From Cohaesibacter sp. ES.047 (GTDB lineage: Bacteria > Pseudomonadota > Alphaproteobacteria > Rhizobiales > Cohaesibacteraceae): 64,000 nt of DNA. The stretch spans positions 2,824,501 to 2,888,500 of the forward strand of contig NZ_LT907844.1 of NCBI RefSeq assembly GCF_900215505.1. The letters run 5' to 3'. The notes beneath the pieces were generated by a model. The model made no database searches, was not told the origin of the DNA, and saw only the letters and a list, made by a program, of their open reading frames with translations. Position numbers and translations under genes: made by a program. Below, one piece after another: positions 1 to 64,000 of the stretch. The stretch's first letter is position 1; each line of letters opens with the position of its first letter.

Positions 1-255
1 ACTGCCGCCACAAGAAAATTGTGACCGTCATATTTGTAACGCAATTGCGGCAAGACTAGCTGAACAGGTTGTGCCAGTCCCGAAATGAATGGTGGCTGTC
101 AACAGGCCATGTGCCCATTTGGTAACAAACAACTCGGCAGAGAGATAAGATTGGGTCAATGCCTTGTCAACGCCAAGTATCGCAGGTAGGTCACCTGTGA
201 GGGCAGTTTTTATGCGATTTTCGTTCCGAAGTGAACAAACATAGGAAAGATACAG

Positions 256-1080
256 ATGGTTCGAACCATTATTACCCGGTCTGCTATGGCCGCCATGACG
301 TCTCTTCTGGTGCTCGGTGCAGCCGGTGCGGTTCACGCCCAGGACACCAAGAAAGAGACAGTTCTTGCCACCGTGAACGGTGAGGACGTCACCAGCAGCG
401 AAATGGCTTTCATCGAAGATGAAATCGGTGCGCGCCTTGGTAAGCTGCCTCCCGAGCAGAAGCAGCAGCGTATGCTCAGTTTCCTCATCGACCTCAAGCT
501 TGTGGCTGAAGAAGCCGAAAAGCAGGGCCTTGATGAGAATGATCGTTTCAAGAAACAGATGGATTTCTTGCGGCTTCGTGCGCTGCAGAATGAGTTTTTC
601 CGCTCCAACATCGACGAAGCCATCACCGATGAAAAGCTGAAAGAAGCCTATGACGCCGAGATCGGTTCAGCTCCGGTCCGCATGCAGGTCAAGGCACGGC
701 ACATCCTCCTTGAGGATGAAGACGCAGCCAAGGACGTGATCAAGGAACTCGATGAGGGCAAGGATTTCGTCGAACTGGCGAAAGAGAAATCCACCGGCCC
801 ATCGGCCACCAACGGCGGTGATCTTGGCTTTTTCGGTCAGGGCCAAATGGTTCCGCCGTTTGAGGCTGCTGCCTTTGCGCTTGAAAAGGGTGCCTACACC
901 AAGGAACCGGTCAAGACCCAGTTTGGCTGGCACGTTATTTTGGCTGAAGACAAGCGCGAGCAGCCAAAGCCCAGCTTCGATCAGGTTCGGGATCAGCTGC
1001 GCACCGTGCTTGCCCAGAAAATGTTTGCCGAAAAGCTTGCCGAGCTGAAAGCCAAAGCAAAGGTTGAGCCGGTGAAGTAA
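256..1080 (+). CDS. periplasmic parvulin-type peptidyl-prolyl isomerase
   Basis: A 274-residue exported foldase of the PpiC/SurA class, which catalyses cis-trans isomerisation of prolyl bonds in envelope proteins. Residues 1-28 form a signal peptide ending in AVHAQ. A SurA-like helical N-domain (about 35-125) follows, with a first helix typical of chaperone segments. The parvulin domain (about 130-235) shows VKARHILL, GGDLGFFGQGQMVPPFE and TQFGWHVI. A charged Lys-rich helix ends the protein. The ATG lies just after a GGAAAG stretch. The order ppiC-argJ-mutT is common in Rhizobiales, where secA is normally divergent upstream; here secA would lie outside the window. Bases 1-255 hold no gene I recognise and presumably carry the promoter. 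Confidence 0.9.
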   Translation: MVRTIITRSAMAAMTSLLVLGAAGAVHAQDTKKETVLATVNGEDVTSSEMAFIEDEIGARLGKLPPEQKQQRMLSFLIDLKLVAEEAEKQGLDENDRFKKQMDFLRLRALQNEFFRSNIDEAITDEKLKEAYDAEIGSAPVRMQVKARHILLEDEDAAKDVIKELDEGKDFVELAKEKSTGPSATNGGDLGFFGQGQMVPPFEAAAFALEKGAYTKEPVKTQFGWHVILAEDKREQPKPSFDQVRDQLRTVLAQKMFAEKLAELKAKAKVEPVK

Positions 1081-1142
1081 CGGCGACAAGTACGGTTGTA
1101 TTTCCTTCAAAAAGACGCTGGAATTTACGACCGTAGCGGTAT

Positions 1143-1201
1143 AAGGAGAGAAACCGTTCACCGGATCAATCGAGCCGGTGGGGCGACGTTTCTCTCCTTT
1201 T
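1143..1201 (+). terminator. nested hairpin terminator after the parvulin gene
   Basis: The 12-base arms AAGGAGAGAAAC (1143-1154) and GTTTCTCTCCTT (1188-1199) are exact complements. They enclose a second short hairpin, CACCGG/CCGGTG, and are followed by a short T run. This is a strong factor-independent terminator shape between ppiC and argJ. The outer 3' arm ends about 20 bases before the argJ start, so it could also act as an attenuator or leader structure for argJ. Confidence 0.65.
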
Positions 1202-1222
1202 GAATTTTGAAGGACACCCAAA

Positions 1223-2467
1223 ATGGATCTCAAACCCTCTCCCTTTGCGCCAGATGACTATCCTGAACTGGAGTCAATCGACGGCTTTCGGCTTGGCGTC
1301 GCCGCGACCGGTGTAAAGTACAAGGGGCGCGACGATCTTCTGGTCGTCTCCATGGACGAGGGAACCAGTGTTGCCGGGGTTTTCACCAAATCCAAATGCC
1401 CGTCTGCGCCGGTTGACTGGTGCAAGCGCCATGCGGGCAATGGCTCAGCCCGCGCGCTGGTCATCAATGCCTCCAATGCCAACGCCTTCACCGGTTCTGC
1501 TGGCGATGCCACGACGCTTGCCACGGCGGATGCGGCAGCCAAGGCACTTGGCGTGCAATCGTCGGAAATCTTTCTCGCCTCCACCGGCGTGATTGGCGAG
1601 CCGCTTGATCCGGCCCCCATTGTTGCTCATTTCGACGCGCTTTTTGATGAGACCAAGACCGACGCCTCCTATCTGGATGCGGCGCGGGCCATCATGACGA
1701 CGGACACCTTCCCCAAGATGGCCACAGCGACCGTCGATATCGACGGCATCGATGTAACCCTATGCGGCATTGCCAAGGGCTCGGGCATGATTGCGCCGGA
1801 TATGGCAACCATGCTCAGTTTTGTCTTCACCGACGCGCCAATCGCGCCGGGAATGCTGCAGCATATGCTGTCCACCCATGTCGAGACCTCCTTCAATGCG
1901 ATCACGGTCGATAGCGACACGTCGACATCGGACACCTTGATGGTGTTTGCATCTGGAGCGGCCAGCAAACGCGGCTGTCCTGAGATTTCCCGCATCACGG
2001 ATCCGCAACTGTCCCTGTTCTCCGAAGCGCTGGCTGCGCTGCTCAAGGATCTCGCACAGATGGTCGTCAAGGATGGCGAGGGACTGAGCAAGTTCCTGTC
2101 CATTACTGTCAATGGTGCGGCCAATGATGCGGCTGCAAAGCGGATCGCCCTGTCCATTGCCAACAGTCCTCTGGTCAAGACCGCAGCAGCTGGCGAAGAC
2201 GCCAACTGGGGCCGCGTTGTCATGGCGGTGGGCAAGGCGGGTGAAGCCGCCGACCGGGACAGGCTGTCCATTTGGTTCGGCCCGATGCGTCTTGCGGTCA
2301 ACGGGCAGCGTGATCCCGACTATTCCGAAGCGGCCGCGAGTGCCTACATGAAAAACCCGGAAATCGAGATCACCGTGGACCTGAGCATGGGGGATGGCAC
2401 CGCAACGGTCTGGAGTTGTGATCTCACCCATGGGTATATCTCCATCAATGGCGATTACCGCAGTTGA
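1223..2467 (+). CDS. argJ: glutamate N-acetyltransferase / amino-acid acetyltransferase
   Basis: Bifunctional ornithine acetyltransferase of arginine biosynthesis. It moves the acetyl group from N-acetylornithine to glutamate and can also acetylate glutamate from acetyl-CoA. The 414-residue length is normal. The self-cleavage site is visible in [14 protein letters not shown]: processing between Ala195 and Thr196 frees Thr196 as the nucleophile of the beta chain. The C-terminal half carries [15 protein letters not shown] and the conserved end [13 protein letters not shown]. The start has an AAGGACACCC stretch 9-18 bases upstream. It is followed by mutT on the same strand. Confidence 0.97.
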
Positions 2468-2488
2468 TTGCCGGACGCTTGAAAAAAC

Positions 2489-2536
2489 CGAAGCTTGGAA
2501 AGCCCGAAGTTTGGAAAGCCCGAAGCTTGGAAAGAA
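2489..2536 (+). repeat. three tandem 16-bp repeats between argJ and mutT
   Basis: The unit CGAAGCTTGGAAAGCC occurs at 2489-2504, again at 2505-2520 with one base changed (CGAAGTTTGGAAAGCC), and a third time at 2521-2536 with a changed end. The array lies directly before the likely mutT start. It opens an in-frame upstream extension of mutT that could be mistaken for coding sequence. Copy number may vary between strains. Confidence 0.8.
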
Positions 2537-2542
2537 AGAGTG

Positions 2543-2971
2543 ATGACGCAATCCGCATCAGGTGACATCAGACTTCTTCTCGTCGTTGCCGTTGCCCTCG
2601 TGGATGCGGACAACCGCATCCTGCTGGCCCAGCGCCCGGAGGGCAAGAATCTTGCAGGTCTGTGGGAGTTTCCCGGAGGCAAGCTGGAAGCCGGAGAGCG
2701 ACCCGAGGTCGGCCTGATCCGCGAGCTTGAAGAAGAGCTGGGGATCCGGACCAAGGAAAGCTGTCTTGCACCGCTGACCTTTGCCAGCCATGGCTATGAT
2801 GATTTCCACCTTCTGATGCCGCTCTACATCTGCCGCAAATGGGAAGGAGTCCCCGCCTCAAGGGAAGGGCAGGCGCTCAAGTGGGTGCGTCCGGGAGCCT
2901 TGCGCGACTATCCCATGCCGCCGGCTGATCTGCCCCTGATCCCGCCGCTCATCGATCTGCTTGGCGTCTAG
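2543..2971 (+). CDS. mutT: 8-oxo-dGTP diphosphatase (Nudix, MutT)
   Basis: Nudix hydrolase that removes oxidised dGTP from the nucleotide pool. The Nudix box is seen as GGKLEAGERPEVGLIRELEEELGI, with the metal-binding REXXEE core RELEEE. WEFPGGK just before it is typical of MutT. The ATG at 2543 is chosen because GAAAGAAAGAG lies directly upstream. An in-frame ATG at 2495 would start inside the 16-bp repeats and adds a non-conserved tail. The TAG stop lies inside TCTAGA, the target duplication of the IS481 element, so the insertion did not change the protein. Length (142 aa) is normal. Confidence 0.93.
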   Translation: MTQSASGDIRLLLVVAVALVDADNRILLAQRPEGKNLAGLWEFPGGKLEAGERPEVGLIRELEEELGIRTKESCLAPLTFASHGYDDFHLLMPLYICRKWEGVPASREGQALKWVRPGALRDYPMPPADLPLIPPLIDLLGV

Positions 2972-3918
2972 ATGTTCGGTCCCGGGATTTGATGGATCGG
3001 ATTCATTTTGAATCTTTCCGGATCCTCTGTCCACTTTTTGCAGATAAATTCGTATGGGGTCAGGCCCCTTAGCGTCTTCAATCGTCTAGCGAAGTTGTAG
3101 GCATCTATGAAAACAGCCAGATGCTTCTGGAGTTGCTCGTGATCGTCGTAATGGAACCGTTTGACGGTGGCATCCTTAATAGTCCGGTTCATCCTCTCGA
3201 CCTGACCGTTGGTCCATGGGTGCTTCACTTTTGTCAGGCGGTGTTCAATGCCGTTTCCAGTGCAGACCCGGTCAAAGATGTGCTGGAACTCATGGAGATC
3301 GCGAGACCGATTGGTGAACTGGATGCCATTGTCGGTCAGAACAGTATGGATGGTATAGGGCACAGTGGCGACCAGATTGCGCAGGAACTGTGCAGCATTC
3401 ATCTTTCCTGCCTTGGTATAGAGTTCAACGAAGGCATACTTGGAAGTCCGGTCAATAGCCACAAAGAGATAGAGCTTGCCTTCAGCTGTCTGTACCTGGG
3501 CAATATCGATATGGAAATAGCCGATCGGATAGCTCTTGAAACGCTTCTTTGGCTGCTTGTCGCCTTCGACACTCGGTAGTCGCGAAACTCCGTGTCGTTG
3601 CAGGCATCTGTGCAGTGAAGAGCGCGTCAGATGCGGGATTGTCGGCTGGAGTGCATAAAGGCAGTCGTCGAGAGGCAACAAGGTATGCCTGCGGAAGGCG
3701 ACAATGGTCGCTTCTTCTTGCCGCGAAAGCACAGTCGAACGTGGCTCCTTCGGTCCGGTTCTTAAGTCCGCTTGTGAGGTGCGCGTCTTCCACTTGACGA
3801 CCGTTTTCTGATTGATGCCGTATCGCTTGGAAAGCACTCTCAGGCTCTCTTGACTATTTTGTATTGCTCGACGGACTGCCTCTGTCGTCGTGGCGCTGCC
3901 GTGTAGAACTTGGCCCAT
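2968..3918 (-). CDS. IS481-family transposase
   Basis: Transposase of 316 residues with an N-terminal helix-turn-helix (about 10-50; SLRVLSKRYGINQKTVVKWK). An rve/DDE integrase core follows, with FHIDIAQVQ, VLTDNGIQFT and the final Glu region WTNGQVERMNRTIKDATVKRF. The ATG at 3918 is preferred over 3933 because GGAGGG lies seven to twelve bases upstream. The last Ile codon straddles the element edge and the TAG stop lies in the target duplication, not in the element itself. The gene looks intact. Confidence 0.9.
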   Translation of the reverse strand: MGQVLHGSATTTEAVRRAIQNSQESLRVLSKRYGINQKTVVKWKTRTSQADLRTGPKEPRSTVLSRQEEATIVAFRRHTLLPLDDCLYALQPTIPHLTRSSLHRCLQRHGVSRLPSVEGDKQPKKRFKSYPIGYFHIDIAQVQTAEGKLYLFVAIDRTSKYAFVELYTKAGKMNAAQFLRNLVATVPYTIHTVLTDNGIQFTNRSRDLHEFQHIFDRVCTGNGIEHRLTKVKHPWTNGQVERMNRTIKDATVKRFHYDDHEQLQKHLAVFIDAYNFARRLKTLRGLTPYEFICKKWTEDPERFKMNPIHQIPGPNI

Positions 3919-3974
3919 AGTGCTTCCCTCCATTCAAATGAGAAAGGTGCACCATCAAAGCATGGGATCAAACA
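2973..3974 (-). mobile_element. IS481-family insertion sequence, apparently complete
   Basis: The element is about 1002 bp with imperfect terminal inverted repeats. The left end starts TGTTCGGTCCCGGGATTTGA; the right end read inwards starts TGTTTGATCCCATGCTTTGA. It is flanked on both sides by TCTAGA (2967-2972 and 3975-3980). This matches the known NCTAGN target and 6-bp duplication of the IS481 family. It carries one transposase gene on the minus strand. A second copy of one end of a related element is found at 47.8 kb. Confidence 0.88.
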
Positions 3975-4165
3975 TCTAGAGAGCAATTGGGCGCGTAACC
4001 GGGCACCGTTAACCTGCCGTTCATATATGAGACCGAATTTTTCGGTTGGTTTAATGGTTTGAGCGTTTTTTTAATCAATTGCGTTGATATTCGGCTCAAG
4101 GTGCACGGCTTTGCCCTGATGTTTGCGAACATTGAGGCTGGGCAAAACGGTTTTGGGGTCAGACG

Positions 4166-4348
4166 ATGCGACAGGCTTTGCGAGCATTTTTGCAAGACGA
4201 CAGCGGGGCTACCGCACTTGAGTATGGCCTGATCGTCGGCCTGATCGGGTTGGGTATGGTGACGGCGATGACCGGCTTGGTCTCTGACCTTGCTGACCTG
4301 TTCAGCGAAATTCGCGACGGCGTGCGTGAAGCCGCCGGTCTCAGCTAG
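4166..4348 (+). CDS. Flp-family type IVb pilin, orphan
   Basis: A 60-residue prepilin. A short charged leader (MRQALRAFLQDDSG) is followed by ATALEYGLIVGLIGLGMVTAM, the hydrophobic Flp stem with the invariant Glu five residues after the processing Gly and a following Tyr. Such pilins build tight-adherence fimbriae when a tad/cpa locus is present. No tad genes lie in this window, so assembly would need machinery elsewhere. GGGGTCAGACG precedes the ATG. Upstream, 3981-4165 contains AT-rich sequence that may carry its promoter. Confidence 0.85.
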   Translation: MRQALRAFLQDDSGATALEYGLIVGLIGLGMVTAMTGLVSDLADLFSEIRDGVREAAGLS

Positions 4349-4399
4349 TCTTATCTCAGCTGATCTGCCTCTTCTCGTCCATCCCTATTTATTCATGCC

Positions 4400-5293
4400 C
4401 TACTTGTTCATGATCGTCGACTTATCTCCCAACGCATGCGCCAAAGAGGCCTTTGCGCTGCCCGGGGTGAGCGGTTTCTGCTGGCTTTCATGCGGTGCCC
4501 AGCCGGAAAGGGACAGGATCTGGAACGTGGCACGCACCCGCCCGTCAGGATCAGAGAAGTCCCGTTGATAGATCTCGGCAGCACGCATCAGAACATCGCG
4601 CCGCAGCCCCCCTCTGGGGCGGTCAACGAGCGCGTTGGTTGCGCCCATCCGTCTCAGATCCTTGATCAGATCGAACATGGAATCATAACGAACGGTGAGC
4701 GTATCCTGATCCACAACAGGTAGCGCGAAACCGGCCCGCTGCAATAATCCCCCCATGTCCCTGAGATCGGGCAGGGGAGCCACGCGCGGGCTTGCTCCGC
4801 CCGTCACGTCGCTATCGGCCTGAAGGAAAGCAGATCTCAACTCTGAAAGCGTTTTCCGCCCCAGAAGCGAAGCCAGAAACAGCCCATCTGGAACCAGGCT
4901 TTGCCGTATCTGGATGAGACAGCCGGGCAGATCATTGACCCAGTGCAGGAAAAGCGGCGAGGTGACGAGATCGAAGCTTTGCTGCTTGAGAGGCAATGTC
5001 TCACCATCAAAGACAACGCCATTCGGATGGCCAAACAGAAAAGAGGGATCCTGCTCGAGCCGGACGACCGTCTCTGTCCCCTCCCGCGCGCTGAGGGCTT
5101 GCGCCAACAGGCCTGTATGCCCCCCAACTTCGGCACAGCGTGGGAAGCTGCGAAGCACGATCGACAGCCTGTCCAGCATGTCCTGAATCGCCTCAGTGAG
5201 CAGGAATTCGCCGTCCCGACCGTGACGATCGAATGCACGCAGCCGCCGCTGGGCAATCAGCCGACTGTCGAACAGATGCGGTATGGATGACAT
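4400..5293 (-). CDS. SAM-dependent methyltransferase, NDUFAF5/BioC-like
   Basis: About 297 residues from the ATG at 5293 (MSSIPHLFDSRLIAQRRLRA). The SAM-binding motif is an altered form, CAEVGGHTGLLAQAL, followed by VRLEQDPSFLF. The motif IV region is FDLVTSPLFLHWVNDLPG, and SLVPDGLFLASLLGRKTL follows. The N-terminal FDSRLIAQRR and the C-terminal LRRMGATNAL are typical of the alphaproteobacterial relatives of mitochondrial NDUFAF5, an arginine hydroxylase/methyltransferase-fold factor for complex I. The exact reaction here is not known. It diverges from comF, as in many Rhizobiales genomes. Confidence 0.82.
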   Translation of the reverse strand: MSSIPHLFDSRLIAQRRLRAFDRHGRDGEFLLTEAIQDMLDRLSIVLRSFPRCAEVGGHTGLLAQALSAREGTETVVRLEQDPSFLFGHPNGVVFDGETLPLKQQSFDLVTSPLFLHWVNDLPGCLIQIRQSLVPDGLFLASLLGRKTLSELRSAFLQADSDVTGGASPRVAPLPDLRDMGGLLQRAGFALPVVDQDTLTVRYDSMFDLIKDLRRMGATNALVDRPRGGLRRDVLMRAAEIYQRDFSDPDGRVRATFQILSLSGWAPHESQQKPLTPGSAKASLAHALGDKSTIMNK

Positions 5294-5373
5294 GGCAATG
5301 GTCCGGTTTTGGTTGATCGTGTCCTGCGCTTGCGGCACTGTGGAGCTTCAACGAGTGCTAATCGCATCGGGGG

Positions 5374-6201
5374 ATGCAAGTCAATATGCGCTTTTCGCGA
5401 CGAACTGCACCGGATTCTCTGCCTGATGGCAAAGCCGTCACCTCGGCTGGCCCGTCCGGTTGGAAAAAGCTGGCCCGGGCCGGTCTCGATCTCATTATCC
5501 CGCCGCGCTGTGCCGCTTGCGGCAAGATCATTAGCGAAGCCAATCATTTGTGCGGCACATGCTGGTCCGGCATGGAGTGGATTGATCGTCCCTATTGCTC
5601 TGTATCCGGTTTGCCATTTTCCTATGATCTGGGGCCGGACATGGTGCATCCCGACATTGTAGCCGAGCCGCCGCTCTTCGATCGGGCGCGATCTGTTGCG
5701 GCGTTTGACGACACGGCCCGCCGATTGGTGCATCAGCTCAAATATTATGATCGCACGGATCTGGCTGACGTGATGGGGCGGTGGATGGTGCGGGCAGGGG
5801 CCGACTGTCTGACGGATCCGGAGAGCTGGATCGTGCCGGTGCCCCTGCATCGCGGCCGATTGTGGCGGCGACGGTTCAATCAGGCGGCTCTTTTGGCCCG
5901 CGTCATTGCGCGCGAGAGCGGGGCTGTCTTCAAGCCAGATCTGCTGCTCCGCGTTCGGCGCACACGGCAACAGGTCGGCCTGAGCGAAGCGGACCGCAGA
6001 AGCAATGTCGATGGGGCCTTCAGACTCAATCTTTCCGACCGCTTATCGCTTACAGGGCGAACGATTGTGCTGGTGGATGACGTTTGGACCACCGGGGCAA
6101 CCCTTGATGCCTGCGTACGGGTTTTGCGCCGGGCGGAGGCACAGGAAATTGGCATTATCACATTTGCTCGGGTTGTCGATCGGAGCAAAATGACCATATA
6201 A
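5374..6201 (+). CDS. ComF family protein (zinc ribbon plus phosphoribosyltransferase fold)
   Basis: A 275-residue ComF/GntX-type protein. The N-terminal double zinc ribbon is RCAACGKII plus LCGTCWSG, at about residues 46-65. The C-terminal PRTase domain has the PRPP-binding motif IVLVDDVWTTGATLDAC. ComF proteins act in DNA uptake or recombination, and the biochemical role is still poorly defined. An ATG at 5386 is an alternative start. The gene is divergent from the methyltransferase with an 80-bp gap holding both promoters, and it is followed by grxC. Confidence 0.88.
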   Translation: MQVNMRFSRRTAPDSLPDGKAVTSAGPSGWKKLARAGLDLIIPPRCAACGKIISEANHLCGTCWSGMEWIDRPYCSVSGLPFSYDLGPDMVHPDIVAEPPLFDRARSVAAFDDTARRLVHQLKYYDRTDLADVMGRWMVRAGADCLTDPESWIVPVPLHRGRLWRRRFNQAALLARVIARESGAVFKPDLLLRVRRTRQQVGLSEADRRSNVDGAFRLNLSDRLSLTGRTIVLVDDVWTTGATLDACVRVLRRAEAQEIGIITFARVVDRSKMTI

Positions 6202-6290
6202 CCAGTGGAAACCTTTTCACTTTTGCAAACAAGAGTGCCGCGTTCTGGTCATCAATGACCCTTTGCCGGCGGCGGATTTGGAGATGCCTG

Positions 6291-6545
6291 ATGGCTGATG
6301 TTGTGATGTATACCCGAAAGATGTGTGGCTTCTGTACGGCTGCGAAAAAGCTGCTTGGCGACAAGGGCGTGGCGTTTCGCGAGTTCGACGCGACCTTTGA
6401 TTTTGATCTCAAGCAGGAGATGATCGCAAAGTCCGGTCGCCGCACCTTCCCGCAGATCTTCATTGACGAAACCCATGTCGGTGGCTGCGATGACCTGTTC
6501 GCCCTCGACAAGCAAGGCAAGCTCGACGAAATGTTGGCGAGCTGA
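6291..6545 (+). CDS. grxC: glutaredoxin 3
   Basis: Small cytoplasmic thiol-disulfide oxidoreductase of 84 residues. The dithiol site is CGFC (residues 12-15) in MYTRKMCGFCTAAKKLL. The GSH-binding TFPQIFI cis-proline loop and GGCDDLFALD follow, as in GrxC. The ATG at 6291 is chosen because an ATG at 6255 adds a non-conserved tail. Only 4 bp separate it from the amidase gene, so the two are probably co-transcribed. Confidence 0.92.
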   Translation: MADVVMYTRKMCGFCTAAKKLLGDKGVAFREFDATFDFDLKQEMIAKSGRRTFPQIFIDETHVGGCDDLFALDKQGKLDEMLAS

Positions 6546-6549
6546 TCCC

Positions 6550-7395
6550 ATGACCGCCGCCAACTCCTCATCCTTCCGCGCCGCCTGCGTCCAGCTTCGC
6601 TCTGGACGCGAACGGGGTGCCAACCTCGATGAAGCCGAACGGTTGATCCGCGATGCAGCACGCGATGGGGCGGATTATGTTCAGACCCCCGAGCAGACCG
6701 CGACGATGGAAATGAATCGCAAGGCCCTGATGGCCGCGATCGGGGACGAGACTGGCGATGAGGGCGTAAAGCGCGTGCAGGCGCTTGCCAAGGAGCTTGG
6801 CATCTGGCTGCATATCGGCTCAATGTCTTTTGTTGTGTCCACCCACGAGGGAGACAAGGCGGCAAACCGAAGCCTGCTGATCGCGCCGGCCGGAGAGATT
6901 GCCGCCCGCTACGACAAGATCCACATGTTCGATGTCGATCTTGAAAATGGTGAGAGCTATCGCGAATCTGCCAGCTTTCAGGCTGGCACCAAAGCGGTGG
7001 CAGCAACCCTGCCATGGGGCACCCTGGGGATGACGATCTGCTACGATCTGCGGTTCCCCTATCTCTACCGCGCCCTTTGCCAGCAAAAGAACGCCACTCT
7101 TCTGGCCGTCCCTTCCGCCTTCACCAAACGCACGGGAGAGGCACATTGGCATGTGCTGTTACGATCGCGGGCGATTGAGCACGGCGCATTCGTGTTCGCC
7201 GCAGCGCAGGGCGGTGAGCACGAGAATGGCCGCAAGACCTATGGCCATTCGCTGATCATCGATCCATGGGGACGCATTCTGGCAGAAGCGGAGGATGAAC
7301 CCTGTTTCATCGCGGCCGACATCAACATGGGGCTTGTTGCTGAGAGCCGAGGGGCGGTTCCTTCGCTCAAACACGACAAGGCTTTTGAAATTTAA
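6550..7395 (+). CDS. carbon-nitrogen hydrolase, Nit1-like (deaminated glutathione amidase)
   Basis: A nitrilase-superfamily amidase of 281 residues with the complete Glu-Lys-Cys triad: Glu in YVQTPEQTATM, Lys in YDKIHMFDVD and Cys in GMTICYDLRFP. These flanks match the Nit1 branch, which hydrolyses deaminated glutathione in metabolite repair. Its position right behind grxC fits a glutathione-related job. The ATG at 6550 is preferred over the upstream in-frame ATG at 6463 because that one would lie inside grxC in another frame. Confidence 0.88.
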   Translation: MTAANSSSFRAACVQLRSGRERGANLDEAERLIRDAARDGADYVQTPEQTATMEMNRKALMAAIGDETGDEGVKRVQALAKELGIWLHIGSMSFVVSTHEGDKAANRSLLIAPAGEIAARYDKIHMFDVDLENGESYRESASFQAGTKAVAATLPWGTLGMTICYDLRFPYLYRALCQQKNATLLAVPSAFTKRTGEAHWHVLLRSRAIEHGAFVFAAAQGGEHENGRKTYGHSLIIDPWGRILAEAEDEPCFIAADINMGLVAESRGAVPSLKHDKAFEI

Positions 7396-7528
7396 CGATC
7401 ATGCTCTATATTGAACGGGCCGTCATAGAGCGCCTGCCAAACGCAGTTGGACCTTTTGGTGCCGACGCGTTGGGTGATTGAACGGTGTGTTTTTCCATTC
7501 ATCATATTGAGTATATCAGGGGACTGAC

Positions 7529-8026
7529 TTGATTAAATATTCGCTGCGCTGCGATTCTGATCATCAATTCGAAGGCTGGTTTCGCAATGGTGAAGATTGC
7601 GAGGCACAGACCCGTGATGGGCATCTGGAATGCCCGGTGTGTGGATCAACCCGGATTTCGAAGTCACTCATGACGCCCCGGGTGAGTGGGACGCGCAGTC
7701 AGGATGTCATGGCGCATGACGCCGCAGCCGAAAGCGTATCCGAAGGTCAGAGTCAGGCGGGCAGCGACAGCCAGCCCGTCGCCCTCAGGGACAATGCGCC
7801 GGACCCTCGCCAGCTGCAGGCCATGCTGCGCGCCTATCGCGATCATGTGGTGAACAATGCCGATTATGTCGGCGACAAATTTGCCGAAGAAGCGCGCAAG
7901 ATGCATTTTGAGGAGAGCGAAAAACGCGGCATCTATGGCGAAGCAACCATTGATGATGTGAAATCCCTCGTCGAAGACGGCATCGACTGCCTCCCCCTGC
8001 CAACCCTGCCCGAAGATCAGAACTGA
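7529..8026 (+). CDS. DUF1178 family protein
   Basis: A 165-residue conserved alphaproteobacterial protein of unknown function. It starts with TTG, and AGGGG lies 6-10 bases upstream. The N-terminus MIKYSLRCDSDHQFEGWF with the pair CPVCGST (about residues 36-42) forms a probable zinc ribbon. The middle is low in conservation and the C-terminal half (QLQAMLRAYRDHVVNNADYVGDKFAEEARKMH) is the DUF1178 signature. The grx-Nit1-DUF1178 order is a conserved Rhizobiales neighbourhood. Confidence 0.88.
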   Translation: MIKYSLRCDSDHQFEGWFRNGEDCEAQTRDGHLECPVCGSTRISKSLMTPRVSGTRSQDVMAHDAAAESVSEGQSQAGSDSQPVALRDNAPDPRQLQAMLRAYRDHVVNNADYVGDKFAEEARKMHFEESEKRGIYGEATIDDVKSLVEDGIDCLPLPTLPEDQN

Positions 8027-8032
8027 GCGATT

Positions 8033-8212
8033 ATGCTCGACATTTTAAATGACTGGTTTGAGCCCGAAGCGACAGATGCTGCGATATATATGAATTCCCG
8101 CTCTCCACAAAAATTATGTCAGGCATATAGAATGATTTGCCAAGTGAACTTTGAAAATGATGTTTCAAATTTTTCTGTTTTCCGTCAGCCAATAAAAAAA
8201 GCCCTTACATAG
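8033..8212 (+). CDS. small unrecognised ORF, 59 residues
   Basis: An open frame of 59 codons starts 7 bases after the DUF1178 stop and ends in an AT-rich stretch: MLDILNDWFEPEATDAAIYM and onwards, ending in KKALT. I do not recognise it. The base composition is clearly more AT-rich than the gene before it, and no ribosome-binding site of note precedes it. It could be a chance frame or the eroded start of an older gene. Its 3' end is 9 bp from the convergent glycosylase-like gene. Confidence 0.25.
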   Translation: MLDILNDWFEPEATDAAIYMNSRSPQKLCQAYRMICQVNFENDVSNFSVFRQPIKKALT

Positions 8213-8220
8213 TTCTATCC

Positions 8221-8859
8221 TCAGTCATCAAGCACTCCATCAAAAAGTGCATCCAAGGCCGGAGTGCTTTTCTTCCGCTTCATAATCTTGAATGTTGAAA
8301 GGTGAGGCATTGCAATGAGCAAACCACTACTAAACCGTCCTCGACGGGCGCAGTAGTTTCCCCAGTTGACAGGTACTTTTTCTATTTGGTCTACACCCAA
8401 AATCCGTTGCATGTAGGGGAGCGTATCAAATCCCAATGTTACAACGAGTTTCGGTTTTGCGGTAGCAAACACTTGTGCCCAGAGTTCTTCGCCGAATTTC
8501 AAGCTGTACTGGAGGTTATTCAACTGGTTTAACCTCGGTGATCGAAACGGGATGAACTGCCCAGAGAGTACATCTTCAGGCCGCTGTTTAAGACGGTCGA
8601 ATAACGCCAGTACCTGCTGTTGCAAGACAGACTGACCAGGAGCCTTGCCACCCCAGCTTTCGTCTCGGTAGGCGCTTTTGCCTTCGGGCATTGCAAACCC
8701 GTCTCGATCTTCGGGTACATTACCGGCTGGATTCAACCCGACAAAAGCAACTTTCGCTCCAGTAAGATTGGTAGCAGGGCAAGATAAAAAGCGCCATCCC
8801 AATTGATTGCCGGACTTCTTATAACCCTGCTCAATGTTAGCCGCTGACAATTCAAACAT
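8221..8859 (-). CDS. uracil-DNA glycosylase-superfamily-like protein
   Basis: A 212-residue protein. The VGLNPAGNVPEDRDGFAMPEG segment (about 40-60) resembles the water-activating motif of UDG folds. LVVTLGFDTLPYM and the late MPHLSTFKIM resemble the core strand and the DNA-minor-groove His loop. No Fe-S cysteine set is seen. Base composition is AT-richer than the flanking core genes, so recent transfer is plausible. Function as a DNA glycosylase is inference from these weak motifs; a nucleotide- or DNA-modifying role in defence is an alternative. Confidence 0.5.
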   Translation of the reverse strand: MFELSAANIEQGYKKSGNQLGWRFLSCPATNLTGAKVAFVGLNPAGNVPEDRDGFAMPEGKSAYRDESWGGKAPGQSVLQQQVLALFDRLKQRPEDVLSGQFIPFRSPRLNQLNNLQYSLKFGEELWAQVFATAKPKLVVTLGFDTLPYMQRILGVDQIEKVPVNWGNYCARRGRFSSGLLIAMPHLSTFKIMKRKKSTPALDALFDGVLDD

Positions 8860-9485
8860 CTACTGCCTCATAATAGACAAACTCTAGCACTGCGCTTTGC
8901 ATGGATCTTTGTAGGCCACCATTCTTGCCGCGAACACCCAAAAGCAGACAACTGCAGTATGACGCATCTAAACGCAGATAGTGCAGGAGCCATCCACACC
9001 ATCCGCAAAGCGTGAGTTCGTGCATTGGGCTACAAATGACGGGGCCGATCCTGTTCGGGACTCTTGAAATGAAAGTGTATCCGCGGTCGCAACAAAGAGC
9101 GACCGGAAAGCGCAGCTCAAAGCCGACTTTGGTTTAATTTACGGCGAATGTCAGACCCGTATCTTTCGCTCTTGTTGAGCTGGTAAAGAACGAATAACCC
9201 CATCATATCTTCACAACCAAGCAATGGAGACGTTGCTATGAAAGACCTTTGTGTCAGCATGGGATCCGGTGTCTGAGTCCAGAGCTTGGTGGCAGTTGCA
9301 TGCGGTGCCAAGAGCTGTAACCGGATGAAGTTGCCGGTCTCATTGCCGTGACGAGAGAACCGGGCTGCTCGATTATTGGTTTTTACAAATTTGCTGCTGA
9401 ATTGTCTGATGAATACGAATAGGCGTTTCGCCAGCTTTTTGGTGTGACGGAGACAATCACAGGAACAAGGCTGCCTCCTAACTGG
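8860..9485. other. intergenic stretch without a recognised gene
   Basis: This stretch of 626 bases holds only short frames on both strands, such as 9117-9311 on the minus strand, and none has a recognisable family signature. No tRNA or repeat was seen. It lies between the transferred-looking glycosylase-like gene and hpaR and may be an old junction. Confidence 0.5.
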
Positions 9486-9950
9486 TCACGATTCCGAACT
9501 GAGGGATTCGAGCAGGATTTCGATCTCATCGAGCAGGGTTCTCATTCTTTCGGATCCAATCTTGCTTTCAATGTCTTGATAAATCTCAGCACTTGCTGGA
9601 GCCAACTTTCGGATGAATTGACCGCCTTCCTTGCTAAGGCTCACCAATGTGCGTCTGCCATCCGCGGTATCCCGGTTGATTTCCACAAAGCCTCGAGCCT
9701 CCAGCGTACGCATAATGCGCGTGAGGGAAGGGGCAAGAATGCAAGCTTGCCGAGCCAGAAAACTGGCGTCCACAGTTCCCTCCTCATCCAGCACGCGCAT
9801 CACGCGCCATTGCTGCTCCGTGACATCATGTTCCGCGAGCAAAGGTCTGAAATAATCCATCACCGCTTCACGAGCTCTCAAGAGGGCGATTGGCAACGTT
9901 CTTTGAGTCTGGCTTAGTTCCAGACCTTCGCGGGACGGTTGTTTTGGCAT
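9486..9950 (-). CDS. hpaR: MarR-family regulator of homoprotocatechuate degradation
   Basis: A 154-residue MarR protein with the winged helix at about 40-110: VTEQQWRVMRVLDEEGTVDASFLARQACILAPSLTRIMRTLEARGFVEINRDTADGRRTLVSLS. The N-terminal LSQTQRTLPIALLRAREAVMDYFRPLL and overall sequence match HpaR repressors, which release DNA on binding hydroxyphenylacetates. It is divergent from hpaF. The 168-bp gap holds a perfect palindrome, TTAACATGTTAA, a likely operator. A single DNA-binding target shared with three more promoters in this cluster is proposed. Confidence 0.9.
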   Translation of the reverse strand: MPKQPSREGLELSQTQRTLPIALLRAREAVMDYFRPLLAEHDVTEQQWRVMRVLDEEGTVDASFLARQACILAPSLTRIMRTLEARGFVEINRDTADGRRTLVSLSKEGGQFIRKLAPASAEIYQDIESKIGSERMRTLLDEIEILLESLSSES

Positions 9951-10066
9951 CTCCCCAAACTCCTTCGGTGTGATTGCTTCTGCTGTCTAGAAATATTCAG
10001 AAATCAAAGCAAGAGCGCAAATTATCAGACTTTGTAACACTAGACTAAAATTGAATAGTGGCCCGA

Positions 10067-10097
10067 TTGACAATACCACAAAAATTTAACATGTTAA
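10067..10097 (+). promoter_or_regulatory. hpaF promoter with HpaR-type palindromic operator
   Basis: TTGACA at 10067-10072 is a good -35 candidate. The perfect 12-bp palindrome TTAACATGTTAA lies at 10086-10097, where the -10 region would be, 21 bases before the GTG start of hpaF. A repressor here would block RNA polymerase. The same 12-mer recurs exactly before dctP (22651-22662) and in variant form before dctQ and the hydroxylase gene. Assignment to HpaR is inference. Confidence 0.6.
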
Positions 10098-10118
10098 GTA
10101 AATATCTGGGAGGAAATC

Positions 10119-10508
10119 GTGCCACACCTAAGGATTGAATATTCAGCGGGGCTGGAAAACCGTGCTGACATGGCGGAGCTGTGTCAAGCGGCCTATCAGG
10201 CGATGCTCAAAACAGGGATCTTTCCCACTGCTGGCGTTCGTGTTCGTGCCTTCAAGGCAAACCACGCCATCGTTGGTGACGGGTTGAACGAGAATGATTT
10301 TGCTGCATTGACCTTGTCAGTTGGGTCCGGTCGATCGGTCGAACAGCTCAAGTCTGCTGGGGATGCAATTTTTGCGGCGGTGAGCGGCGCCCTCGCGCAC
10401 CCTTTGGCTACGACGCATTTCGCGCTCTCCCTCGAAATTCGTGTCATCAACCCGGACCTGAGTTGGAAAGACACCCCTATTCATGCCCGCCTATCAGGCC
10501 AGAATTAA
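10119..10508 (+). CDS. hpaF: 5-carboxymethyl-2-hydroxymuconate delta-isomerase
   Basis: A 129-residue tautomerase-fold enzyme that isomerises 5-carboxymethyl-2-hydroxymuconate to 2-oxohept-3-ene-1,7-dioate precursor. The start codon is GTG, with GGGAGG 8-13 bases upstream. Pro2, directly after the initiator Met (MPHLRIEYS), is the catalytic N-terminal proline of this family. LSLEIRVINPDLSWKDTPIHARL is the typical CHMI end. It is first in the long hpa operon and ends 10 bp before hpaE. Confidence 0.93.
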   Translation: MPHLRIEYSAGLENRADMAELCQAAYQAMLKTGIFPTAGVRVRAFKANHAIVGDGLNENDFAALTLSVGSGRSVEQLKSAGDAIFAAVSGALAHPLATTHFALSLEIRVINPDLSWKDTPIHARLSGQN

Positions 10509-10518
10509 AGGAAGATCT

Positions 10519-12027
<1,509 letters not shown>

Positions 12028-12155
12028 TCAGCCCGGGCCGAGGGCTCTTTGGGGCGGCTAAGCCTGCCCCAATCGACAGTCAAACACATGCTCCAGCAAA
12101 TGAGAGCCTCATAACAAAATTCGGGACACTGACATGTGTCTAGGGGAGAGAAAAT

Positions 12156-13136
12156 ATGCCAATTCCAGCACCCAATCTGTATCCACCGTTCAACATACTG
12201 CGCCTTAGTCATGTCGTCTTCGGGGTCAAGGACCTAAGTGCCAGCCGCCGCTTCTATGTCGATACTCTCGGCCTGCAGGTAACGGATGAGACAGACAATG
12301 CAATCTACCTGCGTGCTCTGGAAGAGCGCGGCCATCACTGCCTTGTCTTGAGCAAAGCACCCAAAAGCGAAGTGCAAAGCCTGTCCTTCAAGGTGTTTGC
12401 CGAGGAAGAACTCGACAAGGCACATGATTGGTTCGAGCAGAAAGGCCATCCTGTTGAGTGGGTCGAGCGAGATTATCAGGGACGCACGCTCGCAACGGTC
12501 GACAATTTCGGCATGCCGATCGAGTTCTATTTCAAGATGGATCGGCTTGCTCCCATCCATCAGAAATATGAGCTCTACAAAGGCGTGAAGCCGCTGCGCA
12601 TAGATCACTTCAACTGCTTTTCTTCTTCCGTTGATGAAAGCGTGGCTTTCTACAATGAGCTTGGCTTCCGTGTGACCGAATATACCGAGGACGAGGACAG
12701 TGGCAAACTGTGGGCTGCGTGGACGCACCGCAAGGGCGGCGTGCATGACATTGCCTTCACCAACGGTTTGGGGCCGCGCCTTCATCACACTGCCTTCTGG
12801 GTTCCGACCCCGCTCAACATCATCGATTTGTGCGATCTGATGGCGACCACTGGATATGTAAGCAACATCGAACGCGGGCCGGGTCGGCACGGCATATCCA
12901 ATGCCTTCTTCCTCTATATTCTTGATCCGGACGGGCACCGCATCGAGATCTATTGCTCCGACTATCAGACAGTTGATCCCGATCTTGAGGCAATCAAGTG
13001 GGATCTCAAGGATCCGCAGCGCCAGACCCTCTGGGGCGCGCCAGCACCACGCTCCTGGTTCGAGCATGGTTCGCTGTTCGATGGCCTTGAGCCGAAACAG
13101 AGCGATCTGGCAGCAAGCCCGATCATTGCTCCATGA
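12156..13136 (+). CDS. homoprotocatechuate 2,3-dioxygenase, type I extradiol (VOC fold)
   Basis: A 326-residue ring-cleaving dioxygenase with two vicinal-oxygen-chelate modules (about 13-130 and 145-270). The Fe/Mn ligands are visible: His151 in LRIDHFN, His210 or His211 in PRLHHTAFW, and Glu264 in HRIEIYCSDYQT. They match the layout of the Brevibacterium/Arthrobacter homoprotocatechuate enzymes (H155, H214, E267). It cleaves 3,4-dihydroxyphenylacetate to 5-carboxymethyl-2-hydroxymuconate semialdehyde. It is not homologous to the LigB-type HpaD encoded at 19.2 kb, although both should do the same reaction. GGGGAGAG lies before the ATG. Confidence 0.9.
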   Translation: MPIPAPNLYPPFNILRLSHVVFGVKDLSASRRFYVDTLGLQVTDETDNAIYLRALEERGHHCLVLSKAPKSEVQSLSFKVFAEEELDKAHDWFEQKGHPVEWVERDYQGRTLATVDNFGMPIEFYFKMDRLAPIHQKYELYKGVKPLRIDHFNCFSSSVDESVAFYNELGFRVTEYTEDEDSGKLWAAWTHRKGGVHDIAFTNGLGPRLHHTAFWVPTPLNIIDLCDLMATTGYVSNIERGPGRHGISNAFFLYILDPDGHRIEIYCSDYQTVDPDLEAIKWDLKDPQRQTLWGAPAPRSWFEHGSLFDGLEPKQSDLAASPIIAP

Positions 13137-13199
13137 GCTGACGGTTCGGGATGGGCCATTGAAGGCTCGTCCCGGACAGCTCTAAATGAGGAATGTCTG

Positions 13200-14648
13200 A
13201 TGCTCAAAGATCCGGAATTGCTCAGGCAGGCAGCGCTCGTGGGGGAGCGCTGGATCCCTGCCGATGAAACGGGAATAGAAGTCACCAACCCGGCGACGGG
13301 CGAGACCATCGGTTATGTGCCAAGCCTTGGTGCCGCCGAAACAGAAGTTGCCATCAAGGCGGCAGATCGTGCGCAGAAGCAATGGGCAGCCCGGACCGCC
13401 AAGGAACGATCTGTCATTTTGCGAGGCTGGTACGATCTTGTGATCGACAATGTCGATGATCTGGCGTTGATCCTGACGCTGGAACAGGGCAAGCCGCTGG
13501 CAGAAGCAAAGGGCGAGATCCTTTATGGTGCCTCTTTCATTGAGTGGTTCGCCGAGGAAGCGCGCAGGGTCTACGGTGATGTCATCCCCGGGCATGCTGC
13601 GGACAAGCGGATTGTCGTCATCAAGCAGCCGATTGGGGTCGTCGCTGCGATTACACCTTGGAACTTTCCCAACGCTATGATCACCCGCAAGGCGGGCCCT
13701 GCGCTTGCCGCCGGATGTGCCATGGTGCTCAAACCGGCCGAGCAGACACCTTTTTCCGCGATTGCGCTGGCCGTTCTGGCACAACGTGCGGGGCTGCCCG
13801 ATGGCCTGCTGTCGGTCATTACCGGGCCTGCACGGGACATCGGTGCTGTGATGACGGGCAGTGAAACAGTTCGCAAACTGACCTTCACCGGCTCGACGCC
13901 GGTGGGGGTGGAGTTGATGCGACAGTGTGCGCCAACGGTCAAGAAACTGGCACTGGAGCTGGGGGGCAATGCGCCATTTATCGTGTTTGATGACGCGGAT
14001 CTGGACGCCGCCGTCGAAGGGGCGATCATCTCGAAATTTCGAAACAATGGCCAAACTTGTGTCTGCGCCAATCGGATCTATGTCCAGTCCGGGGTCTATG
14101 ATGCCTTTGCGCAAAAGCTTGCGGCAAAGCTGTCGACCCTGAAGGTTGGTAACGGTCTGGAGCAAGACACGATCTTTGGACCATTGATCGATGAGAAGGC
14201 TATCGCCAAGGTCGAAGAGCATATCGCGGATGCGACCGGCCAAGGAGCAAGCCTGATGTGCGGAGGCTCTGTTCATCCGCTCGGTGGCTCCTTCTTTGAA
14301 CCGACAGTTCTGACTGACGTGACCCAGAATATGGCCATCGCGTCGGAGGAAACCTTCGGCCCGGTCGCCCCGCTGTTCCGCTTTGAAGAGGACGCAGACG
14401 TCGTCGCCATGTCCAATGACACCGAGTTCGGTCTGGCTTCCTACTTTTATACCCGTGATCTGGCTCGGGCCTGGAAGGTCGGGGAACAGCTTGAATATGG
14501 AATGGTCGGTATCAACACCGGCCTGATCTCGACACCTGAAGCACCGTTCGGCGGCATCAAATCCTCCGGCCTTGGCCGGGAAGGATCCCGCTACGGCATC
14601 GAGGAATTCACTGAAATCAAATATCTCTGCTTCGGCGGAATTGCCTGA
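13200..14648 (+). CDS. gabD: succinate-semialdehyde dehydrogenase
   Basis: An ALDH of 482 residues, GabD-like. It converts succinic semialdehyde, the product of HpaI, to succinate. Features are AITPWNFPNAMITRK, TFTGSTPVGVELM, the Glu in LALELGGNAPF and the catalytic Cys287 in NNGQTCVCANRIYV. The second Cys two residues on is typical of GabD. The C-terminal PFGGIKSSGLGREGSRYGIEEFTEIKYLC fits. Its place inside the hpa operon closes the pathway at the TCA cycle. GAGGAATGTCTG precedes the start; hpaG follows after 11 bp. Confidence 0.92.
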   Translation: MLKDPELLRQAALVGERWIPADETGIEVTNPATGETIGYVPSLGAAETEVAIKAADRAQKQWAARTAKERSVILRGWYDLVIDNVDDLALILTLEQGKPLAEAKGEILYGASFIEWFAEEARRVYGDVIPGHAADKRIVVIKQPIGVVAAITPWNFPNAMITRKAGPALAAGCAMVLKPAEQTPFSAIALAVLAQRAGLPDGLLSVITGPARDIGAVMTGSETVRKLTFTGSTPVGVELMRQCAPTVKKLALELGGNAPFIVFDDADLDAAVEGAIISKFRNNGQTCVCANRIYVQSGVYDAFAQKLAAKLSTLKVGNGLEQDTIFGPLIDEKAIAKVEEHIADATGQGASLMCGGSVHPLGGSFFEPTVLTDVTQNMAIASEETFGPVAPLFRFEEDADVVAMSNDTEFGLASYFYTRDLARAWKVGEQLEYGMVGINTGLISTPEAPFGGIKSSGLGREGSRYGIEEFTEIKYLCFGGIA

Positions 14649-14659
14649 GGAGGCTGACC

Positions 14660-15538
14660 ATGAAATCCATTCCCGCTCGCGTTGTGGCCTTCCGTGCCAA
14701 TGGTGCCGACCGCTACGGTCTTGTAACCGATGACGGCATTGTCGATTTGACACCCGAGTTCGGTGCTCGCTTTGGAAGCCTCAAACAGGTGATCGAGGCA
14801 GGCGCACTCGAAGAGATCATCAAGGCAGCCGAAGGGCGTGCCGCCAGCTATCGGCAAGAGGATGTCGACTTTCTCATTCCGATAGACAAGCCGGAAAAGC
14901 TGATCTGCATTGGCGTCAATTTTCCTGACCGCAACGCCGAATACAAGGATGGTCAGGCCTTGCCGTCCAAACCGTCCATGTTCATTCGCTTTCCTCGCAG
15001 CTTCACCGGTCACGGCGGTAATCTCGTTCGCCCGCCGGAAAGCCCGCAACTCGACTATGAAGGCGAAGTCACGATTGTCATTGGCAAGGGTGGACGCCGA
15101 ATTGCGGAGGCAGATGCCTATGACCACATAGCCGCGTTGACCCTGTGCAACGAGGGAACAATCCGCGACTGGGTGCGCCACGCCAAATTCAACGTGACCC
15201 AAGGCAAAAACTGGGATCAATCCGGAGCGATTGGGCCGTGGCTCGTTCCCTTTCGGTCTGCAGACCAGCTTGATGACATTGAGCTGGTAACCCGGGTCAA
15301 TGGTGAGGTTCGCCAACAAGACCGCACGTCCCGCATGATGTTCAGCTTCCGCTACATTGTCGCTTATGTCTCGACCTTCTGCACGCTGGTTCCCGGCGAT
15401 GTCATTGTCTGCGGTACACCCACCGGAGCCGGAGCCCGGTTTGACCCGCCTATCTGGCTGCAACCAGGGGATGTAATTGAAGTGGAAGCTGAAGGCATTG
15501 GCGTGCTTCGCAATGGTGTGGAGGATGAACAATGCTGA
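14660..15538 (+). CDS. hpaG: fumarylacetoacetate hydrolase-fold decarboxylase/isomerase of the hpa pathway
   Basis: A single FAH domain of 292 residues (about 75-290) with an N-terminal beta domain. Signature segments are CIGVNFPDRNAEY, DYEGEVTIVIGK with metal-binding Glu residues, KNWDQSGAIGPWLV, and the late GDVIVCGTPTGAGAR. By position it should be the 5-oxopent-3-ene-1,2,5-tricarboxylate decarboxylase, HpaG. Escherichia coli HpaG is a duplicated FAH protein, so this is the half-size version. It starts 9 bases after GAGGAGGCTG and overlaps hpaH by 7 bp. Confidence 0.82.
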   Translation: MKSIPARVVAFRANGADRYGLVTDDGIVDLTPEFGARFGSLKQVIEAGALEEIIKAAEGRAASYRQEDVDFLIPIDKPEKLICIGVNFPDRNAEYKDGQALPSKPSMFIRFPRSFTGHGGNLVRPPESPQLDYEGEVTIVIGKGGRRIAEADAYDHIAALTLCNEGTIRDWVRHAKFNVTQGKNWDQSGAIGPWLVPFRSADQLDDIELVTRVNGEVRQQDRTSRMMFSFRYIVAYVSTFCTLVPGDVIVCGTPTGAGARFDPPIWLQPGDVIEVEAEGIGVLRNGVEDEQC

Positions 15539-16332
15539 GTGACCATGACATTCAAACCGCCGCAGCAGACTTGTTAGAGGCGGAGCGAACGCGGGAGCAG
15601 ATCGGGTTGCTCTCTGTGCGCCACCCAGACATCACTCTGGATGATGCCTATGCAATTCAGGCCGCTCAAATGCCACAGAAGCAAGCGCAGGGCCGCTCCA
15701 TCATCGGTTGGAAAATCGGACTGACATCCAAGGTCATGCAGGATGCCTTGGGGATTGCTACGCCGGACAGCGGTGTTTTGTATGACGATATGGACTTTGC
15801 CGATGGGTCTCATATTCCTGCAACGCGCTTCATCCAGCCACGCATTGAGGCGGAGATCGCCTTCATCATGAAGGCACCGCTGGAGGGCAAGGTCAGCCGG
15901 GAGGATGTTCTGGCAGCGACAGAGTGTGTCGCGCCTGCTCTTGAGATCCTGGATACGCGGATCGCTCGGCAAGACGCCAGCACCGGCCAGACCAGAAAAA
16001 TCTTTGATACGGTCTCGGACAATGCTGCCAATGGCGGCATCGTGCTTGGAAAACAACGCCATGCACCCGACGCGTTCGACCTCAGATGGGTGGGGGCTAT
16101 CCTGACCAAGAATGACGAAGTCACGGCCACGGGTCTGGGTGCTGCGGTTCTGAATGATCCGGTTATGGGCATAGTCTGGCTATCGGAACGGATGGGGCAA
16201 TATAGGCAGCGCATCGAGGCTGGGCAGGTCGTTCTGGCTGGGTCTTTCATCGCGCCCATCGAGTGCCCGTCTGGCACGCGCATTGATGCCGACTATGGCA
16301 ATTTCGGCCATGTAACAGTGAATTTCGAATGA
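15532..16332 (+). CDS. hpaH: 2-oxo-hept-4-ene-1,7-dioate hydratase
   Basis: A 266-residue MhpD/HpaH-type hydratase that adds water to 2-oxohept-4-ene-1,7-dioate. The conserved IIGWKIGLTSKVMQ and the metal-binding E-x-E in QPRIEAEIAFIM are seen, as are SDNAANGGIVLG and GQVVLAGSFIAPI. GGATGAAC lies before the start, inside the end of hpaG, so the two are translationally coupled. It is followed by hpaI after 11 bp. Confidence 0.92.
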   Translation: MLSDHDIQTAAADLLEAERTREQIGLLSVRHPDITLDDAYAIQAAQMPQKQAQGRSIIGWKIGLTSKVMQDALGIATPDSGVLYDDMDFADGSHIPATRFIQPRIEAEIAFIMKAPLEGKVSREDVLAATECVAPALEILDTRIARQDASTGQTRKIFDTVSDNAANGGIVLGKQRHAPDAFDLRWVGAILTKNDEVTATGLGAAVLNDPVMGIVWLSERMGQYRQRIEAGQVVLAGSFIAPIECPSGTRIDADYGNFGHVTVNFE

Positions 16333-16343
16333 AGGAGGCTTGC

Positions 16344-17105
16344 ATGCCAGCCCCATTGAATAACTTCAAGATCCGCCTCAAAGAAGGGACAACACAAATC
16401 GGGCTCTGGCTTGGTCTGGGCGATCCGTCTGTTGCAGAATTATGCGGCGGAATCGGATTTGATTGGTTGCTGATTGATGGCGAACATGGCCCTAACGGTC
16501 TGCGCGATACGCTCTCACAGCTCCGCTCAATCGGGTCAAAGACGCAGGTTGTGGTCAGAACGCGAGATGACAATCGGGCCGAAATCAAGCAGATGCTGGA
16601 TATCGGTGCGCAGACACTGCTTGTTCCCATGATTGAAAGCGGTAAGCAGGCCGAGGAGGTCGTTCGTTCAGCCAAGTATCCGCCACATGGGGTGCGGGGC
16701 GTGGGGGCCGCTCTGGCCCGCGCGTCTGATTACAATGGCATTGCGGACTATCTGCAGACCGCCAACAAAGAGGTCTGCGTTCTGCTTCAGGTCGAGAGCA
16801 AGGCCGGACTTGATGCTCTTGATGATATTCTTGCTCAGGATGGCGTTGATGGCGTTTTTGTCGGGCCGGCTGATCTGGCCGCGGACCTTGGATATTTGGG
16901 ACGGCCGGGTGACCCGGAGGTGCAGAAAATCGTCAACGACACGCTCAATCGCATTCGGGCTAAAGGAAAAGCAGCCGGAATTTTGACGTCTGATCAATCA
17001 CTTGCTCAGGGTTACAAGCAACTGGGCGTCGAGTTTCTGGCGGTTGGCTCCGACGTCGGCGTTTTGCGCGGGGGACTCGTCGCCTTGCAACGGAATTTTG
17101 CCTGA
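16344..17105 (+). CDS. hpaI: 4-hydroxy-2-oxoheptanedioate aldolase
   Basis: Class II pyruvate aldolase of the HpcH/HpaI family, 253 residues. It splits 4-hydroxy-2-oxoheptane-1,7-dioate to pyruvate and succinic semialdehyde. The base His is in LIDGEHGPNGL and the Arg in VVRTRDD. The metal ligands Glu and Asp lie in VESKAGLD and VFVGPADLAADLG. The ATG at 16344 is chosen because AAGGAGG lies 7-13 bases upstream; the in-frame ATG at 16329 lies before that site. It ends the hpaF-hpaI block. Confidence 0.93.
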   Translation: MPAPLNNFKIRLKEGTTQIGLWLGLGDPSVAELCGGIGFDWLLIDGEHGPNGLRDTLSQLRSIGSKTQVVVRTRDDNRAEIKQMLDIGAQTLLVPMIESGKQAEEVVRSAKYPPHGVRGVGAALARASDYNGIADYLQTANKEVCVLLQVESKAGLDALDDILAQDGVDGVFVGPADLAADLGYLGRPGDPEVQKIVNDTLNRIRAKGKAAGILTSDQSLAQGYKQLGVEFLAVGSDVGVLRGGLVALQRNFA

Positions 17106-17153
17106 ATTCGACGAATGTAGGCAATGGAAAGCAGAACCAACTCTGCTATATTG

Positions 17154-17165
17154 TTAACAAGTTAA
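17154..17165 (+). promoter_or_regulatory. HpaR-type operator before the TRAP genes
   Basis: TTAACAAGTTAA differs by one base from the perfect 12-mer upstream of hpaF and dctP. TATATT at 17147-17152 directly before it could be a -10 element. It lies about 95 bp ahead of the dctP relic and dctQ, so dctQM-hpaD may have its own regulated promoter. Confidence 0.5.
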
Positions 17166-17259
17166 ATAAATTTTCAAAATCGGTAAGCGGCAGAATTCAG
17201 GGGAGAGATCGTACAACAAGCCGATTTGATCAAGGACGGTCACAGGGGGAGGAATATCA

Positions 17260-17373
17260 ATGACCATTTCCAGACATAATTTCATTGCGGCAGCACTGCT
17301 CGCGGTCTCCATGCTCGGCAGCGATGCCGCCCGGACTCTGGCAAGCATGCAAACTGCAAAGCCGAACAAATGA
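17260..17373 (+). pseudogene. internally deleted dctP (TRAP binding protein relic)
   Basis: A 37-codon open frame with a strong GGGGGAGGAA site. It encodes a signal-peptide-like start (MTISRHNFIAAALLAVSMLG) and then jumps to TLASMQTAKPNK. The last residues match the C-terminus of the full-length DctP at 22.75-23.78 kb (LADMQTAKPSK). Nearly the whole binding domain is therefore missing, yet the frame is open to the stop. The stop overlaps the dctQ start as ATGA, so translation of the relic may still couple to dctQ. Confidence 0.75.
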
Positions 17374-17870
17374 TGGCTGCACACCGAAAACACTCGAAAC
17401 CCCTCAAAGGGCTTCGATTCATCATTGTCCGCGTCCTGCCTGCCATGGCAGCGGCCTTCCTGCTCACTCTTGTCGCGGTAACGGTGATCGACGTCATAGG
17501 GCGTTACTTTTTTAACGCGCCGTTGCCCGGAGCATTTGAGTTGACGCAAATTCTGCTTGCCGATCTGGTGCTGGCCGCTCTGCCCATGACAACATTCAAG
17601 GACAGTCATGTGGAAGTAGACCTTTTAAGCCATTTCTGGAGTTCCGAGACTTATTTACGGATAGGACGCTTCGGTGCCGCGGTTACGGCGATGGTGTTCT
17701 TTGTTCTCAGCTGGAATGTAGGGGTGCACGGCATGAAATTGTTCGAAGACGGCGCGGTTACCAATGATCTTTCTTTGCCGATTTGGCCTGCCGCCGTGCT
17801 TGGGGCCATCACCTATCTGGTCAGTGGCCTGATTGTGCTTGTTCCGATGCGCAAACGGCGGGAGTTCTGA
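17370..17870 (+). CDS. dctQ: TRAP transporter small permease (DctQ)
   Basis: A 166-residue DctQ subunit with four hydrophobic segments, at about 18-40, 55-75, 95-115 and 135-158. VIDVIGRYFFNAPLPGAFELTQILLADLVLAALP and HVEVDLL are hallmark motifs of the family. It starts by ATGA overlap with the dctP relic and is followed by dctM after 1 bp. With DctM and a periplasmic DctP it would import an aromatic acid such as a hydroxyphenylacetate. The substrate is inferred from context only. Confidence 0.9.
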   Translation: MMAAHRKHSKPLKGLRFIIVRVLPAMAAAFLLTLVAVTVIDVIGRYFFNAPLPGAFELTQILLADLVLAALPMTTFKDSHVEVDLLSHFWSSETYLRIGRFGAAVTAMVFFVLSWNVGVHGMKLFEDGAVTNDLSLPIWPAAVLGAITYLVSGLIVLVPMRKRREF

Positions 17871-17871
17871 C

Positions 17872-19185
17872 ATGACCGAACCTCTCATTGCGACGGCCTT
17901 GTTGCTGGCGCTTGCCATGTTTCGTGTGCCTATCGCAATCGCCATGATTGTTATTGGTACCATTGGATTTGCGCTTTTGCGCGGGATCAATGCTACTCTG
18001 ATCATGGTTTCAACGACCGCATTCGATACGGTGTTTTCCTATTCCCTTTCGGTTATTCCGCTGTTCATTTTCATGGGCAACCTGCTTGCCTATTCCGGGG
18101 TTGCTTCCGGATTGTTCTCGGCGACCCAGCGTCTTGTTCGCCGTCTGCCGGGCGGGCTGGCAATGGCTGCGGTTTTGTCCTGCGGCGGGTTCTCAGCCGT
18201 ATCTGGGTCATCGCTCGCGACAGCTGCGACAATGTCCAAGGTCGCGATGCCGTCCTTACGCAAATTTGGCTACGCCGACAGCCTGTCCTCTGGGGCAATT
18301 GCAGCAGGTGGTACGCTTGGAATTCTCATTCCGCCATCGGTTATCCTGATCATCTACGGTATCTTGACGGAAAGTGATATCGGGCTGCTCTTTTTGGCTG
18401 GCATCATTCCCGGAATGATCGGGTTGCTGGGTTATGTTCTTGCCGTGTGGGTGGCTGTCAAATTGAACCCTTCGCTGGCGCCGCAATCCTTTGACGTGGA
18501 TGACCATCCGGTCGAAGGGCTTTATGGTGTCATCCTGTCTGTTGCTCTGTTCGCCTTTATCATGATTGGCATCTACGGCGGCTTTTTTACCCCGATCGAA
18601 GCCGCTGGCATGGGCTCTGGTATGGCGCTGGTCATGGTTGTCGTGACTGGTCACGCCAAGGTGCCCGAAGTCTGGCACGCGCTCATGGACACAGCCGAGA
18701 GCACGGCAATGATCTTTCTTGTGATCATCGGCGCGGAGGTCTTCTCAAACTATATCAACCTTGCCGGATTGCCCGATGAACTGGCCTATTTTATCGACTC
18801 TCTTGAGGTCAATGCATGGATCGTCATGGCGTTGATCATCATCATCTATCTGCTTCTTGGGACTGTGCTGGAAAGCCTTTCGATGATCCTGTTGACCGTC
18901 CCCATTTTCTATCCGTTGATGTATCAGCTCGACTTCGGCTTGGAGATTCTGTCCGACACTGAATTTGCCCTGATCTGGTTTGGCATCATTGTGGTGGTCG
19001 TCACCGAAATTTCTCTGATCACGCCGCCCATCGGCATGAATGTCTTCGTACTCAAGGCGACATTGCCGGATGTATCGCTCAAGACGATCTTCAAGGGCAT
19101 CCTGCCGTTCTGGATTGCTGATATTCTGCGGCTTTTGCTGCTGATCTTTTTTCCGGCGATATCGTTGTTGTTGGTCGCCGGCTAA
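17872..19185 (+). CDS. dctM: TRAP transporter large permease (DctM)
   Basis: A 437-residue, strongly hydrophobic DctM subunit with about 12 membrane segments. Diagnostic stretches include SVIPLFIFMGNLLAYSGVASGLF, GGFSAVSGSSLATAATMSKVAMP, AAGGTLGILIPPSVILIIYG and ITPPIGMNVFVLK. The ATG at 17872 directly follows the dctQ stop; the upstream ATG at 17833 is in another frame inside dctQ. hpaD follows after a 61-bp gap with its own GAGGGAGGAAA site. Confidence 0.93.
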   Translation: MTEPLIATALLLALAMFRVPIAIAMIVIGTIGFALLRGINATLIMVSTTAFDTVFSYSLSVIPLFIFMGNLLAYSGVASGLFSATQRLVRRLPGGLAMAAVLSCGGFSAVSGSSLATAATMSKVAMPSLRKFGYADSLSSGAIAAGGTLGILIPPSVILIIYGILTESDIGLLFLAGIIPGMIGLLGYVLAVWVAVKLNPSLAPQSFDVDDHPVEGLYGVILSVALFAFIMIGIYGGFFTPIEAAGMGSGMALVMVVVTGHAKVPEVWHALMDTAESTAMIFLVIIGAEVFSNYINLAGLPDELAYFIDSLEVNAWIVMALIIIIYLLLGTVLESLSMILLTVPIFYPLMYQLDFGLEILSDTEFALIWFGIIVVVVTEISLITPPIGMNVFVLKATLPDVSLKTIFKGILPFWIADILRLLLLIFFPAISLLLVAG

Positions 19186-19246
19186 CAACCAGGTTGCGGC
19201 ATAGAGGCAACATCTATCGCCATTCACCATAGAGGGAGGAAAACCT

Positions 19247-20101
19247 ATGGGTAAAATCGTATTGGCCGCCAAGGTCACTCATGTGCCAACCATGGTCATG
19301 TCCGAACAGGACGGAAACTTGAAAGGCTGCAGGCAGGCCGCAATTGACGGGCACGCAGAGATCGGCCGTCGTGCACGAGAAGCCGGAGCGGACACATTTG
19401 TTGTGCTCGACACCCATTGGCTGGTCAACGCGGCTTATCATGTCAACGCCAATCATCGCTTCAAAGGCATATTCACGTCCCATGAGTTTCCCCAGTTCAT
19501 CAAGGATCTGCCGTATGAATATGCGGGGAATGCAGCCCTTGGTGACCTCATAGCGGAAACCGCGCGCGAAGACGATGTCTACACACTCAGCCATCAGGTC
19601 GATAGTCTTGATCTCGAGTATGGCACACTGGTGCCCATGCGCTACATGAATGCAGATGGCGCTCTGAAAGTCGTTTCCGTCGCAGCCATGTGTACCGTGC
19701 ACAGCTTTGAAAGCTCGCGCAGGTTGGGACTGGCGATCCGCAAGGCGATTGAGAAGTCCGATTCAAAGGTTGCGCTGATCGCTTCCGGCTCTCTCAGCCA
19801 CCAGATCTGGCCCAATGATATCTACGCGGAGAACAACGGCACCTTTACCATTTCCTCGAAATTCAATGAAGTGGTGGATCGCCGCGTTCTGGAGATGTGG
19901 CAAAATGGAGAGAATGAGCTCTTCCTCGATATGCTGCCGGACTATGCCAAATACTGTGACGGTGAGGGCGATATGCACGACACCATCATGCTGTTCGGCG
20001 CGCTTGGCTGGAAGGATTATAAGGGGAGGGGTGAGGTGGTCACCGACTATTTCCCTTCGTCCGGCACCGGCCAAACCAATGTCGTTTTTTCTCTCGACTG
20101 A
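19247..20101 (+). CDS. hpaD: 3,4-dihydroxyphenylacetate 2,3-dioxygenase, LigB type (type II/III extradiol)
   Basis: A 284-residue LigB-fold extradiol dioxygenase, close in sequence to E. coli HpaD. Shared features are MGKIVLAAKVTHVPTM with the first Fe-ligand His12, the second His in VLDTHWLVNAAYHV, LEYGTLVPMRYMN, IASGSLSHQIW and ITDYFPSSGTGQTN-like VTDYFPSSGTGQTNVVF. It should cleave homoprotocatechuate, the same reaction expected of the unrelated VOC-type enzyme at 12.2 kb. It follows dctM on the same strand, and the operon seems to end after it. Confidence 0.93.
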   Translation: MGKIVLAAKVTHVPTMVMSEQDGNLKGCRQAAIDGHAEIGRRAREAGADTFVVLDTHWLVNAAYHVNANHRFKGIFTSHEFPQFIKDLPYEYAGNAALGDLIAETAREDDVYTLSHQVDSLDLEYGTLVPMRYMNADGALKVVSVAAMCTVHSFESSRRLGLAIRKAIEKSDSKVALIASGSLSHQIWPNDIYAENNGTFTISSKFNEVVDRRVLEMWQNGENELFLDMLPDYAKYCDGEGDMHDTIMLFGALGWKDYKGRGEVVTDYFPSSGTGQTNVVFSLD

Positions 20102-20247
20102 TTTGGCGACTTAAAGAAAAACAGCTGCGTGGGACATGGGGCTCAGGCCGATACGCAAGTGAAGACCTGAGCAGATGGCGTTCGTGCAATCTCGTTCAGG
20201 TCAGCATTCGAGCGAACTCGGCGAATTTCAGCAAACGTGAGTCAGAG

Positions 20248-20355
20248 TCACTTTGCATCCTGTTTCATACCCCGAACCTTGGTCGCCAGAAAGATCTCGT
20301 CTCGGGCGACGAGGATGCCGTGATCCCAGCTGGTCCTCCTGTAAGCGAGGGTGTT
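20248..20355 (-). pseudogene. possible C-terminal gene remnant in the hpaD-hydroxylase gap
   Basis: On the minus strand a frame ending at 20248 reads NTLAYRRTSWDHGILVARDEIFLATKVRGMKQDAK and has the look of a protein C-terminus. No start or upstream part was found. I cannot name the family. The remaining gap (20102-20500) shows no other gene. It may be debris left when the hydroxylase gene was added. Confidence 0.25.
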
Positions 20356-20443
20356 GTTCTTTAAGCAGGTCTGGGGCGTTCGCTGTTTGACAAGCAGAAC
20401 CTATGCAGCAGAAGCGCCCATCCAAAGCTGCGTTTTAGTTTAG

Positions 20444-20455
20444 TTAACATATGAA
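20444..20455 (+). promoter_or_regulatory. degenerate HpaR-type operator before the hydroxylase
   Basis: TTAACATATGAA matches the TTAACATGTTAA consensus at 10 of 12 positions. It lies 45 bp ahead of the hydroxylase ATG. The half-site TTAACAT is intact, so weaker binding by the same regulator is plausible. Confidence 0.4.
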
Positions 20456-20500
20456 ATAAGTTCGCCAACAGAAAGCGGCAATGATTTAGGAGGAGAATTC

Positions 20501-22441
20501 ATGCAATTTCATCTAAATGGCTTCAAACCGGGCAATTATCAAGTTCCGGATGCCGCAAGGAAACCATACCCGAATCCTCCGGTCGAAGATCTGCCGGCCC
20601 AAGTCGACGTGCTGATCGTGGGGACCGGCCCGGCCGGGTTGACCATGGCGCGCCAGATGAGCGAGTTTGCTGACATTACAACTTGTATTGTCGACAAAGA
20701 GCCGGGCCCGCTTCTGTTCGGACGTGCTGATGGCATTTCTTCGCGCACGATGGAAATTATGGAAGCGTTCAACAGCAGCGAAATGGTCGTGAAAGAAACC
20801 TATCAGCTGAAGCAAAATACATTTTGGGAACCGGATCCGGAAAACCCTCAGAACATCAAGCTGACCCATAAAATCCCTGATGCGAGGGCCGGACTGTCCG
20901 AGTTTACCCACGGGATCGTCAATCAGGCGCGCCTTCATGAGCTCTTGCTGGATGGTATGGAAAATTCGATCGCTGCTCTGCGCCCCCACTATTGCCGTGA
21001 GCTGGTTAAATTGGAGACAGACGACAGCCTGACACAGGATCTGGATGCGTACCCGATCACCGCCACATTCAAGCGCACCGATAAAGAGGGCAACGAAGCA
21101 GAAGAGGTCATCAAGGCCCGTTATGTCGTCGGATGCGATGGGGCGAGAAGCAGCGTACGCAAAGCATTGGAGATTCCGCTTCAGGGGGAATCTGCCAACA
21201 AGGCCTGGGGCGTCATGGACCTTCTTCTCAAAACGGATTTCCCCTATATCCGCGTGAAGAGTTTCCTTCAATCCCACGACCACGGGGCCGTTATGACGAT
21301 TCCACGGGAAGGCGGATATCTATGCCGGTTTTATGTGGAATTGGATTTTCTCGGCAAAGACAAACGCGTGGCGGATGTCAAACTGACCGAGCAAGATCTG
21401 ATCGCCAAGGCGCAGAAGGTTTTTCACCCATATAAGCTCGATGTGAAAGAGGTGGCCTGGTGGTCAATCTACGAGGTGGGCCAACGCATTGCAGAACGCT
21501 TTGACAACCGACCAAGTGGCAGTTCTGATGGCATCATTCCCCGTGCGTTCGTAGCCGGAGATGCATGTCACACCCATAGCCCGAAGGGCGGATGGGGATT
21601 GAACACATCCCTGCCGGATACTTTCAATCTTGGATGGAAACTGGCTGCCGTTCTGCAAGGGCGCAGCGATCCCAAACTCTTGAGCACCTATGCCACGGAG
21701 CGCCGCAAGGTTGCGCAGCAACTGATTGATGCTGATCGTGAGTTGTCGAAACTGGTTGCCACCCGCCCTGCCACCGGTGAAGCGTCCGAGCAATCCAAGA
21801 TTGATACCGCCAAGATCGAGGCTTTTATGAAGCGTCAAAGCGGCTTTGTGGCAGGGACGTCCATCGAGTACTACCCCTCATACATTTGCACCGGGCAGGA
21901 AAATCAGGAATTGGCCACCGGCTTTAAAATCGGTCAGCGGTTCCACTCCGCAGAAGCGACGCGTGTGGCGGATGGCCGGAGCCAGCATCTGGGTCATCTG
22001 GTCAAGGCGGACGGACGTTGGCGCCTGTTTGTATTTGGCGACAGCCAATCTCCTATGGAGCCGACTTCAGCGTCTGCCCGGTTGGTAGAGTTTCTTGCCA
22101 ATGATGAAAACTCGCCGGTGAAGAAATATACGCAGAAAGGGGCGGATATAGACGCGGTCATCGACACCTATGCCGTCTTCCAGCAACAGGATTTGTCCAT
22201 GCACGACCTGCCGGACTTCCTGTGGCCAGCAAAAGGCAAATACGGGCTGCGAGATTACGAGAAAGTGTTCCAATCCGATACAGACAAGGACATCTACGAG
22301 ATGCGCGGTATTGATCGGTCTCGGGGCTGTGTTGTGGTGGTCAGACCAGACCAGCACATTGCGGCCATCCTGCCTCTCGCCGCGCATGGACAACTCACGG
22401 AGTTCTTTGATGTGTTCATGCTCGATCAGCGAGGGCAGTAA
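20501..22441 (+). CDS. FAD-dependent aromatic hydroxylase (phenol 2-monooxygenase / MobA-like)
   Basis: A 646-residue class A flavoprotein hydroxylase. The Rossmann motif VGTGPAGLTMARQ is at about 39-51 and the DG motif GCDGARSSVRKAL at about 211-223. The GD motif AGDACHTHSPKGGWGLNTSLPDTFNLGWKL is near residue 350. A C-terminal thioredoxin-like dimerisation domain (about 460-640) is typical of phenol hydroxylase and 3-hydroxybenzoate 4-hydroxylase. In this cluster it most likely makes homoprotocatechuate from 3- or 4-hydroxyphenylacetate, replacing the two-component HpaBC; this is inference. GGAGGAGAATTC precedes the ATG. A 9-bp hairpin (22474-22482 with 22499-22507) follows. Confidence 0.82.
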   Translation: MQFHLNGFKPGNYQVPDAARKPYPNPPVEDLPAQVDVLIVGTGPAGLTMARQMSEFADITTCIVDKEPGPLLFGRADGISSRTMEIMEAFNSSEMVVKETYQLKQNTFWEPDPENPQNIKLTHKIPDARAGLSEFTHGIVNQARLHELLLDGMENSIAALRPHYCRELVKLETDDSLTQDLDAYPITATFKRTDKEGNEAEEVIKARYVVGCDGARSSVRKALEIPLQGESANKAWGVMDLLLKTDFPYIRVKSFLQSHDHGAVMTIPREGGYLCRFYVELDFLGKDKRVADVKLTEQDLIAKAQKVFHPYKLDVKEVAWWSIYEVGQRIAERFDNRPSGSSDGIIPRAFVAGDACHTHSPKGGWGLNTSLPDTFNLGWKLAAVLQGRSDPKLLSTYATERRKVAQQLIDADRELSKLVATRPATGEASEQSKIDTAKIEAFMKRQSGFVAGTSIEYYPSYICTGQENQELATGFKIGQRFHSAEATRVADGRSQHLGHLVKADGRWRLFVFGDSQSPMEPTSASARLVEFLANDENSPVKKYTQKGADIDAVIDTYAVFQQQDLSMHDLPDFLWPAKGKYGLRDYEKVFQSDTDKDIYEMRGIDRSRGCVVVVRPDQHIAAILPLAAHGQLTEFFDVFMLDQRGQ

Positions 22442-22629
22442 GATTTGTCGGCGTGAACTGTCGTCTATTGGGCATGCAGATCTCTTCAGATAGGAGGGGA
22501 TCTGCATGATATGGCCCTTGCTTTTGCAATGAGCCTAGAGGGGCGTTGGCCTTTCGCCTGCCTCGTCTATTCCCTGGTATTCTTGCGGTTTTAACCACCT
22601 TTCTCAGTGTCATAGCTCTACAGCGAAGG

Positions 22630-22662
22630 TTGACATTGCCCAATTTTAAATTAACATGTTAA
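22630..22662 (+). promoter_or_regulatory. dctP promoter with HpaR-type palindromic operator
   Basis: TTGACA at 22630-22635 and the perfect palindrome TTAACATGTTAA at 22651-22662 repeat the architecture seen before hpaF, with nearly the same spacing. The site lies about 90 bp before the dctP start. The rest of the 312-bp gap holds no gene that I can see. Confidence 0.6.
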
Positions 22663-22753
22663 GTATTAAGTCAGAGGGAGCTTGTTGTGTGTGTACGAGG
22701 AGAGGAACTCGTGAACACACGGCTTTCCAACTGACAATCTGGGAGGAACAGAC

Positions 22754-23776
22754 ATGAACATTTTTAAACGCACCATTCTTGCCGGGGCTGGTCTTGCCGC
22801 CACTCTGGCAGCCATGCCCGCTTTCGCAGCAACTGAGCTTGTCTTGTCAAGCTGGCTGCCGCCGCGCCATCAACTTGTCGTGGGGGCGATCAAGCCTTGG
22901 GCAAAACAGGTCGAAGAGGTCACCGAAGGCCGTGTGACCATCCGCGTGTTGACAAAACCGCTCGGCGCACCGCCCGCACATTTTGATATGGCACGTGATG
23001 GTGTCGCTGATATCACCTATGGTCTGCACAGCTTTATAAGCGATGGGCGGTTTCTCCGCTCACGCGTCGGTCAGTTTTCTTTCCTTGGTGATGATGCCGT
23101 GACCGTGTCGAAAAATTTCTGGACCATTTACACCGAAGACCTTGATGCCGCGGCTGAACACGAAGGCACGCACGTCCTTGGTCTTTTCACCCACGGCCCG
23201 GGTGCGCTGTTGTCCAAAGACAGACATTTCGAAGCTGCGAATGATTTCTCCGGCTTCAAAGTACGGACACCGGGCGGCTACCCAGCCGACCTGCTAAAGG
23301 GTATGGGCGCCACCACGCTGTTTATGTCCTCGGGCGAGGTTTATGAAAAGCTGACGCGCGGCGTGATTGACGGTGTTTGCATGCCGCTTGACTCGCTTCT
23401 GGCCTTCAAACTCGAAAAACATCTCACTGATGTAATGACCGTCAGTGGCGGGCTTTACAATACCTCCTGGTTCCTTGTTATGAACCAAGCGAAATGGGAA
23501 GGTATTTCCCCTGAAGATCAGGAGGCAATCATGTCCGTTTCCGGTCTGGCCTTCTCGGAGCTGGCGGGCAAAGCATGGGACGAGAAAGATGCAGAGGGCT
23601 TCGAAGCAGCCAGCGATGCCGGGATCAATGTCTATCCGGCAAATGACGCGGTGCTTGATCATCTCCTGTCCGTTGCCACCCCGTTGGAAGAGGCATGGGT
23701 TGAAGCGGTCAAAGCACAAGGGTTCGACGCTGCAGGCGCATTAGCCGATATGCAGACCGCGAAGCCTTCTAAATAG
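22754..23776 (+). CDS. dctP: TRAP transporter substrate-binding protein (DctP)
   Basis: A 340-residue periplasmic binding protein with a signal peptide ending AMPAFAATE (cut near residue 24). Family marks include LSSWLPPRHQLVVGAIKPWAKQVEE, DMARDGVADITYGLHSF, GFKVRTPGGYPADLLKGMGATTLFMSSGEVYEKLTRGVIDGVCMP and the NQAKWEGISPEDQEAI helix. The conserved Arg in KVRTP normally binds the substrate carboxylate. It stands alone, 3.6 kb from dctQM, under its own operator. It probably serves DctQM, whose original dctP is a relic. Confidence 0.92.
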   Translation: MNIFKRTILAGAGLAATLAAMPAFAATELVLSSWLPPRHQLVVGAIKPWAKQVEEVTEGRVTIRVLTKPLGAPPAHFDMARDGVADITYGLHSFISDGRFLRSRVGQFSFLGDDAVTVSKNFWTIYTEDLDAAAEHEGTHVLGLFTHGPGALLSKDRHFEAANDFSGFKVRTPGGYPADLLKGMGATTLFMSSGEVYEKLTRGVIDGVCMPLDSLLAFKLEKHLTDVMTVSGGLYNTSWFLVMNQAKWEGISPEDQEAIMSVSGLAFSELAGKAWDEKDAEGFEAASDAGINVYPANDAVLDHLLSVATPLEEAWVEAVKAQGFDAAGALADMQTAKPSK

Positions 23777-23796
23777 TGTAACCCGAAGTACCACAC

Positions 23797-23823
23797 AAAG
23801 GCAGGGGACGTGCAACTGCCTTT
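23797..23823 (+). terminator. hairpin after dctP
   Basis: AAAGGCAG (23797-23804) and CTGCCTTT (23816-23823) form an 8-bp stem around an 11-base loop, 20 bp after the dctP stop. The T run after it is weak (TTTGTTG). It would end the hpa regulon. From here to 24106 no gene is seen. Confidence 0.5.
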
Positions 23824-24106
23824 GTTGCCAAGCGTTCGACCAAAAGCTGTGATTTAGGGTTTTGGCCGAACGCTCCAAGCCTACGTAATCGGGCTACCAC
23901 TTATGCCGGCTTGAGCGAGCCGCCAAGCGTCAAGCGTATCCGTGGCGGTTCGCGCAACCGAGTTTGAAAGCCAACCACGATAGCCATTTGGAAACCTCCT
24001 GTGGCTGTCATGTCCGCTGCGGTTCATTTCAACTCTGCTGAAAGCCAAACCCAAGGCGATTTTGGCTGGCTTCCAGCGGGTGACTATGCTTTTGCTGTCG
24101 CTTAAA

Positions 24107-25360
24107 TCAGGTGAACATGTAGGCGCCTATATAAGAGCCCTTCTGTGGGGCTGGAGGGGCGAAAAAGATCGCTGACCCGATGTGAGATATATATTCGTTG
24201 AGGCGGTCCAGTGATCCCAGCCGGCTCTGAATTGCCTCGAAAATGGCTGGGTCATTCTGATAGCTGACAAAGTGCAGCCCTGCATCCAGCATCCCGACTT
24301 CGTTGATACCGTCCGTATAATTGTAGGACCGGCGCAAAAGCTTGAGCCCTCCCATGTTTTCATGCGCTGCAAGGCTCATGTGCGACGTCTTCGGTATGAC
24401 CGTGTCGCCATTTTTCTTCACGGCCTCGAAATCGGGTTCGTCAAACTCATGCTCTCCGGAAAGAGGAGCGCCGGACACCTTGAAACGTCCAAATACGTCA
24501 TTCTGGTCATCAACACGGTCCGTGTCCCAGCTTTCGATAAACATCCGAACCTTGCGGGAGACCATATAGGAGCCGTCATGCTGCCATTCTGGACCATCCT
24601 TGATCCAGACAAAGCGGTCATAATCGTCCTGTGTGGTGATGTTGCGCGTGCCATCCCGAAAGCCGAGCAGATTGCGCGGAGTGGTCTGCCCCGGTCCTGC
24701 GGATGCACGGCCAAAGCCCATGATTGCCCAACGGGTGGAGGCCACACCCGCGGCCTTGGCGATGCGCGCCAGAATGCGAACGGCGTGATAGGTAACCTGC
24801 GGGTCATCCGCACAGGCTTGTACGGCCAGATCGCCGCCAGAAAGCTCGGCCTTCAGGGCATCTCCGGGCAGATCATGGAGTGAGCGCATCAGGGGCGGCT
24901 TATAGGCATCAAGCCCCTTGACGTCAGAAAAGACCTTCGGGCCGAGCCCGACTGTGACGGTGAGCGATGCCGGGCCCAGATCAAGCGCCTCTCCGGTCTC
25001 CAGAACCACAGCATTGTCCCGCTCCGGATCCACAAGGCCGACCGGTTTGCCCGCCATCATCTGCGCGATGGCGGCCGACCATCGGGCGAGCAGGATCTGG
25101 ATATCTCGCGGGTTCAATGACGTAAGGTTGAACGTCATGAACTGGGAATAGCGCTGAGGAGCTGTTTGAATGCCTGCCTGAGGCCCTTCGCCATAAAAGG
25201 CATAGGACTTGCCCAGGTCGACGTGGTCATCGGGCACCGCTGCCGAAGCTTGGGTCGTTTTGGCGACAACGGCTCCCAAGGGTGCGGCTGCCGCAGCCCC
25301 GAGCAGATTGCGCCGCGACAAACCCGTCTTCGGGGTTGAAAGTTTTTTCTTACTAGTCAT
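24107..25360 (-). CDS. efeB: deferrochelatase/DyP-type peroxidase EfeB
   Basis: A 417-residue haem peroxidase exported by the Tat path: the signal shows LSRRNLLGAAAAAPLGAVVA. The DyP signature GFRDGTRN (distal Asp and Arg region) is followed by a C-terminal haem-ligand region around HMSLAAHENMGG. EfeB peroxidises ferrous iron or takes iron from haem and hands it to EfeO. It is last in the efeUOB operon, 76 bp after efeO. A perfect 10-bp hairpin lies in that gap. AAAGGAA precedes the ATG. Confidence 0.93.
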   Translation of the reverse strand: MTSKKKLSTPKTGLSRRNLLGAAAAAPLGAVVAKTTQASAAVPDDHVDLGKSYAFYGEGPQAGIQTAPQRYSQFMTFNLTSLNPRDIQILLARWSAAIAQMMAGKPVGLVDPERDNAVVLETGEALDLGPASLTVTVGLGPKVFSDVKGLDAYKPPLMRSLHDLPGDALKAELSGGDLAVQACADDPQVTYHAVRILARIAKAAGVASTRWAIMGFGRASAGPGQTTPRNLLGFRDGTRNITTQDDYDRFVWIKDGPEWQHDGSYMVSRKVRMFIESWDTDRVDDQNDVFGRFKVSGAPLSGEHEFDEPDFEAVKKNGDTVIPKTSHMSLAAHENMGGLKLLRRSYNYTDGINEVGMLDAGLHFVSYQNDPAIFEAIQSRLGSLDRLNEYISHIGSAIFFAPPAPQKGSYIGAYMFT

Positions 25361-25400
25361 GGTCTGATGTTCCTTTTGGAGCAGGTCTCGCAGGGCCGGA

Positions 25401-25427
25401 AAGGCTGCCGGGGGACACGGCAGCCTT
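25401..25427 (-). promoter_or_regulatory. perfect hairpin in the efeO-efeB gap
   Basis: AAGGCTGCCG (25401-25410) and CGGCAGCCTT (25418-25427) are exact complements with a 7-base loop. No T run follows on the minus strand, so partial attenuation or mRNA end protection is more likely than full termination. It would lower EfeB relative to EfeUO. Confidence 0.45.
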
Positions 25428-25436
25428 AGGGCGCAA

Positions 25437-26633
25437 TCAGTCAGCGGTTGCGACTTTTTCCGCGATACGGGAAAGAGGCTCCTGCAGTGACTGGATTGCC
25501 TGGCTCAGTTTGACGGTGTCTTCCGCTCTCAGCTCGTCGGAATAGAGCTTGTAGCCACCGGGAACAGAGGCATCCCGATATCCGTCCAGAAGGGTCCGGA
25601 CCTTTTCAAACTCTGCGCTGACCCGCTTGGACAGATCGGCGTCGATTTTTTCCATGCCCGGCTGCAGATAGGCAAAAGCCTGCTGCGCGCCCTCCACATT
25701 GCCCGCAAAATCGAGCATATCGAAGTGGCTGTAGGCTTCTTCCTCGCCGGTGATCTTGGTGTTCTGAACCTCTTCGAGCAGGTCCGCTGCACCATTGGCC
25801 AGATCTTCAGGCAGATACTCAAGGGTCGGAGACACGTCGTCGAGCAGCTGCACATTCTTGAGCAACTCGGCAGCATAGGCCTTGGTCTGATCCGTGATCT
25901 TGCCCGCCTCGAACAGATCCCGTTCGATGGCGTGGTATCCATGCCAGCCAACTTCGGGGTCGATATTGGAGGCACGCATATCGATCAGATAGTCAAGATT
26001 GCCGTGGTTGTCTGTCGCGTCAAAGCCATCGAGCACGAAGCCGTCGACATCGGATTCAACGCGTTCATAAAATGGGCGCGCCAGCGGATAGTCGTGTTTG
26101 GCTTTTTCAAGATCGCCTGCATCGATGTCGTCCTTGAGGCGGGAAACGGCAACAACCATGGCGTCGATCGTTTCATTGACATATTGGGCGTAGCCGTCGG
26201 TGCCTTCTTCAAGGATCTTGGAGATCGTGCCGGTTGGGCGCGGAGCTGCCTCACCGGTTACGCTGAAAGCAACCTTGTCTTCTTTCGCACCCGGGCAATA
26301 GATTTCATAATTGCCGCCACCAAGGGTGACCGTGAAGGCCACAGTCGGTAGGCCCGGAGCAAGGTTTTCCTTCTCCCCGATAATGCGGTTGCCGTTCAGC
26401 AATTCGACTTCGGTGAGAGCCGTGGCTGTCTTGTTGGTAACGGAGAAGGTGACGGGACCTGCCTCGACGCTGGATTTGTCGAGCACACAGGCACCGCCAT
26501 TGTCATCTGTCAGGGTGACGGCAACCTGTTCGACTTCCGCGGCTGCAAGTGCGCTGCTTAAGCCGCCGAGGATCAGAAACGTGGATAGGGATGTGGTGGC
26601 AAGAATGGTTTTGGATAAAGAATTACGCTGCAT
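25437..26633 (-). CDS. efeO: iron uptake protein EfeO (cupredoxin plus M75 domain)
   Basis: A 398-residue periplasmic protein. Residues 1-31 form a signal peptide (MQRNSLSKTILATTSLSTFL...SALAAA). An EfeO-type cupredoxin domain covers about 32-130. The M75 imelysin-like domain fills the rest and has the metal-binding HxxE motif in WHGYHAIERDLFE. It receives iron and passes it to the EfeU permease. The ATG at 26633 overlaps the end of efeU by 11 bp and has AAAGGACATC upstream. The in-frame ATG at 26735 would lie deep inside efeU. Confidence 0.93.
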   Translation of the reverse strand: MQRNSLSKTILATTSLSTFLILGGLSSALAAAEVEQVAVTLTDDNGGACVLDKSSVEAGPVTFSVTNKTATALTEVELLNGNRIIGEKENLAPGLPTVAFTVTLGGGNYEIYCPGAKEDKVAFSVTGEAAPRPTGTISKILEEGTDGYAQYVNETIDAMVVAVSRLKDDIDAGDLEKAKHDYPLARPFYERVESDVDGFVLDGFDATDNHGNLDYLIDMRASNIDPEVGWHGYHAIERDLFEAGKITDQTKAYAAELLKNVQLLDDVSPTLEYLPEDLANGAADLLEEVQNTKITGEEEAYSHFDMLDFAGNVEGAQQAFAYLQPGMEKIDADLSKRVSAEFEKVRTLLDGYRDASVPGGYKLYSDELRAEDTVKLSQAIQSLQEPLSRIAEKVATAD

Positions 26634-28257
26634 GATGATGTCCTTTTGCTGCAGTGGCTTCGGCGTCTTGGCCAATGTTGGAATGAAAACGCTCCGGAGC
26701 GAGGCGTCGGGCTTGAACGAGATTCCGGGCGCCAAACAACGCCAGGAAGAGGGAAATGAAGGCTAGAATGGAGGGCAGAGTACGAGCCCAGAACATCCAC
26801 TCATCCTGATCGATCTTGAACTTGATGAGAGCTGTCTGGACACGCGAGATGTGGTCTTCGCTGACATGCCAACGCCCCACAGGCAGAACCAGATCGGTTT
26901 TCAGATCCTGCTGTATCGAGCGCACGCTCAGGGTTCTGGGGGATTGCAATCCACCATCGGAGAGGGTCATCGTCAGCGCATTTCGCCCAGAGGCATCGAG
27001 CAGAATGCCGTTGGTCGTCCAGACGGTTGCCTTGAGCGTGTGCACCCAACTGACATGATAGGGGCCGGGATAACGCGTCGGGTTGAGGCCGATGGGCTTG
27101 CGGCCGCCTGACAATTTGACGATTTCAGAATAGGTCAACTCTTGAGGCAAACCGGACGGCTCGCTTTTGTTGATGATATCCCACAACCGGGATGCCAGCC
27201 CGTCATGCTCACCGCGGGTGGCCTCAGACTGGGGGAGGGGCAGCGTCAGCTTGCCGGTGTTGTCGGGTCGTGCCAGAACCAGAGCGCCCTGATCCGAAAG
27301 GCTGGCGCTGGCGACATCAGCCTTGCGAACCATCACTCTTGCTGCGGTGTTCGGAAGTCGGATCGAAGGGGTTGGCGAGAGAAGGAAAAGCAATGCGGAA
27401 ACAGCAAGGCATAGCAGAGCAACAGCGATCTTGATCCGGCCTGCACCAACCAGACCCGGTCGATGGGATTGCGGCCAATAGATGAAGAGCGCAACAGGCA
27501 CCAGATAGAGACACCAGCCAAGTCCCTCGATCAGTCTGGGATCGGAAGGGATGCCCAGCATTCCTGTTATCAGCGCAGAGCGCATGGTCCCGGCTGCGAC
27601 AAGCCACGACAGATCGAGTATCTGTTGCTGGCCCGCATTGAGCCAACCAGCCTCATGCGCCGTTCGCAAGGTGGAAACACACAGGCCCGCGGCCACCAGA
27701 ATAAGAAAGGCACCCGTTATGCGGAAAAATCGGGAGAGATTGATTTTGACCCCACCGATATAGATGCCCCAACCAATCACGACTGACAGCAACAACCCCA
27801 GTGTTGCGCCGACTGCGGCCCAAGCTGCGGATTGCGCCACGGAAAAGGTCGCCAGAAGAAATACGCTGGTTTCAAAACCTTCTTTGAGGACTGCGAGGAA
27901 GGCCATGCTGGCCAGTGCGTAGGAGCCCGGTTTGGAAAGGGACGCGGCGGCCCTTGCTTCAAGCTCGCCTCTCATCGCGCCGCCTTGGCTGTTCATCCAC
28001 GCGATCATGCCAGTCACAAAGAAGATTGCGACGACGCCAATCAGCGTTTCCAGCGCCTCCTGCTGGGCTTGGGACAGGGCCTTTTCGACCATGTGCAGGC
28101 CTACGCCGACCAGAAGGGAAATCAAGATAGCCAACAGGACGCCAATCCACATCGGCCGCATGCTTTGATGATTTCGATTGAGGAAAGCCGCGATGATCCC
28201 AACGATAAGCGAGGCTTCCAACCCTTCACGCAGGCCAATGACGAGAGTAGCCAGCAT
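26623..28257 (-). CDS. efeU: FTR1-type iron permease EfeU with long C-terminal extension
   Basis: A 544-residue inner-membrane permease. The two REXXE-type iron motifs are LREGLEASLIVG near the N-terminus and LKEGFETSVFLL near residue 120-130. The first about 275 residues (seven membrane segments) are the standard EfeU. An additional about 230-residue, mainly soluble, region (about 285-495) and a last membrane helix (FWARTLPSILAFISLFLALFG) follow. The protein ends in a His-rich tail. The extension may be periplasmic. The ATG at 28257 has AAAGGACGC upstream. It is first gene of efeUOB. Confidence 0.9.
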   Translation of the reverse strand: MLATLVIGLREGLEASLIVGIIAAFLNRNHQSMRPMWIGVLLAILISLLVGVGLHMVEKALSQAQQEALETLIGVVAIFFVTGMIAWMNSQGGAMRGELEARAAASLSKPGSYALASMAFLAVLKEGFETSVFLLATFSVAQSAAWAAVGATLGLLLSVVIGWGIYIGGVKINLSRFFRITGAFLILVAAGLCVSTLRTAHEAGWLNAGQQQILDLSWLVAAGTMRSALITGMLGIPSDPRLIEGLGWCLYLVPVALFIYWPQSHRPGLVGAGRIKIAVALLCLAVSALLFLLSPTPSIRLPNTAARVMVRKADVASASLSDQGALVLARPDNTGKLTLPLPQSEATRGEHDGLASRLWDIINKSEPSGLPQELTYSEIVKLSGGRKPIGLNPTRYPGPYHVSWVHTLKATVWTTNGILLDASGRNALTMTLSDGGLQSPRTLSVRSIQQDLKTDLVLPVGRWHVSEDHISRVQTALIKFKIDQDEWMFWARTLPSILAFISLFLALFGARNLVQARRLAPERFHSNIGQDAEATAAKGHHHAA

Positions 28258-28412
28258 TTTGCGTCCTTTGTGACCAGACAAGTGGCTGACAGAAAGCGCA
28301 GCTCATCTGATCAGCGGTTAACACCCCAACCAACAAGACAAAGCCTCTCCGTTCCGCCTTCCGGGAAGGGAGGCAGTTGGGCACGTTCTGACAGTGCTGT
28401 TGGTTGTGAGTT

Positions 28413-28437
28413 ATTTATGAGTTACGTACTCATAAAT
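28413..28437 (-). promoter_or_regulatory. palindromic iron-responsive operator (IRO-box-like) before efeU
   Basis: ATTTATGAGT and ACTCATAAAT are perfect 10-bp inverted arms around TACGT. The centre reads TGA, nine bases, TCA, which fits the TGA-N9-TCA iron-responsive box bound by RirA in Rhizobiales. It lies about 155 bp upstream of efeU on its strand. RirA control is inference; a Fur-family protein such as Irr or Mur is the alternative. The rest of the gap up to 28906 shows no gene. Confidence 0.6.
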
Positions 28438-28906
28438 TAGGAAAGGGTGCCGCTCTGTCAATCTATATGATTTAGAACGCTTCTACGAACGAACGCCATC
28501 GGCGCATTTCTGGGAAAAAATGGCTGTTGAAATATGAGTAAGAGTTTCATATTTTCCGTCCCGATTTGCTGCCGAGTTGCTTAATGACCCCATCGTTCAG
28601 GAGATTGATGCAGAAGCGCCCCCAAATTTTCTGCCCGTCAGCAAGCAGAGGTCTACGGACCAAATCAGCAAAATTGGTTGGATGCGTATTCCAATTCCAT
28701 TCGGGCAATCGGCACCATGTTGCCGTTCGCGCCGTGGGCCGAGTTTCGCGCGCCCAGATGGCTTCTAGTGCGCGATTTGACACCTAAAACTATTCTGTTT
28801 CACCCAAAATATATTTAGAACTGTTGATATGTACGTTGGCATAATGTGGGAATTTGTCGCATATATGCCCGAATAAGGGAATCTGCGAATAGGAGAATGT
28901 GGGAAA

Positions 28907-29740
28907 ATGTGTGCAAATGTGAGAAATGAGAGCAAACGGACGGTATTCACCAAAATGCTGAAAGCAGACAGACTCAAGGAAATCGAACGCCACCTGAAAG
29001 AAGACGGAAGTATCGTCGTCTCAAAGCTCAGCGCGCAGTTTTCTGTCTCGGAGGAAACGATCCGCCGAGACTTGGACAGCCTGAGCCAAACCCTCTCGTT
29101 CAGGAGAGTGCATGGTGGCGCCTATCTCTTGAAGGGATCTGACAAAGAAGTCCCAGCCACGTTGCGGGAAACATTCTTTACAGCAGAGAAATGTCTCATC
29201 AGTCAGAAGGCAGTGGGCGACATTTCAAACGGCGACACAGTCATGCTCGACAGCAGCACAACCGCATTGTTTATCGCGCGTGAGCTGTTCAGGCAGAAAA
29301 AGAACGTCCTTCTTATCACCAACTCCCAAAAGATCATTTCTGAAGTTCCCGAAACAGGGGGTGTCGAGGCGATTTGCATTGGCGGACATCTCAGAAAAGA
29401 AACCTGGTCGTTTGTCGGCCCAGCTGCGTTCGACGCGCTTCGAGGGCTCGCGGCGGACATGGCATTTGTCAGTTGCACATCCATCCACCCGCAGTTCGCA
29501 ATGACGGACAACAACGAAGGTGAGGCCGCAATCCGCAGGCTCATGATCGAAAGATCCGGTCGATCGACGCTTGTTATCGACCATACCAAATTCGAAAAAC
29601 CTGCCACTCACAAAATCTGTGAGTTCGACGAGCTAGACGAGATCATTCTGGATTCTGCCGTCGCGGAAGATCTGCTGGAACCAATTCGACAAACCGGGCT
29701 TGGACTGCACGTCTGTTCTGACGCCAAGCCGGAAGAATAA
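28907..29740 (+). CDS. DeoR-family transcriptional regulator
   Basis: A DeoR-type sugar regulator of up to 277 residues. The N-terminal HTH is VSKLSAQFSVSEETIRRDLDSL and the DeoR sensor domain has DGDTVMLDSSTTALFIARELF-like NGDTVMLDSSTTALFIA, the IGGHLRKETWSFVGPAA stretch and the effector-binding pattern of sugar-phosphate binding regulators. An ATG at 28955 (MLKADRLKEIERHLKE) is an equally good start by homology. The upstream DNA holds repeated GGGAAtyTG-like words, possible operator half-sites. It heads the cluster to 38285. Confidence 0.85.
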   Translation: MCANVRNESKRTVFTKMLKADRLKEIERHLKEDGSIVVSKLSAQFSVSEETIRRDLDSLSQTLSFRRVHGGAYLLKGSDKEVPATLRETFFTAEKCLISQKAVGDISNGDTVMLDSSTTALFIARELFRQKKNVLLITNSQKIISEVPETGGVEAICIGGHLRKETWSFVGPAAFDALRGLAADMAFVSCTSIHPQFAMTDNNEGEAAIRRLMIERSGRSTLVIDHTKFEKPATHKICEFDELDEIILDSAVAEDLLEPIRQTGLGLHVCSDAKPEE

Positions 29741-29776
29741 GCCGCTCAACAAGCAACCGAAAAATCGAGAAACGCC

Positions 29777-30943
29777 ATGGAAGACTTCAATTTTTGCAGT
29801 AGAACGAAAATAGTTTTTGGTAGAGGAAAAGAGAATGAAGTCGGCCTTCAGGTGAAGCCATTCGCGGATAAGGTTCTCCTTCATTATGGTGGCGATTATC
29901 TGGAAAAGAATGGAATTCTCGATCGCATTGTTGGCTCTCTGAAAGCAAGCGGTGTTGAACCTGTCCTGTTTGATGGTGTGGTTCCCAATCCTAGATTGTC
30001 TGTTGTGAAGGAAGGCATCGCTCTTTGCCGCAAGGAAGGGATTGGCTTCATTCTCGCAATTGGTGGCGGTAGTGCCATTGACTCTTCCAAGGCCATCGCG
30101 CTCGGCGTGCCCTATGAAGGGGATGTGTGGGATTTCTATACCGGCAAGGCTGAGCCTGAAACGGCCCTGAAAGTCGGGACCATTCTGACCATTCCGGGCT
30201 CTGGTTCGGAAATGTCCGAAAGCAGCATCATCACCAATGAGGCTGATGATACCAAATACGGTATCGACAATGCCCTGATCGTGCCTGAATTCTCGATCCT
30301 CAATCCCGAGATGTGCTTCACCATTCCGCCATTCTTCATGGCCAGCGGGCTTGCAGATATTCTCTCGCATCAGTTCGAGCGTTACTTTACGCCAACAAAA
30401 TTCTGTCTGTTCAGTGACCATCTCCTCGAAGGGGCGATGCAGGCGGTTATTGCCCTTGCTCCAAAGATCCTTGAGGCGCCGCAAAACTACGATTATTGCG
30501 CTGAATTTATGTGGCTGGCCACAATTTCTCACAATGGGGTTCTGGACGCCGGTCGACAGTCAGATTGGGCTTCGCACCGGATCGAACACGAGATTAGTGC
30601 CCTTTACGATATCACGCATGGTGCGGGGATGGCGATCATCTTCCCTGCATGGATGAAGCATGTGAAGTCCACCGATCTGGATCGTTTTGCGCGCCTTGGC
30701 ACCAGAGTATTCGGAATTGATCCAAACGGTCGGAGCAAGGATGAAATCGCTGATCTGACCATCAAGGCCGTAGCAGATTTCTTTGCTTCCCTGAATCTGA
30801 AGATCTCGTTGGCCGATGCAAAAGTGCCAACGGACAGATTTGATGAAATGGCATCCAAGGCATTGGGCCGCAGCGATGCGATCGGCCGTTTCAGGAAGCT
30901 CGCTCACGACGACATTGTCGCGATACTCAAGCTGGCCGTCTAG
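29777..30943 (+). CDS. iron-containing alcohol dehydrogenase (BdhA/YqhD-like)
   Basis: A group III NAD(P)H-dependent alcohol dehydrogenase of 388 residues. GGGSAIDSSKAIALG binds the cofactor. Metal ligands are Asp and His in GLADILSHQFERYF and the His pair in ASHRIEHEISALYDITHGAGMAI. It probably reduces an aldehyde. In this cluster the natural substrate would be methylthioacetaldehyde or acetaldehyde formed by the aldolase at 37.7 kb, as in the DHAP shunt. It starts 37 bp after the regulator. Confidence 0.88.
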   Translation: MEDFNFCSRTKIVFGRGKENEVGLQVKPFADKVLLHYGGDYLEKNGILDRIVGSLKASGVEPVLFDGVVPNPRLSVVKEGIALCRKEGIGFILAIGGGSAIDSSKAIALGVPYEGDVWDFYTGKAEPETALKVGTILTIPGSGSEMSESSIITNEADDTKYGIDNALIVPEFSILNPEMCFTIPPFFMASGLADILSHQFERYFTPTKFCLFSDHLLEGAMQAVIALAPKILEAPQNYDYCAEFMWLATISHNGVLDAGRQSDWASHRIEHEISALYDITHGAGMAIIFPAWMKHVKSTDLDRFARLGTRVFGIDPNGRSKDEIADLTIKAVADFFASLNLKISLADAKVPTDRFDEMASKALGRSDAIGRFRKLAHDDIVAILKLAV

Positions 30944-31115
30944 GCACCAGACTTGGAAATCTCTGTGAAACTTTAGCGAATAGAACCGCTGAAAGGCAGG
31001 CCAGAATCCCCGGTGAATCAATTCCGAACTCAAAAATAAATCAATAACCACGCACGTTTCGTCTCAAAGACAATTGTGCGTGGTGACCAAAATGGACGTG
31101 TCTTGGGAGGAAATC

Positions 31116-32429
31116 ATGACACCAAAATCCAATGCCAAGGGGCTACTGCCTCTGCTGTTTTTCTTGGTAATCTACATCTTTACCGGTGTTGCGACCGGCA
31201 ACTTTGGCGCGATGCCTTTGTTGGTTGGGTTCATGGCTGCATTCGGTGTGGCTCTTTGCCTGGACCGTCTGGATAAAAAAACCAGTTTTGATGAAAAAGT
31301 CATGCTGTTCTCAAAGGCTGGTGGCGAGGAAACCATCATTCTGATGGTCGTTATTTTCCTGTTGGCTGGCGCATTCTACTCCGTAGCCGATGCCATGGGG
31401 GCGGTGAGTTCAATCGTCAATCTTGGTTTGTCGGCCATGCCAAGCAATATGATCTTGCCGGGCCTGTTTCTGATTGGCTGTGTGTTGTCCTTCTCAATGG
31501 GGACATCCATGGGAACGGTGACGGCACTCGCCCCGATCGGCGTGGGGATTGTGGAGCAGACAGGTGCCAATATGCCGCTGGTCATGGCTACCGTTATCGG
31601 CGGGGCGATGTTTGGTGACAACCTGTCCTTTATCTCGGACACGACCATCGCGGCCGTGAAAACGCAGGACGTAAGCCTGCGCGGTAAGTTCAAGATGAAT
31701 GGTCTTATCGTCCTACCCGCTGTTATCTGTACTGTTATCATTCTGGCAATGATTCCAATATCTTCAGGCGTATCTGTTGAATCCGGATCTTACAGCCTCG
31801 TCAACATCATACCCTATGCAGCAATTATCATCACGGCTTTGATCGGATGGAATGTCATGGCTGTGCTGGGGATCGGCATTGGACTGGGTGTTGCGGTTGG
31901 CCTGTTCAATGGCAGTTTCAATCTGGTTGAAATGCTCGACGTTCTTCAGCGCGGCATGGGCTGGATGGAAAATCTGGCGATCATCGCCGTTGTCGTTGGT
32001 GGTCTCGTTGGGCTGATGAAATACTACGGCGGGATCGACTACCTTCTGAAAACAGTAACGAGCATGGTCAAAGGCAAGATCGGCGGCCAGTTCGGCATTG
32101 GTGCTCTTGTGTCCTTGATCACGGTCTCCACGACCAACAACACCATCTCTATTCTGGCCGCGGGCCCTCTGGCAAAGGACATCTCTGCGGAATATGAGAT
32201 CGATCCAACGAAAACGGCGGCATTGCTTGATATCTTTGCGGCTGGCTTTCAGGGGCTCTTGCCTTATGGCGGGCAGTTGCTTCTGGCTGCAGGTCTGGCG
32301 AAAATTTCACCGGTCGAGATCATGCCTTACGGCATCTATCAGATCCTGATGATCGTCTTTGCAAGCCTTGCAATTTTCCTTGGCAATTCAGCACCCAAAA
32401 TCAAGCCGACACCGGCTGCTGGTGCCTAG
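31116..32429 (+). CDS. NhaC-like carrier (ion transporter superfamily)
   Basis: A 437-residue membrane protein with about 11-12 hydrophobic helices and the NhaC/DcuC-type fold. Marks are LFLIGCVLSFSMGTSMGTVTALAPIGVGI, GGAMFGDNLSFISDTTIAAV and STTNNTISILAAGPLAKDI. The ATG at 31116 is chosen for the GGGAGGAAAT site 4-13 bases upstream. Annotation transfer gives Na+/H+ antiporter, but position inside a catabolic cluster points to uptake of a sugar or nucleoside-derived substrate. This is inference. Confidence 0.8.
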   Translation: MTPKSNAKGLLPLLFFLVIYIFTGVATGNFGAMPLLVGFMAAFGVALCLDRLDKKTSFDEKVMLFSKAGGEETIILMVVIFLLAGAFYSVADAMGAVSSIVNLGLSAMPSNMILPGLFLIGCVLSFSMGTSMGTVTALAPIGVGIVEQTGANMPLVMATVIGGAMFGDNLSFISDTTIAAVKTQDVSLRGKFKMNGLIVLPAVICTVIILAMIPISSGVSVESGSYSLVNIIPYAAIIITALIGWNVMAVLGIGIGLGVAVGLFNGSFNLVEMLDVLQRGMGWMENLAIIAVVVGGLVGLMKYYGGIDYLLKTVTSMVKGKIGGQFGIGALVSLITVSTTNNTISILAAGPLAKDISAEYEIDPTKTAALLDIFAAGFQGLLPYGGQLLLAAGLAKISPVEIMPYGIYQILMIVFASLAIFLGNSAPKIKPTPAAGA

Positions 32430-32451
32430 ACGACTGAACGTCTTAAGAAAA

Positions 32452-32489
32452 AAGGACGCGGCTTTGAGACTAATAACTCCCGCGTCCTT
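32452..32489 (+). promoter_or_regulatory. hairpin between the carrier and mtnA
   Basis: AAGGACGCGG (32452-32461) and CCGCGTCCTT (32480-32489) form a 10-bp perfect stem with an 18-base loop. The TCCTTCC tail is not a clean T run. It lies 23 bp past the carrier stop and 69 bp before mtnA, and may reduce read-through or stabilise the upstream mRNA. Confidence 0.5.
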
Positions 32490-32557
32490 CCCCGCCTACA
32501 GGATTTTAAATCCCGCAATTTGCGTGATCGCTTCAAGTTTGCAGAAAGGAGTTCGTC

Positions 32558-33610
32558 TTGGAAAGACAAGATAAAGACCTCGGTTTCCTTTTGCGTTTTG
32601 AAAATGTTGCTTGGTACGAAAATGGATCCGTCCGTATTCTAGACCGGCGCGTTTACCCCAGAAAAATCGAATTTGTCGAATGCGTCAGGCACGAAGAGGT
32701 TGCCCAGGCGATTGCCGACATGGTGACCCAAAGCGCAGGGCCCTACACCGCAGCCAGCATGGGGATGGCCCTTGCCTGCCATGAGGTTCGTGGCCGACCA
32801 CAAGCCGAGCAACTAAGCCACCTGAAAAAGGCGGCCTATACGCTCTCCCATGCGCGCCCAACCACCGTCAATCGGATGACGCTCATAACGGGAGGCTGTC
32901 TCGACGTTGCCAGAACGGCCTTGGAAGAGGGCAGGGCGGCAGATCAGGCCGTGCTCGACCACACGATTGATTCAATGAACCGGCGCTATGCCAAGATCAG
33001 TCAGGTGGCCGAGTATCTGGTTTCTCTGTGGCCTCAGAATGGCACAGTAATGACCCAGTGCTATGGCGAAACAATCGTTGGCACGATGCTGCGGGAGGCT
33101 CGCAACAAGGGCAAGAATGTCAAACTCTTCTGCCCTGAGACCCGTCCTTTCCTTCAAGGGGCGCGGCTGACTGCAAGCGTTGCGAATGATCAGGGCGTTG
33201 ATGTGACGGTGATCACCGACAACATGCCGGCCACGGTCATGGCAACCAAGGGCATTGATGTCTTTACATCCGCCGCCGACAGCATTTGCAGAGACGGCCA
33301 TATCGTCAACAAGGTTGGTACGCTGCAGATTGCCATCGTCGCCCATCATTTCGGCGTTCCCTATTTCGTCACGGGCATTCCTGACAAAGAACTGCTCACC
33401 ATAAACGATGTCCGAATAGAAGAACGTGATCCTACCGAGGCCCTGAGCTTCAATGGCGTCAAGAATACCGCTGACGGCGTGAAGGGCTTTTATCCGGCCT
33501 TTGACGTGACGCCAGCAGGGCTCGTCAGTGCGGTTATCACGGACAAGGGGCCGTTCGCTCCTCAGGATCTGAACCGCTACTTCAGCCTTTCCGATACCGC
33601 TTACTGGTAA
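32558..33610 (+). CDS. mtnA: S-methyl-5-thioribose-1-phosphate isomerase-like protein (MtnA/eIF2B family)
   Basis: A 350-residue aldose-phosphate isomerase of the MtnA family. TTG start with AAAGGAG 9-15 bases upstream. The catalytic Cys168 is in MTQCYGETIVG and Asp241 in AADSICRDGHIVNKVGTLQIA, the pair known from Bacillus MtnA (Cys160, Asp240). HLKKAAYTLSHARPTTVNRM is the substrate-binding strand. It would convert methylthioribose-1-phosphate, or 5-deoxyribose-1-phosphate, to the ribulose form. GETI in place of the usual GxLAT motif suggests a divergent branch. Confidence 0.87.
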   Translation: MERQDKDLGFLLRFENVAWYENGSVRILDRRVYPRKIEFVECVRHEEVAQAIADMVTQSAGPYTAASMGMALACHEVRGRPQAEQLSHLKKAAYTLSHARPTTVNRMTLITGGCLDVARTALEEGRAADQAVLDHTIDSMNRRYAKISQVAEYLVSLWPQNGTVMTQCYGETIVGTMLREARNKGKNVKLFCPETRPFLQGARLTASVANDQGVDVTVITDNMPATVMATKGIDVFTSAADSICRDGHIVNKVGTLQIAIVAHHFGVPYFVTGIPDKELLTINDVRIEERDPTEALSFNGVKNTADGVKGFYPAFDVTPAGLVSAVITDKGPFAPQDLNRYFSLSDTAYW

Positions 33611-33652
33611 TCAAATTTCTCGCAAGCTCATCTTTGAAAAGAAGAAGACGCA

Positions 33653-34867
33653 ATGACCAAGTTCGAAACCCATTTCAAAATGACCGACACCGACGCCATA
33701 GAATATGCCCGGACACAGTTGGATTATTTTGATGAAGATGCGCAGCTCACCTCCAGCATGATTGCTGACGGCAATATCAATTATGTTTTTCGTGTCGTCG
33801 ATGAGAAGAGCGGCAAGTCCCTCGTGCTCAAGCACGCCGACGTGTTGCTCCGTTCATCCGGGCGCCCGCTGGATGTGTCCAGAAGCCGGATCGAGGCCCG
33901 GATTCTCGACATTCAATCGAAGCTGGCCCCTGATCTTGTGCCGCGGGTCTTGAAATATGATGAGACCATGTGTGTTCTGGTCATGGAGGATATCTCTGAA
34001 TTCAAAAATCTGCGCTATGAGCTGCTCAAGCGGATTACCTTTCCGCATCTGGCCGAAAACATCAGCACTTTCATGGTGGATACGATGGTCCCCACCACGG
34101 ACCTGGTGATGAATTCAGGTGAGAAGAAACGCCTCTCTGCGCAGTTTGTGAATGTCGATCTGTGCGATATTTCCGAGGATCTTGTCTTTACCGAGCCATA
34201 TATCGATTACAAGAGCCGGAACATCATTTCCGTTGGCAATGAGCAGTTTGTTCAAGAGCATCTTTATGACGATGAAGCCCTGCTTTTGGACGTCGGCAAA
34301 CTGAAGAACAATTTCAAGAACAACGCGCAAGCTCTCATTCACGGCGATCTTCATTCCGGTTCGATTTTCTGCAATCAGGCGGGGACCAAGGTCATTGATC
34401 CCGAGTTCGCGTTCTTTGGCCCCATTGGATACGACTTGGGCAATGTGCTGGCGCATCTGGTGTTCGCATGGGCGAATGCAGAAGCAACCGAGGCTGATCA
34501 GGCCATCCGCCAGACCTTTGCTGCTTGGTCGTCCCAGACGATCACAGACATCATCAACCTCTTTACCGCCAAGTTCATGGCTTCGCTCGAGAAGAACGTG
34601 GTTGAACCAACGGCCCGCTCGTCCGCCTTCAGGGAATGGTACACGGCGTCTGTTCTTCGGGATGCTGCCGCGAGCATGGGTATGGAGATCATCAGGCGCG
34701 TTGTGGGTGACACCAAGGTTCTCGACCTCACCTCGATCGGGGAAGGCGAGATCCGCCTTACTGCCGAACGGTCACTGATACGCATCGGAAAAGACCTGAT
34801 CCTGCAAAAGAATTTGTCAAAAGCCACCGAGCTCTGCCGCGAGCAACTGGCAAGCTTGCGCGTTTGA
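33653..34867 (+). CDS. mtnK: S-methyl-5-thioribose kinase
   Basis: A 404-residue kinase of the MtnK/aminoglycoside phosphotransferase fold. ATP-binding Lys in SLVLKHADVLLR, hinge MEDISEFKNLR, catalytic loop HGDLHSGSIFCN (His230, Asp232) and metal Asp in IDPEFAFFGPIGYDLGNVLAHL are all present. It phosphorylates C1 of 5-methylthioribose, and 5-deoxyribose in some bacteria. No other methionine-salvage genes (mtnB, mtnC, mtnD, mtnW) are in the window, which points to a carbon-recovery shunt. A strong hairpin follows the stop. Confidence 0.92.
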   Translation: MTKFETHFKMTDTDAIEYARTQLDYFDEDAQLTSSMIADGNINYVFRVVDEKSGKSLVLKHADVLLRSSGRPLDVSRSRIEARILDIQSKLAPDLVPRVLKYDETMCVLVMEDISEFKNLRYELLKRITFPHLAENISTFMVDTMVPTTDLVMNSGEKKRLSAQFVNVDLCDISEDLVFTEPYIDYKSRNIISVGNEQFVQEHLYDDEALLLDVGKLKNNFKNNAQALIHGDLHSGSIFCNQAGTKVIDPEFAFFGPIGYDLGNVLAHLVFAWANAEATEADQAIRQTFAAWSSQTITDIINLFTAKFMASLEKNVVEPTARSSAFREWYTASVLRDAAASMGMEIIRRVVGDTKVLDLTSIGEGEIRLTAERSLIRIGKDLILQKNLSKATELCREQLASLRV

Positions 34868-34873
34868 GACGGC

Positions 34874-34905
34874 CTCTCCGGGGCGGTGCTTTCGGCCCCG
34901 GAGAG
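34874..34905 (+). promoter_or_regulatory. GC-rich hairpin after mtnK
   Basis: CTCTCCGGGGC (34874-34884) pairs perfectly with GCCCCGGAGAG (34895-34905) around a 10-base loop. No T run follows. It lies 6 bp after the mtnK stop, before the dehydrogenase gene. An mRNA-stabilising or partial-stop role is likely; it may separate the mtnA-mtnK part from the later genes. Confidence 0.55.
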
Positions 34906-34941
34906 CGTCACTGCATGCTTGTGTTTTAGGGAATGAAAAAA

Positions 34942-35976
34942 ATGAGACGCGTATTACTGGTTTGCGAGTTGGAAGAAGACGGGAAAGAGTATCTTTCCAA
35001 GAACTACGATCTGCTGATGGCAGGGGCGGCGACGGGAGAATGCGATGAGCTGACCGAGGTTGCTCTTGCTGAGTTGATGGCATCTCACCAACCCCACATC
35101 TTGTTGGTGAATTCATCACCGGCAACAGCACGGGTGCTGGCTGCGTCAGACTGTCTCGAGCTGGTCATATGTGCGCGTGGAACGCCTAACAATGTGGATC
35201 TGAACTACTGCAGAGACAAGGGATTGCTTCTTTGCAGCACGCCTTCCAGAAATGCCAATTCTGTCGCGGAATTCACGATCGGGCTGATGATGGCAGCAAC
35301 GAGACAGATCCCGCAATCCATGGAAGCAATCAGGGATCACACGATTGTCCTTGAGGGAGATCCTCTTGACGGCGGCAGCAAGGATGTAACCTGGATCCAC
35401 TCGGATCTGCCCTACATCCCCTATGAGCGTTACAATTCGCTGGAGATCGCCGGGGCCACGCTGGGACTTGTCGGGCTTGGCTTTATCGGTGGCCTTGTGG
35501 CGGAAAAGGCCAAGGCCCTTGGTATGGAAATACTGGTCTATGACCCGTACCAGAACAAGGAAGCGTTGGCATCAAAGGGCTACAGGCTCGTTGAATTTCA
35601 GGAGCTTATCGAAGGCTCCGATGTGATCAGCCTGCACGCAAAGGAAACCGAGCAGACCCGGCATATCATCAACACCGAAGTTTTCAAAACCATGAAGCCC
35701 TCGGCCTACCTGATCAATACGGCCCGCGGGTCACTGGTCAATTACGATGATCTGAGGCAGGCGCTCAAAAGCAGGCAGATTGCCGGCGCTGCAGTCGATG
35801 TCTTTCCCTATGAGCCACTGCGGTCCAATGATCCGCTTATCAATACCCCCAACCTCACGATGACCCCGCACATCGCAGGCGCCAGCCGCAATGTGGTTCA
35901 GCATCACACGCGTATGGTCATGCGCTCGATCCACGATTTTGAAAATGGTGAAAAGCCGAAGTTCGCGGTCTTCTGA
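34942..35976 (+). CDS. D-isomer-specific 2-hydroxyacid dehydrogenase
   Basis: A 344-residue NAD-dependent dehydrogenase of the SerA/phosphoglycerate dehydrogenase-like type without an ACT domain. NAD motif GLVGLGFIGGLVAEKAKALGMEILVYDPY, catalytic Arg in INTARGSLVNYDDL, Glu in PYEPL and His in TPHIAGASRN are present. The ATG at 34942 is spaced better from AGGGA than the in-frame ATG at 34933. Its substrate is unknown. It might oxidise or reduce a 2-hydroxy acid made from the sugar backbone. It is not part of the known DHAP shunt. Confidence 0.85.
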   Translation: MRRVLLVCELEEDGKEYLSKNYDLLMAGAATGECDELTEVALAELMASHQPHILLVNSSPATARVLAASDCLELVICARGTPNNVDLNYCRDKGLLLCSTPSRNANSVAEFTIGLMMAATRQIPQSMEAIRDHTIVLEGDPLDGGSKDVTWIHSDLPYIPYERYNSLEIAGATLGLVGLGFIGGLVAEKAKALGMEILVYDPYQNKEALASKGYRLVEFQELIEGSDVISLHAKETEQTRHIINTEVFKTMKPSAYLINTARGSLVNYDDLRQALKSRQIAGAAVDVFPYEPLRSNDPLINTPNLTMTPHIAGASRNVVQHHTRMVMRSIHDFENGEKPKFAVF

Positions 35977-36036
35977 AAAATCGAAGGCGGCAGGGAACGG
36001 AAAAACAATCGCAACGAGAATGACTGGGTCAGGACA

Positions 36037-37605
36037 ATGAAAAAAGATTTGGTACTTGGACTGGATGTCGGCACGACAAATGTCAAAGCCCTGCTTGTTA
36101 CCGATCACGGGGACGTGCTCAGCGTTGCCTCCCGGCGCAACCCTGAAGAGACCCGTGTTCCGGGCCATTCGGAAACCGACATGGTCGGCCTATTCGAACG
36201 CTGTTGTGAAGTTCTTGTTGAGGCGATTGCCGATGTCGACGCCGCGCGGGTATGCGCACTTGGTGTGAATGGCCAAGGAGAAGGCCTCTGGGCACTGGAC
36301 GAAGACAAAAAGCCCGTCGGGCCCGCCATTCAATGGAATGACAGCAGAGCCAATGAAACCGCGCGCGAATGGAGCGCCAACGAACCAATACTCAAGGCCT
36401 TTCGAGCGGCGACAGGCAGCGTGCCCTTCAGTGGTGCGACCAGTGTCATTCTCGCTTGGCTGAAACAGCATCAAGCCGAAACCTACAATAAAGTCAGACA
36501 TGTATTCTGGTGCAAAGACTGGATACGGTTCTGCCTCTGTGGTGAGATTCTGAGTGACTATACGGATGCGTCAACGTCAACGCTGGATCTGGGCAAGCGC
36601 GATTGGGCCGTGGACCTGTTTAGCCAGCTTGGTATCAGCGAGGCCGCCAATTGGCTGCCGGATCTGAAGGAAAGCTATGAATGCGGCGGATACCTTCTGC
36701 CGGAAGTGGCTGAACGAACCGGTCTTCCCGCCGGATTGCCGATAGCTGTTGGCGCTCTCGACATCGTCGGAACCGCCATTGGCATGGGGGCGCAGTCGGA
36801 GGGCGATAGCTGCGTTATCCTCGGAACGACCTGTTGTTGTGAGACGGTGACCCGATTGGCGGAGACTGAACAAGGCTCCACAAGTGGTTTCGAGTGTTTT
36901 GCGATTGGTGAAAAATATATCAAAGTTACAGCATCCATGGCTGGCGGACCAAGTTTGGACTGGGCCATCAAAACCCTTCTGAGCGCTGAAGAGCAGAGCA
37001 GCACTGACCTGTTCGAAAAGATTGATCGGCGCGTCAAAGCACTGCCGCCCGTGCCGGAAGGAATCATCTTTCATCCCTATATCAGCGAAGCAGGAGAACG
37101 TGCGCCTTTTAATAACCCCGGTGCGAAAGCTCAGTTCTTCGGGCTGAACCAGAGCGCTGACAAGTGGTGCATGCTCAAGGCTGTCTACGAAGGTGTCGCC
37201 TTCTCGATTCAGGATTGTATCGGCGACTTGAAGGGCCGCTTGCTTTTGTCGGGAGGGGGAGCACGATCAGGCGTATGGCCCCAGATTATCGCGGATTGCA
37301 CGGGCCTTCCCGTTTTGACCTTCGATGAAGCGGAGAGTTGCGCTAAGGGGGCTGCCTTCTTCGCCTGCAAGTGCGCTCACCCCGAGTTGTCGTTCGGCGA
37401 CATCGCAGGCCGGTTCGAATGCTCCAACCAGACGTATCAGCCGCAATCAAACGCCCACTGGATCTACGAGGCTCATTTCCCATTCTACAGGGGAATCCGT
37501 GAGCAACTGGACGGTATATGGCGGCAACACCAGCGGTATCAGCAGAAACTGAGGACTGAGAAGCAAACAAATGCGAGCGAACAAGTCTCGTTTCCGCTTA
37601 ATTGA
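36037..37605 (+). CDS. FGGY-family carbohydrate kinase
   Basis: A 522-residue FGGY kinase with both RNase-H-like halves. The first phosphate loop is LGLDVGTTNVKALLV, the substrate region GVNGQGEGLWALDEDKKPVGPAIQWNDSRA, the catalytic Asp in GALDIVGTAIGMGA, and the ATP site LLSGGGARSGVWPQIIADCTG. It is nearest in look to xylulokinase, lyxokinase or erythritol kinase. A second sugar kinase next to MtnK implies that the cluster handles a second free sugar. The following aldolase gene starts 50 bp later. Confidence 0.87.
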   Translation: MKKDLVLGLDVGTTNVKALLVTDHGDVLSVASRRNPEETRVPGHSETDMVGLFERCCEVLVEAIADVDAARVCALGVNGQGEGLWALDEDKKPVGPAIQWNDSRANETAREWSANEPILKAFRAATGSVPFSGATSVILAWLKQHQAETYNKVRHVFWCKDWIRFCLCGEILSDYTDASTSTLDLGKRDWAVDLFSQLGISEAANWLPDLKESYECGGYLLPEVAERTGLPAGLPIAVGALDIVGTAIGMGAQSEGDSCVILGTTCCCETVTRLAETEQGSTSGFECFAIGEKYIKVTASMAGGPSLDWAIKTLLSAEEQSSTDLFEKIDRRVKALPPVPEGIIFHPYISEAGERAPFNNPGAKAQFFGLNQSADKWCMLKAVYEGVAFSIQDCIGDLKGRLLLSGGGARSGVWPQIIADCTGLPVLTFDEAESCAKGAAFFACKCAHPELSFGDIAGRFECSNQTYQPQSNAHWIYEAHFPFYRGIREQLDGIWRQHQRYQQKLRTEKQTNASEQVSFPLN

Positions 37606-37655
37606 AATCTTAAACTGTTGCGACGAGAGAAGCAGGCAATAGACGAGGAAATACA

Positions 37656-38285
37656 ATGAATTATAATGACTTCAAAACTGAACGAGAGTGCGTTGCCTAC
37701 TTCATGCGGCGTCTTTATCAGAACCAGTTGACGACGTGCTCGGGTGGCAACCTGAGTATGCGGCTCGATGAAAAACATGTGATCATCACGCCGTCCAGTT
37801 TGGATAAGGGGGTGATCGAAGCCGGTGAAATCGGGCTTGTGACCATTGATGGCGAGAACCTGACACCGCATCTCAAATCCAGCATTGAAACGGGCATGCA
37901 TCTGGAAATCTTTCGCCGTCGTCCAGACGTCAAAGCCGTTGTGCATGCACACCCGGTGATGGCGTCCACCTTTGCGGCGGTCGATAAGGACATCAATACG
38001 ACTCTCACCGCAGAATCCTATTTGGTCTTGGGGAATGTTGTGAATGCCCCATACGCCCTGATGGGATCCAAAGAGCTTTCAGTGATCGTTGGTAAAGCTG
38101 CCGAGAACAGCAATGTTATCGTCATGAAAAACCACGGCATTACCACCGTCGGCAAGTCCATGCTCGACGCTTTCGACAAAATGGAGTTGTTGGAAGCCTC
38201 CGCCAAAATGACCATCAATGCCGCCATTCTTGGTGGAGTGAGCCCGCTCACTGCTGAACAACGTGCACAACTTGATAACTGGTAG
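37656..38285 (+). CDS. class II aldolase (fuculose-phosphate aldolase-like)
   Basis: A 209-residue zinc aldolase of the AraD/FucA fold. The zinc ligands His97 and His99 (VVHAHP) and His160 (MKNHGITTVG) are visible, with TCSGGNLSMR and SSIETGMHLEIFRRRPDVKAVVHAH in front. In the DHAP shunt, Ald2 of this family cleaves methylthioribulose-1-phosphate or deoxyribulose-1-phosphate to DHAP plus an aldehyde. The distance to mtnA/mtnK on the same strand supports that role but does not prove it. The 236-bp gap to 38521 holds no gene. Confidence 0.88.
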   Translation: MNYNDFKTERECVAYFMRRLYQNQLTTCSGGNLSMRLDEKHVIITPSSLDKGVIEAGEIGLVTIDGENLTPHLKSSIETGMHLEIFRRRPDVKAVVHAHPVMASTFAAVDKDINTTLTAESYLVLGNVVNAPYALMGSKELSVIVGKAAENSNVIVMKNHGITTVGKSMLDAFDKMELLEASAKMTINAAILGGVSPLTAEQRAQLDNW

Positions 38286-38521
38286 GGTCATGCAGTGAGT
38301 TGTTCCCCGTCAGCGCGTGTGGCTCCAAATAGGGCAATTTGCGAAGAGAGGTCGAATGCCACTGAGAACTGACCCGCGAGAAATTATTCATATGGAACTG
38401 AAATAGGTATCGTAATTGATATCTGTTTCAGGAGGTTATGATGCCGGGTTCTTTCGCCCATCGATCATCTGGTTGCTGAAATTGTTGCACTTTGCTCGAA
38501 TTGACTAAGTCTTCCATGACG

Positions 38522-39409
38522 TCAAAACCCGGACACTCGACAGATTGGTCCGGCACGCACGGGCAGCTGTTTGACTAAAAGGCCACCAGCGGCGGGTTGC
38601 TCATCAAGTGCCTCTGGTCCAAGAAAACGCCGCTGACATGTCACGAACAGGCTCGAGCCGTCTTTGCCGCCGATTGTCACCGCCGTCGGGCGCGAGACAG
38701 GGGCCTGATGCCGCCCCAGGAGACGACCGGATGGGGAGAGATGCAACACCGCACCCGAGCCAACCACCGCAACCCAGAAATTTCCATCTGCATCCATGCA
38801 GGCGCTATCAAGCGTATCACCCGGATTGGTGCGGTAGATTGTTCGGGAGCTGATTTCCGCACCGGTCGCCGGATCGACTTCAAGCATTTCCAAAACACCG
38901 CTCGGGGAATCGGTGAACAATAGATCCTGCCCGCTCCCGCACGGAACAATCGCATTGGGAATCTGCACTCCCTCACGGACCACGTGAATACTGCCATCAA
39001 AATCGCGCCGATAGAGCCGTCCGATGGCTTTCCCGGAAAGGGTCATATCCATAGAGCCGAACCATAGGCGACCGAGTCGGTCCGGCCGGCCATCATTGAG
39101 GCGCACTGTTGGGCGGTCACTTTCCGTATCCGATTGCTGTTCCCAGTTCCCGTTTTCGGGAGCATAGGTCCAGAGACCGTCTTCGAGCCCCAGAACCAGT
39201 CGCCCGCTATCGGCGAATGTCACAAAACCGGGCTGTGAGGGCGTAGGAACAACTCGGCTGGACCCGTCTTGCGTCGTAGCAAGCAACCGCTGAGCCTGAA
39301 TGTCGATCCACCAGACACAGCAGCGGGCTTCATCCCACAGAGGCGACTTGCCCGTGATCGCCATAGGCTGGGAAAGCAGCTCGAAAGGAGCTTCAGTCTG
39401 CTGAAGCAT
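38522..39409 (-). CDS. SMP-30/gluconolactonase-like protein
   Basis: A 295-residue beta-propeller of the SMP-30/gluconolaconase/LRE family, expected to hydrolyse a sugar or acid lactone. Typical segments are RLNDGRPDRLGRLWFGSMD, IPNAIVPCGS and LDSACMDADGNFWVAVVG, which carry the Asn and Asp metal ligands. The usual first ligand Glu in GEGPVWD-like motifs is replaced: here the sequence is ITGKSPLWDEA, with Lys. Metal binding may be altered. Its start overlaps the end of tctA by 17 bp, so it is last in this operon. Confidence 0.8.
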   Translation of the reverse strand: MLQQTEAPFELLSQPMAITGKSPLWDEARCCVWWIDIQAQRLLATTQDGSSRVVPTPSQPGFVTFADSGRLVLGLEDGLWTYAPENGNWEQQSDTESDRPTVRLNDGRPDRLGRLWFGSMDMTLSGKAIGRLYRRDFDGSIHVVREGVQIPNAIVPCGSGQDLLFTDSPSGVLEMLEVDPATGAEISSRTIYRTNPGDTLDSACMDADGNFWVAVVGSGAVLHLSPSGRLLGRHQAPVSRPTAVTIGGKDGSSLFVTCQRRFLGPEALDEQPAAGGLLVKQLPVRAGPICRVSGF

Positions 39410-40925
39410 TTTGCATCTCCGAGGGCGACAGTCGCCTTCCGGGAAGAAGTCTGCGTCTTGTTTCCTTTGGCAAAATCGCCCAAAGGATCACGATGAGATC
39501 AATGAACAAAATGGCCATGGCAATCGGACGTTCGGCGAAAATGGAGAGGCCATCTTGTGAGAGCAGAAGTGAACGCCGCAGATTTCCCTCGGCGATGGGG
39601 CCGAGAATGACACCAATCACGATAGGCGAAAGCGGATACTGGAACTTGCGCAGCACATATCCGACGATACCGAACAGAAAGGCCATCCAGAGATCATAGA
39701 CCGAAGACTGGATCGCATAGACGCCGATCATCGACATCAGAAGCACCGAGGGCACCAGATATTGCTTGCGCAGTTTGAGCACGGAGACAAAGATCGGCGT
39801 CATCAGAATGCCGAGCACAAACAGAAAGACGTTGGCGAGTAGGTAAGCCAGAAACACCCCGCCGACCACATCGCCACTGAGTGAGAAGAGCTGCGGGCCG
39901 GGTTGCAGCCCAAGCAGCATCAAGGCGCCCATCAGAACGGCACAGGCAGAATCGCCAGGGATCGCCAGTGCCAATGTGGGAATAAGCGCACCACCACAAC
40001 AGGCGTTGTTGGAGGATTCGGTCGCGACCACGCCGCCTATAGCGCCTTGCCCATAAGCCTCTTCGGGCTTCGCCCGTGCCTTGGCGATGGCATAGGAGGT
40101 GAAGGACGCGATGATGCCACTGGCGCCGGGCAAGGCACCAAAAAAGGTGCCGATGATTGAAGAGCGGAGCAGGTTCCAGCGATGGCCTAAGGTCAGAAAC
40201 AGAGATCGGAAGGAGACCTTGGCGTTGAGCACCTTTGGTGTCGCTGACAATCGGCCTTCTTCGATCTGATAAGCGGCCTCGGAGATGGCAAACAGACCAA
40301 CAACAATGGCCACGATATGGATGCCGCCCGACAGGTTGGAATCTCCGAAGGTGAAGCGTTGGGCGTTTGACATGGGGTCGGTGCCAACCACGGCGATCAG
40401 GATGCCCAGACATCCGGTCAGCAGTCCTTTAGTTGTCGATTCCGAAGAGACCACCGCTATAGCCATCAGCCCCGTCACGGCGAGGGCAAAGTATTCTGGC
40501 GGGCCAAAATTCACGGCGATGCTGGCCAGCATCGGTGCAAAGAAGACCAGGATCACCCCACCGAACATACCGCCAATGGCGGACGCTGAGATGGCGACGC
40601 CGATGGCATCCCCTGCGCGTCCCTTTTTGGCAAGAGGGTAACCATCCAAGAGCGTCGCTGCAGCAAGAGGCGTGCCGGGAATACGCAGCAAGATCGCCGA
40701 GATGGCACCACCACAGGAGCCCCCGACGTAAATGGCGATCAACATGCCCATGCCGGCAACGGGCGGCAGATAGAATGCAGCAGGCAACAACAGGATGATG
40801 CCCATGAGGGGGCCAAGACCCGGAAGTGCGCCAACGAGAAGACCACCAGCGCAGCCGAGCGCAACTAACAGAATGACCGACGGAGTGGCAACCAGATCAA
40901 CACCGGACAGTAGAAGATCAAACAT
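39393..40925 (-). CDS. tctA: tripartite tricarboxylate transporter large permease (TctA)
   Basis: A 510-residue integral membrane protein with about 12 segments. TctA marks are GALPGLGPLMGIILLLPAAFYLPPVAGMGMLIAIYVGGSCGGAISAILLRIPGTP, and the second half has FGALPGASGIIASFTSYAIAK, EAYGQGAIGGVVATESSNNACCGGALIPTLALAIPGD. With TctB and TctC it imports an organic acid by cation symport. It starts 4 bp after tctB. Confidence 0.93.
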   Translation of the reverse strand: MFDLLLSGVDLVATPSVILLVALGCAGGLLVGALPGLGPLMGIILLLPAAFYLPPVAGMGMLIAIYVGGSCGGAISAILLRIPGTPLAAATLLDGYPLAKKGRAGDAIGVAISASAIGGMFGGVILVFFAPMLASIAVNFGPPEYFALAVTGLMAIAVVSSESTTKGLLTGCLGILIAVVGTDPMSNAQRFTFGDSNLSGGIHIVAIVVGLFAISEAAYQIEEGRLSATPKVLNAKVSFRSLFLTLGHRWNLLRSSIIGTFFGALPGASGIIASFTSYAIAKARAKPEEAYGQGAIGGVVATESSNNACCGGALIPTLALAIPGDSACAVLMGALMLLGLQPGPQLFSLSGDVVGGVFLAYLLANVFLFVLGILMTPIFVSVLKLRKQYLVPSVLLMSMIGVYAIQSSVYDLWMAFLFGIVGYVLRKFQYPLSPIVIGVILGPIAEGNLRRSLLLSQDGLSIFAERPIAMAILFIDLIVILWAILPKETRRRLLPGRRLSPSEMQNASAD

Positions 40926-40928
40926 ATC

Positions 40929-41471
40929 TTACAGACCCAGCAAGTGGTAGGGGATGGAAAAGCTGAAATATCCGAGCGGCAGGACAATCTTCAGCAGACC
41001 TTCGAAAATGAAGGAGCTGATCAGGGTCAGTGCCACACTGGCCAGAAATGCCCGATACCAAGGCCTTGCATCGAGCACATAGAACATCGCCCCAATGACA
41101 AGGACCGAGGTGAGATGAAAGCCCAAAGGCTCTAGGGCCAGAAGATACAGCAGCACCAGCGCGAAAATGATGATCTCCTGAAATCTCAGCCGCCTCTTGG
41201 GTTCGGGAACGTCCAGCATTTCATCTTGCGCTACTTCCTCATCCTCAGGCACACCGGCAATCAGCATTTGTAAGGCAATGATCACTCCAAGGCCGGCCAT
41301 GACAAGCGCAACATAGCGCGGAAAGAGCGCCGCATTGAACAGAGCATCACCGGAGGCGACTCCCTGTTCTGTAAGGGAGGTTGCAATCTGCTGGAACACC
41401 AGTCCAACAATACCGAACATGGTCAAGAGGACGATCCAGTGGCCCCATATTTTCAGGCGTTTGTCCGTCAT
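40929..41471 (-). CDS. tctB: tripartite tricarboxylate transporter small permease (TctB)
   Basis: A 180-residue membrane protein with four hydrophobic segments (about 10-28, 45-65, 98-118 and 130-165) and the loose TctB signature FPRYVALVMAGLGVIIALQML and RLRFQEIIIFALVLLYLLALEPLGFHLTS. It lies between tctC and tctA, with 27 bp and 3 bp gaps. It forms the membrane part of the transporter with TctA. Confidence 0.9.
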   Translation of the reverse strand: MTDKRLKIWGHWIVLLTMFGIVGLVFQQIATSLTEQGVASGDALFNAALFPRYVALVMAGLGVIIALQMLIAGVPEDEEVAQDEMLDVPEPKRRLRFQEIIIFALVLLYLLALEPLGFHLTSVLVIGAMFYVLDARPWYRAFLASVALTLISSFIFEGLLKIVLPLGYFSFSIPYHLLGL

Positions 41472-41498
41472 TGATGCTCCCTCCCTTCGCTTCGGTGG

Positions 41499-42497
41499 TT
41501 ATTTACCCGAGATTTTCTTCTGTTCCCAGGCAATGGCTTCTTTGGCGGATTTCAGTTGTTCACCAACAGCACCCACGATCTCGTCGTATTTCTCCGGCGG
41601 ATACATGGTGGGCACGAAGCCGGTGTCCCTCAGCTTCTTCTGAATATCCTCACGCGACAGGGCCGCTTTCATGGCATCGCGCAATTTTGCAACGACATCA
41701 TCAGGCGTGCCCTGTTTCACCAGATACCAATGCCAACCCGTCGGAGACAATCCGGACAGTCCCAGCTCGGTGCCGAATTCACCAACAAGGGGGGCATTGT
41801 CGAACATCTCCCGATCTTTCTCGTTTTCCGTCAGGACAGCAAGCACCTGAAAGGCATCGGAGTTGGAGCGGTAAGTGGTGGGGTTGTTGAAGGTAAAGTC
41901 AAGCAGTCCGCCGCGCAGGTCCTTGAAAGCATCACCATCCTGCGGATAGGGAATGTTGCGGGCATATACATCATTGGCCTGCATCATTTTGGCGAGCACC
42001 ATATGCGGAATGTTGCCGATGGAACCGGAAGAATAACGCAGCTTGCCCGGATTTTCCTTCATATACTGGATGAAGCTGGGAAAATCGGTCCAGCGCGTTT
42101 CGTCCTTGCGGGTCACGATGGCAAAAGGCACCGCGGTTGCTGACCAGAGGGGGATGAAATCCTTGTGCGTCCAATCGGCATTGCCAACCATCGGCTGAAG
42201 GACAAGCGGAGCGACCCAGCCATCAATCAGGGTGTAGCCATCTGCTGGTTTCTTCATGGCCGTATCAAAGGACTTGACCCCTGCCGCGCCGGGCGTGGAA
42301 ACAACATTGATGTTCACCCCCAGTTCCGTGCTGATGGCTTCGGAGATGATCTGGCTGACCGCCATAGCGGACCCCGGGCCCCACGGGAATATGTTCTGGA
42401 TGTTGCGATCTGGATACTCGGCTGACGCGGGGCTGCACAAGGCAGCCGCGGTTGCTCCGGCGATCACGGCCGTACGAATGAATGAAATTGGCTTCAT
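41499..42497 (-). CDS. tctC: TctC/Bug-family periplasmic binding protein
   Basis: A 332-residue binding protein. The signal peptide MKPISFIRTAVIAGATAAALCSPASA ends near residue 26, then EYPDRNIQNIFPWGPGSAMA, the Bug-family ligand-loop start. SSGSIGNIPHM and the KLRDAMKAALSREDIQKKLRDTGFVP end are typical. The usual loop PxGPGGxxD is here PWGPGSAMA. The ATG at 42497 has AAGGGAGGACC upstream. The ligand of the family is normally a carboxylate; the sulfatase next door suggests a sulfated acid here, by inference. Confidence 0.9.
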   Translation of the reverse strand: MKPISFIRTAVIAGATAAALCSPASAEYPDRNIQNIFPWGPGSAMAVSQIISEAISTELGVNINVVSTPGAAGVKSFDTAMKKPADGYTLIDGWVAPLVLQPMVGNADWTHKDFIPLWSATAVPFAIVTRKDETRWTDFPSFIQYMKENPGKLRYSSGSIGNIPHMVLAKMMQANDVYARNIPYPQDGDAFKDLRGGLLDFTFNNPTTYRSNSDAFQVLAVLTENEKDREMFDNAPLVGEFGTELGLSGLSPTGWHWYLVKQGTPDDVVAKLRDAMKAALSREDIQKKLRDTGFVPTMYPPEKYDEIVGAVGEQLKSAKEAIAWEQKKISGK

Positions 42498-42597
42498 TTG
42501 GTCCTCCCTTGGATCCGGGGCCTTCCCGTTTCGGACAAGGCCTCGCTGTTTTTGCCTTGTCAGTGCGCCTCCTCGCGCCCGGACCGGCATTGCTGCT

Positions 42598-44193
42598 TTA
42601 TGGCGCGCCTTCACGCCGGTATTTCTCAAGCCCGTAAAGGGTGTAAATTTCTTCGGGCGCATCGTGACGCATCAGCTCATCGGTGATGTCCTGACAGAAG
42701 CGCTCGACCAGTTGGTCATCTGAGATGGGCTCGCGCTGTTCAGGATCGGTCTCAAGCGCGAAAAGTTGGGTTTCTTTGGGGCGGTTGCGTACGGCATCAA
42801 GCCCGGCCTCACCGTTGTCAGGCGCCATGGGAAGCCGCAAGACCGGTGCGCCCTTGGTGAAATCAAAACCGGACACCAGCTCCGCCTGTTGCAGCTCTTC
42901 GGGACTGAACATACGCACCATATGCGAAGGAGCAAGCGTGTAAAGATGGAAGCCCTCGCCGTCGGCCTTCACCGGATAGTGGTAGTAGACATGGCTCCCG
43001 TCCGTCACACCAATCGGCCCAGCAAACATGCCAAAGATGACGCTTCGGCTCTCTTGATCCCGTTCGCCGGTCAAGGCTGGCAGCAGAGAGTGACCGCAGG
43101 CTTCAGCAAAATTGGGCTGTCCGAACAGATCAAGGAATGTCGGGGCCAGATCCGGTGTCTGGGTGACCGCCTGACTGCGCGTCCCTCCGCGCTTCGCATG
43201 GTCGGGATGCCAGATAAAAAGCGGGATATGTGAGATTTCCTCGTAGTAAGGCATTTTGTTCTTGCCCCACCACTCGTGCTCTCCCAGAAGGAAACCGTGA
43301 TCGGTCGTGACAATCAGGCAGGTGTTGTGCCATGCCCCTTCTTCATCCATCCAGTCGAGCAACTTTCCAAGATAATGATCGCATTGGGCAACGAGCGCTG
43401 CGTAGTTGGCCCGGACATCATTGATTTCGCCCTCGTCATTGGAGCTTTTTTCATAGGCTGGCCAGTCGAGCACCTTGCCTTGAGGCGTTGTTGCATACGC
43501 CTCGCGAAAGCGATCCGGCGCACAGAATGGCTCATGCGGGTCGAAGCACTCGATCTGAAGGAAAAACTCATCTGCCTCCTTATTCAAATCGAGAAACTCG
43601 AATGCGCTCGCGAACACCTGCGGGGTGGGAAAGTCTTTCTCTTCTTTGACGAACATCGTGTTGACTGCGTGGCGCATGCGCCGCCATGCCAGAATTTCGC
43701 TGGTTTGCATGGTCGGCGCATGATTGGATGCCAACTTGTCCAGAGGATAATGGCGGGCGTCAAACTGTGCCGACAACGCATCCAGCGGAGGATGCACCAC
43801 TCCCTTGATCGCGTCATGCTCCTGCCCCCGAATAATGTCAAAGCTTTCATAGGCAGAGCAGTAACCGGTGCCGCCATTCTCAATATAGTGCATGTGATCG
43901 GTCACGAGGTGGGTATAGATGCCAGCTTCGCCAAGCTGACGCGCAAAGGAATTGTCAAACGGCTCCAGAGGCCCCCAAGGACGATGCATGAAATTGAGGC
44001 GGCCAGTGTGAATGTCCCGCCGAGCCGGCATACACGGCAAAGACCCACCATAGTGATTGTCAAAAGTGACACCTTTGGCTGCAAGACGGTTGAAATTGGG
44101 TGTCTTCACAGCAGTTCCGCCGTAGGCTTCAAGCGCCTCGCGGTTCAGAGAATCGAACATGACAAAAATCGTGCGCATGGCAGGTGTTTCCAT
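42598..44193 (-). CDS. Cys-type sulfatase, apparently cytosolic
   Basis: A 531-residue sulfatase of the alkaline phosphatase superfamily. The formylglycine site is Cys54 in SLPCMPARRDIHTGR (C-x-P-x-R; Ala replaces the common Ser). Metal ligands are in IFVMFDSLN and LIVTTDHGFLLGEHEWWGK. FDPHEPF is a typical core motif. No signal peptide is seen, so the enzyme should act in the cytosol on an imported sulfate ester or a phosphonate/phosphate monoester. Met6 is an alternative start. It is first in the minus-strand operon with tctCBA and the lactonase, divergent from lysR. A matching maturase lies 1.5 kb away. Confidence 0.88.
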   Translation of the reverse strand: METPAMRTIFVMFDSLNREALEAYGGTAVKTPNFNRLAAKGVTFDNHYGGSLPCMPARRDIHTGRLNFMHRPWGPLEPFDNSFARQLGEAGIYTHLVTDHMHYIENGGTGYCSAYESFDIIRGQEHDAIKGVVHPPLDALSAQFDARHYPLDKLASNHAPTMQTSEILAWRRMRHAVNTMFVKEEKDFPTPQVFASAFEFLDLNKEADEFFLQIECFDPHEPFCAPDRFREAYATTPQGKVLDWPAYEKSSNDEGEINDVRANYAALVAQCDHYLGKLLDWMDEEGAWHNTCLIVTTDHGFLLGEHEWWGKNKMPYYEEISHIPLFIWHPDHAKRGGTRSQAVTQTPDLAPTFLDLFGQPNFAEACGHSLLPALTGERDQESRSVIFGMFAGPIGVTDGSHVYYHYPVKADGEGFHLYTLAPSHMVRMFSPEELQQAELVSGFDFTKGAPVLRLPMAPDNGEAGLDAVRNRPKETQLFALETDPEQREPISDDQLVERFCQDITDELMRHDAPEEIYTLYGLEKYRREGAP

Positions 44194-44308
44194 CCGGTCT
44201 TATGACGACAATCACTTGGAGGCCGGGCCTTTCAGGTTTGGCTTGACGGCACGCTAGCAAGGGTCAACAATAAAAGAAAATAGAAAGACCGGTAACTGGA
44301 AATAGAAA

Positions 44309-45232
44309 TTGGCTATCGATAGAAATCTGTTCGCCTTCCTCGCAGTCGCTGAGACAGGTAACCTCACCGCAGCGGCCGAGCAGTTGCATCTGGCTCAACC
44401 TTCATTGACCAAGCGATTGAAACTATTGGAAGATGAATATGGGGCGCGCCTGTTTGAGCGTCATCCTCGCGGCATGACACTCACCCCCGTCGGGCGGGTG
44501 TTGATGGATCATGCCAAACGAATTGAACAACGTTATATTCAGGCTCGCGAGGCGATCGACGCGGAGAAGACAAACAAGCTGGAGCGGCTGAAAATCGGCG
44601 CAGGTCCGCTGTTTCAGCGTGCCTTGTTGGCCAATGCCTTTGATACATTGCGGCAGGAATTTCCCGAAACCCTGTTGGAATTGCGTGCTGATGTGCATGA
44701 GCAGAACTTGCCCTTGCTCAGGCATGGGCACCTCGACGTGGTCTTCGGCGCCCTGATAACCGAAATCGATGAGGACGACATCGAAGCCATTGGTTTGCTC
44801 AAGGTCCATCTGGGTGCTCTTGCACACCTCGATCACGCGCTCCACGGCAAAACAAGTGTAACGATCCGCGATCTGGCTGCCTGTCCATGGATCCTCTATT
44901 CCAACGACAAGGATACCTCGTCCATGGTGCGCGGCTATTTTGTCCGCAACGGACTGACGCCTCCGACCTTCTCCATCCGCACTTCGTCCTATGAGTTCGG
45001 CCTCGATATGGTGGCGAAGGGCAACTATATTATGCCCATTCCAGCTGAACTCGATCAGTTCCTTAGACCCTCGGGCATGCGGGTTCTGCCACTGGATGAG
45101 CCGATTGACCGATTCATCTCCGGCGCCTATGTGCGCAGCTCGACGCTGGCTTATCCGGTTGTACGCAGACTGCTCGAACTGATCCGGCAAAAGGCAAACG
45201 AATTGCAGATCCAACTGACGCCTAAACTCTAG
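44309..45232 (+). CDS. LysR-family transcriptional regulator
   Basis: A 307-residue LysR protein with a TTG start. HTH: FLAVAETGNLTAAAEQLHLAQPSLTKRLKLLEDEYGARLFERHPRGMTLTPVG. The effector domain is about 95-290. It is divergent from the sulfatase with a 115-bp gap, the normal layout for a LysR controlling the neighbouring operon. That gap repeats AATAGAAA-type words, and the T-n11-A motif is not obvious. The effector is unknown. Confidence 0.9.
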   Translation: MAIDRNLFAFLAVAETGNLTAAAEQLHLAQPSLTKRLKLLEDEYGARLFERHPRGMTLTPVGRVLMDHAKRIEQRYIQAREAIDAEKTNKLERLKIGAGPLFQRALLANAFDTLRQEFPETLLELRADVHEQNLPLLRHGHLDVVFGALITEIDEDDIEAIGLLKVHLGALAHLDHALHGKTSVTIRDLAACPWILYSNDKDTSSMVRGYFVRNGLTPPTFSIRTSSYEFGLDMVAKGNYIMPIPAELDQFLRPSGMRVLPLDEPIDRFISGAYVRSSTLAYPVVRRLLELIRQKANELQIQLTPKL

Positions 45233-45676
45233 AGCGATCAAGGCAGCGCATTGATGGTCTCAGAACAGGCCCTCGTTTTGGCCCGGCATTCCGTTATCGC
45301 CAAAATCTATATCCATCGCCCTTGCTATCTATTTTTCTTAATTGCCGCTCCTTGCTATTCATGATGCTGATCAGAGGAAGCCGCTATGCGGATAACCTCT
45401 TTGCCCTCCGGCTTTCAGCATCAAGGACAAACCCCGTGTTTGTGAGAGCATTTCTGCATCGTTTTATAGACACTATCAAATCCAAGTATCGCCCGGAAAA
45501 GCACTATATGCGCGGACCGGGACCAGCATGCGGTGGCCACGATAGGGGCAAATAGCCTTTTCGGAACTGGACCTTAGCCCCTTGTCCTCCTAATCTTTCG
45601 GCGCGGGATGATGGGCCTTTGTCCCAGGCGCGAGCGAGACCAGTCAAGCGAACAGCAATGAAGAGGACCGTAGTCA
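45233..45676. other. intergenic stretch before the sulfatase maturase
   Basis: About 440 bases without a recognised gene. Short frames on both strands (for example 45322-45555) show no family signature. It presumably contains the promoter of the maturase gene. No clear operator or terminator stands out. Confidence 0.5.
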
Positions 45677-47011
45677 ATGGCGACACAAACCGCCCGCCCA
45701 TTTCAGGTGATGTCGAAACCCATCGGACCGCGCTGCAACCTTGATTGCACCTATTGTTATTATCTGGAAAAAGAACAGCTCTATCCGGAAACCAAGCGCT
45801 TCGATATGCCGGACGCCGTGCTGGAATCCTACATCCGGGATTTCATTGCCTCACAGGCCGATCTGCCCGATCCGGAAATCTGGTTCAACTGGCAGGGCGG
45901 GGAGCCGACTATCCTCGGGGTGGATTATTTCCGCCGCATCCTCGACTTGCAAAAGCAATATGCTCCAAATGGCAAACGCATCCGCAACGCCATGCAAACC
46001 AACGGCACTTTACTTGATGACGATTGGGGCGTGCTGCTGGCTGAAGGGGATTTCCTTGTCGGGTTGAGCCTTGATGGACCGCGTGCGCTGCACGACAAAT
46101 ATCGGCTTGACCGAGCTGGCCGCGCTAGCTTTGACAGTGTCATGGCTGGCCTGGAGACCCTCAAGAAACACAAGGTTGAGTACAATGTTCTCACCGTGGT
46201 GCATCGCGACACTGCGGCACAGCCACGCGAGGTTTATCGCTTTCTGCGCGAAATCGGGGCGGAATTCATTCAATTCATTCCCATCGTCGAACGCACCTCG
46301 GACGGGCAGACCTTGGCTGCGGCACCGCAGCTTGACGAGGATGGTACCGAATATAAAGTCACACCATGGAGCGTTCTGCCGCGGGCTTACGGCTCGTTCC
46401 TGTCGACCATTTTCGATGAATGGATAAAACAGGATGTCGGCAAGGTCTTTGTGCAGTTCTTTGACGTCCAGCTGGGCCTGTTCCTCGGTGCGCCATCCAG
46501 CTTGTGCTGGTTTTCCGAGACCTGTGGGCAAGGGCTCGCAATCGAGCATAATGGCGATCTTTACGCCTGCGATCACTATGTCTATCCCGAATACCGCCTT
46601 GGCAACATCCTCGACACGCCGATTGGTACGCTGGCGACTTCACCAAAGCAGATCGCATTTGGCGAGGAGAAGCGGACCAGCCTGCCCAAGCAATGCCAGA
46701 CCTGCGATATCCGCTTTACCTGCAACGGCGGCTGCCCCAAGCACCGGTTTTTGAAAACCGACGATGGCGAGCCGGGCCTCAACTATTACTGCCGGTCGAT
46801 GAAGCGTTTCATCAAGCATGCCGGACCTAAGCTCGAGATCATGAAAGGCCTTGTTCAGCAAGGACGTCCGGCAACGGATATCATGGAGATGATGCGGACA
46901 GGAAAGCTGGATGGCGCGCGTGTGCCGAAGGCTGCCGCAAAGGTTGGCCGAAACCACCCGTGCCCTTGCGGCAGCGGCCGCAAATACAAGGACTGCTGTC
47001 TAGGCGGCTAG
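45677..47011 (+). CDS. anaerobic sulfatase-maturating radical SAM enzyme
   Basis: A 444-residue anSME. The radical SAM cluster site is Cys20, Cys24, Cys27 in RCNLDCTYCYYLEKE. The catalytic-base region and SPASM clusters are seen in CWFSETCGQGLAIEHNGDLYACDHYVYPEYRLGN and CQTCDIRFTCNGGCPKHRF. It oxidises the sulfatase Cys to formylglycine. A C-terminal SEC-C zinc motif, HPCPCGSGRKYKDCC, is fused to it. GAAGAGGACC precedes the ATG. It is the likely partner of the sulfatase at 44.2 kb, sharing its locus. Confidence 0.93.
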   Translation: MATQTARPFQVMSKPIGPRCNLDCTYCYYLEKEQLYPETKRFDMPDAVLESYIRDFIASQADLPDPEIWFNWQGGEPTILGVDYFRRILDLQKQYAPNGKRIRNAMQTNGTLLDDDWGVLLAEGDFLVGLSLDGPRALHDKYRLDRAGRASFDSVMAGLETLKKHKVEYNVLTVVHRDTAAQPREVYRFLREIGAEFIQFIPIVERTSDGQTLAAAPQLDEDGTEYKVTPWSVLPRAYGSFLSTIFDEWIKQDVGKVFVQFFDVQLGLFLGAPSSLCWFSETCGQGLAIEHNGDLYACDHYVYPEYRLGNILDTPIGTLATSPKQIAFGEEKRTSLPKQCQTCDIRFTCNGGCPKHRFLKTDDGEPGLNYYCRSMKRFIKHAGPKLEIMKGLVQQGRPATDIMEMMRTGKLDGARVPKAAAKVGRNHPCPCGSGRKYKDCCLGG

Positions 47012-47087
47012 GCCTCGCCAGAACTATGCGGGGGATAGGGCAGGAACATGTGATTTTTTAACCCGTTCCAACCAATGAAGACAGATA

Positions 47088-47735
47088 ATGAAGCGTTCGC
47101 GTTTTACAGAAGACCAAATCTTCGGCATGATCAAAGAATAGGAAACCGGGATTCCGGCGGCGGAAGTTTGCCGCAAGCACGGGATCAGTTTTTGCAGCCT
47201 TTTACAAATACAAGGCCAAGTATGGCGGCATGGATGCCTCTGATGCTCGCAAGCTGAAGGCACTCGAAGAAGAGAATGCCAAGCTCGAAAAGTTGTTGGC
47301 CGAGCTGATGCCGAACAATGCCGTCCTGAAGGATATCGCATCAAAAAAAGTTAGCGCCTGTCGGCAAGCGAGATGCTGTGGCTCATGCCTGCAAAGAGCA
47401 TGATGTGAACTATACATTGCCTGGTAGGCGATTGCGAGCAAACGCTGAGAGGGGGCGGGCGGGCGTGCCATTCTACAAGTTGAACGAACCGGTGTGCGTT
47501 GCAAAAGCATTGGGATGATGAAGCGGCTCTTCGAGAAGCAATCAACATGGAGGCGGCGAGACGTCACCCTTTTGCACATAGACGGCTTGCCACTATGCTG
47601 GCTCGCAAAGGCATTCATATAAACCATAGGAAACTCTGGAGGCTTTATCGGGAAGAGAAGCTTCAGGTTCGCAAGCATGGAAGTCGCAAACGCGCTCTGG
47701 GCGCCAGAAAGCCTATTTTGGTACCGGATCGGGTG
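47088..47735 (+). pseudogene. IS3-family (IS407/IS51-like) remnant, orfA and start of orfB
   Basis: OrfA begins MKRSRFTEDQIFGMIKE, hits an in-frame TAG, continues ETGIPAAEVCRKHGI, then shifts frame. It goes on as FYKYKAKYGGMDASDARKLKALEEENAKLEKLLAEL, the classic IS3 leucine-zipper part. OrfB remains as DAVAHACKEHDV and MLARKGIHINHRKLWRLYREEKLQVRKHGSRKRALG, and stops near 47735. Several frameshifts and one stop make it inactive. The catalytic core is missing. Confidence 0.85.
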
Positions 47736-47831
47736 AACATTATATTTCATGGACAGCTCGGAAAGCGTCAACTCATCCCGGATCGATTCAAATTGAATCC
47801 GATCCATCAAATCCCGGGACCGAACACCTAG
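47736..47831 (+). mobile_element. terminal fragment of an IS481-type element joined to other IS debris
   Basis: Bases about 47780-47826 repeat one end of the IS481 at 3 kb: the frame ends RFKLNPIHQIPGPNT (3 kb copy: RFKMNPIHQIPGPNI), and then CCTAGC, an NCTAGN target, follows. Between 47736 and 47778 the minus strand reads ESIRDELTLSELSMKYNVHP, which looks like a piece of another IS3-type OrfA. The open frame 47499-47831 is thus a chimera of the IS3 orfB remnant and this tail, not a real gene. Confidence 0.7.
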
Positions 47832-47838
47832 CATCATT

Positions 47839-48456
47839 TTGCGTTGCAGCCATACCAGAGTTGCCAAAAAGGCGGCCTTGATGGCAGGCCGTTATGCCCA
47901 TGCCAAACAGTTCAAGCGGATGCGCCGGGAGCTTAAGAAGCTGAATACCTATCTGGGTCGGGTCTACCGCGACATCAGTCGCAAGATTGCAGGCAACGAA
48001 GGTCTTGAGCATCGTTTCTCCCGTCTTTTGGGCTGGTAGAGCGGCTTCTGATCCAGAAGCCAAAAGACAAGAACAAGCTCTATTCCATGCATGCACCGGA
48101 AGTAGCCTGTATTGCCTAGGGCAATCCCTACGATGGACACCTTGAATGGCACCATCAGTCAGGCTGAGAAAGTGTGCGGAACCAAAGCTGAGCGTGTCTA
48201 TGTGGACCGTGGTTATTGGTGCCATGACTATAAGGCGCTGCCAAGGTCATGATATCAGGTCAGAAGCGCGTACTGACGGCACAAATGAAACGTGAGCTGA
48301 AGCGACGATTAGCGATCGAAGTCACCATCGGTCATATGAAAACAGATGGACGACTTGACCGGAACTTCCTCAATGGCAAAATGGCGATGCCAACAATGCA
48401 CTGTTGGTCGCAGCGGGTTATAACCTGCGTCTGATCCTCAATGCCCGGATATTTTT
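47839..48456 (+). pseudogene. IS5-family transposase remnant
   Basis: Broken pieces in several frames: RYAHAKQFKRMRRELKKLNTYLGRVYRDISRKIAG, then KNKLYSMHAPEVACIA, then GNPYDGHTL and VYVDRGYWCHDY, and last ISGQKRVLTAQMKRELKRRLAIEVTIGHMKTDGRLDRN. These follow the order of an IS5 (IS1182-like) DDE transposase. Stops and frameshifts separate them, so it is inactive. ORFs at 47839-48039 and 48249-48434 are parts of it. Confidence 0.8.
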
Positions 48457-49011
48457 TCTGCTCTGGACCAGCAAACCCATCCCCAAAACGGTCAAAACGA
48501 ATATTTGGGTATTGCTTCGGCCTCTCGCAACATCAATAGCTTAGCCGTTGTTCAGTGCGGACTCGATATTTGAAAGCTTTCACCCGTCGAACAAGGCAAG
48601 GCGGTCCTGATGATATAGGAAATCCGTTGAAGATGGGGTCTAGTCAGAATTCTCGCTGAAATCCTGGAATGTGATTTCGCACAATCGATATGAGGCGGAT
48701 TAAAATCCGAGTTTCGTAGAATTTTGGAATGAAGTTCCATACAGCCTCGGCCAAGTTCGTTGAAAAAGTCGATGGACGGGTGCTGCAGTGCCACTTTCAC
48801 AAAGCCGCCATCGATCCGTTGGGTGATTAGATTGAATGGCAAATGGGGGGGGGAGGGATGGAACAACGCCAATTTCTTGTTGGGGTCGACATTTCGAAAG
48901 GCTGCATGCTGGCATCTTCCTCACCAATTCGTTCATTCTCTTGATGCATCTATTTGAATGACCACGGATTTGGGCGTATGTTGCTGTCAGGAAAATTGGA
49001 GGGGAACTCTC
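48457..49011. other. debris region with a short IS110-like start
   Basis: No intact gene. At 48858 a frame reads MEQRQFLVGVDISKGCML and then a stop after a few more codons; GVDISK resembles the DEDD transposase N-terminus of IS110. A run of nine Gs lies just before it (about 48845-48853). The rest (48457-48857) has no family signature I can identify. Confidence 0.35.
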
Positions 49012-49899
49012 ATGCGTATTTTGTTTACTGGCGGGTCTGGCAAGGCTGGGCGTCATGCGATCGCTTATCTTGTCGAAAAGGGCCATCGCGTGCTCAATGT
49101 TGACCGGGTGCCGCTGAATCTGCCCGGTATTGAGAACCGCTTGGCTGACGTCACCGATGCAGGGCAAGTGTTCGATGTCATGGCGAGTTATGCCGGATTT
49201 GACGAACTGGAGCCGGGCGAAGGGGTGCCGAAGTTCGATGCTGTCGTGCATTTCGCAGCGATACCGCGCTTGCTGCTGACCTCGGACAATGAATGCTATC
49301 GGGTCAATACGATCGGAACCTATAACGTCATCGATGCGGCGGTGAAATTCGGCGTGCGCAAGATCATCTTTGCATCATCCGAGACGACCTATGGCATCTG
49401 CTTTGCCGACGGCGAGCGCAAACCGGATTATCTACCGATTGATGAAGAGCATCCAGTCATTCCTGAAGACAGCTATGCCATGTCGAAGGTTGCCAATGAA
49501 GTGACGGCCCGGTCGTTTCAGCGGCGTAGTGGTTTCGATATCTATGGTCTGCGCATCAACAATGTGATCGAGCCTCATGAATATGAGCAGGATTTCCCGG
49601 CTTATCTGGCCGATGCTTCGCTGCGGCGGCGCAATATCTTTGCCTATATCGATGCGCGGGATCTGGGGCAGATGGTTGACCGCTGCCTGAAAACTGACGG
49701 GCTCGGCTTTGAGATCTTCAACGTCTCAAATGATGATCATTCGGTTGCAGCAAGCACATCTGAACTGATCGAGACATATTATCAGGGTGTGCCTTGTCGA
49801 GAGATGGGCCCTACGGAGACCTTTTATTCCAACGACAAAGCCAAGAGGTTGCTTGGCTTCCAGCCAGAATATAATTGGCGCATGTATCTGGGCGGCTAG
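49012..49899 (+). CDS. NAD-dependent epimerase/dehydratase
   Basis: An extended SDR of 295 residues. GGSGKAGRHAIAYL is the NAD-binding motif, followed by VNVDRV-like LNVDRVPLN. Ser/Thr region FASSETTYG and the active-site YAMSK (Tyr-x-x-x-Lys) are intact. It is related to UDP-glucose 4-epimerase and uronate dehydrogenase-like proteins; the substrate is not clear. ATG at 49012 has GGAGGGGAAC upstream. It is a complete gene alone inside IS debris, with an IS5 remnant on one side and IS630 on the other, so its native partners seem lost. Confidence 0.82.
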   Translation: MRILFTGGSGKAGRHAIAYLVEKGHRVLNVDRVPLNLPGIENRLADVTDAGQVFDVMASYAGFDELEPGEGVPKFDAVVHFAAIPRLLLTSDNECYRVNTIGTYNVIDAAVKFGVRKIIFASSETTYGICFADGERKPDYLPIDEEHPVIPEDSYAMSKVANEVTARSFQRRSGFDIYGLRINNVIEPHEYEQDFPAYLADASLRRRNIFAYIDARDLGQMVDRCLKTDGLGFEIFNVSNDDHSVAASTSELIETYYQGVPCREMGPTETFYSNDKAKRLLGFQPEYNWRMYLGG

Positions 49900-50131
49900 G
49901 CTGCAAGGTAAGGAGCCCACAGCCTCTTGAAACCGAGTTGGTTAGCTCTGATATCAAGCGACCTTCAGCGGCGCTACAGGGATTGGGCGTGTCATCAAGA
50001 AAATGAGCTACAATCCGCTCGATGAAAGATTGATGAACATGAGTCTAAGGCCTAAAGCATGTCGCAATTAATGAGATTCAGGATTCCCATTTTTGGCCAA
50101 TTGTGATTCCCTTTGAGAAAAGGGGATCATC

Positions 50132-50491
50132 ATGGGCAAATCACTTCCTATTGCATTGCGCGAACGTGTTGCTTCATTTGTTGAGGCCGGTCATTCGCAT
50201 CGGGCGGCCGCTAGCCATTTCCGCGTGTCACCACGGTTTGTCAATAACCTGATGCTTCTCAAGAAAGAGACGGGTTCTGTGCAGCCTCGCAAGCAAGGCC
50301 GACCAGACAAAGGCAAGTTGGGTGGGCATCATGAATGGATCACAAGGCGCATGTCGGAGAATGGCGAACTGACGCTTGATGAGCTTTGTCTGGAATTGGC
50401 TGAACGCGGGGTCCATGTGCATCGCTCCAGCGTTGGGCGCCTGCTTCACAGGCTCGGCCTGAGCCATAAAAAAAAGTCTGGTAGCCACTGA
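50132..50491 (+). CDS. IS630 transposase, N-terminal part (OrfA)
   Basis: A 119-residue helix-turn-helix part: MGKSLPIALRERVASFVEAGHSHRAAASHFRVSPRFVNNL and a second HTH with GVHVHRSSVGRLLHRLGLSHKKK. The frame closes after KKKSGSH. It is followed by orfB in the +1 frame. The A8 run (in CATAAAAAAAAGTC) is the expected slippage site that would make a full OrfAB protein. Confidence 0.88.
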   Translation: MGKSLPIALRERVASFVEAGHSHRAAASHFRVSPRFVNNLMLLKKETGSVQPRKQGRPDKGKLGGHHEWITRRMSENGELTLDELCLELAERGVHVHRSSVGRLLHRLGLSHKKKSGSH

Positions 50492-50564
50492 ACAGCTACG
50501 GGCCGCCATTGCTCACGATCGGTATGTATGGATCAATCAGCGCCAGCCTTTCTTCAACAAGGCA

Positions 50565-51083
50565 TTGTCCCGATTGATCTTTATCGATGAGACATCAACC
50601 AACACGAAGCTGGCCAAACGGTCTGGATGGTCACCAAAAGGGCAGCGCTATCGCGCCCACGCTTCTTTTGGCCATTGGAAATCCCAGACCTTCATCGCTG
50701 GTTTGAGATCCCGTGGGATGGTTGCGCCCTGGATCGTTAACGCTCCGATGAACCGACGTATCTTTGAAACTTGGATTGAAACTCAACTACTGCCGCCCCT
50801 GTCAGCTGGCGACGTCGTCATCCTCGATAATGTCGCCTTCCACAAAAGTGAGAAAGCTGACAAGCTCGTCAGATCAAAGGGGGCATGGCTGCTGTTTCTT
50901 CCGCCATATTCACCGGACCTCAATCCCATCGAAATGGCATATTCCAAACTCAAGACACTGCTGCGCAAGCGAGCAGCCAGAAGCTTCGATGCAATCTCAG
51001 ACGCGATCGGTGACATTTGTGACCTCTATTCTGCCAAGGAGTGTCTCAACTACTTCAAAGCTGCCGGGTATGAGGTCAATTAA
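50565..51083 (+). CDS. IS630 transposase, catalytic part (OrfB)
   Basis: A 172-residue DDE domain. LIFIDETSTNTKL carries the first Asp, DVVILDNVAFHKSEKA the second, and PDLNPIEMAYSKLKTLLRKR the Glu. A +1 shift at the A8 run would join it to OrfA through LVATEQLRAAIAHDRYVWINQRQPFFNKALSRL, so the real protein probably starts well before 50565. Confidence 0.87.
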   Translation: MSRLIFIDETSTNTKLAKRSGWSPKGQRYRAHASFGHWKSQTFIAGLRSRGMVAPWIVNAPMNRRIFETWIETQLLPPLSAGDVVILDNVAFHKSEKADKLVRSKGAWLLFLPPYSPDLNPIEMAYSKLKTLLRKRAARSFDAISDAIGDICDLYSAKECLNYFKAAGYEVN

Positions 51084-51411
51084 TCGCATCACGCTCTAGA
51101 GCAAATTGACTGAACACAGAGTTATTTCCATAATTCCCACAAGCGCGTAGTCGTGATTCACTCACCTCCGTGATTTGTGGAGGTGTGACCGTCCTCAAAA
51201 GAAATGGGACCAAGGTGGCTTCAAAATAGGAGAGAGTTTGCTTCATATGGTTTTGGATTTTATGCGGCTGTTTTGCAGTGAAGCAAGCGCTGTTTTTCGA
51301 GCGTTTGCTTTTTTATGATTTCTCTTTGTCTCAGAATGGCTTTGTTCCTTCCAAAATAGACGTGTGTCGGTGTCTCCTTGTTCAAACTTTCGTGGTACCG
51401 ATGGTTATTGT

Positions 51412-51665
51412 CAGAGGTAATGGGATGAACTGCCTTTCCGCCAAATTCAAGCTATATTAGCTGAGATTGAGGGATAGGGGGATCATCATGATGAATATCG
51501 CGATCTTGGGCATAGATCTAGGCAAAACTGTATGCAGCCTCGCCGGTTTGGACAAGGATGGGGCCGTCATTTTCCGCAGACGCATTAAGCGTTTTAAATT
51601 GCTAGATTTTCTTGATGAGCTTTCCCCTTGTATTGTGGGACTATGCAGAATTTTGTGCCCTGGCG
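51412..51665 (+). repeat. left arm of a large inverted repeat around IS256
   Basis: This about 254-bp arm is repeated in reverse complement at about 52924-53176, with only a few differences. It contains the start of an IS110-type transposase and the outer end of the IS256 element. The arms face each other across 1.26 kb. Confidence 0.85.
51488..51640 (+). pseudogene. IS110-family transposase N-terminal fragment (left)
   Basis: The frame MMNIAILGIDLGKTVCSLAGLDKDGAVIFRRRIKRFKLLDFLDELSPCIV has the DEDD catalytic start (GIDLGK). It stops where the IS256 end begins, losing the C-terminal three quarters. Confidence 0.8.
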
Positions 51666-52949
51666 TGGTAACTCTAATATGAGGAGACCCACGTATGAGC
51701 ATCGACAAAGCCCTTTTGGATCATCTGATGGAAGGCCGCAAAGCGGGCGATCTGTTCGGAGAGGACGGGATTCTGCAAGAACTGACCAAGGCGCTGGCCG
51801 AACGAGCCCTGAGCGCCGAACTGGACGAGCATCTGACCGAAGAACGCGCCGATGCGCCGCCTGAAGGCGCGAACCAGGCGCCAAATCGTCGCAATGGCCG
51901 CAGCCAGAAGACGGTGACCACCGACAGCGGGAAGGTCATTCTCGACATTCCCCGTGACCGCAACGGCAGCTTTGATCCTCTGCTGATCGCCAAGTATCAG
52001 CGCCGCTTTCCCGAGTTCGACACCAAGATCATCAGCATGTACGCGCGCGGGATGACGACCCGCGAGATCCAGGGGCATATCGAGGATATCTATGGTATAG
52101 AGGCGTCCCCGAGCCTGATTTCGGCGATCACCGATGCCGTGATGGAGGAAGTGACCGCCTGGCAGAACCGCCCGCTGGAACCGTGTTATCCGATTGTGTT
52201 CATGGACGCGATCCGGGTCAAGATCCGCACCGACGGCGTGGTTCTGAACAAGGCGGTTTTTGTGGCCCTGGCTGTTCTCCCGGACGGCACCCGCGACGTT
52301 CTGGGGCTTTGGTTCCAGGCCAATGAGGGTGCCAAGTTCTGGGCTAAAGTTCTCAGCGATCTGCGCAACCGTGGCGTTCAGGACATTCTCATCGCCGTCG
52401 TGGACGGTCTGAAGGGCTTCCCCCAGGCCATCGAGGCAGCCTTTCCTCAGACCCAGGTCTAGACCTGTATCGTGCATCTGCTGCGCCATTCCATGAGCTT
52501 TGCCAGCTACAAGGATCGCAAGGCCGTCGCAGCGGCTCTTAAGGCTGTCTACACCGCTGTGGACGCAGCAGCCGCGGAGACTGCGCTGGCGGAGTTCGAA
52601 AACAGCGACCTTGCCGCCAAATACCCGGCAATCGCGCCGAGTTGGCGCCGGACTTGGAACGAGGTGATCCCGTTCCTTGACTATCCGCCCCAAGTGCGCA
52701 GGCTGATCTACACCACGAACGCCATTGAAGCACTGAACTCGAAAATCCGCCGGGCCGTTCGCTCCCGCGGGCATTTCCCCAGTGACGAGGCAGCTGCGAA
52801 ATTGATTTATCTCGCCCTGAATGCTACTTCTGTGGAATGGAAACGCTCCGTGCGCGAATGGCACTCAATGAAAAGCCAATTCGCCATAATGTTCGAAGAT
52901 CGTTTCCCAATGGCGTAATTAATGCGCCAGGGCACAAAATTCTGCATAG
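51641..52949 (+). mobile_element. IS256-family element
   Basis: The ends are near-perfect inverted repeats, CTATGCAGAATTTTGTGCC on the left (from 51641) and the same read inwards on the right (to 52949), continuing CTGGCG. It holds one transposase gene that is interrupted by a TAG. No 8-9 bp target duplication can be seen, because both flanks are inverted copies of the same IS110 sequence. It may have moved by recombination after insertion. Confidence 0.8.
51695..52918 (+). pseudogene. IS256-family transposase with an amber codon
   Basis: A mutator-type transposase of about 407 codons. MSIDKALLDHLMEGRKAGDLFG, LSAELDEHL, DIPRDRNGSFDP, and IVFMDAIRVKIR carry the first Asp. The second catalytic Asp is in ILIAVVDGLKGFPQAI. 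A TAG at 52460-52462 interrupts AFPQTQV-TCIVHLLRHS, where CAG (Gln) is normally found. After it the frame continues normally (IYTTNAIEALNSKIRR, with the Glu) to 52918. One nonsense base change is enough to explain the loss. Confidence 0.87.
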
Positions 52950-53176
52950 CCACAATACAAGGGGAAAGCTCATCAAGAAAATCTAGCAATTTAAAACGCT
53001 TAATGCGTCTGCGGAAAATGACGGCCCCATCCTTGTCCAAACCGGCGAGGCTGCATACAGTTTTGCCTAGATCTATGCCCAAGATCGCGATATTCATCAT
53101 GATGATCCTCCTATCCCTCAATCTCAGCTAATATAGCTTGAATTTGGCGGAAAGGCAGTTCATCCCATTACCTCTG
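52924..53176 (-). repeat. right arm of the inverted repeat, with IS110 N-terminal fragment
   Basis: Mirror copy of 51412-51665. On the minus strand, from 53100, it encodes the same IS110 start, MMNIAILGIDLGKTVCSLAG... to SPCIV, followed by IS256-end sequence. At 53176 it joins an IS66 fragment. The two arms differ at only a few bases, so the duplication is recent. Confidence 0.83.
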
Positions 53177-53395
53177 CTCCTCAAGACGCTTGTAGGCGAG
53201 CACAAGCTCCGTACCATCCCAATAGAGAAGCTTCAGCCGATCTGCCCGGCGGGAGCGAAAGACAAACACTGTGCCAGTGAAGGGTTCCTTGTTCAGCGCG
53301 TTCCTGACCAGCGCAGCGAGGCCATCATGGCCCTTTCGGAAGTCCACCGGTTTGCTGGCCACCAGGATCTTCACCCGGTTCGAAGGAAAAATCAT
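53168..53395 (-). pseudogene. IS66 TnpB (Orf2), truncated
   Basis: MIFPSNRVKILVASKPVDFRKGHDGLAALVRNALNKEPFTGTVFVFRSRRADRLKLLYWDGTELVLAYKRLEE is a clear IS66 TnpB start. It is cut at the junction with the inverted-repeat arm near 53176, losing the C-terminal third. The start ATG overlaps the tnpA stop as ATGA. Confidence 0.85.
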
Positions 53396-53796
53396 GACGA
53401 ACGTGCAAGAGATCGCGCCACAGCGACTATCCTGCCTGCGCTTGCTCCTGCTTCGAGCCGAACGATCACAGAGCCACATTCGATCTCCGGACGGTCATGG
53501 CTCGTAACCGGCCCGCCACTCTCTGGTTCCAAATCGCTGCCGGGTTCTTCCACAATCAGGCTGGCAAACTCGATTGCGCCCTCAGGCTCCGGCAACACAA
53601 GCTTGCCAAGACGGGTTTGCGTGCGCCATGCGGAAAGGTGATTTGGCCGAACCCCATGCAGCGCGGCAACATCACGAACACGAGCACCCGGCTGTAGGCT
53701 TTCCGATACGATCTGCGCCTTCTCTTCATCCGTCCACTTGCGTGGCCTCCCGCGCGCACTCCGCGAAGGAGTGAGAAACTCCGCCGTACTCTCCAT
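53392..53796 (-). CDS. IS66 TnpA (Orf1)
   Basis: A 134-residue IS66 accessory protein. The HTH is RPRKWTDEEKAQIVSESLQPGARVRDVAALHGVRPNHLSAWR, with RLEAGASAGRIVAVARSL at the C-terminus. It looks complete, but tnpB is truncated and tnpC is absent, so the element is dead. It ends toward the IS30 element, which starts about 65 bp away. Confidence 0.85.
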   Translation of the reverse strand: MESTAEFLTPSRSARGRPRKWTDEEKAQIVSESLQPGARVRDVAALHGVRPNHLSAWRTQTRLGKLVLPEPEGAIEFASLIVEEPGSDLEPESGGPVTSHDRPEIECGSVIVRLEAGASAGRIVAVARSLARSS

Positions 53797-54915
53797 GGAG
53801 ATACTCCATAAATATCAATATGAAGATCTCATCGCAGATCACGCCAGGGTGGATTCCATCGCGAAGTGCAACAGGTTTAAGCAAAGCAGATTTTGGCGTC
53901 TTTACCAAGGTCTTGCAGCAGCGCCTGGAATGGGTTTTGAATCCGAGGCATTTCCGCGGGGTGAGGTTCATGGTGAAGATGATGTCCTGCAGCTCCTCGT
54001 CGTCCATCGCGTCAATATCGAAGTCCCTTGGCAACCATCGCCTCAATCGACCATTCGCATTCTCTACTCCCCCCTTTTGCCAAGAGGCATAGGCATCGCA
54101 AAACCATGTCGTCATGTTGAACATGGAGCGCAGTAGGCTGTGCTGGGCGAAGGTTGTGTCATTGTCGAATGTGACTGACTTGCGCAAGGCCGGATCTAGG
54201 CGACGGAAGATAGACATCATCACCGAGACTGTTTCGGCCGCGCTCTTGCCGGTCATGCGAGCAGCCAGGGTAACCCGGGATTTTCTCTCGTGGATCACAA
54301 GCACAGGGCGGGTTCGCTTGCAGATGATCAGATCCGCTTCCCAATGCCCTGCCTCCTGGCGGTTTTTGCCGCTTCTGGCCGATCATGAATGGCTGCCCGA
54401 TCCTTGGTCCTGTCGCGTGAACGGCGGGCACGCATAGGCCTGCGGATGCGATGTCCACGGGTCAGAAGCTTCCACAATGCTTCACTTTTCTGGCCAGCTC
54501 GATAGATGAAGCCGTAGATCGTCTCAAAGCATATAGGGCGCAAACCCTCCTCGTTACCTGCCTTCAGCCAGCCTGCAATCTGCTCCGGCATCCAGCCTTC
54601 CGACAGTCGGTCCCGAACAAACTGGCCGAGCTTCTCATCATCCTCAAGAATGGCAAGACGCTGCCGACGAAGCATATAGCTCCCATCGGCATGGCTGGGT
54701 GAATAGCGACCTGAGGGCAGCCGATTACGGCTCAACTCGCGACTGATCGTGGATTTGCAACGACCAACAAGCTCGCCGATTGAACCGATCGAGTGACCGG
54801 AATGTCTCAAGGTGGAAATCTGTTCTCTTTCATCGATAAAGCGTGTCGCAGTTAATGAGATTCAGGATTCCCATTTTTTGCCAATTGTGATTCCCTTTGA
54901 GAAAAGGGGATCATC

Positions 54916-55275
54916 ATGGGCAAATCACTTCCTATTGCATTGCGCGAACGTGTTGCTTCATTTGTTGATGCCGGTCATTCGCATCGGGCGGCCGCCAGCC
55001 ATTTCCGCGTGTCACCACGGTTTGTCAATAACCTGATGCTTCTCAAGAAAGAGACGGGTTCTGTGCAGCCTCGCAAGCAAGGCCGACCAGACAAAGGCAA
55101 GTTGGGTGTGCATCATGAATGGATCACAAGGCGCATGTCTGAGAATGGCGATCTGACGCTTGATGAGCTTTGTCTGGAATTGGCTGAACGCGGGGTCCAT
55201 GTGCATCGCTCTAGCGTTGGGCGCGTGCTTCACAGGCTCGGCCTGAGCCATAAAAAAAAGTCTGGTAGCCACTGA
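54916..55275 (+). CDS. IS630 transposase, N-terminal part (copy 2)
   Basis: 119 residues, differing from copy 1 by only a few residues (for example FVDAGHSH for FVEAGHSH and GRVLHRLG for GRLLHRLG). It ends at the same KKKSGSH after the same A8 run. Confidence 0.88.
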   Translation: MGKSLPIALRERVASFVDAGHSHRAAASHFRVSPRFVNNLMLLKKETGSVQPRKQGRPDKGKLGVHHEWITRRMSENGDLTLDELCLELAERGVHVHRSSVGRVLHRLGLSHKKKSGSH

Positions 55276-55348
55276 ACAGCTACGGGCCGCGATTGCTCAT
55301 GATCGGTATGTATGGATCAATCAGCGCCGGCCTTTCTTCAACAAAGCA

Positions 55349-55867
55349 TTGTCCCGATTGATCTTTATCGATGAGACATCAACCAACACGAAGCTGACCA
55401 AACGGTCTGGATGGTCACCAAAAGGACAGCGCTATCGCACCCACGCTTCTTTTGGTCATTGGAAATCCCAGACCTTCATCGCTGGTTTGAGATCCCGTGG
55501 GATGGTTGCGCCCTGGATCGTCAATGCTCCGATGAACCGACGTATCTTTGAAACTTGGATTGAAACTCAACTACTGCCGACCCTGTCTGCTGGCGACATC
55601 GTCATCCTCGATAATGTCGCCTTCCACAAAAGTGAGAAAGCTCAAAAGCTCGTCAAATCAAAGGGAGCATGGCTGCTGTTTCTTCCGCCATATTCACCGG
55701 ACCTCAATCCCATCGAAATGGCATATTCCAAACTCAAGACACTGCTGCGCAAGCGAGCAGCCAGAAGCTTCGATACAATCTCAGACGCGATCGGTGACAT
55801 TTGTGACCTCTATTCTGCCAAGGAGTGTCTGAACTACTTCAAAGCTGCCGGGTATGAGGTTAATTAA
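55349..55867 (+). CDS. IS630 transposase, catalytic part (copy 2)
   Basis: 172 residues, with the same DDE layout as copy 1 (LIFIDETSTNTKL, DIVILDNVAFHKS, PDLNPIEMAYSKLK). Substitutions relative to copy 1 are scattered and mild, so both copies may be functional if the A8 slippage occurs. Confidence 0.87.
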   Translation: MSRLIFIDETSTNTKLTKRSGWSPKGQRYRTHASFGHWKSQTFIAGLRSRGMVAPWIVNAPMNRRIFETWIETQLLPTLSAGDIVILDNVAFHKSEKAQKLVKSKGAWLLFLPPYSPDLNPIEMAYSKLKTLLRKRAARSFDTISDAIGDICDLYSAKECLNYFKAAGYEVN

Positions 55868-55966
55868 TTGCGATATGCTTTAGCTACGATGCGCGATACG
55901 TCTGCCATGCGGCTGCGCGCTCGGCAACCACCTCGATACCATATCGAGGCGGGAGTGTTGCACTTC

Positions 55967-56205
55967 ACAACGGAATTCGGGGCTGCGTATCAGGAAAAGG
56001 GAGCGACAGCCGAGATGCTCGGGAGGTGGCCAATTTACGCCTTGGCAGCAGAAGGCATGAATGGCAACTCTCAAATATTGCATTCTGGATATGATTGACT
56101 CTGGAACATAGCATCCAATCTCCGCAAACGAGGAGTGAAACGAAGCGCTTACCGATAAAAAACCAAATAGTACCGATGTTTTAAATTGGGATACCTTCTT
56201 GGGCA
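55967..56205. other. gap between IS30 and the RpiR regulator
   Basis: About 240 bases with no recognised gene. Short frames on the plus strand (to 56098) lack any signature. It marks the end of the IS-rich zone. Confidence 0.5.
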
Positions 56206-56910
56206 TTATTGAAGTCGGGAAAGTTCCCTGATGACCTCCTCCATGAAAATGAAGAAAACAGTTCGAGTCTTTTGGAAGGGTTTGAGGGTGCTGGGCTGAC
56301 ACCTATCCGTGAGGCAGAAGATGCGATCATATAGCTTCAAGGTTGAGGGATTATATTCTTCCATGATGATGGCGACGTCCGCGCCTTTCATTTTTGTTTC
56401 CCGATGGATCTCTTCAAAGGATTTGAATGCGCCTGTTACGGTAAAAACAAGAAGCAGCGTGTTGGCATCAATGATTGAGGAAGCCGTGAGATCATCGGGA
56501 ACAGCAATGCAGATCTTGTTGGTACAGGTCTTGAACTTATACTCGAAATACTGCGCGCAAAGATAGGACGGGCCGTATCCCAACAGCACAAGCTTGTTGT
56601 TTTCATGGATGAGGCTGGCCAGCTCCTTGACCTTGTTTTGATCAAAGGCCTCAAGAAAGCGCCCGATCCGCTCCAACTCGCTTGGCTGATTGGCTTCAAG
56701 CTGCGCGCGGCCATACAGATAGTCGAGATATTTCTTGTAATTGGCAAATCCAAGTTTCTGTACGAATTTCGATATCTTGGAGATCGAGCAGCTGCACATT
56801 TGTGCCGCGTCGGTGATACGGATCGTTTCGGTTGTTCGGCTGGCTTCTTTGAGCGTCGTATGGATCTGCTGTTCCAGCGGGTTCAGTGCGTCGAAATCTA
56901 TGTTTAACAT
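56206..56910 (-). CDS. MurR/RpiR-family regulator with SIS domain
   Basis: A 234-residue regulator. The N-terminal HTH_6 domain (about 1-75) has IRITDAAQMCSCSISKISKFVQKLGFANYKKYLDYLYG. The SIS sugar-phosphate domain (about 95-225) includes LIHENNKLVLLGYGPSYLCAQYFEYKF and TLLLVFTVTGAFKSFEEIHRE. It is divergent from the FAD-oxidase operon. The gap holds two perfect GGAAAATTTTCC palindromes that fit its binding mode. Confidence 0.88.
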   Translation of the reverse strand: MLNIDFDALNPLEQQIHTTLKEASRTTETIRITDAAQMCSCSISKISKFVQKLGFANYKKYLDYLYGRAQLEANQPSELERIGRFLEAFDQNKVKELASLIHENNKLVLLGYGPSYLCAQYFEYKFKTCTNKICIAVPDDLTASSIIDANTLLLVFTVTGAFKSFEEIHRETKMKGADVAIIMEEYNPSTLKLYDRIFCLTDRCQPSTLKPFQKTRTVFFIFMEEVIRELSRLQ

Positions 56911-56970
56911 GGTGAGCCTTGTACGGTCTCTTGCTGTGCTGATGATTGTCCGCGCAATTTACTCTTATTT

Positions 56971-57005
56971 GGAAAATTTTCCAGACCCGATATGGAAAAT
57001 TTTCC
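56971..57005 (+). promoter_or_regulatory. tandem GGAAAATTTTCC operators
   Basis: Two perfect 12-bp palindromes lie at 56971-56982 and 56994-57005, 23 bp apart start to start, about two helix turns. Partial copies follow (CGGAAAATAATGCCGG near 57036 and AATTTTCCAAT near 57103). They lie between the divergent rpiR and the FAD-oxidase genes. They are good candidates for cooperative binding of the RpiR dimer controlling both sides. Confidence 0.68.
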
Positions 57006-57132
57006 AATATATTCTAATATCGGTGCATAATTCGGAAAATAATGCCGGGGGAATTGAAAGATTTTCCCTCACAGCAGTAAGCTCCTGTCAACATCAGAAG
57101 ATAATTTTCCAATCCAGACAGGAGGAAAGAAA

Positions 57133-58629
57133 TTGGATTCCGCGACGATTTTGGACCAATTGGCTAAGTTGGTTGCCGCCGACCAGATCAATCAGAATGA
57201 AGAGGATTTGTACGAAGCCTCGGCTGACAGATACAAGAAATATGCAAAGGCCAGAAAGGTCCTTGATGTTCCGGCTCCAATCGCCATCGTTTATCCCAAC
57301 AATGCTGATGAAGTCAGCTCTTTGCTGAAATTTTGCAACGACAATGGAATCAATGTGATCCCTCGCTCGGGCATGACGGCAACCGAAGGTGGGCTAGAAA
57401 ACTGGAAAGAGACGACGCTGGTTATCGATACCGTGCGTCTCGACAAAATCATCAAGATCGATCCTTACAACAGCCAGGCTACCGTTGAGGCCGGCGTTGC
57501 CCTTCAAACCCTTGAAGACGAGCTGCGCAAGATCGGCTACACCACCGGCCATTCGCCCCAGTCAAAGCCTGTTGCAAAATATGGCGGTCTTGTTGCCACA
57601 CGCTCCATCGGCCAGTTCTCCACGCTATATGGCGGCATCGAAGACATGGTTGTCGGGCTCGAATGCGTGTTTCCCGATGGTCAGATCTCTCGTGTCAAGA
57701 ATGTTTCCCGCCGCGCTGGTGGACCGGACATTCGGCACATTGTCATAGGCAACGAAGGGGCGCTTTGCTACATCACCGAAGTGACGGTGAAGATCTTTAA
57801 ATACTATCCCGACAACAACAAGTTCTATGGCTATCTGGTCAAGGATGTCGAGAGCGGCATCAAGATCCTGCGCGAAGTGATGGTCAATGGCTTCCGCCCC
57901 TCTGTTGCTCGCGTCTACTCAGAAGAGGATGCGGCCCAGCATTTTTATCATTTCCATGACAACAAATGCGTCCTGCTCTTCATGGCCGAAGGCCCCATGG
58001 GGATTGCCGAGGCAACAGGCGCGGGGATCGAAGAAGCCGTCGAGACCTTCAAGGGTGGCATCATCCGTCAGGTCGACAGCCAATTGATCGAAGACTGGTT
58101 CAACCATCTGAACTGGTCTCAGCAGGATATCGATGACGAAGTTGCGGAAATGGAAGCGCAAGATTCTCACGCCGGATTCACCACGGAAATCTCGGCCGAT
58201 TGGGAGACCATCCCCATCATCTATGATGCGGTCATGGAACGGGTGCGCAAGGAATTTCATCGCGCTGAAGATCTCACCATGCTCGGCGGTCATTCTTCGC
58301 ACAGCTATCTGAACGGGACGAACATGTATTTCGTCTACAACTACCGGATCAACTGCGCACCGGAAGATGAGTTGCTCGTCTATCACCATCCGCTTCAGAC
58401 GATCGTCGTCGAAGAGACGCTCAAACATGGTGGCTCCATGTGCCATCACCACGGCATCGGGAAATATCGAAGCGAATGGACCAAGGCCGAACATGGCTCT
58501 GCCTTCTACATGCTCGAAAAGCTCAAGGAAGCTTTCGACCCGAAAGGGATCATGAACTACGGCACCATTTTCCCTCAGCAAGCGGTCAACAAATACATCT
58601 ATCAGGACGATGAAACCAGCGACCGGTGA
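57133..58629 (+). CDS. FAD-binding oxidoreductase (AgpS/GlcD-like)
   Basis: A 498-residue flavoprotein with the PCMH-type FAD domain (about 45-225) and a C-terminal FAD-oxidase domain. VIPRSGMTATEGG, ATVEAGVALQTLEDELRKIGYTTGHSPQS, GGLVATRSIGQFSTLYGGIEDMVVGLE and the late HHHGIGKYR motif are like those of alkyldihydroxyacetonephosphate synthase and D-2-hydroxyacid dehydrogenases. The start is TTG with AGGAGGAAAG upstream. Electrons probably go to EtfBA encoded downstream. The substrate is unknown, perhaps a hydroxyacid or polyol. Confidence 0.85.
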   Translation: MDSATILDQLAKLVAADQINQNEEDLYEASADRYKKYAKARKVLDVPAPIAIVYPNNADEVSSLLKFCNDNGINVIPRSGMTATEGGLENWKETTLVIDTVRLDKIIKIDPYNSQATVEAGVALQTLEDELRKIGYTTGHSPQSKPVAKYGGLVATRSIGQFSTLYGGIEDMVVGLECVFPDGQISRVKNVSRRAGGPDIRHIVIGNEGALCYITEVTVKIFKYYPDNNKFYGYLVKDVESGIKILREVMVNGFRPSVARVYSEEDAAQHFYHFHDNKCVLLFMAEGPMGIAEATGAGIEEAVETFKGGIIRQVDSQLIEDWFNHLNWSQQDIDDEVAEMEAQDSHAGFTTEISADWETIPIIYDAVMERVRKEFHRAEDLTMLGGHSSHSYLNGTNMYFVYNYRINCAPEDELLVYHHPLQTIVVEETLKHGGSMCHHHGIGKYRSEWTKAEHGSAFYMLEKLKEAFDPKGIMNYGTIFPQQAVNKYIYQDDETSDR

Positions 58630-58733
58630 TCGCTGCCTGACTCAAGGAGTGACTCAAGGACAGGGCTGACGGACTGTTGGGAGACAGGAAGGTCTGCCAG
58701 CCTAATCACAACACGATGTTTTGGAGGAATATC

Positions 58734-60029
58734 ATGTCTGGAAACAACCTGAAGAGATATTTCCAGTTTTTCTTGATCGTTCTGGCAGCTGGTGCCATCT
58801 ATCCGGTGATCTATCTGCGCACCAACTATCAGGTGACTATTCTGGAAGTGTTTGGTCTGACATCGTCCGACCTCAACAACTTCTATTCCTTTTTGGGGCT
58901 GGCCTATGTCATCGGCTATATCCCGAGCGGGATCCTGAGCGACCGCTTTTCGGCCAAATGGCTGATCTCGACTTCTCTTGCCGGTACCGCATTCTGCGGC
59001 TTCTGGTTCGCAACGGTGCCCGATATCTCTCAGGTGCGCATCATTTTCTTCCTGTGGGGTTTCTTTTCGGTCTTCACCTTCTGGAGTGCTCATATGAAGC
59101 TGGTCAAAATACTGGCCAGGTCGTCCGAAGAAGGGCGGTTTTTCGGCATTCTTGATGGCGGCAGAGGTGTTGTCGAAGCTCTGATGGGAACCATCGGGCT
59201 GGCTGTCTTTGCTGCCATTCTTGGCTCCAGCACGGCACTGGCAACCAAGACTACAGCCCTTGTTTCGGTGATCAATCTCTATTCCGCGATTGTCATGGCA
59301 TGTGCTGTTCTGATCGCCATTCTAGTCGACAGCGATCAAAAGCTGACCGAGCACGAAGAGCATGCGGGAGAACGCTCCGAGGCTGAGAAATTCCACTTCC
59401 GAAGCATTGGCAAATTGCTCATCAATGGCAACGTCTATCTCATGGGCAGCGTCATCTTCATGGGCTACGCAACCTTTTGGACCGTCTATTATCTAGGCGG
59501 CTTCCTGCAGACCAAGGTCGGGGTAGATGCCGTGACCGTTGGCACGATCACGACCATCGTTTTGTGGATGAGGCCAGTTGGCGGTTTCATTGGCGGTTTC
59601 CTCGCCGACCGCATTGGCCGACCGCAAACCGTTGCAGGCGCGGTGGTTGGTGCGGCGGTTCTGCTCATCCTGCTCACCATGCTGCCAATCACCTCGGTGA
59701 AGACCTTTTATGTGGTGATCGTGCTTCTCGGCTTCTTCCTTTATGCGATACGGGGCACCTACTGGTCGCTGCTGGGCCAGTGCGGCATCGACGCGGTCCT
59801 CATGGGCACGGCGATAGGGGTCATCTCCTTCATCGGCTATCTGCCAGACATCATCCTGCCGCAGCTAAACACCTACCTCACCGCGACCTTTGGCGAAGTG
59901 GGAGGGTATGACGCCTACTTCCTGGTTAGCGCCGGTTTTGCACTGCTCGGGGCGGTCTTTGCCCTGATCTACGGACGCATCAACGGCAGAAGCAGTCATG
60001 TTGAACCGAAGACCATTCTGGAAAGCTGA
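58734..60029 (+). CDS. MFS transporter
   Basis: A 431-residue major facilitator with 12 predicted membrane segments. The motif-A-like loop is GILSDRFSAKWLIS in the N-half and GGFLADRIGRPQTV in the C-half. A cytosolic linker with acidic residues (SDQKLTEHEEHAGERSEAEKF) joins the halves. The ATG at 58734 has TTGGAGGAATATC upstream. It overlaps etfB by 1 bp (TGATG). It probably imports the substrate of this cluster. Confidence 0.9.
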   Translation: MSGNNLKRYFQFFLIVLAAGAIYPVIYLRTNYQVTILEVFGLTSSDLNNFYSFLGLAYVIGYIPSGILSDRFSAKWLISTSLAGTAFCGFWFATVPDISQVRIIFFLWGFFSVFTFWSAHMKLVKILARSSEEGRFFGILDGGRGVVEALMGTIGLAVFAAILGSSTALATKTTALVSVINLYSAIVMACAVLIAILVDSDQKLTEHEEHAGERSEAEKFHFRSIGKLLINGNVYLMGSVIFMGYATFWTVYYLGGFLQTKVGVDAVTVGTITTIVLWMRPVGGFIGGFLADRIGRPQTVAGAVVGAAVLLILLTMLPITSVKTFYVVIVLLGFFLYAIRGTYWSLLGQCGIDAVLMGTAIGVISFIGYLPDIILPQLNTYLTATFGEVGGYDAYFLVSAGFALLGAVFALIYGRINGRSSHVEPKTILES

Positions 60030-60823
60030 TGAAGCTCGTCTGTCTCATCAAGTATATTTCCGAAAGTGATCGGAGCGCGTCGGGGACGGGACAGTCCGCC
60101 CCTGACGACGGGACCACGCGGTTCACGATCAATCCTGATGATGCCTGTGCTCTAGCCTTTGCATTGGGTCTGAAGAAGGAAAGGCCGGACATCACACTGG
60201 AGCTGCTTACCGTCTCGACGAAGGCTGTTCGTCCGCTGGTTGAAGACGCGGTGCGGCTCGGAGTTGACCATGCGACCGTCATTCAAGATCGGGAAACCAT
60301 GGGCAACGATGCGCTTACAACGGTCGGGCTGCTGAGCCGGTATCTGTCAGAAGCAGAGGCCGATTGCATCCTGACTGGCAGCCAGAGCCATGACGGCGGC
60401 TCCGGTTGCGTGCCGCCGATGCTGGCGGAGCTGCTTGGGTTGCCTCAGATTTCCTTCGCCTCATCGCTTGAGCTGCCTGAAGGCGAGAAAGGCCTCGCGC
60501 GTTTTGAATTGGCCGATGAGCGATGGGTGACGGACTATGAAGCCGAGCTCCCTGCAATGGTGGGCTTCACGGCAATGGGGGGGCACAAGCTGCCCTACAT
60601 TCGCCTGAAAGACAAACGCCGGTCCGTGGGTGATCAGGTTCGCCTGATGGAGCCGACTGATGCGGCTTTGGCCGGAGCTCATGGATGGCAACCCGAACGG
60701 CATACCAGACAGGTCGAGACAAGGGACCTACCGCCACGCACACGTCAACGGAGTGTTGTGTCGGTGGATCCGAACGGGATAGAGACCGTCGTCTCCTTCC
60801 TCAAAGAAAAGCACTTCATTTGA
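60029..60823 (+). CDS. etfB: electron transfer flavoprotein beta subunit
   Basis: A 264-residue EtfB. MKLVCLIKYISES, INPDDACALAFALGLKKE, DDA-type AMP-binding LLTVSTKAVRPLVEDAVRLGVDHATVI, and ILTGSQSHDGGSGCVPPMLAELLGLPQISFA are typical. It carries the AMP/FAD-adjacent site and binds the oxidoreductase. It is a dedicated copy, not the housekeeping one, judged by its place between a carrier and a sugar dehydrogenase. Translation is coupled to the MFS gene. Confidence 0.9.
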   Translation: MKLVCLIKYISESDRSASGTGQSAPDDGTTRFTINPDDACALAFALGLKKERPDITLELLTVSTKAVRPLVEDAVRLGVDHATVIQDRETMGNDALTTVGLLSRYLSEAEADCILTGSQSHDGGSGCVPPMLAELLGLPQISFASSLELPEGEKGLARFELADERWVTDYEAELPAMVGFTAMGGHKLPYIRLKDKRRSVGDQVRLMEPTDAALAGAHGWQPERHTRQVETRDLPPRTRQRSVVSVDPNGIETVVSFLKEKHFI

Positions 60824-60835
60824 GATTTTAGTCAC

Positions 60836-61798
60836 ATGCGACGGGCACTCATCTATATCGAAGACGGACATGATAAGCAGGGACCGAGCCTGCTTCAGGC
60901 AGCAAGCGCAGTGCTGGGGGACGCTCCCTTTGAGAGCTGTGCCCTGATCACCGCAGGCCCCACGGATCACCTCTATGGCGCATTTGATTGCATATTTGAT
61001 GCACGCAGCGAGAGGCTTGACCCATTTGATGCGGCTGCAATGGCTGCGCTGATCAGCGCGCTGCATGCAGACACTCACTTCGATTGCATCGTGATGGCAG
61101 CCACTCCATCCGCCGTCATGTTGGCTCCAAGGCTTGCAGTTCGCAGCGATTTCGGGTTGGTAACCAATGTAGATGAAATCAAATGGCAGGATGAGCAACT
61201 CACATGTTTCCGGCTGGCCTATGGTGGCAGCACGAGGGTCGGAATTGGAGTGAGCAAGCATGCGCCTTCGTTGCTCACGGTGCGAGCCGATGCCTTCAGC
61301 CCGCAAGAGAATAGGCCCGTAAGGGAGACCCGGATCGTTGAGGTCACAGATGCCGCCTGCCCGGATGCGCCGGCACGCCTGCGCAAACGCGCAAGGCACG
61401 AGGTCACCGATCCCGACATTCGCAAAAGCGCGGTGCTCGTTGCTGGCGGAGGTGGTATTGCAGCCAACTTCGCTGCTCTGCGCCCCTTGGCGGACGCGTT
61501 GGGCGGAGACGTGGCCGCCAGTCGCGCCATCGTGGATCGGGGGCTCGCGCCCAGAAGCATTCAGGTGGGGCTGTCGGGCAATCGTGTCGCGCCGCGCCTC
61601 TACATCGCACTTGGCATTCACGGCGCGATCCAGCATGTCACCGCGATCAGCAGCGCTGATTATCTCATTTCCGTCAACACCAATGTGAATGCACCAATTT
61701 GCAGCCTATCCGACATTGTCGTCGTGGGAGATGCATTCGCATTTGTTGACGCATTGCTCAAAATGATCAAGGAGGAAAAAGGCAATGGAAATGTCTGA
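60836..61798 (+). CDS. etfA: electron transfer flavoprotein alpha subunit
   Basis: A 320-residue EtfA. The C-terminal FAD domain is intact: VAGGGGIAANF, ASRAIVDRGLAPRSIQVGLSGNRVAPRLYIALGIHGAIQHVTAISSADYLISVNTNVNAPICSLSDIVVVGDAF. The usual AGRGVG is here AGGGGI and the usual T-G motif is LSGNRVAP. It passes electrons to ETF-quinone oxidoreductase or another acceptor. It overlaps the SDR gene by 14 bp. Confidence 0.9.
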   Translation: MRRALIYIEDGHDKQGPSLLQAASAVLGDAPFESCALITAGPTDHLYGAFDCIFDARSERLDPFDAAAMAALISALHADTHFDCIVMAATPSAVMLAPRLAVRSDFGLVTNVDEIKWQDEQLTCFRLAYGGSTRVGIGVSKHAPSLLTVRADAFSPQENRPVRETRIVEVTDAACPDAPARLRKRARHEVTDPDIRKSAVLVAGGGGIAANFAALRPLADALGGDVAASRAIVDRGLAPRSIQVGLSGNRVAPRLYIALGIHGAIQHVTAISSADYLISVNTNVNAPICSLSDIVVVGDAFAFVDALLKMIKEEKGNGNV

Positions 61799-62564
61799 CT
61801 TCAACATGAACTTCTTTTCCCTTGCGGGGAAGAACGCAATCGTCACGGGCGGCAATGGCGGGCTGGGGCAGGCTTTCTGCACCGCACTGGCAAAGGCGGG
61901 TGCCAATGTCTTTGTGCCAAGCATCGTTGACGACGATGGCTCCACGCGCAAGCTGGTTGAAGACTGCGGCACGAAATATCAGTTCATGCTTGCGGATATC
62001 ACCGCAGAGGGCGAGTGCAAGCACATCGTCGATGAATGCGCCCGTGCGCTTGGAGGCGTCGATATTCTCATTAACTGTGCCGGCATCAGCATCAACGAGC
62101 GGGATGTCACCAAATTCGGGCGCGCTCAATGGGACAAGATGGTTTCGGTCAATTTTACCGCAGCTTTTGAGATGATCCACGAGGTTTGTCCGCACATGAT
62201 CGCGCAACAGAGTGGCAAGATCATCAATATCGCCTCGCTCTTTTCCTTCCTTGGCGGGCAGTGGTCTCCGGCCTACGCCGCCACCAAGCACGGCATCGTG
62301 GGCCTGACAAAATCCATGTGCGACGAACTTGGCCAGTTCAACATCCAGGTCAATGCCATTGCTCCGGGATATTTCGCCACCCCTCTGACGGAAATGACCC
62401 GCAAGGATGAAAATCGCAACGCGCAGATCCTTGCCCATATCCCTTCGAACCGGTGGGGCTGGACGGCTGATCTGATGGGAGCCACGGTTTTTCTGGCGAG
62501 CCAAGCTTCGGACTATATCAACGGGACCGTTCTGACCGTGGATGGCGGATACATGATGCGCTGA
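61785..62564 (+). CDS. short-chain dehydrogenase/reductase
   Basis: A 259-residue classical SDR. NAD motif TGGNGGLGQAF, NCAGISIN, and the catalytic Ser-Tyr-Lys set (IASLFSF then PAYAATKHG) are present. Similarity is to gluconate/KduD-type sugar dehydrogenases. The IASLFSF segment and NAIAPGYFATPL are typical. It starts inside etfA with GGAGGAAAA just upstream and probably oxidises a hydroxyl group of the carbohydrate or its phosphate. Confidence 0.87.
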   Translation: MEMSDFNMNFFSLAGKNAIVTGGNGGLGQAFCTALAKAGANVFVPSIVDDDGSTRKLVEDCGTKYQFMLADITAEGECKHIVDECARALGGVDILINCAGISINERDVTKFGRAQWDKMVSVNFTAAFEMIHEVCPHMIAQQSGKIINIASLFSFLGGQWSPAYAATKHGIVGLTKSMCDELGQFNIQVNAIAPGYFATPLTEMTRKDENRNAQILAHIPSNRWGWTADLMGATVFLASQASDYINGTVLTVDGGYMMR

Positions 62565-62589
62565 ACCTGAGGAACAAGGACATGTGACA

Positions 62590-64000
62590 ATGAATAACTA
62601 CGACAAGCTCATACTTGCCATTGATGGCGGCACTCAAAGCACGAAGGTCGTTCTGTTCGATCTGCTCGGACATGAAGTCTGTTCTCACAGCGTCGCCTTG
62701 CGCCCGATGCATCTCTACGGAGAGGGTCGGGCCGAGCACCCTGACGACGATCTGTGGGACAGCCTCAAGGAAGCCTGCTATAAGATGTTCGACAAGTTTG
62801 ATGGCAACCGGGCGGATATTCTCGGCGTCGGGCTTGGCTCCATCCGTTGCTGTCGTGCAATCATGAAGGCGGACGGATCCCTTGCCTCTCCGGTTCAGAG
62901 CTGGATGGATATCCGTCTTTCCCGCCCCTATGAGCATGAGGACGAAGCCGCTCGATATGTGACCACCACGACCGGTTATCTGACCCATCGGCTGACTGGT
63001 GAGACGCGTGATACCCGTGCCAACTATGTCGGCCCCTGGCCCATTGATCCCGTGACTCTGGACTGGTTCGAAGACCGGGGACAATTTGATGCCTACGCAA
63101 CGCCGCGAGAGATGCTGTTTGATCTGGTCGATCCTGCAAGCGTTCTGGGGGCTGTGACCAAGGCAGCCTCACTGGCGACCGGAATCCCTCAAGGTATCCC
63201 GGTCGTGTCGACGGCCAATGACAAGGCGGTTGAGGGACTTGGCGCCGGGCTGCTTAACAACGGCACAGCCCTTGTCTCGCTGGGTACCTACATCACCTCG
63301 ATGATGGTCGGGGACGAGAACCGCCTTGATACGGTCGACTACTGGAGCAATCCGGGCGCCATTGCCGGAGAGTTCCTTTATGAAAGCAACGGCATAAGAC
63401 GCGGCATGTCCACAGTAACGTGGGTGAAGGAGTTGCTGGGTGGTGATGTCGTTCGCGAAGCGGAACGGCGAGGGATGTCTCCGGAAGCCTTTCTCAACGA
63501 GAAGGCAAAGCAAGAGACCGCACCCGGATCTGATGGGCTTTATACGCTGCTTCACTGGTTGGCCCGTCCCACCCACGCCTATGAACGCGGGATGTTTGTC
63601 GGCTTCAATGGCGGTCACGAGGGCATCCATATCTTCCGGTCGGTGCTAGAGGGCATTGCCATGACCATGAAGAACAATGTTCAGGCCATGGTCGATGAAA
63701 GGGGATGCGATCTGACCGGTATCATTGTCAGCGGAGGCGGTTCCAACGGGGATTTGTTCATGCAGATCTTTGCCGACGTGTTCGGTGTACCCGCCTGCCG
63801 CAATGAGGTGAACGGATCGGCAAGTCTGGGGGCGGCCATGTGCACGGCGCTGGCGCTCGGGGTCTACAAAGACAAGGATGAGGCGATTACCAACATGGTG
63901 CGCCGCAAGGATGTCTTTGATCCAATTCCCGAAAATGTCGCGCTCTACAAGTCGATCAACGAGACGGTCTACCGGCATCTCGGAACTCCAATGGAGGACT
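62590..64000 (+). CDS. FGGY-family carbohydrate kinase, cut by window end
   Basis: At least 470 residues from ATG 62590, open to the window edge. The first loop is LAIDGGTQSTKVVLFD, followed by VGLGSIRCCRAIM, WMDIRLSRPY and STANDKAVEGLGAGLLNNGTALVSLGT. Later VLEGIAMTMKNNV and IIVSGGGSNGDLFMQIFADVFG give the FGGY ATP site. It is xylulokinase-like and differs from the FGGY kinase at 36 kb. It fits phosphorylation of the product of the SDR or FAD oxidase. The C-terminal end lies outside. Confidence 0.87.
   Translation, partial: MNNYDKLILAIDGGTQSTKVVLFDLLGHEVCSHSVALRPMHLYGEGRAEHPDDDLWDSLKEACYKMFDKFDGNRADILGVGLGSIRCCRAIMKADGSLASPVQSWMDIRLSRPYEHEDEAARYVTTTTGYLTHRLTGETRDTRANYVGPWPIDPVTLDWFEDRGQFDAYATPREMLFDLVDPASVLGAVTKAASLATGIPQGIPVVSTANDKAVEGLGAGLLNNGTALVSLGTYITSMMVGDENRLDTVDYWSNPGAIAGEFLYESNGIRRGMSTVTWVKELLGGDVVREAERRGMSPEAFLNEKAKQETAPGSDGLYTLLHWLARPTHAYERGMFVGFNGGHEGIHIFRSVLEGIAMTMKNNVQAMVDERGCDLTGIIVSGGGSNGDLFMQIFADVFGVPACRNEVNGSASLGAAMCTALALGVYKDKDEAITNMVRRKDVFDPIPENVALYKSINETVYRHLGTPMED

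Follow-up and report, generated by a model that had tools for sequence, protein, structure and literature searches.

SAM chemistry commonly leaves 5-deoxypentoses behind, and a run of eight genes in Cohaesibacter sp. ES.047 raises the question of whether it disposes of such a sugar and, if so, of which one. The window (the whole stretch of DNA analysed, 64,000 nucleotides) had been given a sequence-only reading, in which eight genes in the same direction formed a DHAP shunt enlarged by a regulator, a carrier, a second kinase and a second dehydrogenase.

Extent and composition of the cassette

All eight open reading frames are indeed found on the + strand, between positions 28907 and 38285, and are separated by intergenic gaps of 36-130 bp:

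28752..38299, no strand given: the cassette as a unit, with the bounds of its match to congener G396
28907..29740, +: DeoR-family regulator (Pfam DeoRC, 142.9 bits; HTH_DeoR), probably controlling the cassette
29777..30943, +: iron-containing alcohol dehydrogenase (Pfam Fe-ADH, 150 bits), probably an aldehyde reductase
31074..32429, +: NhaC-type carrier (Pfam Na_H_antiporter, 64.2 bits; cut-off 23), probably a sugar importer, of a presumed substrate
32558..33610, +: MtnA-like aldose-1-phosphate isomerase of a divergent clade, with a TTG start
33653..34867, +: MtnK-like sugar-1-kinase (TIGR01767, 366.6 bits; tree)
34933..35976, +: NAD-dependent enzyme of the 2-hydroxyacid dehydrogenase family (RGTPNN loop; R-E-H triad intact)
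36037..37605, +: carbohydrate kinase of the FGGY family, on its XylB side (WNDSR motif; conserved Asp)
37656..38285, +: class II aldolase from a clade apart (Pfam, 147 bits; tree)

The eight genes are also present in two congeners, one of which (G396) matches window positions 28752-38299 at 91% DNA identity, while the other (G400) matches 28897-38284 at 75%, its match running from 10 bp 5′ of the DeoR start codon to the penultimate base of the aldolase stop codon. As the same set recurs in both, the neighbourhood is not due to chance. Across the genus, the cassette was found in three of the 18 genomes surveyed (that of the window included), and its surroundings differ. No RNA element was found by an Rfam search of positions 24000-44000 at the gathering score; the 8 promoter-like sites are uninformative beside an average of 7.1 in shuffled sequence, and terminator-like sites numbered 19, compared with 10.7 (sd 3.3).

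With regard to the accessory genes, the top NCBIfam match of the alcohol dehydrogenase is PRK15138 (“alcohol dehydrogenase”, which we take to be YqhD), at 233 bits and below its cut-off of 645, and the carrier reaches only 52.5 with the NhaC equivalog model (cut-off 370). Their counterparts at a Pseudovibrio locus (L037) are 71% and 72% identical, respectively.

Kinase, isomerase and aldolase

The kinase scores 366.6 with the MtnK model TIGR01767, above the cut-off of 275, and in the tree it shares a clade (34 of 42 rows, support 100/100) with kinases adjoining DrdA-type aldolases, to which it is 43-48% identical; judged from its sequence, it is a member of the 5-deoxyribose/methylthioribose kinases (MtnK/DrdK). 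In these comparisons DrdK and DrdI are represented by neighbours of aldolases that are 63-78% identical to DrdA, the DrdA reference being the 187 residues printed for 6btd. According to PMC6079011, DrdK of Bacillus thuringiensis is active on 5-deoxyribose and methylthioribose, and its activity on 5-deoxyribulose, ribose and other compounds was undetectable, so that, on that account, a free ketulose would need another kinase.

The isomerase passes the subfamily model PRK05720 (346.9; cut-off 271) but remains below the cut-off of the equivalog TIGR00512 (205.4; cut-off 279), and, despite the former, it appears not to be a member of the MtnA/DrdI isomerases. It forms a separate clade on a stem of 4.16 (support 100/100), and it retains the catalytic Cys and Asp as well as the RPT, QGARLT and NK motifs, while VTQS replaces RGAP and TQCYGE replaces the CNAG motif. 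Since RGAP is part of the substrate site, its loss suggests that the substrate may differ. Phage records gave three distant matches to this isomerase, at about 28%.

The aldolase is below every NCBIfam cut-off among the matches listed (25 of 31 families), and retains a Glu aligned with Glu76 of DrdA and three conserved His. The sequence-only reading had set a phylogeny against Ald2 as its check, and in that tree the window aldolase groups with those of Brachyspira and Pleomorphochaeta in a clade of its own (100/98) that excludes DrdA, Ald2, FucA, MtnB and AraD, while DrdA-like, Ald2 and FucA sequences share another fork (66 rows, 99/93); some deeper forks of this tree are weak, and long branches are flagged. 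By sequence, it does not belong with the Ald2/DrdA aldolases. What stands of the DHAP-shunt proposal is, consequently, the kinase-isomerase-aldolase-alcohol dehydrogenase logic, the carrier and a kinase of the clade found beside DrdA-type aldolases; what does not is the aldolase, as it is outside Ald2, and the isomerase, as it is below the MtnA equivalog cut-off and lacks RGAP and CNAG.

The FGGY kinase and the dehydrogenase

The FGGY kinase scores 292 with the XylB equivalog model, below the xylulokinase cut-off of 380. Trees place the FGGY kinases of cassette context on the XylB and LsrK sides and not with FucK (long branches are flagged in this tree and in that of the dehydrogenase); one family groups with LsrK (96/89, long branches flagged) and carries N[IV]DxR, as LsrK does. 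That two FGGY families share one context suggests that recruitment has been repeated. In the reactions of XylB and LsrK the phosphate goes to the CH2OH that is away from the ketone, and this placement therefore argues against a simple ketulose-1-kinase. In the dehydrogenase, the R-E-H triad is intact in all 28 pair-associated rows, in agreement with the D-2-hydroxyacid dehydrogenase family. Its substrate loop, R[AG]xPxN, is found in 27 of these 28 rows, compared with none of the ten other 2-hydroxyacid dehydrogenase ORFs of the loci, and is unlike those of SerA, 1wwk and two glyoxylate reductases. A shortening of this loop by two residues was considered and dropped after ungapped alignments.

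The sequence-only reading had regarded both enzymes as additions to the shunt. They are present in the cassette, but as a recurrent pair rather than a local addition. Gene content was recorded within 9 kb of the kinase at the best 80 of 199 relatives, taken from other genomes, with presence set by identity thresholds (30% or more for DeoR; 45% or more for NhaC); many of these loci come from related genomes, and one genome contributed two, so they cannot be counted as independent events and the Fisher values computed from them are descriptive; at 22 of the 80, the sequence flanking the kinase is shorter than 6 kb on at least one side. Among these best 80, the isomerase was near the kinase at 71, the aldolase at 60, DeoR at 37, the alcohol dehydrogenase at 33, the NhaC carrier at 31, the 2-hydroxyacid dehydrogenase at 21 and the FGGY kinase at 19. 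The last two were found together at 19 loci (hereafter, module loci), the dehydrogenase alone at two, the FGGY kinase alone at none, and neither at 59. At the threshold used, each of the 19 module loci has exactly one aldolase, and eight loci with no aldolase near the kinase (one also without the isomerase, one cut at a contig end) gave no hint of the substrate. The carriers belong to Firmicutes, Fusobacterium, Spirochaetes and, in a few cases, the alphaproteobacteria.

The pair is also present without the cassette-type kinase and isomerase. For instance, in Klebsiella pneumoniae (L124), Extibacter (L175), Streptomyces (L131) and Halomarina (L125) the two families lie near each other, as they do in the cassette, and four of five dehydrogenases have the cassette's loop but, unlike in the cassette, no kinase or isomerase of its type was found in the stretches read; in K. 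pneumoniae, ordinary mtnK and mtnA lie about 10 kb from the pair.

Candidate pathways and known systems

Our best reading, to which we give an even chance, is that of a catabolic cassette, presumably spread by horizontal movement, for imported sugars of the 5-deoxypentose type, in which two arms would feed a single aldolase. The NhaC-like carrier would import the sugar, the DrdK-like kinase would phosphorylate it at C1, and the divergent isomerase would yield a ketulose-1-phosphate, which the class II aldolase would split into DHAP and a short aldehyde for reduction by the iron alcohol dehydrogenase, with DeoR governing expression. In the second arm, the 2-hydroxyacid dehydrogenase, if it runs in this direction, and the FGGY kinase would turn another C5 compound into a phosphate entering the same aldolase, the simplest candidate being the free 5-deoxyketulose or its polyol. 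The genome also encodes an MTA phosphorylase (522.5 bits; cut-off 437); endogenous MTA would thus need no kinase, which points to an imported free sugar. By contrast, the position of the aldolase outside the DrdA, Ald2 and FucA part of the tree counts against this reading, as do the pairs that lack the cassette-type kinase and isomerase, and the fact that most of the best 80 loci lack the pair, with NhaC, alcohol dehydrogenase and DeoR each at fewer than half. We know of no NhaC carrier that imports sugars, which weakens the importer step. In favour of the reading, 5-fluoro-5-deoxyribulose has been reported from a Streptomyces culture (PMC7408626), as has excretion of 5-deoxyribitol by rats (PMC6079011).

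Possible, but doubtful, is a third, undescribed route for a C5 by-product that is neither 5-deoxyribose nor methylthioribose, with a redesigned isomerase and, in some carriers, the FGGY-dehydrogenase arm; possible substrates would be a 5-deoxyketulose or 5-deoxypentitol, or else a dicarbonyl of the AI-2 type. It is unlikely that the operon holds two pathways, one in which the dehydrogenase, FGGY kinase and aldolase handle a polyol or ketose by themselves, and one in which another aldolase cleaves what the kinase and isomerase produce, for example that of a second, separate and ordinary mtnK-mtnA-aldolase locus of this genome. The window aldolase, besides being outside the DrdA part, sits in the tree next to one from Rhodobacter (98/92, long branch), the gene of which has an FGGY kinase and an SDR oxidoreductase as neighbours, and Extibacter has the pair with an aldolase and no cassette kinase or isomerase nearby; however, all module loci have a single aldolase near the kinase, 15 of the 18 module-locus aldolases in the tree fall in the fork with DrdA-like rows, and Pleomorphochaeta (L082) combines a window-type aldolase with the other of the FGGY and dehydrogenase lineages.

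Haloarchaea have a ribulose-1-phosphate aldolase route, and the changed isomerase motif and a weak match of the window aldolase to the haloarchaeal model would suit a plain-ribose core (ribose-1-phosphate to ribulose-1-phosphate, then DHAP and glycolaldehyde); nevertheless, that match (93.9) is far below the cut-off of 300, and the kinase groups with the DrdK type, DrdK itself being reported to have no detectable activity on ribose (PMC6079011), which makes this core quite improbable. We consider very improbable that an AI-2-type dicarbonyl (DPD) would be phosphorylated by the FGGY kinase and, after a carbonyl shift and reduction by the dehydrogenase, be split as 5-deoxypentulose-1-phosphate. 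The LsrK-like family, the altered dehydrogenase loop and regulators with a PF04198 sugar-binding domain beside the pair at L107 and L175 favour this idea, but LuxS is encoded in six of 22 genomes with the module (those of the 19 loci and three of the window's genus, all three without it) compared with 11 of 28 others (taken from 29 of the loci without the module, which number 61); LuxS being not enriched with the module, self-made AI-2 was rejected as a source. Ordinary methionine salvage from methylthioribose agrees with the MtnK score of the kinase, and is hardly tenable given the isomerase score and the separate ordinary locus. Moreover, mtnBCD are missing from the cluster, as had been claimed, and acireductone dioxygenase (mtnD, PF03079) has no match in this genome, while its model matched five of 14 control genomes; for that lack, methionine salvage was rejected. 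The second-locus aldolase, one of four other class II aldolases of the genome, matched no MtnB model of NCBIfam at E 1e-25.

In the open-access literature searched, no paper combined FGGY with methylthioribose, or FGGY with both class II aldolase and 2-hydroxyacid dehydrogenase, and none brought together as many as three out of methylthioribose, FGGY, aldolase and hydroxyacid dehydrogenase; a single paper, on chemistry, came up for 5-deoxyribose with NhaC. A cassette of several phyla in which the isomerase has been replaced, the aldolase too in some carriers, and which has two kinds of kinase-dehydrogenase pair points to an unnamed C5 substrate, and the pairing makes this question testable with few enzymes.

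Regarding known systems, the kinase and isomerase superfamilies are common to methionine salvage (mtnKABCD), from which the cassette differs in its isomerase, below the MtnA cut-off, and in a genome with no dioxygenase match. The overall chemistry is like that of the DHAP shunt of Escherichia coli (mtnK-mtnA-ald2; PMC10986504, PMC12632272), and both loci have a carrier and a regulator, although the carrier there is of the GRP family and not NhaC-like, and the kinase, isomerase and aldolase are 35%, 27% and 29% identical, respectively. The drdKIA system of B. thuringiensis, for 5-deoxyribose disposal (PMC6079011), has, through its homologues, the same kinase clade, together with the same kinase-isomerase-aldolase order of chemistry and the same metal-ligand and Glu positions in the aldolase, whereas the isomerase and aldolase of the cassette are of other clades and the cassette adds the NhaC carrier, the iron alcohol dehydrogenase, DeoR, the 2-hydroxyacid dehydrogenase and the FGGY kinase.

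The cassette and its distribution

The sequence-only reading had described a cluster of eight genes running in one direction, and both the coordinates of the open reading frames (ORFs) and their family matches bear this out. The cassette runs from 28907 to 38285 on the + strand, with spacings of 36 to 130 bp:

Genes 1-5, +: DeoR regulator, iron alcohol dehydrogenase (ADH), NhaC-type carrier, MtnA-like isomerase, MtnK-like kinase
Genes 6-8, +: 2-hydroxyacid dehydrogenase (2HADH), FGGY kinase, class II aldolase

At 366.6 bits, the kinase clears the 275-bit cut-off of the equivalog model for MtnK. Two models accept the isomerase, one for a subfamily with 346.9 against a cut-off of 271, the other, TIGR00524, by a small margin (190.9; 185.85). 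In the NCBIfam comparison, the FGGY kinase, 2HADH, ADH and carrier score below all listed cut-offs, and the aldolase is below the cut-off for each of the 25 of 31 families listed.

The cassette occurs as a unit. The own genome is a single 5.11 Mb contig, and a search of 17 congeners with the kinase of the window gave close copies in two, G396 (91%) and G400 (78%), with DNA matches covering 28752-38299 (91%) and 28897-38284 (75%) of the window, respectively. The genes to the left of the cassette in the window (efe-like by eye) have matches in two other congeners, G388 and G397, where the cassette was not among the matches listed; the right neighbours are matched in G396 and G400, but away from the cassette. 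A class search of 385 genomes (own included) gave no kinase match above 38% identity in any other genome, while the nearest match among named genomes (best 80 of 199 relatives) is that of Pseudovibrio (kinase 61%), followed by Vallitaleaceae, Clostridia, Treponema and others. From this distribution we infer that the unit has moved horizontally.

In G396, shortened left-neighbour pieces flank the cassette (L166:3633-4732, matching window 24025-24787 and 25855-26192), so its left surroundings there are not wholly different; this suggests a deletion, or a joint move with the cassette.

Histories of the kinase, isomerase and aldolase

DrdA, the aldolase of the B. thuringiensis 5-deoxyribose pathway (PDB 6btd), was searched against 398 genomes from the class to which an Enterococcus genome belongs, and 14 of the neighbourhoods were examined, all around aldolases 63-78% identical to the query. 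Ten of the 14 contain a kinase 43-48% identical to that of the window, and in the kinase tree (42 rows) these ten join the window kinase in a 34-row group (100/100), the other 8 rows (methionine-salvage, E. coli and ordinary proteobacterial kinases) being set apart. An isomerase is present in 8/14 neighbourhoods, with the canonical RGAP motif in all eight. The window isomerase belongs to a separate clade of 21 of the 40 rows (100/100; stem of 4.16 changes per column), in which VTQS replaces RGAP (21/21) and QC[FY] replaces CNAG (20/21); those rows that were aligned retain RPT, QGARLT, NK and both catalytic residues (Cys, Asp). In MtnA, Arg51-Gly-Ala, Arg94, Gln199, Asp240, Asn250-Lys251 and Cys160 serve substrate binding and catalysis. 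The 80 loci around kinases of the window type in other genomes (best 80 of 199) contain 75 full-length isomerase ORFs; the motif is VTQS in 67 of these, ITQS in two, RGAP in five and a different one in the remaining ORF. Judged from these trees and motifs, the histories of the cassette kinase and isomerase differ. In Brachyspira pilosicoli, the isomerase gene (L114:11221-12272) is split into two ORFs (88 and 256 aa) and may be broken or misassembled.

In the aldolase tree (90 rows), the window aldolase clusters with its two congener copies and with the aldolases of Brachyspira (L114) and Pleomorphochaeta (L082) in one clade (100/98), adjoined by a Rhodobacter aldolase (98/92, long branch). DrdA-like aldolases, FucA, Ald2 (the DHAP-shunt aldolase of E. 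coli) and ordinary proteobacterial aldolases make up a separate fork of 66 rows (99/93), the deeper forks in between being partly weak (87/16, 91/87, 83/66). The comparison with Ald2, proposed earlier as a check of the shunt assignment, places the window aldolase elsewhere. Ald2 itself joins FucA (100/99), so the clade of an aldolase alone does not fix its substrate. The Glu that corresponds to Glu76 of DrdA is conserved in the window aldolase, as are the histidines of HxH and NHG; where DrdA types show PSG and PSSE, it has TPSSLDK and SIETGMH.

The associated FGGY-2HADH pair

Within the 80 loci (best 80 of 199), 2HADH and FGGY occur together in 19, FGGY never without 2HADH, and 2HADH without FGGY in two (L098, L110); the other 59 lack both. 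At the identity threshold used, which decides presence, each of the 19 has exactly one aldolase. The pair accompanies all five window-clade aldolases. From the 18 aldolases of such loci in the tree, 15 fall in a 58-row fork (96/85) holding DrdA-like rows, L053 in a sister group, and L082 and L114 with the window.

Two kinds of FGGY are found in the tree. One, on the XylB side, is a clade of 11 rows that comprises the kinases of the window genus, Brachyspira (L114), L107, Klebsiella, Streptomyces, Halapricum, Halomarina and one of the Extibacter copies. The kinases of the remaining pair-bearing loci form a single 18-row clade (100/100; stem 3.15), which joins LsrK with support of 96/89 and a long-branch flag. 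Much the same division is seen among the 2HADH proteins, with the window genus beside L114 (100/99) and a second group of 18 rows (100/100); L107, however, joins Klebsiella and Extibacter (95/74). These parallel splits suggest that the same two activities were recruited to the same place more than once. As the substrate loop R[AG]xPxN is shared by 27/28 pair-associated 2HADH proteins, as opposed to 0/10 other 2HADH ORFs in the loci, the former would seem to constitute one wider subfamily. Their R-E-H triad is complete (28/28). The loop residues differ in SerA, PGDH 1wwk and two glyoxylate reductases.

Other arrangements were also observed. In K. pneumoniae (NZ_OP378648.1, L124:15377-18519), mtnB (332.9 bits, cut-off 226) is directly followed by FGGY and 2HADH within a methionine-salvage region; in the regions examined from Enterobacter (L126) and K. 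aerogenes (L127), different genes are annotated next to mtnB. Extibacter muris (L175:5016-13921) has a PF04198 regulator, FGGY, 2HADH, aldolase, 2HADH and FGGY in a row, next to genes for Dak1 and Dak2; the FGGY-2HADH unit is doubled here and the cassette kinase is lacking. Additionally, genes for Cys/Met-metabolism PLP enzymes, which may point to the chemistry of methionine or methanethiol, lie in loci of three lineages (L107:6762-7970 and L096:12416-13612, Pfam-tested; the start of L006, by eye).

Proposed route and comparison with known pathways

The own genome also carries an ordinary locus, adjoined by two transketolase-like genes (by eye):

G000:C1:457-462 kb (L117:10523-14686): mtnK-mtnA-regulator-aldolase with a sugar ABC transporter (transporter and regulator by eye)

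Its MtnK scores 462.5 bits, its isomerase passes the MtnA equivalog model (425 bits) and its aldolase is placed with FucA and Ald2 in the tree. An MTA phosphorylase is encoded in the genome (522.5 bits, cut-off 437), where ARD and LuxS gave no match. Endogenous MTA thus needs no kinase, and we infer that the cassette, which relies on one, would best serve a free sugar taken up from outside.

We propose, giving it an even chance of being right, that the NhaC-type carrier would bring in a 5-deoxypentose-like sugar, that kinase, isomerase and aldolase would convert it to DHAP and an aldehyde reduced by the iron ADH, and that 2HADH and FGGY, as a second arm, would supply that aldolase with another C5 compound. 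According to the available text of PMC6079011, rats excrete 5-deoxyribitol, and activity of DrdK, the B. thuringiensis 5-deoxyribose kinase, on 5-deoxyribulose was not detectable, so a free ketulose would need its own kinase; a fluorinated free ketulose is a shunt product of a Streptomyces (available text of PMC7408626). Against a ketulose in this second arm, neither FGGY kind groups with FucK in the tree. XylB and LsrK phosphorylate the far CH2OH, which also counts against it and would better fit a pair acting on an AI-2-type compound; however, LuxS is not enriched (6/22 genomes with the pair vs 11/28 others), and we consider this alternative very improbable.

The available parts of the literature describe the three-step pathway in B. 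thuringiensis (PMC6079011) and E. coli (PMC10986504, PMC12632272) and discuss it in PMC6302742. Clusters with sugar transporters are shown in PMC6079011, whose main text lacks the words FGGY and antiporter; neither FGGY with methylthioribose nor FGGY with aldolase and 2-hydroxyacid dehydrogenase was found in the open-access literature. With the E. coli locus as query, matches were obtained in 1228 genomes among the 5426 complete ones of the species; in 1073 of them the match extends over 80% or more of the query. An mtnK-mtnA-aldolase-GRP carrier locus is present in L180 (NZ_CP022686.1, labelled E. coli Nissle 1917), a strain named in the available text of PMC10986504 as being without the shunt; either the label or that statement may be wrong.

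The sequence-only reading had matched the kinase, isomerase, aldolase and ADH of the cassette to the DHAP shunt. This stands for the kinase, whereas two parts differ from the known system: the isomerase, below the MtnA equivalog cut-off (205.4; 279), and the aldolase, in a clade of its own. The cassette may nevertheless work like the DHAP shunt.
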